Below are positions 1 through 30,099 of a DNA stretch of 30,099 bases, in pieces. Numbering within the stretch: position 1 is the first letter of the stretch; every line of letters starts with the position of its first letter. A program made the translations under genes and the position numbers. The stretch comes from a virus. Below the pieces are notes generated by a model. That model saw only the letters and a program-made list of their open reading frames with translations, had not been told where the DNA came from and did no database searches. The stretch lies in IMG/VR virus record IMGVR_UViG_3300025889_000632, positions 1 to 30,099 of that record; one strand, written 5' to 3'.

Positions 1-62
1 CCTACTGGTGGTAGTCCTGTGAAGACGCCCGAGGCGCGTTGTCAGACGGTTTTTGCTGGCCG

Positions 63-182
63 TTAATTTTTCATCAAAAGTGTTGTCCAATGGCAAATAT
101 TTAGACTCACAAGTCCTGCTGCCATCACATGACCGCGAGAGACAAGCTCCCATGTTGCCCATGCACAAATAACTAGCAACAT
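63..182 (-). CDS. Small hydrophobic peptide, 39 aa, hypothetical
   Basis: The reading frame encodes MLLVICAWATWELVSRG and continues to a TAA at 63-65. Residues 1-11 and about 20-37 are hydrophobic, so it could be a small membrane peptide. Its ATG lies inside the last codons of the upstream 35-aa frame (10-base overlap), the arrangement used by many gene pairs in this window. No clear Shine-Dalgarno is visible, so translation would depend on coupling. No family is recognised. It is the last frame on this strand before the window edge. Confidence 0.38.
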   Translation of the reverse strand: MLLVICAWATWELVSRGHVMAAGLVSLNICHWTTLLMKN

Positions 183-280
183 GCCGCTGACACACCCTTC
201 ACCAACCCAGTTTCATTCAACACCCTCAACGCTTCCAACGCTTCCAATAACCTATCTGCCTTACTTTTAACTTTTTTCAT
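173..280 (-). CDS. Small helical peptide, 35 aa, hypothetical
   Basis: The frame starts MKKVKSKADRLLEALEAL and ends ...SAACC. It is basic at the start, then a Leu/Glu/Ala amphipathic helix, then two terminal cysteines. The ATG is preceded by AAAAAAGGTAATT, a reasonable ribosome binding site with AAGG about 5-8 bases upstream. It overlaps the next small frame at its 3' end and a doubtful 34-aa frame at its 5' end. Function unknown; the codon pattern and binding site make it the most believable of the three small frames at this end. Confidence 0.42.
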   Translation of the reverse strand: MKKVKSKADRLLEALEALRVLNETGLVKGVSAACC

Positions 281-371
281 AATTACCTTTTTTGTCAGTT
301 TTTTTGGGAGGGTGGATCCGTTCCAATTTCAACGCCTGGAACAAGTTGCGGACCCCCTCCCCCCGTTTCAT
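267..371 (-). CDS. Possible small basic peptide, 34 aa
   Basis: The frame starts MKRGEGVRNLFQALKLER and ends ...KGNYEKS. It is strongly basic. No good Shine-Dalgarno precedes it, and part of the frame coincides with a G-rich run (minus-strand GGGGGGAGGGGG), so composition rather than selection could keep it open. Its 3' end overlaps the start of the better supported 35-aa frame. Listed as tentative. Confidence 0.22.
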   Translation of the reverse strand: MKRGEGVRNLFQALKLERIHPPKKTDKKGNYEKS

Positions 372-431
372 GTCACAAATCTTCGCACAATATTAGTTGG
401 GTTTAATTGGATCGACATCCACCCAACAATG

Positions 432-953
432 TTAGGCTTGACTATCTTTCTCTTCAATTACCTCAGCTTCAATCACTTGCGTTCGCTTCCCAGCTTTGTC
501 GATTGCTGCTTTAACGATATCGTTGAGCGCTTCCATTGTTTGTTCTTGTTTTACTTGAGCAGATCTTGCCTGGCTCTGACTTCTTAATTGATGAGATTTG
601 TCAACTGCAATAGCTGCGTTCACGGGTATCCTATCAAGGTTCAGTTCTTCTGGTTTATTGATGAGTTTATCGATGTAGAGTTCCATGCCCAGATGTGCGG
701 CCATTTCGAACTTGTCTGCCAGGGTTCGGATTTTGTCTTGTTCGATGCCTTCGGTGCGAGTGATGCCTTGCACCATGTGTTCGGAGATCTTGAAAACTTT
801 AGCTAAGAGATGACCCGGCATTCCCTCTTTTATGCCTCTAACGATAGCCTGGTGACGTTCTGGATCGCACCGTTTCAGTTCTTTGCCTGACACGTCTGTG
901 AGGGCCACTGAAGAGTCTCTATCGTTCCACTGTCTTAATTTGCTTCTAGCCAT
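432..953 (-). CDS. Helix-turn-helix-like phage protein, 173 aa
   Basis: The ATG at 951-953 is chosen over an upstream in-frame ATG at 1028 because AGGAGATTGT sits directly before it, whereas the longer form would overlap another small gene. Residues about 33-66 (ERHQAIVRGIKEGMPGHLLA onward) look like a helix-turn-helix. Residues 108-125 (RIPVNAAIAVDKSHQLRSQ) resemble a short conserved segment often found after the DNA-binding helix in phage and plasmid HTH proteins. The C-terminus (about 128-173) is charged and probably helical. Plausible roles are a DNA-binding regulator or a terminase-small-subunit-like protein; no large terminase is nearby to support the latter. It is the distal gene of the minus-strand cluster of small genes. 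Confidence 0.7.
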   Translation of the reverse strand: MARSKLRQWNDRDSSVALTDVSGKELKRCDPERHQAIVRGIKEGMPGHLLAKVFKISEHMVQGITRTEGIEQDKIRTLADKFEMAAHLGMELYIDKLINKPEELNLDRIPVNAAIAVDKSHQLRSQSQARSAQVKQEQTMEALNDIVKAAIDKAGKRTQVIEAEVIEEKDSQA

Positions 954-961
954 ACAATCTC

Positions 962-1060
962 CTATGCCATTTCCTGCGCCGCCTTGCCGCCTCTCGCTGC
1001 GTTTCTCATCTCCCGAGGGTAACCACACCGCTCAGCCCACATCCTACCCTTACGCCTCAT
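962..1060 (-). CDS. Small basic peptide, 32 aa, strong RBS
   Basis: The frame starts MRRKGRMWAERCGYPREM and ends ...GGKAAQEMA with TAG at 962-964. The ATG is preceded by AGGAGGTGAGAG, close to an ideal Shine-Dalgarno with good spacing, and that site lies inside the end of the upstream 67-aa gene, with an 11-base overlap. This points to a real, translationally coupled small gene. The peptide is rich in Arg/Lys with one Cys and one Trp; it could bind nucleic acid, but nothing specific can be said. Confidence 0.55.
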   Translation of the reverse strand: MRRKGRMWAERCGYPREMRNAARGGKAAQEMA

Positions 1061-1253
1061 CTCTCACCTCCTGAGCTAGAAGTCCAGGTTTGCAGGTGAA
1101 TCCCTGCTTCTTGAGCTCATCCCATGGCATGCCCTTCGTTGCGCCTGCCAATCGTTCAGCGACCTTCTGGGTGGTTGTGGTTGCACAGAGCAGCTCGCCC
1201 CGTTTGTTTCTGAAGACCAACACAGCCTCCGTTTCGATTTCTGGTTTGCTCAT
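1050..1253 (-). CDS. Hypothetical small protein, 67 aa
   Basis: The sequence starts MSKPEIETEAVLVFRNKRGE and ends ...QEVRDEA. It reads as a compact alternating beta/alpha protein: EAVLVFRNKRGELLCATTTT looks like a beta hairpin followed by a helix (QKVAERLAGATKG). Its ATG shares bases with the TGA of the upstream 53-aa gene (ATGA overlap). No Shine-Dalgarno is obvious, so coupling is likely. No family recognised. Confidence 0.55.
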   Translation of the reverse strand: MSKPEIETEAVLVFRNKRGELLCATTTTQKVAERLAGATKGMPWDELKKQGFTCKPGLLAQEVRDEA

Positions 1254-1411
1254 AGATTTTCAACTTGATTGATTCCGCACCTGATTTCCTCGCGTGTCTT
1301 CTCTGTCCTGACGACCAAGAACTTCTCAGCCACCACTTCCTGCACCACTGCCTTCACCCAGGTTCCATTCCACTTCAGCTTCACATGCTGACCTCTCTCT
1401 ACCTTCTTCAT
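1250..1411 (-). CDS. Small beta-rich basic protein, 53 aa
   Basis: The frame starts MKKVERGQHVKLKWNGTWVK and continues AVVQEVVAEKFLVVRTEKTR, ending ...GINQVENL. The alternation of hydrophobic and charged residues with Gly/Trp turns suggests a small five-strand beta barrel (SH3/Tudor-like fold), an inference from pattern only. AGGAAGAGCAGA precedes the ATG. The stop overlaps the next gene's start as ATGA. It is the first gene after the repeat-rich region 1412-1634, whose signals may drive it. Confidence 0.55.
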   Translation of the reverse strand: MKKVERGQHVKLKWNGTWVKAVVQEVVAEKFLVVRTEKTREEIRCGINQVENL

Positions 1412-1634
1412 TCTGCTCTTCCTTCTGTCTCCTGTTCATTTATTATTTGGATAGCGGGGTTGGGGGATCCACAGCTAGTCCAACAAACCCCTAAAATCCC
1501 CCCTAAAGGGGATAGGGGTTTTTGGACTGTGGATTGGACACCCTGACTGACCCAAGTCCAGATACAATTTGGACTAGTCCGAAAATAGTTTATTAAACTA
1601 AATGTGTATTTATTGGACACGGTATTAGATTGAC
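1412..1634. promoter_or_regulatory. Repeat-rich intergenic region, possible origin or control region
   Basis: This 223-base gap between the primase-helicase gene and the small-gene cluster is packed with symmetric sequence. TTGGAC or its complement GTCCAA occurs at 1478-1483, 1522-1527, 1534-1539, 1569-1574 and 1613-1618. GGACTAGTCC at 1571-1580 is a perfect palindrome. TAGTTTATTAAACTA at 1586-1600 is a palindrome around one base and lies in an AT-rich stretch. A long imperfect hairpin spans 1469-1534. Iteron-like repeats, an AT-rich palindrome and a strong hairpin beside a replication initiator-type gene suggest a replication origin; an operator/terminator complex is the main alternative. 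Confidence 0.5.
1469..1534. repeat. Long imperfect inverted repeat (hairpin)
   Basis: The left arm reads CCACAG, CTA (bulge), GTCCAA, C, AAACCCCTA, then TCCCC. The right arm mirrors it as GGGGATAGGGGTTTTTGGAC followed by TGTGG. About 24 base pairs form with small bulges and a very short loop near CCTAAA (1502-1507). It carries one TTGGAC element in each arm. The structure could act at DNA level (extruded hairpin) or in RNA as a terminator or antitermination element. Confidence 0.65.
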
Positions 1635-3650
1635 TTATTTATAACTATAAGCACCTGTCTCTGGGTCGCAGGTCATACGTTCCTTAAGCAGCGGAACCAC
1701 CTTGCCGAATACGGATGATCGCCTCATTTCGCTGAACATGCATGCTCGTTTAACCAGTGCTTCAAGTGTAGGGAATGACTCTCCTTCAATGGACCTGTAG
1801 AATTGATTGTAATCAAAGGCTTTCACCGGCCTTCCTGGGTTCTTCTTCTCAGTAGATACCTCCTCAGGCTTCTCTGTCTGGATCCACTGAATGCCATGAT
1901 CCGCATGCTTGAGATAGATGCTGTTGGTTGGTTTTCCATCCAAGTCTGTGGCGCCTGCTCGCTTGCCTCTCTTCGCCAGCTTCAACTCAAAGTCCTCGTT
2001 GGGCATTTGACGCAACACACAGACCGCTCTAGCCCAGTTCACAAGCTCTGAGGATCCAAGCCCCAGGTAAGCGAAATCGTTGCTTGTCCATCCCTGCTGG
2101 CTCTTGGCGTCCTTCGGTGGCTTACCGGTGTGATGGACACACGCAAAAATCACTCCTGTCCGCTCTGAGACTGGATTGAGCCAGTTCCTCAGGAATGTGC
2201 TGCAAACCTCCTGCTTGCTGATGTCGGCGCCGATGAAGCTCAATAACGGATCAATCCACACGATGTCAGGCCTGTGGCGATCGATGAGCCTGCTCATCAC
2301 ATCCACAAACACCTTGCCGGTATGAATTGTGTTGCGCTGAAAAACGATGTTGTCCTCAAGATCATCGATCTCATCACTCCAAATGTCGATATCCATGCCG
2401 GCCAACACTCCCTGGATCATCTCTGCCAAATCGCCATCATCGTTCTCTGCCTGCAGAACCATGGACCGCAGTGGCCTGTCAGGCTTGATGCCGGCAAACG
2501 CCTTGCCCAACGCCCAACAGATCACCATCTGCGCCGCCAAGCTGGATTTACCAATGCCTGATGGTCCTACCAACAGCATGGATCCACCTTTGCATAACCA
2601 CCGATGACCTAATACCTGGTTTGGATCGTTCTCCGGAACAAACTCCAGCAGCTCCTTTATCCTGATTGGGTTTCCTAATCCGTCCAGTTGCCTCTCTGCT
2701 GCCCATTCGTCGAAGCTTGGTGCGCCAATATTCACTGCCAGCAAACGCTGCCTGGAGTCGAACCTGGCGCAACCAGTGAACCGTGAAAGCCTCGATGGAT
2801 TGGAATTCTTCCTGTCTGGCTTGTAATCAGCGAAATGCTCATAGATCAGCTTAACCTTCTCGTTGTATTCCTCCCGGGACTCTGCATCGACACGCACCCA
2901 GGCATGGAGTGATTTGCCACCAGAATCGATGACCGCAGCACATGGGAGATTGGATTGCCGGTAGAGTTCCCACTGTTTCTCCTTGGGGAGATCGTCGAAT
3001 TCGATGAGTGCATGCCTGAAGTGCAACACATCGCTGTCCTTGGTTCCTCCTGCCTTGAGTGGATTGATGGCGCAATAGATGCCTGGGTTACCCTCTTTCT
3101 TGAAGATCCTGTTAATCTCACCATCTTTCTTGTCCAACCTCTGCATCCAGTCTTCATATGTCAACGTGATACCTGAATGCACTCGCTCAGTGCCGTCCTC
3201 ATCCAGCTTTGCATCAACCAGGCGTATTCCTTCACCGGACCTGAAACACGTCTTCAGAAGCAACCTGGATGAGTCTGGAAGCTCATCTGGAAGCTCGGTC
3301 TTCTTGGTTCCGGATCCAAACCGATATTTACCCCTGCTGATACTGCTCTGGGCTTCAGGGGGGGGAGAATAGTGCGCAGAATGTGAACCATTCCTGCTAC
3401 CTCCATCACGGTTGATGATTAGCTTGAAGGCTTCGCTTGCCTTGTGCGCCAGTTCCGGATCACTCCAGGGTGGCGAACATTTCTCGTTGTAGATTTTCAG
3501 CAACAAAAAAACCTGCGGCTCGGTTAGACTTGGGTAAGTCCTGACCAAAGCGCAGGCTAGTGAAATCGTCTGACCGTGACCATCGGATCCTGAGATCGCG
3601 CCTGGTGTCGATTCAACGTACCTTCTCGCGCGTTCAAACTCTGTCATCAT
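1635..3650 (-). CDS. Primase-helicase fusion (AEP-type primase plus RepA/RecA-like ATPase)
   Basis: 671 residues in three parts. Residues about 1-80 (FERARRYVESTPGAISGSDG through YNEKCSPPWSDPELAHK) resemble the small helical domain often found with phage and plasmid primases. Residues about 185-310 look like an archaeo-eukaryotic-type primase core: ALIEFDD at 214-220 is a candidate metal-binding acid patch, SGGKSLHAWV at 243-252 resembles the conserved S/G-x-H strand, and NPSRLSRFTG at 284-293 follows. Residues about 335-600 form a RepA/RecA-like ATPase with Walker A GPSGIGKSS at 362-370, Walker B IVWIDP at 463-468 and a paired His at 506-507. The protein should unwind DNA and prime synthesis at the phage fork. 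The start is ATGATG; either Met is possible, preceded by AAGGGA. It overlaps the upstream membrane peptide by 17 bases. Confidence 0.85.
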   Translation of the reverse strand: MMTEFERARRYVESTPGAISGSDGHGQTISLACALVRTYPSLTEPQVFLLLKIYNEKCSPPWSDPELAHKASEAFKLIINRDGGSRNGSHSAHYSPPPEAQSSISRGKYRFGSGTKKTELPDELPDSSRLLLKTCFRSGEGIRLVDAKLDEDGTERVHSGITLTYEDWMQRLDKKDGEINRIFKKEGNPGIYCAINPLKAGGTKDSDVLHFRHALIEFDDLPKEKQWELYRQSNLPCAAVIDSGGKSLHAWVRVDAESREEYNEKVKLIYEHFADYKPDRKNSNPSRLSRFTGCARFDSRQRLLAVNIGAPSFDEWAAERQLDGLGNPIRIKELLEFVPENDPNQVLGHRWLCKGGSMLLVGPSGIGKSSLAAQMVICWALGKAFAGIKPDRPLRSMVLQAENDDGDLAEMIQGVLAGMDIDIWSDEIDDLEDNIVFQRNTIHTGKVFVDVMSRLIDRHRPDIVWIDPLLSFIGADISKQEVCSTFLRNWLNPVSERTGVIFACVHHTGKPPKDAKSQQGWTSNDFAYLGLGSSELVNWARAVCVLRQMPNEDFELKLAKRGKRAGATDLDGKPTNSIYLKHADHGIQWIQTEKPEEVSTEKKNPGRPVKAFDYNQFYRSIEGESFPTLEALVKRACMFSEMRRSSVFGKVVPLLKERMTCDPETGAYSYK

Positions 3651-3771
3651 CGTATCCCTTGTTCAACCGGTTTTTGTCGGACTGAATGCATTCATAGATC
3701 ATTGATAACAATACTCCAGCTGCGAATGACAGAATGCACGCGATGGTTAATTGTGCAATTGATATTTCCAT
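3634..3771 (-). CDS. Small single-pass membrane protein, 45 aa
   Basis: The frame starts MEISIAQLTIACILSFAAGV and continues LLSMIYECIQSDKNR, ending ...YDDDRV. Residues 5-26 form one clear transmembrane segment, followed by a charged tail. The stop lies 17 bases inside the primase-helicase gene, so the two are probably translated together. The Shine-Dalgarno is weak. Role unknown; small inner-membrane peptides in phage early operons often act on host functions, but nothing here shows which. Confidence 0.5.
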   Translation of the reverse strand: MEISIAQLTIACILSFAAGVLLSMIYECIQSDKNRLNKGYDDDRV

Positions 3772-3785
3772 GGTTTTGTTTTTGG

Positions 3786-4052
3786 TTAGTTTATCTTCTT
3801 CAATTTGTTTTCATAAGATGTGTAATCGAACTTGGTTTCACACTTTAAACATTCCAGGATCCAATGATGGTATCCATGTGCGAACTGACTTTTCAAGGCA
3901 TTTAACCGATACCCACAAGCTGGGCAGTCCTGACCATGCGCATGCCGATGGATGGTGAACTTCGGAAATGCGTTGCATTCACACGCTTCCTTCGGGCCGG
4001 GAATGTCCCCGTTCCCATGGTAGGAACAATCATGAAACAGCGATTTTTTCAT
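3786..4052 (-). CDS. Cys/His-rich zinc-binding protein, 88 aa
   Basis: The ATG at 4050-4052 is preferred because it overlaps the upstream stop as ATGA and has GGGGAG eight bases upstream. An in-frame ATG at 4079 has its purine-rich site abutting the codon and would overlap the upstream gene by 31 bases. Candidate zinc ligands are C43-P-A-C46 and C68-L-K-C71, a classic zinc ribbon, plus C9, C24, C26 and His residues around 35-39. The protein is basic. It sits between the beta-helix protein and a small membrane protein in the replication operon. Zinc ribbons of this size occur in nucleic-acid-binding accessory proteins; function is not established. Confidence 0.65.
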   Translation of the reverse strand: MKKSLFHDCSYHGNGDIPGPKEACECNAFPKFTIHRHAHGQDCPACGYRLNALKSQFAHGYHHWILECLKCETKFDYTSYENKLKKIN

Positions 4053-5359
4053 AGATAATACTCCCCGATTGAATGCCATCCTCCTGTTCGATCGACCCTG
4101 GCACGTTTGGCCGGCATCAAATCTTTAAAATCACCCCCGACATTGTCACCGATCCAGTCATCCCCAGCTTTGCTCCCAACCGGAACACACATCGTCGTTC
4201 CGCAGAGCTGGTTTTCGTTTGCCCAAACCCGACCGTCACTTGTTGGTTTGGCGTATGCTTTGTTGCCGCGACTGATCCTCCCACGTCCACCGTGACTGTA
4301 GATGCATTGGGAATAACCAAAAAAGGTGTTATCGTTCGTTTCCACACATTGGCCCGAATAGAATATGCCTGCCTGCTTGAGCGATCCTTGGGAGTGCATC
4401 CGGTGCGGCCCTTCGATTTGATTGCCGTTGATACGTGCTTCAGCCAAGAACACATCATCGTCTGGCCTGGCGCTTTCTGGCATCCAATCTGCCTCGATGA
4501 TGGGACCGTGGAAAACGCTGACCATGGCGCCCTGGTGCGCTTGGATGTTGTTGTCGATGATATGCAGTCTGTCGGGATTACTGGCAATGTAGATCGGGCA
4601 TGTTCCGTTCTGACCGACAATGTTCAGATGTCGGATGTCCTGTTTGAATGGGCGCACCTCCATACCGCTTGAAAGTTTCGTTGCCGGCTCGACGTAAAAG
4701 CCAACCGGATCTCGGTGCGGGTAATAACCGAATCCAGGATTGATTCGAAGCACCTTGTCTCCGGTGGCGTGAAATCGGATCGCTCCTCCCCAGCGGGTTG
4801 AGTTGCGGACTTGGAACATACCAGGTATCCTCGCAGAGTTCTGGAAGTTGTATTCGTATGGGCCAAACATGAGAGTGATGACAGGCATGTGGACAGTGCC
4901 ATACCATCCAGGTGAATCCGGAGTGGGTGACGGTCCATACAGGTTCGTGAACTTCTCCTCGCCTTGGTGCCAATATTCTTCTTGGATCTTTTGCCCCACC
5001 TCGATCGCCTTTTCCCACGATTCATCTGGGTTGTATGGATCGATGTGAAATACGTGAGGATCAGGTGAACCGGTTTCTTGGCTCTTCTCAAGCGTTATCA
5101 ATCTGTTCCTGATTGACGCCGCTATGTCATTCAGATTGGACAATGTTCTGTTTATTGTTTCCCTGGACAATTCCAGTTGGCCGATTTGATACTGATGTGC
5201 GTTTTTCTCGTTACGCAAACTGGTGATCTGGTCTTCAAACTCACTGTGCTGCTGGTTGATTTCATTGAGCTGTCCAGGCATGCTCAAAAGAGACTGAAAC
5301 TCTTCGATTGCTTTTTGTAGATTTTCCATAGCTATTATTGTGTTATTGTGATTCGACAT
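4049..5359 (-). CDS. Coiled-coil plus beta-helix-like protein, 436 aa
   Basis: Residues about 11-95 are a heptad-like coiled coil (ENLQKAIEEFQSLL, EFEDQITSLRNEKNAHQ, LSNLNDIAASIRNRLITL). From about 150 the pattern becomes short beta strands with Gly/Asn turns (MFQVRNSTRWGGAIRFHATG, RLHIIDNNIQAHQGAMVSVF, EARINGNQIEG, VETNDNTFFG), typical of a right-handed parallel beta-helix as in tail spikes and pectate-lyase-like proteins. An oligomerisation stalk plus beta-helix is normally a virion or glycan-binding design, yet this gene sits inside the replication operon after rusA. No catalytic residues can be assigned. The start is uncertain: ATG at 5359 overlaps rusA by 25 bases, ATG at 5329 (residue 11) follows the rusA stop; neither has a good ribosome binding site. 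Confidence 0.6.
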   Translation of the reverse strand: MSNHNNTIIAMENLQKAIEEFQSLLSMPGQLNEINQQHSEFEDQITSLRNEKNAHQYQIGQLELSRETINRTLSNLNDIAASIRNRLITLEKSQETGSPDPHVFHIDPYNPDESWEKAIEVGQKIQEEYWHQGEEKFTNLYGPSPTPDSPGWYGTVHMPVITLMFGPYEYNFQNSARIPGMFQVRNSTRWGGAIRFHATGDKVLRINPGFGYYPHRDPVGFYVEPATKLSSGMEVRPFKQDIRHLNIVGQNGTCPIYIASNPDRLHIIDNNIQAHQGAMVSVFHGPIIEADWMPESARPDDDVFLAEARINGNQIEGPHRMHSQGSLKQAGIFYSGQCVETNDNTFFGYSQCIYSHGGRGRISRGNKAYAKPTSDGRVWANENQLCGTTMCVPVGSKAGDDWIGDNVGGDFKDLMPAKRARVDRTGGWHSIGEYYL

Positions 5360-5763
5360 CCAACCAGATCATGCCGGCTGTATCGTTTGTATGTATCCAG
5401 ATGCCAGATGATATTGTCGTCCTTGAAAACGCCTGCATCCACAAGCGCATCAATTGTTGATTTCTCAAGGTTATCAATGTCAGGCTTCGATGAATGAACC
5501 ATTGGGGCATCATCCTTGAGCACTGGCAATTTGTTTTGCGTTCGAAAATGAGACTGGATCCTGGGCATAAAGAATTCCAATACCACCTGGCAAGGGTGAT
5601 CAATCGGCTCCTGTTCACTCACCCAGAACTCAACGCCTTGTTTCACGCACTTCTTCCATGCATCAGCGGTTTTGGGCGTATAAATCCCAATCTTGGATCC
5701 ACGGCGATATGCCTTCGGCCTTGGCTGAGCTTTTGGTTCTCCCTTAATCCAGAATTCAATCAT
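5335..5763 (-). CDS. rusA: RusA-like Holliday junction resolvase
   Basis: 142 residues, near the usual size of RusA. The N-terminus IEFWIKGEPKAQPRP matches the family pattern in which a strand is followed by a P-x-P turn. The metal-binding motif KPDIDNLEKSTIDAL at 93-107 supplies D95 and D97, K101 fits the conserved basic position, and GVFKDD at 111-116 supplies the third acidic site. RusA dimers cut four-way junctions during late replication/recombination, before packaging. The start codon overlaps the helicase stop (ATGA), so the two are coupled. The recombination genes upstream in the operon fit this job. Confidence 0.9.
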   Translation of the reverse strand: MIEFWIKGEPKAQPRPKAYRRGSKIGIYTPKTADAWKKCVKQGVEFWVSEQEPIDHPCQVVLEFFMPRIQSHFRTQNKLPVLKDDAPMVHSSKPDIDNLEKSTIDALVDAGVFKDDNIIWHLDTYKRYSRHDLVGCRITITQ

Positions 5764-7265
5764 GATCGTTGTGCGAAAAATTTACGGGCATCACCTTGAG
5801 TTGCGGCATCGATGTCACCGATGTATCCACCCTTACGCATTGCCCACTTTTGTTTATGCGTTGCCGGCTTTGCGTTCTGGTGCTGAAAATATACATCAAT
5901 GATTCGTGATGCATGACCTTTGCCATTGACCGAATTAATATCGATGCCTGCCTTCTCGATTATCTTCCTCTGTTTGTCGGTGCATCGTTGCCGATGCCAC
6001 TTCATGGTTGGTTCCCAATAAGCATCCTCCGGATCCCCCATATTCATGAACCATTCTGCAGCATCGATAAACTTGGATTCGTTGTGTTTGTTTTCTGCTA
6101 TTTTCCTGCGCAAAGATTCTTCCCGTTGCTCTTTCGCGGAGTTCTCCAAGTCTTGCAAATCCATTTCAGATCTGCCACCAGACTTTTCAGCAGCTTCAGT
6201 CATGATCTGAGCGATCTCATCGTCTTGGGCAACTAAGTGAGCAGGTCGAACCAAGTTGTGTTTTTCATGCATCCACAGGAAGTCCAAAAGCAAAAGGTTA
6301 TCCTTGCCTTCATGCAGTCTGGTTCCACGCCCTACCATCTGGCTATAAAGAGCCCGAGAGCGTGTAGGACGCAAACATACCACGCAGTCAATCGAAGGGC
6401 AGTCGTAACCTTCGGTCAGAAGCATGGCGTTTGAAAGCAGGTCGAAGTCACCTCTGGCAAACTCCTCTTGAATCTCTTTTCGATCCTCCGAGTAACCGTC
6501 GATGTGTTTTGCGCGGATCCCGATGGACTGGCAGATCTCAACGAAGCGTTTGCTGGTGGCGATCAGCGGAAGGAAGCACAGTGTTTTTCTCTCCCCTGCT
6601 TCATTTCGAATCGCCCAGGCTATCTGCTCCAGATAAGGCCCGAGGGCATCTCCCAATTCTTTTGAATCAAAATCGCCGGCTGTCTGGTGGACCTGACGAA
6701 GGTCCAAGCGGATCGGCATGGTTTTAATTTTGATTGGAGACAAATACCCATCCCTGATCATGTCCACTATGTTGGTTTCATAGGAGACATTTTCGTAATA
6801 GGATCCAAGATTGCGTTTGTCCCCTCGATCAGGTGTCGCTGTTACACCAAGCACCTTTGCATGAGAATCAAAATGGTTGAGAACCCTCTGCCAGCTGTCA
6901 GATATGCTGTGATGCGCCTCGTCGCATACAATCAAGGAGAAGTGATCGCCAGGCCAACCATCAAGCCTGTTGATCATCGATTGCACTGATGCGACGACTA
7001 CTTTATCCGACAGACTGGCAGAGTATTCTGCTTTTTCCTTACCTGCATTCAGTCCGGTAGCATGGAAAATTTTATCGATTGCCTGATCGATGAGTTCCTC
7101 ACGATGCGCCAGGATAAGCGTCTTGCCTCTCGCCATCGATGCCAGGTTTGCGAAAACAATTGTTTTGCCCCCACCGGTCGGAAGAACCAGCAGTTGCTTG
7201 TTGTATTCCTTAAAACCTTTGCAGGTTTCAGTGATACTCTCCGACTGGTAGGGGCGCAGGTTCAT
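5760..7265 (-). CDS. SF2 DEAD/DEAH-type helicase
   Basis: 501 residues with the full SF2 set: Q-like MNLRPYQSESI at the N-terminus, Walker A PTGGGKT at 29-35, motif Ia LILAHREELIDQA, Walker B DEAH at 115-118, motif III TATP at 142-145 and motif VI QMVGRGTRL at 309-317. This is the type III restriction Res/UvsW-like branch. The C-terminal part (about 420-501) has a short conserved-looking segment (TDKQRKIIEKAGI, THKQKWAMRKGGYIGD) seen in helicases of this kind. It likely remodels recombination intermediates or stalled forks with the annealase and RusA. Both ends overlap neighbours as ATGA, so the operon is tightly coupled. No nuclease domain is visible. Confidence 0.9.
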   Translation of the reverse strand: MNLRPYQSESITETCKGFKEYNKQLLVLPTGGGKTIVFANLASMARGKTLILAHREELIDQAIDKIFHATGLNAGKEKAEYSASLSDKVVVASVQSMINRLDGWPGDHFSLIVCDEAHHSISDSWQRVLNHFDSHAKVLGVTATPDRGDKRNLGSYYENVSYETNIVDMIRDGYLSPIKIKTMPIRLDLRQVHQTAGDFDSKELGDALGPYLEQIAWAIRNEAGERKTLCFLPLIATSKRFVEICQSIGIRAKHIDGYSEDRKEIQEEFARGDFDLLSNAMLLTEGYDCPSIDCVVCLRPTRSRALYSQMVGRGTRLHEGKDNLLLLDFLWMHEKHNLVRPAHLVAQDDEIAQIMTEAAEKSGGRSEMDLQDLENSAKEQREESLRRKIAENKHNESKFIDAAEWFMNMGDPEDAYWEPTMKWHRQRCTDKQRKIIEKAGIDINSVNGKGHASRIIDVYFQHQNAKPATHKQKWAMRKGGYIGDIDAATQGDARKFFAQRS

Positions 7266-7732
7266 GCGAACGGATCCTCTTCTTTGCTTAAGTGTGAAGT
7301 GTCGCGTGGAAGTTTTTCGCGTTCCGAAAGCCAGATGTCCACACGATTGTTTTCGACCTGCTCTTCCTTCTTGTTGGTGTAGACATTAACATAAACCTTT
7401 GCCCAACCTTGAAGACCCAATAGAGTCGATTCTTCAAGTTGAATGTCATCGCCTTCTTTAGGTGGATTGCCATTGTGTTGAAAATTGGAAGCCTTAATAA
7501 ATGAGTCCACTTTCCAGAAGCAAGATTCATGAAGGATCAACTTCTCTGTCCACTGCGCTCTTGGCTTTCCGTCTCCATCAAAAAACTTGCATTTGATGTC
7601 AACAAAATCGGATCCGTTTGTTACGCCTTGAGATGACATGATCCCTGCGTCAACCCCGACGACCTTGAATTTATATTCCCCTTCTGGCAACAGCTCAAAG
7701 CTGTCCTGATCTGTAAATTTGTATGCTGGCAT
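7262..7732 (-). CDS. Probable ssDNA-binding-like protein (DUF669-type), 156 aa
   Basis: The protein starts MPAYKFTDQDSFELLPEGEY and continues KFKVVGVDAGIMSSQGVTNGS. The strand-turn-strand pattern, a long strand GSDFVDIKCKFFDGDGK at 40-56, a central helix around CFWKVDSFIKASN (71-83) and an acidic C-terminal tail ending SKEEDPFA fit the small beta-barrel phage proteins placed next to recombination nucleases. An acidic tail ending in Phe-Ala is reminiscent of the protein-docking tail of bacterial SSBs, which is suggestive only. AAGGACTAAATA precedes the start; the ATG overlaps the exonuclease stop by one base. Confidence 0.6.
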   Translation of the reverse strand: MPAYKFTDQDSFELLPEGEYKFKVVGVDAGIMSSQGVTNGSDFVDIKCKFFDGDGKPRAQWTEKLILHESCFWKVDSFIKASNFQHNGNPPKEGDDIQLEESTLLGLQGWAKVYVNVYTNKKEEQVENNRVDIWLSEREKLPRDTSHLSKEEDPFA

Positions 7733-8766
7733 TATTTAGTCCTTTCTTTAACGAGTGAATAAGTGGTTGCGGAACGATCCATGACGTTCTCCAAGAATCG
7801 TTCCATTTCCTTGGTAGCTGCTGCTTTTGAGATTCCCTCTTTGAGTCGATGTTTTTCGACCAGATTACTGAACGACACCACGCAGCAATCAAGGAACTCA
7901 TCCTGATCCATGCGTGACGCATTGAAGGCGCCACCGATGTCAGAAATAATTCGACGACCTTTACGTGCCTGCACCTTGAAGCCTGGAATGTGAACATCGT
8001 TATCGATCGCCATCTTCTTGGCGTGATGCTCGACTGCATCGCACCATTTTGAAACGTGACGAGCGACCATCAGCGCTTTGGACATCTCGACCGGGTTATG
8101 GATCTGACTGGAATAGTAGTTTTCCAGTGACCAGTCTTCTCGACCATCGACAACATCCATGGCTAACGAATTGAGCGCGGGGCATTCTTTGGCTTTCGAA
8201 CACCACCCGCAATATTCACACGGGGTTTCCTTTGCTTCTGGATCATTCACCTTGGCTTCTATTTCATTTATGACCTCCCATGCTTCATCCCGGGTGATGG
8301 TAAACGTGACTGCCTTCTGGGGTTGCATGAACAAAATGTGGCAGTGGACCTCATCAATCCCTTGTTCCTGCATCCACCCAAGTGAATAAGCAATCAGCTG
8401 TTCACGGTAGTTTCGCTCCCGCCATTTGAAGTCCAAGATGTGATTGGCACACCCCACGTCAACGGTCCCATCCATGATCTTGTTAAAATCATCGCTGATC
8501 AAACTGATCGGCCTTTCGACATGAAGCTGTTCATACTCCATCGGAAGATTGACTTTGACGTATTCAAACGCCCAAGTGATCCCTTCAATGGACTCAGTGT
8601 CGAATCCATAGATTTCAAGAGTGTCGTCAAGGCTCTTCGTGTCCTTGTTGCGAAGGACCTTTGCCAACGCCTCGTGGCGCCTTGTCCCTTCATCAGTGTA
8701 GTCTCTGGCTTCGCCGCTTTCAAATTTCGGGCATTGAGCCAGGATAGGCAAACTGGAAGGTCTCAT
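7732..8766 (-). CDS. PD-(D/E)XK exonuclease with Fe-S-type cysteines
   Basis: Start at 8764-8766 chosen because AAGGAGGT lies about six bases upstream and the ATG overlaps the annealase stop (ATGA). 344 residues. Nuclease motifs in order: EGTRRHEAL at 26-34, GTVDVG at 100-105 with D103, LDFKW at 111-115 giving D112-x-K114, and the Q-x-x-x-Y motif QLIAYSLG at 123-130. C183, C186, C189 and C195 (CEYCGWCSKAKEC) form a cysteine cluster like the Fe-S site of Cas4/AddB-type nucleases. The fourth ligand is close by rather than far N-terminal, so the geometry differs from Cas4. This enzyme should resect DNA ends for the adjacent annealase. Confidence 0.85.
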   Translation of the reverse strand: MRPSSLPILAQCPKFESGEARDYTDEGTRRHEALAKVLRNKDTKSLDDTLEIYGFDTESIEGITWAFEYVKVNLPMEYEQLHVERPISLISDDFNKIMDGTVDVGCANHILDFKWRERNYREQLIAYSLGWMQEQGIDEVHCHILFMQPQKAVTFTITRDEAWEVINEIEAKVNDPEAKETPCEYCGWCSKAKECPALNSLAMDVVDGREDWSLENYYSSQIHNPVEMSKALMVARHVSKWCDAVEHHAKKMAIDNDVHIPGFKVQARKGRRIISDIGGAFNASRMDQDEFLDCCVVSFSNLVEKHRLKEGISKAAATKEMERFLENVMDRSATTYSLVKERTK

Positions 8767-9662
8767 GCTGGCACCTCCTTCTTCACCCGTTTGCAAAATG
8801 CATCCAGGTTGTTTAAGACAGTTTCAGCACGCCCGATTGGCAGATGCTCCATAGTCATGCCCTCTTGAAGCCACCCGTTCTTGCGCATCCACTTGTCGGC
8901 ACGAAGCCCAAGAGCCCCGAGAGACTTTTGCAGTTTGTCGAACACATCCTCCGGAAGCGTTTCGAAAACCGGTTTTGGCTCTTCCGGTGGCGGGAACGGT
9001 TTGTCATCATCATCGACAACTTCAGCATCAACCACCTGGGGCTCTTCCTTCTTGCCCTTCTCCTTTTTGGGTTTTACTGCTTTCGGGGCAGGCGCCTCTG
9101 CAGATTTGGAAACCAGTTTGATTTCTTTGGTTGGCGCTGGCTGCGATGGTGCCTCTGCGTAGTCCTCCAACCCGCACGAAATACCAGGCGCAAGAAGTGA
9201 AATGCCATCGGCCAAAACGCGATTCTGAAGCATTTTATGTGGAAATGATTCCCATGCAGATCCTTTTCGGACAAGGTTTGCTCGACGGGCATCTGCCATA
9301 GAAAACGATACGGTGACCGTCTGCCCATCAAGAGTAAATTTTGCAATAGCTTCTCGTGTCTCAGGGGTTTGATCTGGTTCTCCTCCGTGTTTTACCCACT
9401 CAATGGTCCCCCCTTGCTCAATAAACTTTGCGTGAGAATATCTAGGCTTCTGTGAAAGCTTTCCCCCGATTATGTGGTATTGCTTGTCGAGTTCAATTGG
9501 GGATTTACGCTCACACATGCATGCCATGGCGAGCACTTCACCTGCCTCCACTCTTTCAAGTCCGAGCAAACCGGACTTTGCAAATGCCATGCCCATTTCA
9601 TGCATGGCTGTCATAGGATCATTAATCTTATCCCAAACTTGTAGTTGACTATCGTTATTCAT
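8763..9662 (-). CDS. RecT-like single-strand annealing protein
   Basis: 299 residues. The core (about 18-170) matches RecT-family layout: an N-terminal helix, then the strand segment KQYHIIGGKLSQKPRYSHAK, IEQGGTIEWV, a strand FTLDGQTVTVSFSMADARRA, and the characteristic GSAWESFPHKMLQNRVLADG at 134-153 (family pattern W-x-x-Y/F-P-x-x-M-L-x-x-R). Residues about 171-240 are a Pro/Lys/Glu-rich linker and about 240-299 a small helical tail with RADKWMRKNGW. It anneals complementary ssDNA during phage recombination and is paired with the next-gene exonuclease. No strong Shine-Dalgarno is seen at the start; leader hairpins lie at 9709-9779. Confidence 0.8.
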   Translation of the reverse strand: MNNDSQLQVWDKINDPMTAMHEMGMAFAKSGLLGLERVEAGEVLAMACMCERKSPIELDKQYHIIGGKLSQKPRYSHAKFIEQGGTIEWVKHGGEPDQTPETREAIAKFTLDGQTVTVSFSMADARRANLVRKGSAWESFPHKMLQNRVLADGISLLAPGISCGLEDYAEAPSQPAPTKEIKLVSKSAEAPAPKAVKPKKEKGKKEEPQVVDAEVVDDDDKPFPPPEEPKPVFETLPEDVFDKLQKSLGALGLRADKWMRKNGWLQEGMTMEHLPIGRAETVLNNLDAFCKRVKKEVPA

Positions 9663-9708
9663 GATGTTTTACTGAATGCAGTTTATCTTTCATGGTTTTT
9701 GTTGTTCG

Positions 9709-9738
9709 AACCCCGTTCAGAAATGAGCGGGGTTTTTT
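9709..9738 (+). terminator. Rho-independent terminator, plus orientation
   Basis: Arms AACCCCGTTC (9709-9718) and GAGCGGGGTT (9725-9734) pair with one G-T match around a six-base loop and are followed by TTTT. On the minus strand the same hairpin has no U tract, so it works only for plus-strand transcription, although no plus-strand gene lies to its left. It would stop antisense reading out of the replication block toward the glycan cassette. Confidence 0.6.
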
Positions 9739-9740
9739 AT

Positions 9741-9779
9741 GCCCCACTCCCGTTTGCATCCAACAGCAGGGAGTGGGGC
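9741..9779. repeat. Perfect 11-bp inverted repeat
   Basis: GCCCCACTCCC (9741-9751) and GGGAGTGGGGC (9769-9779) are exact complements separated by 17 bases. It lies only two bases after the plus-strand terminator and in the leader of the recT-like gene. It may be an operator or an RNA hairpin shaping translation of the annealase. No U tract follows on either strand. Confidence 0.6.
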
Positions 9780-9829
9780 GATTCGTCGCATAACGGTCGT
9801 TCCTGCAATCACGCAGGTATGAATCCTAG

Positions 9830-9946
9830 TTATACGTTTTCCCTATCATCACTCGATGGAGGGAAATTCGCTTCGTGATGCTGCCAGCATCCGGAAAGTA
9901 TCATTGCGGCATAAGCACCGCAGCAGATTAAAATGATTATCGTCAT
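9830..9946 (-). CDS. Tiny lipoprotein-like peptide, 38 aa
   Basis: The frame starts MTIIILICCGAYAAMILSGC and ends ...DDRENV. Residues 3-20 are hydrophobic and LSGC at 17-20 fits a lipobox with C20 as the lipidated residue, which would leave a mature peptide of 19 residues with a polar, acidic end. The start shares ATGA with the stop of the ribbon-helix-helix gene, good support for a real coupled gene. A positively charged N-region is missing, so a simple membrane-anchored peptide is the alternative. Role unknown; early membrane peptides may act in superinfection exclusion. Confidence 0.5.
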   Translation of the reverse strand: MTIIILICCGAYAAMILSGCWQHHEANFPPSSDDRENV

Positions 9947-10086
9947 ATCTTTGCCTTTTTAATCTTTGACTCAATAAGTTGTTCCACGTAACCTTCCAAA
10001 GTCACGCCTTCCGCTGCTGCGAGCATCCGGAGCTTCCGATGGATCGGCTCTTTTACCCGCAGTGTTTTGGTTTTTTTCTTGCTCAT
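9943..10086 (-). CDS. Ribbon-helix-helix regulator, 47 aa
   Basis: The frame encodes MSKKKTKTLRVKEPIHRKLR, then MLAAAEGVTLEGYVEQLIES and KIKKAKI. This is a textbook Arc/MetJ-type fold: a basic N-terminal strand TKTLRVKEP at 6-14, helix one IHRKLRMLAAAEG at 15-27 and helix two TLEGYVEQLIESKI at 29-42. Proteins of this type dimerise and insert the paired strand into the DNA major groove. A perfect palindrome overlaps its own start codon and predicted -10 box (10085-10100), so autorepression is likely. It is the first gene of the minus-strand early block and sits divergent from the glycan cassette, so it may also affect that cassette. Confidence 0.75.
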   Translation of the reverse strand: MSKKKTKTLRVKEPIHRKLRMLAAAEGVTLEGYVEQLIESKIKKAKI

Positions 10087-10123
10087 TCTGAAATCAGAAT
10101 AATCGCATTTTCCAGTCTGTCAA
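10085..10123 (-). promoter_or_regulatory. Early promoter with overlapping palindromic operator
   Basis: On the minus strand TTGACA (10118-10123) is followed after 16 bases by TATTCT (10096-10101), a sigma-70-like promoter. ATTCTGAAATCAGAAT at 10085-10100 is a perfect 7-bp inverted repeat with two central bases and covers the -10 box and the start codon of the ribbon-helix-helix gene. The expected transcript would begin within a few bases of that ATG, giving a nearly leaderless message. A second, smaller repeat, AGTCT (10115-10119) and AGACT (10127-10131), brackets the -35 box. Confidence 0.5.
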
Positions 10124-10131
10124 CTTTAGAC

Positions 10132-10159
10132 TTGAAAAAAAAACGATGCCAGCTATGAG
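10132..10159 (+). promoter_or_regulatory. Possible promoter of the glycan cassette
   Basis: TTGAAA (10132-10137) and TATGAG (10154-10159) are 16 bases apart, each a partial match to sigma-70 boxes, placed so that transcription would start near the ATG at 10168. No Shine-Dalgarno precedes that ATG, so a short or absent leader would fit. Weak evidence, kept because the divergent layout requires a plus-strand promoter somewhere in this 81-base gap. Confidence 0.28.
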
Positions 10160-10167
10160 TTGTTCAA

Positions 10168-11160
10168 ATGAATGTTCTTCTGCTGCCTTGCCACACAGTT
10201 CTTGAATACGACCTTCTCAGGATGTGGTCTGATATACCAAATGTGAATTTGATGTCTCCCGGGAGCTACTGGGAACCTGACAAAGGATCCGCATTAAGAC
10301 CTCCTTTAGGTTTCAGTGTTCCCAAAGAGTGGATTGACGGGTGGAACACTATTAAGCCAGGCGATCTCCTTGACCACAAGCTCTACATAAACAAACAAGC
10401 AGTGGAACCATTTGACATTATTGTTGTCATGCATGAGTGGAAATACATATTCCGAAACTGGCATGCATTAAAAAACAAAAATGTCGTTTGGTATGACATA
10501 GGGCAAACAGAACCGGGTGACGAGACTGACAGGATAAAGAGACTCAAAGAACTTGGAGTGAAAATTGTCAGATATTGGGATGGATACCAGACGCGCAAAG
10601 ATTATCAGGGGCATGACGCAGTGATCCCATTCGGGAAGTATCCTGAAGATTTCAACAAGTGGGAAGGAGGCACAAAGAGCGTTATTGGGTTGTGCCAAGC
10701 ATTTAAAAAAAGAGCGGATGTCTGCAGGTATGAATGCTGGGAAACAAGCACAAATGGACTGCCAAGAGCATTGTTCGGGAATGATAATGATGGAGTTCCA
10801 GGGTGGGTGGGGGAAAAGGATTATTCCCATCTTATAAACGGGATGCTGAAATACAATGCTATGTGGTATGGTGGGACCAAGCCTGCTCCATACACGTTAG
10901 GCCTGATGGAGGCAATGTTCATTGGTATACCAATTTATGCAGTTAGGAATCCTGGGTGGGAATCTGCTTTGGTTGACCTTCTTCCGTATTTTAATTTAGC
11001 AAACAGCTCTGAAGAGCTTCGCTTGATTTTGAGCAGTAATCTTGAAAAGCCAAAACATGTTTTGCGCTCTGTCTCAGAACATGAGCAGGAAACCGCTTTA
11101 GATTTATGGGATGCGAATAAGATAAAACGTATGTGGGAGAAATTATTTAAAAGCCTATGA
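10168..11160 (+). CDS. GT-B-like glycosyltransferase, 330 aa
   Basis: The N-terminal half (MNVLLLPCHTVLEYDLLRMW, then FDIIVVMHEWKYIFRNW and NVVWYDIGQTEPGDETDR) looks like the acceptor Rossmann domain of a GT-B enzyme. The C-terminal half carries the donor-site pattern APYTLGLMEAMFIGIPIYA (240-258) in which E248 and the following G-x-P are typical of GT4-related families. Donor and acceptor cannot be told. It is the first gene of a plus-strand operon and overlaps the next gene as ATGA. The region is more AT-rich than the replication genes, hinting at acquisition from elsewhere. It could modify a lipopolysaccharide or capsule, or the virion. Confidence 0.65.
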   Translation: MNVLLLPCHTVLEYDLLRMWSDIPNVNLMSPGSYWEPDKGSALRPPLGFSVPKEWIDGWNTIKPGDLLDHKLYINKQAVEPFDIIVVMHEWKYIFRNWHALKNKNVVWYDIGQTEPGDETDRIKRLKELGVKIVRYWDGYQTRKDYQGHDAVIPFGKYPEDFNKWEGGTKSVIGLCQAFKKRADVCRYECWETSTNGLPRALFGNDNDGVPGWVGEKDYSHLINGMLKYNAMWYGGTKPAPYTLGLMEAMFIGIPIYAVRNPGWESALVDLLPYFNLANSSEELRLILSSNLEKPKHVLRSVSEHEQETALDLWDANKIKRMWEKLFKSL

Positions 11161-12080
11161 AAATTTTCTGTGATTATGTAGGGCATTTTGATTTGCTGTA
11201 TTCATTGTTTGCGACTTTAAGCAAGAGACTAGGACATGAAATGTCGGTTCCCAATCACGATCGTTCATGGGCTGAGAAACACAATCTTTACAACATACAT
11301 AGCGAGTCGCTTAGAAATGCCTTGAAAGGCTTTCGATACTTGAGTCATGAAGAATTCATCAAAGAAGATTTTGACATTGTCATATGCACTGCTGAATTAA
11401 ATGAGAAGCCCATGAAAAAACTGTTTGATGATCATGGGTCTTGCCGGTCTTTTGTTCGCCACATAGGTAATCTGTGGGAACAACCATTGGTTGCAAAAAA
11501 CGTGATGGCAGCAATCATGCACCCAATGAAAGATGACCTTAACATTCTTCACTACATACCAGAACATCCTGGATATTTCAGTCCAAAAATTCACAATAAA
11601 TCAAATGAATTGTTCGCATTGGACAACTACACATTGAATTATGAGATTTCGAAAAATACATTTAATGAGATCAAAAAAAATCTTAAAAACACAAAAGCTA
11701 TAATCAGACCATTTTCTTCAGATCATAAAAATTTAGTATCATGGTTTAACAGGTCGAAAGCGTATGTGCATTTAAAAGCAAATGGAGGTTGTGGCTTTAC
11801 CCTAAGGGAAGCCCTTTTCTGCGCAATTCCAGTTATTGTCAATATGTCATTTGTTTATTCTCATTTCACCATACCAACAAAATTTTTAAAGGATGGCGTT
11901 AATTGCATCGACTTCGACACAAAACTGCGTCCATTTGAACAAAGCATGGAAGTCCTTGAAGATTGGCTGGATCCAGCTCACTACCAAAAAAGGTGCTGGG
12001 ATGCGGTAAGTTATAGTAAATTAAAAATCAATTTTGAAAAAGAATCTAAATCAGTAAACAAGTGGATCAATAAACTGTAA
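11157..12080 (+). CDS. GT-B-like glycosyltransferase, 307 aa (paralogue of 12560-13585)
   Basis: The protein opens MKIFCDYVGHFDLLYSLFAT then LSKRLGHEMS..DRSWAEKHNLYNIH, the same pattern as the later gene at 12560 (MKVLTDLHHRDLFYSNHLLF, EKRLGFEL, SEWAKEGLWSIH). The donor-site region is HLKANGGCGFTLREALFCAIPVIV at about 205-228, with G-F-x-x-x-E-A and a following P. The middle segment FVRHIGNLWEQP resembles the glycan-acceptor side. It shares ATGA with the preceding gene. Function is inferred by fold pattern only; the pair probably adds successive sugars. Confidence 0.6.
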   Translation: MKIFCDYVGHFDLLYSLFATLSKRLGHEMSVPNHDRSWAEKHNLYNIHSESLRNALKGFRYLSHEEFIKEDFDIVICTAELNEKPMKKLFDDHGSCRSFVRHIGNLWEQPLVAKNVMAAIMHPMKDDLNILHYIPEHPGYFSPKIHNKSNELFALDNYTLNYEISKNTFNEIKKNLKNTKAIIRPFSSDHKNLVSWFNRSKAYVHLKANGGCGFTLREALFCAIPVIVNMSFVYSHFTIPTKFLKDGVNCIDFDTKLRPFEQSMEVLEDWLDPAHYQKRCWDAVSYSKLKINFEKESKSVNKWINKL

Positions 12081-12083
12081 ATT

Positions 12084-12563
12084 ATGATACATCCTACAGC
12101 AGAAATTGAAGAGGGAGCATTTGTCCATCCAACTGCAAGGATCTGGCATTATGCACACATCAGGAAAGGAGCACACATCGGAGAGAACACAATCATTGGC
12201 AGAGGCGTATTTGTGGACATGAATGTCCATGTAGGAAAGAATTGTAAGGTGCAGAACTATGCCTGCCTTTACCATGGCACTGTTGTTGAGGATGGTGTCT
12301 TTATCGGACCTCGGGCGATCACTACGAATGACAAACACCCTCGCGCTATCAATAAAGACGGGACAATTAAGACAGAGGATGACTGGCAATGTGGGCAGGT
12401 GGTGATTGGTGAAGGCGCAAGCCTGGGTGCTGGAGTTATCGTCCTCCCAGATGTAATCATTGCCCCAGGAACCATGATTGGTGCTGGAGCAGTGGTAAGT
12501 AAAAACACAACTGCTGGAACATATAAAGGTGTTCCTGCGGTTAACTACGGAGATCCAGAATGA
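12084..12563 (+). CDS. Hexapeptide (left-handed beta-helix) sugar acetyltransferase, WbpD/WlbB-like
   Basis: 159 residues made of hexapeptide turns: IHPTAEIEEGAFVHPTARIW, IRKGAHIGENTIIGRGVFVD, NVHVGKNCKVQNYACLYHGT, VVEDGVFIGP, then VVIGEGASLGAGVIVLPDVI and MIGAGAVVSKNT. The order, the WHYAHI segment at 21-26, the loop TNDKHPRAINKDG at 81-93 and the GVPA ending at 149-152 closely follow the enzymes that N-acetylate UDP-3-amino-2,3-dideoxy-glucuronate in O-antigen synthesis. These are trimers using acetyl-CoA. The partner dehydrogenase and aminotransferase are absent here, so the sugar would come from the host. It is flanked by two related glycosyltransferases; ATGA overlap with the next gene. 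Confidence 0.85.
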   Translation: MIHPTAEIEEGAFVHPTARIWHYAHIRKGAHIGENTIIGRGVFVDMNVHVGKNCKVQNYACLYHGTVVEDGVFIGPRAITTNDKHPRAINKDGTIKTEDDWQCGQVVIGEGASLGAGVIVLPDVIIAPGTMIGAGAVVSKNTTAGTYKGVPAVNYGDPE

Positions 12564-13585
12564 AGGTGCTGACCGACCTGCATCACCGTGATCTATTTTA
12601 TTCAAATCACTTGTTGTTTGAGAAACGATTGGGTTTTGAATTATTTAGGCCTATTGGTTCTGAATGGGCAAAAGAAGGTTTGTGGTCAATCCATGAAGTC
12701 TGCCATAACGATATAAATATGGGGATTGTGACGCAATTTCTTGAATTAGATAAAGGTGAGAATCTTACAGGGAATAAATCTTTTGAAAAAGATGGAATAT
12801 GGAACTTACATAATGACTTTCACTCATTTTTCCATAAATGTATCCCTCTAAATTTATTCAAAGAAACAAAATTTGATATCATCCTTCCAACACATTGGTG
12901 TCACTACCATCTGTGGAAAGAATTAAGAGACAAATATCAACCCCAAGCGAAAATGGTTTATCATGTCGGAAACATAGAGAGAACAGAAACACTTGAACAC
13001 GTTATAAGGTCTGTCCCTTACCCAGGAGAATGCAAAACTGATGTATTAGCCCATCAAGAACTCAATTTCGAAATTTACAAACATGTCCCTGTTAACACTA
13101 AAACAAAAAAAATAACTTCAGTCACACATGGTTACATGTTTAAAGATGAATATTTAAAATACAAGCAAGCAATGCCTGATTTTGAATTCAAATATTACGG
13201 AATCAATTCGCCTGATGGAATATTAAACGGAACACAAGAAGTCGCTAATCAAATGAAAATGGCAAACATTGGATGGACAACAAAGGTGCATGGTGGGCTT
13301 GGTCATTCAAATATGGGATGGATGTATTCAGGAAGACCTGTAATAACAAATATGAGCCAGCATAGGCTTTATGGAGAATGTGCGTTAAAGCTTTTTGAAC
13401 CGAATGAAACATGTATCGATATTGAATCCGGAACGACAGAAGATGTTTGCAAAAAGATAAAGGAATGGATGGTCCCTGAAAAAGGAAATGAACGAGGAGC
13501 TGCTGCAAAAAGAAGATTCCATGAGGTAATCAATTATGATTCAGAAGCTGAATCGGTGAAAAAGTTTCTTTCGAACATATTGTAA
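12560..13585 (+). CDS. GT-B-like glycosyltransferase, 341 aa (paralogue of 11157-12080)
   Basis: The opening MKVLTDLHHRDLFYSNHLLF with EKRLGFELFRPIGSEWAKEG and LWSIHEVC is similar to patterns I associate with glycosyltransferases of phages and aquatic bacteria. MVYHVGNIER at about 134-143 corresponds to FVRHIGNLWE of the paralogue. TTKVHGGLGHSNMGWMYSGRPVITN (around 230-255) is a donor-site-like segment, with G-x-G-x-x-N-M replacing the usual E. That makes it an unusual or degenerate donor pocket. The gene is AT-rich. It ends ten bases before a short glycosyltransferase stub. Confidence 0.6.
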   Translation: MKVLTDLHHRDLFYSNHLLFEKRLGFELFRPIGSEWAKEGLWSIHEVCHNDINMGIVTQFLELDKGENLTGNKSFEKDGIWNLHNDFHSFFHKCIPLNLFKETKFDIILPTHWCHYHLWKELRDKYQPQAKMVYHVGNIERTETLEHVIRSVPYPGECKTDVLAHQELNFEIYKHVPVNTKTKKITSVTHGYMFKDEYLKYKQAMPDFEFKYYGINSPDGILNGTQEVANQMKMANIGWTTKVHGGLGHSNMGWMYSGRPVITNMSQHRLYGECALKLFEPNETCIDIESGTTEDVCKKIKEWMVPEKGNERGAAAKRRFHEVINYDSEAESVKKFLSNIL

Positions 13586-13594
13586 GTAATTCAT

Positions 13595-13723
13595 ATGATC
13601 CCAAAACAAGCGTTCTTTGTTTATGGTGAACAAAATGAAAACCCTATGCCTGATTTAGGGAAAAAGAACATTGATGATTTTAGAAAGCTGAATCCTGAAT
13701 GGAATGCACACCATGAACATTGA
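13595..13723 (+). pseudogene. N-terminal stub resembling GT32-type glycosyltransferase, 42 aa
   Basis: The frame starts MIPKQAFFVYGEQNENPMPD and continues LGKKNIDDFRKLNPEWNAHHEH. This matches the opening pattern of Gly_transf_sug/Och1-like enzymes: I-P-K-x-x-x-x-x-W/Y-x-G, then a P-x-P and K-x-x-I-x-S/D-F-x-x-x-N-P-x-W. The rest of such an enzyme, including its D-x-D, is missing, and the frame stops just inside the next gene's start. It is either a remnant left when the downstream gene was inserted or replaced, or a short peptide still translated to couple the next gene. Confidence 0.5.
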
Positions 13724-14504
13724 GGTTTGCATCATCGGGTGGAATCGTCCAGCATACTTGAAGCAAACCTTGGATGCAGTTTCCAACCTGACCAAATCGC
13801 CGTATGACATCAACGTGTTTCTGGACGGTGACAATTTGTCTGAACAGAGCATGGATTGTTATGACGTTGCGTGCCGTTGCTGTGGGGTAGAGCATGTGAA
13901 ACTGAACAGTTCACGCGAGGGTATACCGGCACAGTGGTGGAAAGCGTTGTGCAGGACCGAGGAGGAAGGCGTGGATGCGGTTCTGGTATTGGAAGATGAC
14001 GTGGTGGTGGAACCGCTCTACCTGGACGCTATTGAAAGCATGCTGCGCACATACAGTGACCCTCGCGTATCCTTTGTGTCATCATTCCCAGACAAGATTA
14101 ACCCCTGCGCACCTTCCCTTCCCTGGACCACCGGGGACCATTTGCTTGGCGTGGCTACAACCAGGGAATCGTGGAATGCGATAAAACCTTACTACCAGCT
14201 TTTCCTTGACGGTGAGTTTCCAACACTGGAAGGAAACCGCGGTCCAAATCCTCTGGCAGGACAAAATGTTGCACTCTACACCGCAATGGCTCTTAATGGA
14301 AGCGTGCCACTGTTTTCAAAATATCGCTTGGCAAAGTATATCGGTGTGCATGGTGTGCATGGCACTCGGGAAGACTACGAACAGAAACAGTGGAGCACAT
14401 TGCCAATCGACGCGTCTTTCATCCATGAACCAATGAATCAATGGTGGCTTGACAATGCCGTCCATTACGTTAAGGAACAATACATCCATGGCCTCACTAA
14501 CTGA
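13704..14504 (+). CDS. GT-A (GT2/GT13-like) glycosyltransferase, 266 aa
   Basis: The protein reads IEVCIIGWNRPAYLKQTLDA, a GT-A nucleotide-binding start, then INVFLDGDNLSEQSM with DGD at 41-43, and VDAVLVLEDDVVV at about 90-102, whose E-D-D at 97-99 serves the role of the D-x-D motif in GNT-I-like enzymes. NGSVPLFSKYRLAKYIG and HGVHGTREDY may shape the acceptor site. The start is either ATG 13704 or ATG 13713 (MNIEVC), the latter just ahead of the stop of the upstream stub. Codons are more GC-rich than in the four genes before it, suggesting a separate origin. It overlaps the next gene by 17 bases. Confidence 0.75.
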   Translation: MHTMNIEVCIIGWNRPAYLKQTLDAVSNLTKSPYDINVFLDGDNLSEQSMDCYDVACRCCGVEHVKLNSSREGIPAQWWKALCRTEEEGVDAVLVLEDDVVVEPLYLDAIESMLRTYSDPRVSFVSSFPDKINPCAPSLPWTTGDHLLGVATTRESWNAIKPYYQLFLDGEFPTLEGNRGPNPLAGQNVALYTAMALNGSVPLFSKYRLAKYIGVHGVHGTREDYEQKQWSTLPIDASFIHEPMNQWWLDNAVHYVKEQYIHGLTN

Positions 14505-15096
14505 ACACAACCTGGCCAAGTTAATTGAAACATACAGCCTGCACACGTTTGTGGAGTCTGGTTATGGTAATGGTGGCAGTTTCAGGTTTGCCAAACAACA
14601 CGGGTTCCTTCAGTGGTTCAGTTGCGATGTGATAAAGGAATCCGCAATGAAGGGCCGGGATGCTTGGCCTGAAGATTGTGTTGCACATTGCAACTCAATT
14701 ACCATGGTGTCAGCAATACAGCAAGCTCGCATGGTGCTTGGCATTGATATGGGCAATGTCTTGTGGTGGCTTGATGCCCATTTCCCAGGAGTGGATACAG
14801 GATTTTTAGACTGGGAAAGTAGCCATGATCAGTTTGGCATAACCAACCCAGCAGAATCAGAGCTGCAAGCAATCATGCTCGGACCTCACGAAAACGATGT
14901 CATACTTATCGACGATGCATTTTTGTTTCGTGCCGGCCTTATCAATCATCGCCTGGAAGACAGAGTGCCTGCTGTTTACAAAAGGTTTTTAGGATCACTA
15001 GAACCGTTTCTGGATTCCCTATCAGCTACCCACAGGATTAAGCAAACAGAAGGCATCACTGGCGCCTTGAGCCTATACCCAAAGGCAGTAGAGTGA
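14488..15096 (+). CDS. Rossmann-like, possible SAM methyltransferase, 202 aa
   Basis: The start ATG 14488 (MASLTEHNLAKLIE) is chosen because AAGGA lies 11 bases upstream; an in-frame ATG at 14449 would lengthen the overlap. HTFVESGYGNGGSFRFAKQ at 19-36 occupies the place of the SAM-binding glycine loop, WFSCDVI at 43-49 the acidic strand, and VLWWLDAHFPG (91-101) with DVILIDDAFLF (137-147) two further strands ending in Asp pairs. This arrangement resembles TylF/Mtf-like and phage small-molecule methyltransferases. No substrate can be named. Position among glycosyltransferases suggests it caps or modifies a sugar. Confidence 0.55.
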   Translation: MASLTEHNLAKLIETYSLHTFVESGYGNGGSFRFAKQHGFLQWFSCDVIKESAMKGRDAWPEDCVAHCNSITMVSAIQQARMVLGIDMGNVLWWLDAHFPGVDTGFLDWESSHDQFGITNPAESELQAIMLGPHENDVILIDDAFLFRAGLINHRLEDRVPAVYKRFLGSLEPFLDSLSATHRIKQTEGITGALSLYPKAVE

Positions 15097-15689
15097 AAAC
15101 CAATAGCCAAGCATACCAGGATGTCGCTGCTTCTATAATAACTCCTGGCAAAGGGAGATACCTTGAGATTGGATCAGGAATTCCAGATCAAGAATCAAAT
15201 ACGTATGTTCTAGACACCGTTTTTGGATGGTCAGGTATATGCATTGATGCAGCAAATTACGATTACAGTTCTCGTTCATGTAAGTTCGTGAACACAGAAG
15301 CTGTCCGCTGGTTGCAGAATCACTGCAGGGATGAACGCTTTGACTACATAAGCTTCGACATCGATGAAACCACAACTCTAGCAGTTCAGGCTGTCTTGGA
15401 TAATAATGTTCAATTCAGGTTTGCAACTGTTGAGCATGATAAATACAAGCATGGATACAAGTATCAAAACTCTCAGCATCAGTTCCTGTCTTCAGCTGGT
15501 TATGTTGCCATGTTCATCGATATTTGCACTTCATGGGATGAGGCGATGATATTTGAAGACTGGTGGTGCCACAGAGATGTTTGCGACAAAACACTTGGAG
15601 TTGGATTAAGCCCATTGGAAGCAATCAGGCAAGTCGAATCCAACATCAATTGTTCTCCAAAAACCGTTCAGCTTTCTCAACTGAAGTGA
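15093..15689 (+). CDS. FkbM-like methyltransferase, 198 aa
   Basis: It begins with GTG that overlaps the preceding stop (GTGA). SQAYQDVAASIITPGKGRYL at 5-24 is the usual FkbM-family opening, followed by motif I YLEIGSG at 23-29, SNTYVLDTVFGWSGICIDAA at 35-54, and FDYISFDID at 83-91. FkbM-type enzymes O-methylate sugars and related hydroxyls using S-adenosylmethionine. It closes the glycan cassette and its last 44 bases overlap, tail to tail, the 3' end of the large virion gene on the other strand. Confidence 0.75.
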   Translation: MKTNSQAYQDVAASIITPGKGRYLEIGSGIPDQESNTYVLDTVFGWSGICIDAANYDYSSRSCKFVNTEAVRWLQNHCRDERFDYISFDIDETTTLAVQAVLDNNVQFRFATVEHDKYKHGYKYQNSQHQFLSSAGYVAMFIDICTSWDEAMIFEDWWCHRDVCDKTLGVGLSPLEAIRQVESNINCSPKTVQLSQLK

Positions 15690-18600
15690 ACACAGGTCCA
15701 ACTCTTTTTCCGGATGGATCCCACACACGAACACCTGATCGATTGTCCACCTGTATGGCGCGGAATCCGGATGGGCTCATATATATGGCGCCGCCACGGT
15801 TGTTAAGGGTGCGGGAAGGAGAAAACCTTGTGCTTTCAGGAAGCCCAGCTGCTACTACCTTAGCTTTTGCTTCTTGCTGTAACTTGAGAGCATCTTCGTA
15901 TTCAGTGAAGAGCGGGACGGAGTTCTTTACTTGATTGAAATCTCCTGATGGCGCCTCGATGATGCCTCTTGGATCCTTCACCATCAAAACCACATCTGGT
16001 CTTCCAGCCATGTCGTAAGGCCAATTTGGTGGAGCATATGTATCGTCCCAAGCTACCCTGGCAATTGGCTTGAATCCAAATTCAGAATAGAGATTAGGCA
16101 GGAATCCGTTGACATCGAATGCATCCAAGGTGGTTGAAACGCGAGCAGCTTCTTTCAATATTGGACGGATATCAGCTTTTGATGTTGGATGCTTGAATAC
16201 AGAAACGAGATCACCGTCTTTTGTAACAGCGACCCCTGCTAATTTATCATCGGAAAGGAAAAGGGCAGTGTCTGATTTATTATAAAAATCAAGATCTTTT
16301 ACCTGAACCGCAGCTCCAAGCTTATGGTCTTTCTCTGTGAGTGCTATTGCGGAGTGGAATTGGCTGCCAGCCCTTGGATTGTTAACGCTGAACCTGCTCC
16401 ACGGTAGACTTGGGCGAGATTCTTTTTGCCGCTTTCCTCTGCCTTTAGACTTTCTTCCTCCGCTGTCAGTTCTGGGAACTCTGCGTCCAGTATCGACGTG
16501 TCCTCCACGTCCATATAGTAGATTTCCTCCAGACTGCGCCGCTTGCCTCGCTTCCTGTATGCTTCCTGGGATCGTTGCAGATTCTCCACCATCTCGGGAT
16601 CCAGCCCACGACGGAGGAGAGATTCTGCCTCCGATAAGTTCTTGTCGTGATCTTTCATCGTCATTAAGATTCCATTTTTCTCGTGCATCTGCAATCACTT
16701 TTTTATCCCGCCTCGTTTCACTTGGGAATATCTGCCTGATGCCCTCCCATGTAATCGATTGCATTTGACGGGGGAGGAGTCCTCGCAATTCTGCTGCTTT
16801 TCTATATGCGTCAGCATATACATGATATGTTCCATTAACACCTGGACTGCCTTTTTTTGTTACTCCTGTTCCAAAGTTGTGTGAGACTGGAGTCGCATTC
16901 GCACCATATGGCTGAAGATGTCCCGCTGCTACTGCGTGGGTGTCAATTGTAACATCACCAAGAAGACTGTTTGGATCGATGATGTTGTTGAAAAACGATC
17001 GAACCTTGTGCATTTCACCGAGTTGATTGGAAATGTTTTCCATGCTCCCATCTTTCAATATGGAAACTGCTTTCTCGATTTCAGACACAGAACCCCATCC
17101 GTTTTTAGCATTGTCACCGTCCTTAGTGACATCTATCTGCTTAGGAGTTCCATCAGGCGCAATGACTCGATAATCTCGCCCATACAATGTTTGAGCCAGA
17201 ATCCGAATTGCCCATCCCTGAAGATCTGAAGTTCCATCTAATTCAGCAATCGTTTTTCCGATGATCTTTTCAAAGTCTTCTCTCCTGTCATTCTTTGCTT
17301 TCTGATCAAGATCTTTATTGTATTTTAATCGTCGCTTCTTCTGTGTGGCAGTTTCCCCTTTTTTTGCAGTTTTCTTTTTCTTCTTGGGAGCTTGTGCGGC
17401 GTCAATAATCTGTTCGGCTTGTTCCCAAACCAAACCATCATCAAGTCTGGTGTCTTGGTGGTTCCTCCAGATGTCTAGCACTTGTTCTGCTTGCGCCACA
17501 TTCATGAACCAGTTTTTCTGCGGACTCAGAACAGCCATTACGCCAGCAGTTTGAGGAGCTGTATAATTGTAATGATTTGCAAAATCGTTAGCTATTGAGA
17601 ATGCTCCATCATACCAAAGCGTTGCCATCTCCCTTAGATCACCAGGGAAAGCATCATGAATCGCCAGCAAATTGTCCACCATCCAATCGATGTATGCTTC
17701 GCGTTTCTCTTTTGGATCAGTGATAGACCGGATCCTTTCTGGAACATGGTCGTAACTCATTTTCTCCATGTGATCAGCTAAAGCAATATCACCAACCATG
17801 TCTCCAGATATGTTGCTGGAATTAGGTGTAGAAACAGGTTTTGCTTTCGTTCCAAGTTTGGCTGTTCCAACGCGAAAATTATCTTGTGGCATCCTCTGCG
17901 GACTCATCATCCGCTTCACCTTCAAGTGATCGAATGGTCCGAATCCAAGCGGGGTTCCTTGTGGTGATGCGTTGTCCAAAGATCCAATACGTTCAAGTCT
18001 CAAGCTTGAGTAAATGCGTTCTGATCCAGAATCCCAGGAAGAGTAAAACGGATTGATTCCTTTATTGTTTCCTTGCAGGAATGCGTTTACAATGTTGTGC
18101 TTTTCATCTGACAATCCAGTTTTCCCAGGCAAACCGTTTTTGTGGTTGTCGATGTATTTTCGAGCATCCGCAAAGAACTGATCGACATCATTATTCCATG
18201 CACGAATCTTCCCTGAGTCCTGCCATTGCTTTGCCCGGGCAGCAACCTGGTCAAGGTTGATCATCCGGACAAGTCGATTTCCCTGACTGTCAATGAACCA
18301 TTCATATGGAAGGTATCGACGTTCCACTGCTGGAATGGATCCACGATTGCGATACATTGAATTGATCCATGAATCACCTTTGCTACGAGTCCCGATACCA
18401 AAGTATTTTGAAGACAGAACCTCCCCATCCTTGATCGCCTTATTTATTGCATCAACCGTTCCTCGAAAATTTTCAAAACCAGGCATGTCACGCAATTCAT
18501 CTTGCATGTATTTGCCTCTGGTTTCAGTTCGATTTGGATTGACCGTTCCATCGTTATTGTATCGATACCGAGTTCCAATGTTCTGGTTATCCTCTGTGAC

Positions 18601-20823
18601 GACATCCTGGTCAGCGACCGCATCTTTGGTTTTTTTCCGATTATCTTTCAGCTGCTGACTGAATTGTTTTTTCGGAATGACTTGAACAGTTCCGTCTTTC
18701 GCAGTCTGAGTGAAGGATTTGATAGGACCATCGAAGTCAAAAGACTGATTCCTGACTGGATCAAGAGATACCTGGCTTGGTGCTTCCTCGCCTCGACGAG
18801 CAGCGTCATACTGTCGATCCAGTTGTTTAGTGTATTTCTTATAACTCTTTGAAAGTTTGGAATCTTTCTTCAGTTTCGATCGAAACACATTATTGTCGCC
18901 ATACCCCAGAGAATTGAGTCCTTCACCTCCGCTCAACAAATTGAGTGCGTTGAATACTCCATATTTCGCCTGCTGCCACGCTTTGGAAAGCGGATCCAAT
19001 CCAAGCTTCACATCCTTCCCAAGTGGCGCCATCGCGCTTTTCAACCCTTGTCCAAGCTTCGATTTACGAACATAATTGTGAAGCCCTTGACCAGCGGTTT
19101 CTGCCATGAACTGTTCCGAAAAAAGCTCACGTATCACCCAGTCTGGTTCCCCTGCATAAATACGAGTCTCGATTTCACGGACCTTTTTGCCGATGTCTTC
19201 TGGAGTAATCGACGCACCCTTTTGCTCTCCTTCAAGCAAGCTTCGAGCGTAACCGCGTTTCATGCTGTCCAGGTTCCCATAAAGCTCGGTCATCTTTTCG
19301 CGGATGTAGCCCTTGTCCACCAGTCCAGAGTCCCACATCGATTCTCCGACTTCATGCAGGATGTCCAATCCCGGCGCGTTGCCATCGCCATTGACAATGA
19401 TGGACCTGGTCCCGGGATCATAATACGCACTGGATCCAAGAACCTTTTGGCCTTTTGCAAACTCATCCCCAGGCAGAATCTTGACATCGACCTTTCCGCG
19501 CAATAACTCCGATGCTCCGACTATATTTTCCCGGGCATCCTGTGGAAGCTTGTCGAATGTTTCATTGGATCCTTTGTGTTCACGCCTGAAAAGCTCTATG
19601 CTATTTGCCATGCGCTGGGCATCAGAGGCACCCGTCAAGGCATCGACTCCTCTCCCTACCACACTGCCTCCTGCACCCGCTACAGCTCCTCCTAGTGCGC
19701 CACTGAAGGCTTCTGCTGTGGTGTCTGCAGCAGCGGCACCCATTGCGCCACCGATCACGGCACCACCAGCGGCACCCTGCGCAGCAGACGCTCCTAAACG
19801 CAAAGCAGGATCCACAGCTCTCAAGGCATTTGCTGCTCCCCGCACTTTAGTGGGCAATGCCTTATTCTTGGAGATTCTCTCCATGAGCCCAAAGTTTGTC
19901 GGGAATTCAGGAAGATCCTTGATTGACTTTGTTAAGGCTGCGCCAAACGGCGCCAACCGATCTGCAGCTTCCACAGCAATCCTGCCTGCTGCAGTTCGCG
20001 CAGGATCCACAAATGCCCCAGCAGCGGTGGCGAGATTCTTTGCTCTTCCGATGTTCTCTGCTGTTTTCGGGAATCTTTCGACGAATCCTGATTTTGCCTT
20101 GTCAATTGCACCACCTACAGCCTCGATCCCCCGCCCTGTGGCTGTCCCTGCTGCCCTGAGCCCTCTCCTTGCCCCTACACCTGCCAGCTTGCCTGCACCT
20201 TTCGCCAGAGGCGCTCCTACTGCGCCAATGTCCATAAAATAAGATGCGCCTTCAGCCATGGCTGGATCGACATCCACATCATCGGTCCCCATATTTTGAG
20301 TGAACTGGAGGTGATCAATTAAGTCTTCCTCACCCAATCGGGCTTTCTCGCGCATTGCTTCAAGCTTTCGGATCTCACGCCATGCCCTAAACCTCTCACG
20401 GGTGTATTCCTCGTCCCTGGTGAGCTTGTGCTTGACCTTTTGAGTCATGATGCCCAAGTCTGCCGTTCCGCGCAGAACCCCTTCTCCCAGCGAATTTATG
20501 ATGCGCCTGCCTCTGCCTTCGACCAGGTTACCCAAAGCAGCTTTGCCTCCTGCCTTAAGCTCTCCTGCCATGGATCCGACAATGTTCCATGCATCATCCA
20601 TGGTGAAGTCTTGGTCCTCACGTCCTTCAGACCATTCCTGCCAAGCTTCGAACTCTGCATCAGTGTCACCAGGCACGTAGGTCATGTCATCCAGTGGAGG
20701 TGGGACATCTTCATCTTCTATATATTCAAAAGACGATGAACTTGAAATTGGCTCATCGTCTATATATTCAAAAGCAGAAGAGCTGCTTTCAACATGCTCT
20801 TCATCAAGATATTCAATAGGCAT
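15646..20823 (-). CDS. Large polyvalent virion protein, 1725 aa
   Basis: Multi-domain protein of the sort injected with phage DNA. Residues 1-50 hold a tandem acidic/Ser repeat (EYIDDEPISSSSS type). Residues about 195-420 are Gly/Ala-rich with possible membrane-active helices (GAVIGGAMGAAAADTTAEAF). ILHEVGES at 488-495 resembles a zinc metallopeptidase helix but lacks the second His (H-E-x-x-E), so that domain may be inactive. A helical domain includes LSPQKNW (1099-1105) and DTHAV (1294-1298), a pair I associate with uncharacterised phage polyvalent proteins. RFSV and LDAFDVNGFLPNLYSEFGFK near 1565-1584, with GRPDVVLM, form a GNAT-like C-terminal domain. About 16370-16660 the frame encodes an odd Gly/Arg/Ser-rich stretch (see separate entry). 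The start shares TAATG with the upstream gene. Likely internal core/ejection protein. Confidence 0.75.
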   Translation of the reverse strand: MPIEYLDEEHVESSSSAFEYIDDEPISSSSSFEYIEDEDVPPPLDDMTYVPGDTDAEFEAWQEWSEGREDQDFTMDDAWNIVGSMAGELKAGGKAALGNLVEGRGRRIINSLGEGVLRGTADLGIMTQKVKHKLTRDEEYTRERFRAWREIRKLEAMREKARLGEEDLIDHLQFTQNMGTDDVDVDPAMAEGASYFMDIGAVGAPLAKGAGKLAGVGARRGLRAAGTATGRGIEAVGGAIDKAKSGFVERFPKTAENIGRAKNLATAAGAFVDPARTAAGRIAVEAADRLAPFGAALTKSIKDLPEFPTNFGLMERISKNKALPTKVRGAANALRAVDPALRLGASAAQGAAGGAVIGGAMGAAAADTTAEAFSGALGGAVAGAGGSVVGRGVDALTGASDAQRMANSIELFRREHKGSNETFDKLPQDARENIVGASELLRGKVDVKILPGDEFAKGQKVLGSSAYYDPGTRSIIVNGDGNAPGLDILHEVGESMWDSGLVDKGYIREKMTELYGNLDSMKRGYARSLLEGEQKGASITPEDIGKKVREIETRIYAGEPDWVIRELFSEQFMAETAGQGLHNYVRKSKLGQGLKSAMAPLGKDVKLGLDPLSKAWQQAKYGVFNALNLLSGGEGLNSLGYGDNNVFRSKLKKDSKLSKSYKKYTKQLDRQYDAARRGEEAPSQVSLDPVRNQSFDFDGPIKSFTQTAKDGTVQVIPKKQFSQQLKDNRKKTKDAVADQDVVTEDNQNIGTRYRYNNDGTVNPNRTETRGKYMQDELRDMPGFENFRGTVDAINKAIKDGEVLSSKYFGIGTRSKGDSWINSMYRNRGSIPAVERRYLPYEWFIDSQGNRLVRMINLDQVAARAKQWQDSGKIRAWNNDVDQFFADARKYIDNHKNGLPGKTGLSDEKHNIVNAFLQGNNKGINPFYSSWDSGSERIYSSLRLERIGSLDNASPQGTPLGFGPFDHLKVKRMMSPQRMPQDNFRVGTAKLGTKAKPVSTPNSSNISGDMVGDIALADHMEKMSYDHVPERIRSITDPKEKREAYIDWMVDNLLAIHDAFPGDLREMATLWYDGAFSIANDFANHYNYTAPQTAGVMAVLSPQKNWFMNVAQAEQVLDIWRNHQDTRLDDGLVWEQAEQIIDAAQAPKKKKKTAKKGETATQKKRRLKYNKDLDQKAKNDRREDFEKIIGKTIAELDGTSDLQGWAIRILAQTLYGRDYRVIAPDGTPKQIDVTKDGDNAKNGWGSVSEIEKAVSILKDGSMENISNQLGEMHKVRSFFNNIIDPNSLLGDVTIDTHAVAAGHLQPYGANATPVSHNFGTGVTKKGSPGVNGTYHVYADAYRKAAELRGLLPRQMQSITWEGIRQIFPSETRRDKKVIADAREKWNLNDDERSRQELIGGRISPPSWAGSRDGGESATIPGSIQEARQAAQSGGNLLYGRGGHVDTGRRVPRTDSGGRKSKGRGKRQKESRPSLPWSRFSVNNPRAGSQFHSAIALTEKDHKLGAAVQVKDLDFYNKSDTALFLSDDKLAGVAVTKDGDLVSVFKHPTSKADIRPILKEAARVSTTLDAFDVNGFLPNLYSEFGFKPIARVAWDDTYAPPNWPYDMAGRPDVVLMVKDPRGIIEAPSGDFNQVKNSVPLFTEYEDALKLQQEAKAKVVAAGLPESTRFSPSRTLNNRGGAIYMSPSGFRAIQVDNRSGVRVWDPSGKRVGPVFTSVEKAERFLENN
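16344..16694 (-). other. Protein-like frame nested in the large virion gene
   Basis: In the +1 frame relative to the 1725-aa gene lies an open frame whose part SLLRRGLDPEMVENLQRSQE, AYRKRGKRRSLEEIYYMDVE and LDAEFPELTAEEESLKAEES looks like an ordinary helical phage protein, whereas the main frame over the same bases is Gly/Arg/Ser/Pro-rich. No clear ribosome binding site serves the internal ATGs. It may mark a pair of compensating frameshifts in the main gene (one near 16640-16670, one near 16390-16430) or, less likely, a nested gene. Confidence 0.35.
20717..20818 (-). repeat. 42-bp tandem repeat coding for EYxDDE-Ser motif
   Basis: TCTATATATTCAAAAG occurs at 20717-20732 and 20759-20774, and a diverged copy at 20801-20818, an exact 42-base spacing. 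In the protein it gives three copies of about 14 residues: EYLDEEHVESSSSA, FEYIDDEPISSSSS, FEYIEDED. The repeat keeps frame and forms the acidic N-terminus of the large virion protein. Confidence 0.75.
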
Positions 20824-21986
20824 TATTTGGACCTTGCTTTTCTGTATTTTCCGCTTGGCTGAAGAATGAAGATTTCTTGACCTGGTTTTAACATGCCTGC
20901 TTCTTGGGCTTCATAGACCTCTTCTTCATTTTCAAATTCGCGACGATTTAATCGAAAAGGTTTTCCAGCCGCATACTCTTCAGGAAGACCAAACCGCCCC
21001 CCTTGATCGATGTATGATTGCCGCTGAATGTTTGCTGCGTCCTCATATGCTTTTGCAGCTTGCCGTGCTGCCTTGAGGAATTTGCGCTTCATGTCCGATG
21101 TGATAAAGCCACCTGACTTCAACCTTGTGTATTCGTTTACAAGTTGTTCAGGTAACCCCCCAGCTTTTGCCGCAACTTCAAATTCACTTTCACGCACAAC
21201 TGATCTAGGATCCAAACTCTTCATGAACGTAAACACCATTGCAATATCCCCTGGCCCATCCAGTTTCTCTTTACTCATGATCAGGTTTTCCAGAGCAGCA
21301 TACTGAGCATTCAAGCCTGAGAAGTTTTTAACAGGTTCACTTGCATGAAGTTTTGTGAACAAATCATTGGAAAGCTTGGCTTGCTCTTCATTTAGTCCAC
21401 CTCTTTTTTGGGCATCGTTTAACTTTTGCTGATGCTCTCGTTGTAGATCTTGAACTTGGGCATCCCTATAAGCATTAAGGTTCTGCTGAGCCTTAATGTC
21501 GGATATGGTCTCCATTGCGCGGACTGACGGCGCAGCCCCAACTTTAGACATTGTTTCAGCATCACCACCAATCATGGACGCAGCATATGCTCGATCTGTC
21601 TCTGCCTGCTGCGCTGCCTCCTGCTCCCTGCTTTCTTGGCTTGCTGCATGCTCCATCCTTTGCTTGCCTTCAGCCATTTTCATTTTGTGAAGCTCAGAGG
21701 CTTGCTTGATGATCAGGTTTTCACCAAGGCCTTTGAGTTCATTGAGGCCAAGATTGTCAAGGTGGTCATTCCAAACTTTTTCTTCCATGCCATAGGCATC
21801 TCCGAATCCTCTCAGCTTGTTTCGAAGTCCTTTTGCTTCACCTTTTGCTTGCTGAAACTTCTCAATCCCTGCACCAATGCTCTGCCCCATGTTGGCTAGA
21901 CTTGACGCAATAATCTGTCCACCCATTGGGGCAACAGATGGTCCGCGCATTCCTTGACCGCTCCATGTTTGTTGTGAGTATGGCAT
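20823..21986 (-). CDS. Internal virion-like protein, 387 aa
   Basis: Mostly helical and Gln/Ala/Lys-rich. Residues about 30-230 are coiled-coil-like (QSIGAGIEKFQQAKGEAKGL, KMKMAEGKQRMEHAASQES). FTFMKSLDPRSVVRESEFEV at about 255-274 resembles a segment (F-M-K-x-L-D-P-x-S-V-V-R-E) that I recognise from internal/ejection proteins of podovirus-like phages. The C-terminus GMLKPGQEIFILQPSGKYRK is a small beta unit. It sits between two other internal protein genes; the stop overlaps the next start by one base (TAATG) and AAGG precedes that start. Likely part of the DNA-ejection apparatus. Confidence 0.65.
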   Translation of the reverse strand: MPYSQQTWSGQGMRGPSVAPMGGQIIASSLANMGQSIGAGIEKFQQAKGEAKGLRNKLRGFGDAYGMEEKVWNDHLDNLGLNELKGLGENLIIKQASELHKMKMAEGKQRMEHAASQESREQEAAQQAETDRAYAASMIGGDAETMSKVGAAPSVRAMETISDIKAQQNLNAYRDAQVQDLQREHQQKLNDAQKRGGLNEEQAKLSNDLFTKLHASEPVKNFSGLNAQYAALENLIMSKEKLDGPGDIAMVFTFMKSLDPRSVVRESEFEVAAKAGGLPEQLVNEYTRLKSGGFITSDMKRKFLKAARQAAKAYEDAANIQRQSYIDQGGRFGLPEEYAAGKPFRLNRREFENEEEVYEAQEAGMLKPGQEIFILQPSGKYRKARSK

Positions 21987-21991
21987 ATCTT

Positions 21992-22870
21992 TTATCCAAA
22001 AAGTTTAGAAAATCCACCAGCATGTCCTGCCCCCCCCATCATTCCACCACCAATACTTCCTGCTGCACTCAATGCTCCACCAATCATACCCGCTTTTGCA
22101 TTGGCTGAAGCGATTGCTGCATCTTGTGCTGCCTGGAAGTTTTGAGTATTCAAAGCCCCGGCATATGCAGATTCTGCATTGAATACATTCCCAGGATTGA
22201 ACCCTTGCCCTTGCCCTGTAATACCTGCTGCCTGCCCAACCTGAACACCAGGTCTTCCGAGGATCGCCATGAACGGATCGGCGCTTGTTGCAGCGTTAAT
22301 ACCAATGACATTCTGAGCAAACCCTTGGCGCCTTCTTTGAAGCTGTTCTGCCTGCATCCCTTTAATCAGCGCCTCTTCACCAATGTCTGCCATGCCGTAG
22401 CCCATGCCTCTCGCTGCTTGGCCGGCCCTTACATGCTGCTCAAGCTCTCTCTGCAGTGATGGAGGCAGTGAAGCGCCGGCTTGCAGATCTTCAAGGGCTT
22501 GCCGATTCATTTCGTCGATTAATGCTGCCTGCTGCGGATTTGCGCTTTTGAAAGCATCACTTGCCCGACGACCAAGGCGCTCAACGTCTGCGATGTCAGA
22601 TTCGCGTGAAACGGCCCTGCCAGCAGACTCGGCAGCAGACAGTCTCGGCATGACTTCTTGCTCGTATAAATCCAGCAACCCTGGCTCACCATCCCTGCCC
22701 ATCATTGTGTCACGCAGGATGTCCAAATCCAGCTGTGCGTATGCTGCGCGACCGTAGTCAGGATTCGCTTCAGCCGCGAATAAATCAGGCGCCAATTCGA
22801 TCTGAGCTTCAAGCGTATCTCTTGTTTCTTTTGCGTAGTCGCGTGGTGGTGGTGATTTAACTGAGCCCAT
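21992..22870 (-). CDS. Internal core/ejection-type protein, 292 aa
   Basis: It begins MGSVKSPPPRDYAKETRDTL EAQIELAPDL, a pattern (PPPRDYxxETxDTLxAQ) common to podovirus internal proteins. Residues about 70-180 are helical and charged; residues about 190-292 are Gly/Ala-rich (AKAGMIGGALSAAGSIGGGM), typical of membrane-inserting ejection proteins. AAAGGCAGATAAAG precedes the start, and the gene overlaps the previous one by 14 bases. It probably joins the two downstream internal proteins in the ejection channel; no lytic transglycosylase motif is visible. Confidence 0.65.
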   Translation of the reverse strand: MGSVKSPPPRDYAKETRDTLEAQIELAPDLFAAEANPDYGRAAYAQLDLDILRDTMMGRDGEPGLLDLYEQEVMPRLSAAESAGRAVSRESDIADVERLGRRASDAFKSANPQQAALIDEMNRQALEDLQAGASLPPSLQRELEQHVRAGQAARGMGYGMADIGEEALIKGMQAEQLQRRRQGFAQNVIGINAATSADPFMAILGRPGVQVGQAAGITGQGQGFNPGNVFNAESAYAGALNTQNFQAAQDAAIASANAKAGMIGGALSAAGSIGGGMMGGAGHAGGFSKLFG

Positions 22871-23213
22871 CTTTATCTGCCTTTCTTAGGAATCTGTCCC
22901 AATCGTAAATTACTGCTTTTTCTTTTCCTCTTCGGTGCCATGCAATCAATGGCAGTTTAAACGGTGCAAGCTGCTGAAATCGTTGAAGCCTACCCTTGCC
23001 TGCTGCCAGGTAGACGAACCAGCAATCCGGATCCTTATGATCGAACGAGTGATCATTCCACCGATCGATGTTATCCGATTCAATAGGCTTTGCCATAATG
23101 AACGCATCATCACCAGAATAGACGTAGCCTTTCGCCAGGTAATTTGATAAATCGATCGTAAATTCTTTTTGAGTTCCTTCATACAGTTTCGCTGCTTCCT
23201 TTATTGGCTTCAT
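22857..23213 (-). CDS. Hypothetical virion-region protein, 118 aa
   Basis: The sequence runs MKPIKEAAKLYEGTQKEFTI, then YLAKGYVYSGDDAFIMAKPI, DPDCWFVYLAAGKGRLQRFQ and PFKLPLIAWHRRGKEKAVIY. Proteins of this size with a Y-x-G-D-D-A-F-I-M-A strand and a W-x-R-R-G-K turn occur beside tail/internal genes of many phages, often called hypothetical. The fold looks like a small alpha/beta (GNAT-like) domain, an inference. The ATG overlaps a 21-aa frame's stop as ATGA. Confidence 0.6.
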   Translation of the reverse strand: MKPIKEAAKLYEGTQKEFTIDLSNYLAKGYVYSGDDAFIMAKPIESDNIDRWNDHSFDHKDPDCWFVYLAAGKGRLQRFQQLAPFKLPLIAWHRRGKEKAVIYDWDRFLRKADKDGLS

Positions 23214-23275
23214 TTATGCCCGATCAATTCGAAATAAGCTTTATCACCGGATCCGCTTGCATACCATTCGTGCAT
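23210..23275 (-). CDS. Tiny peptide, 21 aa, tentative
   Basis: The frame reads MHEWYASGSGDKAYFELIGH and one more K. It fills the gap between the fibre-like gene (ending 23284) and the 118-aa gene, and its stop overlaps the latter's start as ATGA. A weak GAG lies upstream. Without it the gap of 70 bases would be unusually large for this tightly packed operon. Too short to judge by composition. Confidence 0.3.
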   Translation of the reverse strand: MHEWYASGSGDKAYFELIGHK

Positions 23276-23283
23276 CAACCATC

Positions 23284-24198
23284 TCAATCAAATTTGTAAA
23301 TTGTAGCAGAGGTGTAGATCTCAGGGTGTCCGCTAATATTTGACGCTTGCCCTAATCCTTGCGTTTGACTACTGGAACACCTGAATCTAATTTCCAGCAC
23401 GGACTGCGTGGCAATAGTAAATCTCCCTTTAATTACGGAGTGGACAGGTAACCTGTCCCCGCTGTAACTTCGGCATGAGGTTCCGTCAATAAGCGTCGAA
23501 GCTCCTGTTGTGTCGTATAGCCATGCGACAAATCTGTCACACCCGTCTCCAGGCACCGCAGCATCTATCATGTATGTACCGGCTTCCAAGGTGATCTGGT
23601 TTGAGTCCAGTGTTGTTATGATACCGTCTGGATCATTTTGCTGGTTCAGATCTCTTGTTTGATCAACTGCCGAGTCACTATCGCCCCCTCCAACATTCGT
23701 TACCTTTTGATCCCACACATGAGCGACAGACGCAATAATCGATGCCGTGGACTTAGTCTCCCATTGTATCGTACCGGACCCGTCCGTGGATATATATTTG
23801 TTGGCACCATCGGTTTGAATTTGTGAGACGGAAATTGTTCCAATCCCAGCCTGCGCTTCCCATGTCGGATCAGCACCTGGTCCCTGAGTCTTTAGAAAAT
23901 TTCCGCTAGTGCCAGGTGCCAGTGTAACGAGATCCCCATTTGAGTCGTAGTAAAGAATCTGTCCATGCGTGCCTTGAGCAAGCTTTACAAGAGCCAAGTT
24001 GTGGTCCGATATCTTTGAATTAATATCAATAGGGCTTGCAAGCTTCAAGGTCGTCACTGCTCCATCAGCGAGCTGAGAGGTGTCCAGAGTTCCGTTCAGC
24101 CGAATCGTTGGTGAGCCCAGAAGATTAAGCTTTGCATAAGTAACTTTTTCCGATGCCGAAAAATTGTAGCCCGATTTGACTGAAAAAGTGAGTGCCAT
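23284..24198 (-). CDS. Tail fibre-like protein, 304 aa
   Basis: The N-terminus MALTFSVKSGYNFSASEKVT and the segment TLDTSQLADGAVTTLKLASP resemble repeated shaft sequences in phage fibres. GQILYYDSNGDLVTLAPGTS and GNFLKTQGPGADPTWE are the short repeats typical of fibre stalks. The C-terminal 120 residues (ITLEAGTYMIDAAVPGDGCD, RFTIATQSVLEIRFRC) look like a jelly-roll/C1q-like tip. Role: host recognition. Lies directly downstream of another fibre-like gene (four-base gap). Confidence 0.65.
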   Translation of the reverse strand: MALTFSVKSGYNFSASEKVTYAKLNLLGSPTIRLNGTLDTSQLADGAVTTLKLASPIDINSKISDHNLALVKLAQGTHGQILYYDSNGDLVTLAPGTSGNFLKTQGPGADPTWEAQAGIGTISVSQIQTDGANKYISTDGSGTIQWETKSTASIIASVAHVWDQKVTNVGGGDSDSAVDQTRDLNQQNDPDGIITTLDSNQITLEAGTYMIDAAVPGDGCDRFVAWLYDTTGASTLIDGTSCRSYSGDRLPVHSVIKGRFTIATQSVLEIRFRCSSSQTQGLGQASNISGHPEIYTSATIYKFD

Positions 24199-24202
24199 GG
24201 TT

Positions 24203-25222
24203 TTAAGTTGTTAAGATCGGAATGCCTAAAGCAAATAGGTATCCTGTTTGAGTAGTGACTGTCGCACCATTGGTCCCGTGGTTGATCTCAAGAATTATAT
24301 AATCATTCTCCTCCATCACGAAATCACCATAAGTTGCAGTGGACTCTTCTGTCGTCTTCATGTTTTGGATCACCTCAGAATGCGTCATGCTGTCCAATTG
24401 GGTGCCGCTTGAGTCATAACGAGCAAGCCTCATTGTTACATCCTGCGCCGAATTAGAACTTGTGGTTGAAATAGAGCACGCAACATGAGCATGAACTGGA
24501 ACTTTGCCCGTATAGGTCAAGCGACTGTCAGACCCGAGGGAAAATTGATGCACCCGACTTTCTGTTGTGTTCAATGAATACACTGAATTATCTTCATAGT
24601 ATGTGCCGTTGTCAGTGCATGTTGTTGCTTGAGCGGTTGTCACATAAATCGCCCCCATTGCGCTCTTAACTCCAAAATGCGATGCCCACCATTTTTGACT
24701 TAAATTGCTGACAAGGTCCACAACACCCTCTGGTGGAATTCTTACAGTTGTCACCCCAGAGTCTGCCCAGACAGATCCAGTCAAAGTGATCATCTCTGAG
24801 GTATCGTTTATGATTGTTTTGCGACTTATCTTTCCGCTGTCAGGAGCAGGAACAGCATAACTGGTTCCTGTCGTCAAAATGCTGACTGCCTTGTTGGCTG
24901 TTATGGCATCGGACTCGCTGTCGTCCAATGTCTGCCTGGCAGAATATGGAGTCCCAATCCCCACAGACGGGTTGCCTCCGGATCCATCAGCATTCGTCCA
25001 AGCAAGACCAGAGGTGCCTTCAAGTGTTCGAACTGCAGCAGCGCCAGACGAACCTTGAAGAAAAAGCATCCCGTCACCAGTGAGTTCGTCCACTGCACGA
25101 ATATTTCCTGCAGCATAATTCAAATGCTGAAGAATATTGATAAACTCATCCCTGCTTGTTGCGTCTGTATCAACTGGGGCATTTACCGTATCAACCGAAA
25201 AATTTACTGTTCCATCTGGCAT
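24203..25222 (-). CDS. Tail fibre-like protein, 339 aa
   Basis: Start set at ATG 25222 (MPDGTVNFSVDTVNAP), which overlaps the upstream TAA by one base (TAATG) with GAGGA about nine bases before; a TTG two codons upstream is less likely. An N-terminal assembly segment is followed by Gly/Ser/Thr-rich beta repeats (FLQGSSGAAAVRTLEGTSGL, AWTNADGSGGNPSVGIGTPY) and a C-terminal beta-rich domain (VHAHVACSISTTSSNSAQDV, YGDFVMEENDYIILEINHG) like a jelly-roll adhesin tip. Likely part of the host-binding tail assembly. Confidence 0.65.
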   Translation of the reverse strand: MPDGTVNFSVDTVNAPVDTDATSRDEFINILQHLNYAAGNIRAVDELTGDGMLFLQGSSGAAAVRTLEGTSGLAWTNADGSGGNPSVGIGTPYSARQTLDDSESDAITANKAVSILTTGTSYAVPAPDSGKISRKTIINDTSEMITLTGSVWADSGVTTVRIPPEGVVDLVSNLSQKWWASHFGVKSAMGAIYVTTAQATTCTDNGTYYEDNSVYSLNTTESRVHQFSLGSDSRLTYTGKVPVHAHVACSISTTSSNSAQDVTMRLARYDSSGTQLDSMTHSEVIQNMKTTEESTATYGDFVMEENDYIILEINHGTNGATVTTQTGYLFALGIPILTT

Positions 25223-27465
25223 TACCAAAGTCCTCCATGAGTTCCTTGTCGTCGTTGGCCTGGAGTGCTTCCACTCAAGGCTGAATGCAAACGGACTCGA
25301 CCATCAGTCCCTTCAATTTTAATTTGAAAATATGCACCCCTGCGATCAACGAGCAGGTTATGAGTGTAATAAGCGTACATGTCCAATTGAGTTCCATCTG
25401 CGTCCAATAGTGTCCCACCATTCGGCTCTGTCGGTTCCAGGACTACAGAGTAATCTTCTCGACCTTCTGTCGCATGATCCTGGTTTGGGTTTGCGATATC
25501 CCAATCATCAATTCCAAACGTAAGGTATTTCGTCCTTGACGGAAAGGTATAAGTTGTATCGTCCACCAAAACTGTCTCCTTCAAAACCCCATCGACAACA
25601 GCTGTCACCTTGTATTTCGGCGCCCAGGTTGAGATAAAAAGCTTGGCTTGCTGGATCCTGCGGCGATTGCCGGCTTCAAACCCGTAGCCCCGAGTCAGCA
25701 CCATGAAATCGATCGGACGATCTTCAACCTCGTAAGCATTAGTGCAAATGACCTGCACATACGGATCATTCGATGAAATATAAAACGAACTTGAATTCGT
25801 GAACCTTACTCCGCAGTCCAATTGGGAGATGCTGTCTGTGTTATGAGTCCACCCATCGGTATTGAACCCGTCCCAAAGGTTATCTGCAGGCATCTCGCAT
25901 GGATCCACGCTTGAATCAGTCCCGACACCCCACAGCTCACCAGACTCCGCATCTGTGACATTAGTCTCCAAGCTTTCGATGACATTATCGCCAGCATCAT
26001 TGACCAATTCATTGTCGGCATCATCGATAATTTCACGATGTCTGGTGACCCTGACAGATGTCCCGTTATTCACCTGAAGAGTGCTACCATCTTCCGGATG
26101 CCCTTTTAAGAGAACATCACAATAGAAGCTGTTCTGAGCAATTGGAACACCTTCAAGCTCTCCATATTCATAAAGCCCTACAACACCCGAATACGTTACA
26201 TAAAACAGGTGCTCCGATCCTTGCCAGTCTGCGATGAAAAAATATTTAACCTCAACCGCATCCCCGTCATCATAACCTGCCCAGGCCTGATTCAAAAAAT
26301 CATAAACCAGAACCGCATTGTTCTTTTGACTCCCATCAATAGGGACACTCAAATAATACCGATCTCTCCAATAAGCTCCACACGCAGTTTCTCTTGCTAT
26401 TGAAAAATCAATCTTATCTATCACAGGTTGAATCTGCGATGACTGAGGCAAAGTCACTCCCTGAAGCTTGTTGAGTTCTGTTTGCTTCAACGATACGACT
26501 CCTCGCTGAGACAGGAACCACAAGTCTCCACCAATGCTGGCGACTGACCTTTGCCCGACCAATCCATATTCGGTGGTGATTTGATCCAGCGTTGCATTCG
26601 ATTCCCAATCACCGATCAAATTGCTGACCGCATAAATGGAAGTGTCCTTAAAAACGATCACTGTCGTGTCGTTAAATTTGACGCATCGAACAATCTCATC
26701 TGAATCACCCTGATTGATTTTGAACGATGAATAGACAGGATCGTAGCTGGTGTAATCCAGAATGTCAGAAACCGCAACATGATCGCCCTTATTCCCGCCA
26801 GACGGAACATGAGGAACGATTAATCTGTTCTGGAAAAAGAGTGAGTTCTTTGCGTTTGGGATGTTCTCAGTGCCTCCCGCACCAGACGCACCTGGAGCTT
26901 CAATAAATCCCTCTTCAAAATTTGATAGAACAAGATGTTTTTCATTTGGTCCCCGGCTCAATATGCATTTATCAAATGCCTGTGTGAACCAATACAAATC
27001 TTCTGTGTTTGTGTCCTGATATTCAGAGGTTGTCGGAACGGTTAAAGAGACGCTGACGGGTATTTTCTCAGGAGAATTGCCTGGACGAAATCTCCAAATA
27101 TTTATGCTTGCTTGGTTGGTGGACGAGGCTATTAAAAACCAATCATAACCATCAGGGTCATTCCATACACCAACCCCATACACATCTTCGAAAGCACCGG
27201 TTCCAATAATCCTTTGCCAGTTGATGTCTCCATTCTGCCATTCAATGTCCCATTCAAATCCCCTAACATCACTGAACGAAAGAGGCATCATTCCTTTCCT
27301 GGGCTCGGCTACTCCGAATCGGAATCTGGCATTCCGAGCATCTGCGACATAACCAGGCTGTAGCAACTGTGGGGCAGTCCGCATATCCACACCGATGAAT
27401 CCGCGATCCCCATCCATCTGAGGAACGTCATCATTTTGCGAATACGTTCTATGCCCTGTCGTCAT
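25222..27465 (-). CDS. Large tail protein, beta-propeller-like, 747 aa
   Basis: It starts with DDVPQMDGDRGFIGVDMRTA, PQLLQPGYVADARNARFRFG and VAEPRKGM, a pattern recurrent in podovirus tail proteins near the tail nozzle. The middle has repeated aromatic/beta blocks (LVLSNFEEGFIEAPG, NKGDHVAVSDILDYTSYDPV, GDLWFLSQRGVVSLKQTEL, YYLSVPIDGSQKNNAVLVYD) consistent with a beta-propeller. The C-terminus around SVVLEPTEPNGGTLLDADGT, VDRRGAYFQIKIEGTDGRVR may be a separate domain. It overlaps the glycosyltransferase gene upstream by ATGA. Likely tail nozzle or tubular component. Confidence 0.65.
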   Translation of the reverse strand: MTTGHRTYSQNDDVPQMDGDRGFIGVDMRTAPQLLQPGYVADARNARFRFGVAEPRKGMMPLSFSDVRGFEWDIEWQNGDINWQRIIGTGAFEDVYGVGVWNDPDGYDWFLIASSTNQASINIWRFRPGNSPEKIPVSVSLTVPTTSEYQDTNTEDLYWFTQAFDKCILSRGPNEKHLVLSNFEEGFIEAPGASGAGGTENIPNAKNSLFFQNRLIVPHVPSGGNKGDHVAVSDILDYTSYDPVYSSFKINQGDSDEIVRCVKFNDTTVIVFKDTSIYAVSNLIGDWESNATLDQITTEYGLVGQRSVASIGGDLWFLSQRGVVSLKQTELNKLQGVTLPQSSQIQPVIDKIDFSIARETACGAYWRDRYYLSVPIDGSQKNNAVLVYDFLNQAWAGYDDGDAVEVKYFFIADWQGSEHLFYVTYSGVVGLYEYGELEGVPIAQNSFYCDVLLKGHPEDGSTLQVNNGTSVRVTRHREIIDDADNELVNDAGDNVIESLETNVTDAESGELWGVGTDSSVDPCEMPADNLWDGFNTDGWTHNTDSISQLDCGVRFTNSSSFYISSNDPYVQVICTNAYEVEDRPIDFMVLTRGYGFEAGNRRRIQQAKLFISTWAPKYKVTAVVDGVLKETVLVDDTTYTFPSRTKYLTFGIDDWDIANPNQDHATEGREDYSVVLEPTEPNGGTLLDADGTQLDMYAYYTHNLLVDRRGAYFQIKIEGTDGRVRLHSALSGSTPGQRRQGTHGGLW

Positions 27466-28487
27466 TTATAAAAGCCAGCCTTCACTAGAGTCTGCTCTAA
27501 GGTTTTATTCGACTGTTCCCAATTCAACCTCATCCCTCTTTCTGAAGCTTTCAGCTCCTTCTCTGTCCTTCTTCGGTTATAAAGCTCACGCATTCGATCG
27601 ACAAGATCTTCCTTTTTTGGCTTCGCCCAAAGGCCACCATTGTCGTAATGGTTTTTGGCAGGTTCTAAGTCGAACCCAACAGGAAAGCCAACTGAATCAT
27701 CGAAAAACTCGGTAATACCGCCAAATGGAACGGCAATCACTGCTCTCCCAGTTGCCATCGCTTCATGTTGCATCAAACCCCATCCTTCCCCCTTGCTGGC
27801 AGAAACAAAGCAATCAATTTTCTCATACCATTTCGCAAGCTGATTTCGGGTCCAGAATGCCTTCATCAATTTGATTCTGTCATCATCAAAATTAAGATCA
27901 GGATCATCAGGATAACATTTAATGACCAGACGAACGTCCTTGACTCGCTTTGGAAAAGCCTTTCTCCATGCATCAACAACATCTTGAAGTCCTTTTCGAC
28001 ACCCACCTGCTGCGGTTCTCCCAGCGGTTCCGAAAACATAATAGTCTTTCTGAATTGGTGGGGCATATTTGAAGATGCTTGTATCGATGCCCATGTTCAC
28101 TTTTGCCATGGGGCGCCTTACGCCTTGCGCATTGAACGTGGAAAGATTGAATGTGGATGGAACGATCACTAGCTCTGCTCTGTTGAGATTTAATATGGCT
28201 TCCTTTGGCAATCGTGTCGTTTCCCACATCGTATTGTAAACGATCTTTTTTTCTCCATCTGGATAGTAAGTTGGGCAATGGATCACCATCTCCCACGTTT
28301 CCAACTGATGTTTGTATACAATTGATTCCTGAATCAATTTAGGAATCTTCGCTTTGCTTAACTCTGTCGTGATCGGATATATTGTGGTATCCCTGCCAAG
28401 CTTCGAAAGTCCCTCTGTAACACGAAAAAGGTGGAGAGAATACGATGAGTATCCATCCACCACACCCCTCAGACATGATCTTTTCAT
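27462..28487 (-). CDS. GT4-family glycosyltransferase in the tail operon
   Basis: 341 residues with a GT-B fold. Acceptor half: RGVVDGYSSYSLHLFRVTEG, then EKKIVYNTMWETTRLPKEAI and AELVIVPSTFNLSTF at 105-119. Donor half: GTAGRTAAGGCRKGLQDVVD at 153-172, VIKCYPDD, IDCFVSASKGEGWGLMQHEA at 224-243 and MATGRAVIAVPFGG. E234 and E242 are the expected GT4 donor-site acids. It sits between the lysis-type genes and the large tail protein, with one-base spacing upstream and ATGA downstream, so it is made with virion proteins. It may glycosylate tail or fibre proteins, or modify the host surface late in infection. Confidence 0.8.
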   Translation of the reverse strand: MKRSCLRGVVDGYSSYSLHLFRVTEGLSKLGRDTTIYPITTELSKAKIPKLIQESIVYKHQLETWEMVIHCPTYYPDGEKKIVYNTMWETTRLPKEAILNLNRAELVIVPSTFNLSTFNAQGVRRPMAKVNMGIDTSIFKYAPPIQKDYYVFGTAGRTAAGGCRKGLQDVVDAWRKAFPKRVKDVRLVIKCYPDDPDLNFDDDRIKLMKAFWTRNQLAKWYEKIDCFVSASKGEGWGLMQHEAMATGRAVIAVPFGGITEFFDDSVGFPVGFDLEPAKNHYDNGGLWAKPKKEDLVDRMRELYNRRRTEKELKASERGMRLNWEQSNKTLEQTLVKAGFYK

Positions 28488-28488
28488 A

Positions 28489-29007
28489 TTAACTTTTCAA
28501 TGTTTTTCCTCTTTCCACTTCCAGGTTCTTAATCATCGACATGATGCTTAGTTTTTCATCACCGCTTTTTGATGCCTCAAACCTGCCTTGAAGTTCTCTT
28601 ATATGCTTGGACAATGCGTTGTCAAAACCTTGCGCCATCGCCTTGCCGCTATTGCTTGAGTTGATGAGAGTGCGGATGAAAAACAACATCAAAAAGCAAC
28701 CCGCTGCCAATGCTATCAACTTAATACCACCAGGAATACTTTTCTCAATGCCACCAAGCAGAGACTGATCTCCATTGCCCTGTTCGCTAGAGTCCACAGA
28801 CCATTCAACAGCACCTCCATTTTCCGATTTAGACAATGCTTTAATTGTCGCAGTGATACGTTCTGTTTGATCTCTCGACCACCTCTCAGACACCTGCGTT
28901 GTGGCGTTTGCCTGGCGCTCGACGAACGGAAGCGATGCGCACCCTGTGAAAATTGTAATGAGCAACGCACAGCTAATCGTCTTTGTTGTTAACAATGATT
29001 GTTTCAT
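28489..29007 (-). CDS. Lipoprotein with internal membrane segment, spanin-like, 172 aa
   Basis: The N-terminus MKQSLLTTKTISCALLITIF followed by TGCAS is a lipoprotein signal with C23 as the lipidated residue (F at -3 is less usual). Residues 24-93 are polar and helical. Residues about 94-115 (GIKLIALAAGCFLMLFFIRT) are a clear transmembrane helix, and 116-172 a charged tail. Outer-membrane anchor plus inner-membrane segment in one chain is the layout of unimolecular spanins such as T1 gp11, although these end soon after the membrane helix. The gene overlaps the holin-like gene by 35 bases. Alternative: an unrelated envelope protein. Confidence 0.55.
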   Translation of the reverse strand: MKQSLLTTKTISCALLITIFTGCASLPFVERQANATTQVSERWSRDQTERITATIKALSKSENGGAVEWSVDSSEQGNGDQSLLGGIEKSIPGGIKLIALAAGCFLMLFFIRTLINSSNSGKAMAQGFDNALSKHIRELQGRFEASKSGDEKLSIMSMIKNLEVERGKTLKS

Positions 29008-29194
29008 TGGATCTTTCTTTTATAAAGTGATACCAAACAAGGCATGCCTTCCCAATCATATAAACCAAAGTGACTGCAGCAATGCTGAATTTGAAAAACA
29101 AATCGATGTCACTGCTGGTCACTGTCCATCCTAAAAACGCAGCCGCAAGCATGCGACATGCATCTAACGCATCATGTCCCAATTTGTAAACCAT
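28973..29194 (-). CDS. Holin-like small membrane protein, 73 aa
   Basis: Residues about 33-56 (FFKFSIAAVTLVYMIGKACL) form a strong transmembrane helix; residues 11-24 (DACRMLAAAFLGWT) are a weaker hydrophobic segment. The C-terminus FIKERSNETIIVNN is charged. Size, one to two membrane segments, a polar tail and position next to a spanin-like lipoprotein fit a class II/III-type holin that times lysis. No endolysin is present in the window, so it would be encoded elsewhere. No good ribosome binding site seen. Confidence 0.5.
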   Translation of the reverse strand: MVYKLGHDALDACRMLAAAFLGWTVTSSDIDLFFKFSIAAVTLVYMIGKACLVWYHFIKERSNETIIVNNKDD

Positions 29195-29220
29195 TTAGCA
29201 TGCCTGTCGTCCGCCTGCCT

Positions 29221-29505
29221 TTATTCCTCCGGTGTTACAGCAGCATCAAATCCCGCCATGATGTCTTCAACCGAATCCATTGTGATTTGGTTGGATGCAT
29301 TGTGGGCAGTGACTGCTGCGGCGATTTGTGTGACCAGTGCTTCGGTGTTGGCACGGTTAACTGGTTCGCTCAATTCCTCCCGTGCTGCCAGCAGTGCCTT
29401 AGCTTTGGCTAACAGTTGGAGGATGGTGCTTTTGCCATTATCGGCAGCAAGCTGTGCGTCAAGGCCAGAGATTTGGCTTCGTAGATAATTGATTTTTGGG
29501 TCCAT
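29221..29505 (-). CDS. Coiled-coil hypothetical protein, 94 aa
   Basis: The protein is almost entirely helical: KINYLRSQISGLDAQLAADN, ILQLLAKAKALLAAREELSE, TEALVTQIAAAVTAHN. Leu/Ala heptads suggest a coiled coil. There are no Cys or Trp. It lies between the fibre gene and the holin-like gene. Such small coiled-coil proteins near fibres can be chaperones, an inference from position only. Confidence 0.6.
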   Translation of the reverse strand: MDPKINYLRSQISGLDAQLAADNGKSTILQLLAKAKALLAAREELSEPVNRANTEALVTQIAAAVTAHNASNQITMDSVEDIMAGFDAAVTPEE

Positions 29506-29510
29506 AGTTT

Positions 29511-30099
29511 TTATTGAATTTGGTAGGTGCCTGAGAAACGGATTTGAGTTGTTGCTGTAAAATTAGCCTCAGTCAACCCCGTGCTGCCAGCGGCACCCCA
29601 GTCATAGAGCGTTGCATTCGTTGTATTATTATTTATCAGACCATTAAAAGCCGACGTCAGTGACGCCATATTGGAGGCTCGCCCCATCACCAGCGTGCTC
29701 CCTGAATCAGTTGTGTTTCTGGCAGTAAAAGGCAGACCCTCAATTTTAGCGGTCCCCGTATCAGTCCCAGTTGCCGTCAGGGTTATATTTCCCTCAAGAT
29801 GAACTACATCACCAATCCTCGTATAGTAACCTTCCTGCGCACTGTAAGTTATTCCTGTAGAACCACTTCCAAAAGTTATAGTAGGAGTCCACGTTCCAGT
29901 TTCATACACTGGTTGTTCCCGCCCAGTCAATGTGACACTGGTTCCTGTCCCGACAAAGGCATTGTCGCTCAGGTCATACAGTTTGTTGGTGCTGGTGTCG
30001 TATTGCTCTGCTCGGAAGTCTGCAAGTGTGCCGATTTCGGTGACGGTTACACTTGAAATATAGACGTAATCTGTTCCTGGTGCAGCATTGGTCTGGGAC
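29511..30099 (-). CDS. Tail fibre protein, C-terminal part (5' end outside window)
   Basis: The frame is open to the right edge. The visible 195 or so residues start SQTNAAPGTDYVYISSVTVT, continue LADFRAEQYDTSTNKLYDLS, then GTWTPTITFGSGSTGITYSA, QEGYYTRIGDVVHLEGNITL and AKIEGLPFTARNTTD, ending RFSGTYQIQ. GTWTP-TITF followed by GYYTRIGDVV and GLPF is a well known C-terminal module of phage tail fibres and other surface proteins. It is the first of the late genes seen reading from the right; the true start is not in the window. Confidence 0.8.
   Translation of the reverse strand, partial: SQTNAAPGTDYVYISSVTVTEIGTLADFRAEQYDTSTNKLYDLSDNAFVGTGTSVTLTGREQPVYETGTWTPTITFGSGSTGITYSAQEGYYTRIGDVVHLEGNITLTATGTDTGTAKIEGLPFTARNTTDSGSTLVMGRASNMASLTSAFNGLINNNTTNATLYDWGAAGSTGLTEANFTATTQIRFSGTYQIQ

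Follow-up and report, generated by a model that had tools for sequence, protein, structure and literature searches.

The window analyzed here (the whole stretch of 30,099 bases) is a linear fragment from one uncultivated-virus record, in which genes were called mechanically under a greedy non-overlap rule, with no gene caller. Both of its arms read leftwards: the left arm carries replication and recombination genes (a RecT-like annealing protein, an exonuclease, a helicase, RusA, and a primase), and the right arm is a late operon, the last gene of which encodes a presumed internal virion protein (the "giant gene"). Between the arms, at positions 10168–15689, lie seven genes (g1–g7) and a GT32 remnant, all with open frames and all opposite in direction to both arms (Table 1), as the original prediction, made from the letters, had stated. 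The overlap coupling that it described is present as well: ATGA at g1/g2 and g3/g4, GTGA at g6/g7, and further overlaps at stub/g5 and g5/g6; g2 and g3 are separated by a gap of 3 nt. Capsid, portal, terminase, and integrase genes were found nowhere in the window, which is a fragment, and its tRNA and Rfam searches returned no matches.

Table 1. Features of the cassette and its surroundings in the window.
Feature	Position	Strand	Evidence and remarks
47-aa ribbon-helix-helix protein	9943..10086	-	HicB-type, PF05534, E 1.2e-5; divergent from g1
Promoter-like site	10123-10096	-	Beside the 47-aa ribbon-helix-helix gene
g1, GT-B glycosyltransferase of undescribed family	10168..11160	+	AlphaFold2, Foldseek, family alignment; first cassette gene
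g2, GT-B-like, divergent g4 paralogue	11157..12080	+	blastp to g4, E 2e-8; PF00534, E 9e-5, below cut-off
g3, left-handed beta-helix (hexapeptide) acetyltransferase, WlbB/WbpD-like	12084..12563	+	PF00132, E 4e-24
g4, GT-B glycosyltransferase of undescribed family	12560..13585	+	AlphaFold2, Foldseek, alignment
42-codon stub, GT32 remnant	13595..13723	+	36% over 39 aa to the GT32 after g4 in L012/L044
g5, GT-A glycosyltransferase, GT2-like	13704..14504	+	PF00535, E 0.001 (sub-threshold); POMGNT1, E 0.02; start perhaps 13713
g6, methyltransferase-like (weak)	14488..15096	+	41% identical gene in G035, its Methyltransf_11 match at E 0.039; start most likely ATG 14488, correcting TTG 14449
g7, FkbM-like protein	15093..15689	+	tblastn to FkbM-annotated cyanophage proteins, E 5e-13 to 7e-8
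1725-aa presumed internal virion protein ("giant gene")	15646..20823	-	Convergent end, overlaps g7 by 44 bases
GT4-type glycosyltransferase, late operon	27462..28487	-	PF13692, E 6e-14

The ribbon-helix-helix protein is a candidate regulator. Hydropathy revealed no convincing membrane segment in any cassette gene, with one borderline stretch in the hexapeptide repeats of g3, and the enzymes are predicted to be soluble and cytoplasmic. A flippase, a lipid-carrier transferase, and a polymerase were looked for in the cassette and not found.

Structural models of g1 and g4, built with AlphaFold2 from alignments of 35 and 32 sequences, respectively, displayed the GT-B fold with high confidence (pLDDT 96.4 and 93.2). 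In Foldseek searches, both were nearest to GT4-type enzymes, e.g., tll1591, BshA, and MshA (g1 to GT4-type GT-B enzymes at E 6e-11, g4 to the MshA/BshA type at E 2e-8). Folds other than those of glycosyltransferases, named in advance as a finding that would sink the prediction, were thus encountered in neither of the models. At the same time, inspection of the alignments by eye showed that the E-x7-E signature is incomplete in g1, in whose family alignment (22 invariant columns) the second Glu, E248, is kept and the first is replaced by an invariant Ala240, and that neither Glu is conserved in g4. For this reason, g1 and g4 were not filed as GT4, and their activity is not assured. Neither family has a match in Pfam, PHROGs, or NCBIfam. 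The tblastn searches with g1, g2, g4, g5, and the late-operon GT4 returned no matches in 50,697 phage records (mycobacteriophages included), nor did a distant member of the g1 family used as the query against the same records. Exact 8-residue motifs from single proteins (g4, the giant virion protein, and g1) proved too strict and matched nothing on viral contigs; relatives were retrieved with motifs drawn up by hand from the g1 and g4 signatures.

The remaining genes largely follow the predicted assignments. The third predicted GT-B-like transferase is g2, recognized as a divergent paralogue of g4, and it has a relative in the phage L101. The closest solved relative of g3 is WlbB (PDB 3mqg, E 8.5e-26), in agreement with the predicted WbpD/WlbB-like acetyltransferase. 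The claim that nucleotide-sugar synthesis genes are missing is broadly right, except that g3 itself is of the type acetylating a UDP-amino sugar; no partner 3-aminotransferase or dehydrogenase for a UDP-3-amino sugar was found in the window. The predicted GT-A transferase g5 retains a GT2/GT-A-like match, which lies below threshold. As for the two putative methyltransferases, g7 resembles FkbM-annotated phage proteins but had no Pfam match at E 1, the FkbM family PF05050 included, and g6 is weakly supported. Two further assignments were discarded: g6 as a PF13578-type methyltransferase (profile comparison, 11% probability) and g7 as a member of the capsid-side FkbM family, with which its sequence does not align. 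The GT32 nature of the stub was confirmed in relatives. In L012 and L044, both of them fragments, g4 is directly followed by a complete GT32 gene (PF04488, E 6.5e-5); the stub, which lacks the DXD region, matches the N-terminus of this GT32. A scan with the stub motif yielded more GT32 genes in sister phages, including one in L134, the N-terminus of which is very like the stub. The simplest history would be that of an ancestral g1-g4-GT32 core, in which GT32 was later shortened, g5-g6-g7 were added behind it, and g2-g3 were inserted between g1 and g4.

Sister phages, which share the structural module of the window and in which g1 adjoins the giant gene at its 3' end, were found by g1/g4 signature scans, and the group was sampled three more times with the stub motif, an early-gene motif, and a conserved structural protein. 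These relatives were fetched by exact motifs, which miss diverged members; RecT failed as a marker because the early modules of the sister phages differ. The 3' end of the giant gene adjoins the cassette site across the whole group, and its homologues likewise flank the site. Glycan genes occupy it in 18 of the 19 related contigs in which it is sequenced, a count that is not dereplicated and includes the near-identical G002, G004, and G005. From the upstream end of the site towards the giant gene, these three carry g1-g4; L012 and L044, g1-g4-GT32; G006, g1-MT-x180-x212; and G008 and G009, a radical SAM gene and, facing it, a single g1 on the giant-gene strand. Cassettes starting with g5L, a relative of g5, are represented by G020 and L132 (g5L-GT32-MT), G025 (g5L-GT32), G021 and L145 (g5L-GT2-g3), and G038 (g5L-x180-x212). 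Other sets are MT-radical SAM-GT32-MT (G018), x270-radical SAM-x180-x212 (G022), and radical SAM-x180-x212 (G034); in G031, only x212 is visible before the contig ends. The labels x180 and x270 denote proteins with no known domain, and x212 has a weak match to PF03407. The contig G035, cut within g4, reads g4-g3-g6-g7 (its g3 and g7 are 73% and 52% identical to those of the window), and the window itself harbors the eight-part set g1-g2-g3-g4-stub-g5-g6-g7. The single exception is G037, where a lipoprotein-like gene and an integrase are found instead of a glycan gene.

Three pairs of phages provide direct evidence of whole-cassette replacement. Their backbones are ~91–97% identical on both sides of the site, and the cassettes at the site are unrelated, therefore whole cassettes have been exchanged. 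In the pair G005/G021 (92–97% nucleotide identity), the limits of homology lie ~40 bases outside the beginning of the first cassette gene on one side and, on the other, ~40 bases short of where the last one ends; the other pairs are G006/G020 (91–96%) and G009/G022 (about 91–94%). The dN/dS values for homologues of the cassette genes in sister phages, the genes of the window having no close enough relative, ranged overall from 0.0 to 0.25 (0.02–0.05 for g1/g4 in L012/L044, up to 0.25 for a methyltransferase). Hence, the cassette ORFs are not chance frames, and the sister cassettes are under purifying selection. A co-variation of w20823 with the cassette type was also considered and dropped, since w20823 differs within one type too.

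The same contigs bear on the idea that the cassette is bacterial chromosomal DNA brought in by a faulty assembly, or a transient insertion that has no role in the phage. The G+C content of g2 and g4 (0.36) is lower than that of the arms (0.44–0.53), as would befit such an insert, but related genes stand at the same site in independent contigs (g4-g3-g6-g7 in G035; g1-g4 in G002, G004, and G005), and g1 is rare in cells, with 11 loci in 84,980 species genomes, three of which carry phage capsid genes. Misassembly of bacterial DNA is refuted by the agreement of many contigs on the site, and the probability left to this explanation is negligible.

Beyond the group, relatives of g1 and g4 are present in many unrelated uncultured phages; the two represent glycosyltransferase families missing from the libraries searched and common in such phages. 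The g4 gene lies no more than two genes downstream of g1 in 47 of 66 dereplicated loci and in 30 of 47 when the loci are fetched by the g1 motif alone. A major capsid gene on the same strand stands no more than six genes upstream of g1 in 19/36 cases, vs. 24/427 for the other genes in these loci (Fisher 1e-12); the loci are not phylogenetically independent, and the presence of three capsid families (HK97-type, P22-type, and a third type) weighs more than the p-value. Typical orders are protease–HK97 capsid–FkbM–g1–g4–GT4–neck–tail and P22-type capsid–GT4–GT4–g1–methyltransferase–...–g4. In the 131-kb phage L101, the order g1–deacetylase-like–g2–hexapeptide transferase–g4 corresponds to that of the window with one extra gene.

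Among the species-genome loci, a fourth (L130), situated on a short contig, has the phage-type order g1-g4-GT4; six belong to Bacillales or other Firmicutes, and in five of these, GDP-mannose-type or other sugar-nucleotide genes lie nearby; the last is a weak match from an alphaproteobacterium. The Firmicutes neighborhoods hint at GDP-sugar donors. In the Bacillales loci (L121–L125), g1 is ~50% identical to the phage query L068 and adjoins a GT4 of the same kind; unlike the cassette, these loci are cellular and supply their own nucleotide sugars, with genes of the GDP-mannose type. The Bacillales neighbor proteins may resemble spore-surface proteins; the NCBIfam models yielded no confirmation of this identity, and it was given no weight in the interpretation.

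Overall, the probable role of the cassette is to change the sugars that coat the virus particle or the infected cell. It can be regarded as an exchangeable glycan locus in a family of small tailed phages, with the 3' end of the late operon on one side and the early genes on the other. Here, the GT-B enzymes g1, g2, and g4 and the GT-A enzyme g5 would transfer sugars from host nucleotide sugars onto an acceptor, g3 would acetylate an amino sugar, and g6 and g7 would methylate the product. Since the enzymes are predicted to be soluble, they would work in the cytoplasm and on a cytoplasmic acceptor, most likely a virion protein of the phage, on which the core late-operon GT4 would act as well; a swap of the cassette would then change the glycan type of the particle. 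We infer the donors, acceptor, product, regulation, and benefit in this scheme, and we give about an even chance to the cassette as a whole being an exchangeable cytoplasmic glycosylation unit that acts on virion proteins.

The original prediction left a choice between remodeling of host envelope glycans and decoration of the virion; our results tilt it to the latter. Virion glycosylation is expected to leave glycosyltransferase genes in or beside the structural operon. Such genes are found: the late-operon GT4 has homologues (~530–550 bits) at the same place in all sister phages in which the position is sequenced, and g1 and g4 stand at the capsid side in other phages. On these two grounds, virion proteins are considered a likelier target than the host envelope. 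What speaks against them is that the cassette itself lies outside the late operon, that no capsid link is known for the swapped cassettes lacking g1/g4, and that two relatives possess integrases (G025 and, at the site itself, G037), as expected for lysogenic conversion.

The last point leads to the alternative in which the infected or lysogenized cell has its O-antigen or another surface glycan remodeled and superinfection is blocked, with the swaps tracking host types or rival phages. In temperate phages, conversion genes are often located between the late and early modules, as the cassette is; it is divergent from, or abuts, the early genes and is coupled to them in L044, L132, and G025. The gtrABC cassettes of P22-like and Shigella phages, which accomplish O-antigen conversion, are similarly exchangeable glycan genes placed between the late genes and the lysogeny region, but they need a flippase and a polytopic transferase, and the cassette has neither a flippase nor a membrane-bound transferase. 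This deficit, extending to the lipid-carrier transferase and polymerase, together with the occurrence of close families inside capsid operons elsewhere and of the core GT4 in the late operon, makes modification of the host envelope a rather unlikely, if serious, reading, although the same inference was made for the GT-rich hypervariable regions of pelagimyophages (PMC7029224).

Glycosylation of DNA, i.e., modification of hypermodified genome bases against restriction, appears improbable. Phage glycosyltransferases acting on DNA exist (Pyle 2024, as cited in PMC12619734), and g1 has a distant fold match in the phage glycosyltransferase 9iqz (E 4e-8). However, genes for modified-base synthesis were not recognized in the window, an incomplete genome, and a surface glycan agrees better with the swapping of whole sets and with the presence of methyltransferase and acetyltransferase partners.

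Hypervariable phage regions rich in glycosyltransferases are already known. In pelagimyophages (PMC7029224), such a region of variable gene content likewise lies in otherwise syntenic surroundings, but it spans ~45 kb in large T4-like phages and includes tail fiber genes, whereas here cassettes of 1–6 kb, with other glycosyltransferase families, are replaced as units at one exact site in phages of ~40 kb. Glycans on virions are known as well: mycobacteriophage glycosyltransferases decorate capsid and tail-tube subunits (Freeman 2023, as cited in PMC12619734). The relatives of g1/g4 in capsid operons recall that system as it is cited there; the differences are the cassette swapping at a fixed site and the lack of sequence matches to g1/g4 among the phage records searched. 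A glycan cluster of the cyanophage DSL-LC02 (OR032571) also combines glycosyltransferase genes with an FkbM protein related to g7, but it has a GDP-mannose dehydratase and a GDP-fucose synthase, belongs to a much larger phage, and contains no g1/g4. Within the openly accessible literature, what appears to be new is the small exact site of cassette exchange, together with two glycosyltransferase families that the libraries searched lack and the link of these families to capsid genes.

Taken further, and with confidence somewhat short of even, the locus may be a phage glycotype locus, a viral counterpart of bacterial capsule and O-antigen loci, where an exchangeable cassette at a fixed site sets the surface glycan of the virion and is built partly by the g1/g4 families, which would serve to glycosylate capsids in several unrelated capsid lineages among uncultured phages. 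Should the acceptor be the virion, phages would change their glycan types by cassette exchange as bacterial capsules do. This would affect adsorption, decoy binding, and the immune recognition of phages, and the two large families would gain a function. If it is the host, the group would represent an unusually clear case of modular superinfection-exclusion loci. With either acceptor, the g1-g4 pair is a testable marker, and the cassette-swap pairs constitute natural experiments, being near-identical phages whose main differences are the glycan genes and one ejection-type protein.

Beyond the cassette site, a second hypervariable gene lies next to the giant virion gene, which encodes a presumed internal virion protein. 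Homologues of this gene, present in the related phage contigs G002, G005, G021, G009 and G022 and in L187 and L191, are only 33–66% identical in several phage pairs, versus 90–99% for the adjacent structural proteins, and its variability was independent of cassette type in the phage pairs compared.

Features within and around the cassettes (window coordinates unless a locus is named)
Feature	Position	Strand	Context or basis
Second hypervariable gene	20823-21986		Immediately upstream of giant virion gene; pairwise identity
Radical SAM protein	L152 15716-16645		Within glycan cassette
Radical SAM protein	L158 13227-14417		Within glycan cassette
Radical SAM proteins	L112/L116 (G009, G008)		Within glycan cassette
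47-aa ribbon-helix-helix (RHH) protein	9943-10086	minus	Divergent from g1
38-aa lipoprotein-like peptide	9830-9946	minus	Divergent from g1
436-aa protein	4049-5359	minus	Coiled-coil start, possible beta-helix

Radical SAM genes occur repeatedly within the glycan cassettes, adjoining GT32 or g1 (the first, GT-B glycosyltransferase gene), and some of their products carry a SPASM-like N-terminal domain. The RHH protein is a candidate regulator; a sigma-70-like site is predicted in the interval separating its gene from g1.

The gene of the 436-aa protein is placed among early genes in the window, and the homologues of G002, G006 and G018 reside in a different accessory region; the product is perhaps a mobile spike-like protein.

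In the Bacillales chromosomal loci L121–L125, harboring g1, GT4 and GDP-mannose-type genes, there are also repeated small proteins beginning with NIPNITPLISV, which had no NCBIfam match and could be the glycosylated surface proteins. In the 131-kb phage L101, a GT4 gene (7275-9827), as read by eye from the sequence, seems to be interrupted by a long in-frame Hint/intein-like insertion.
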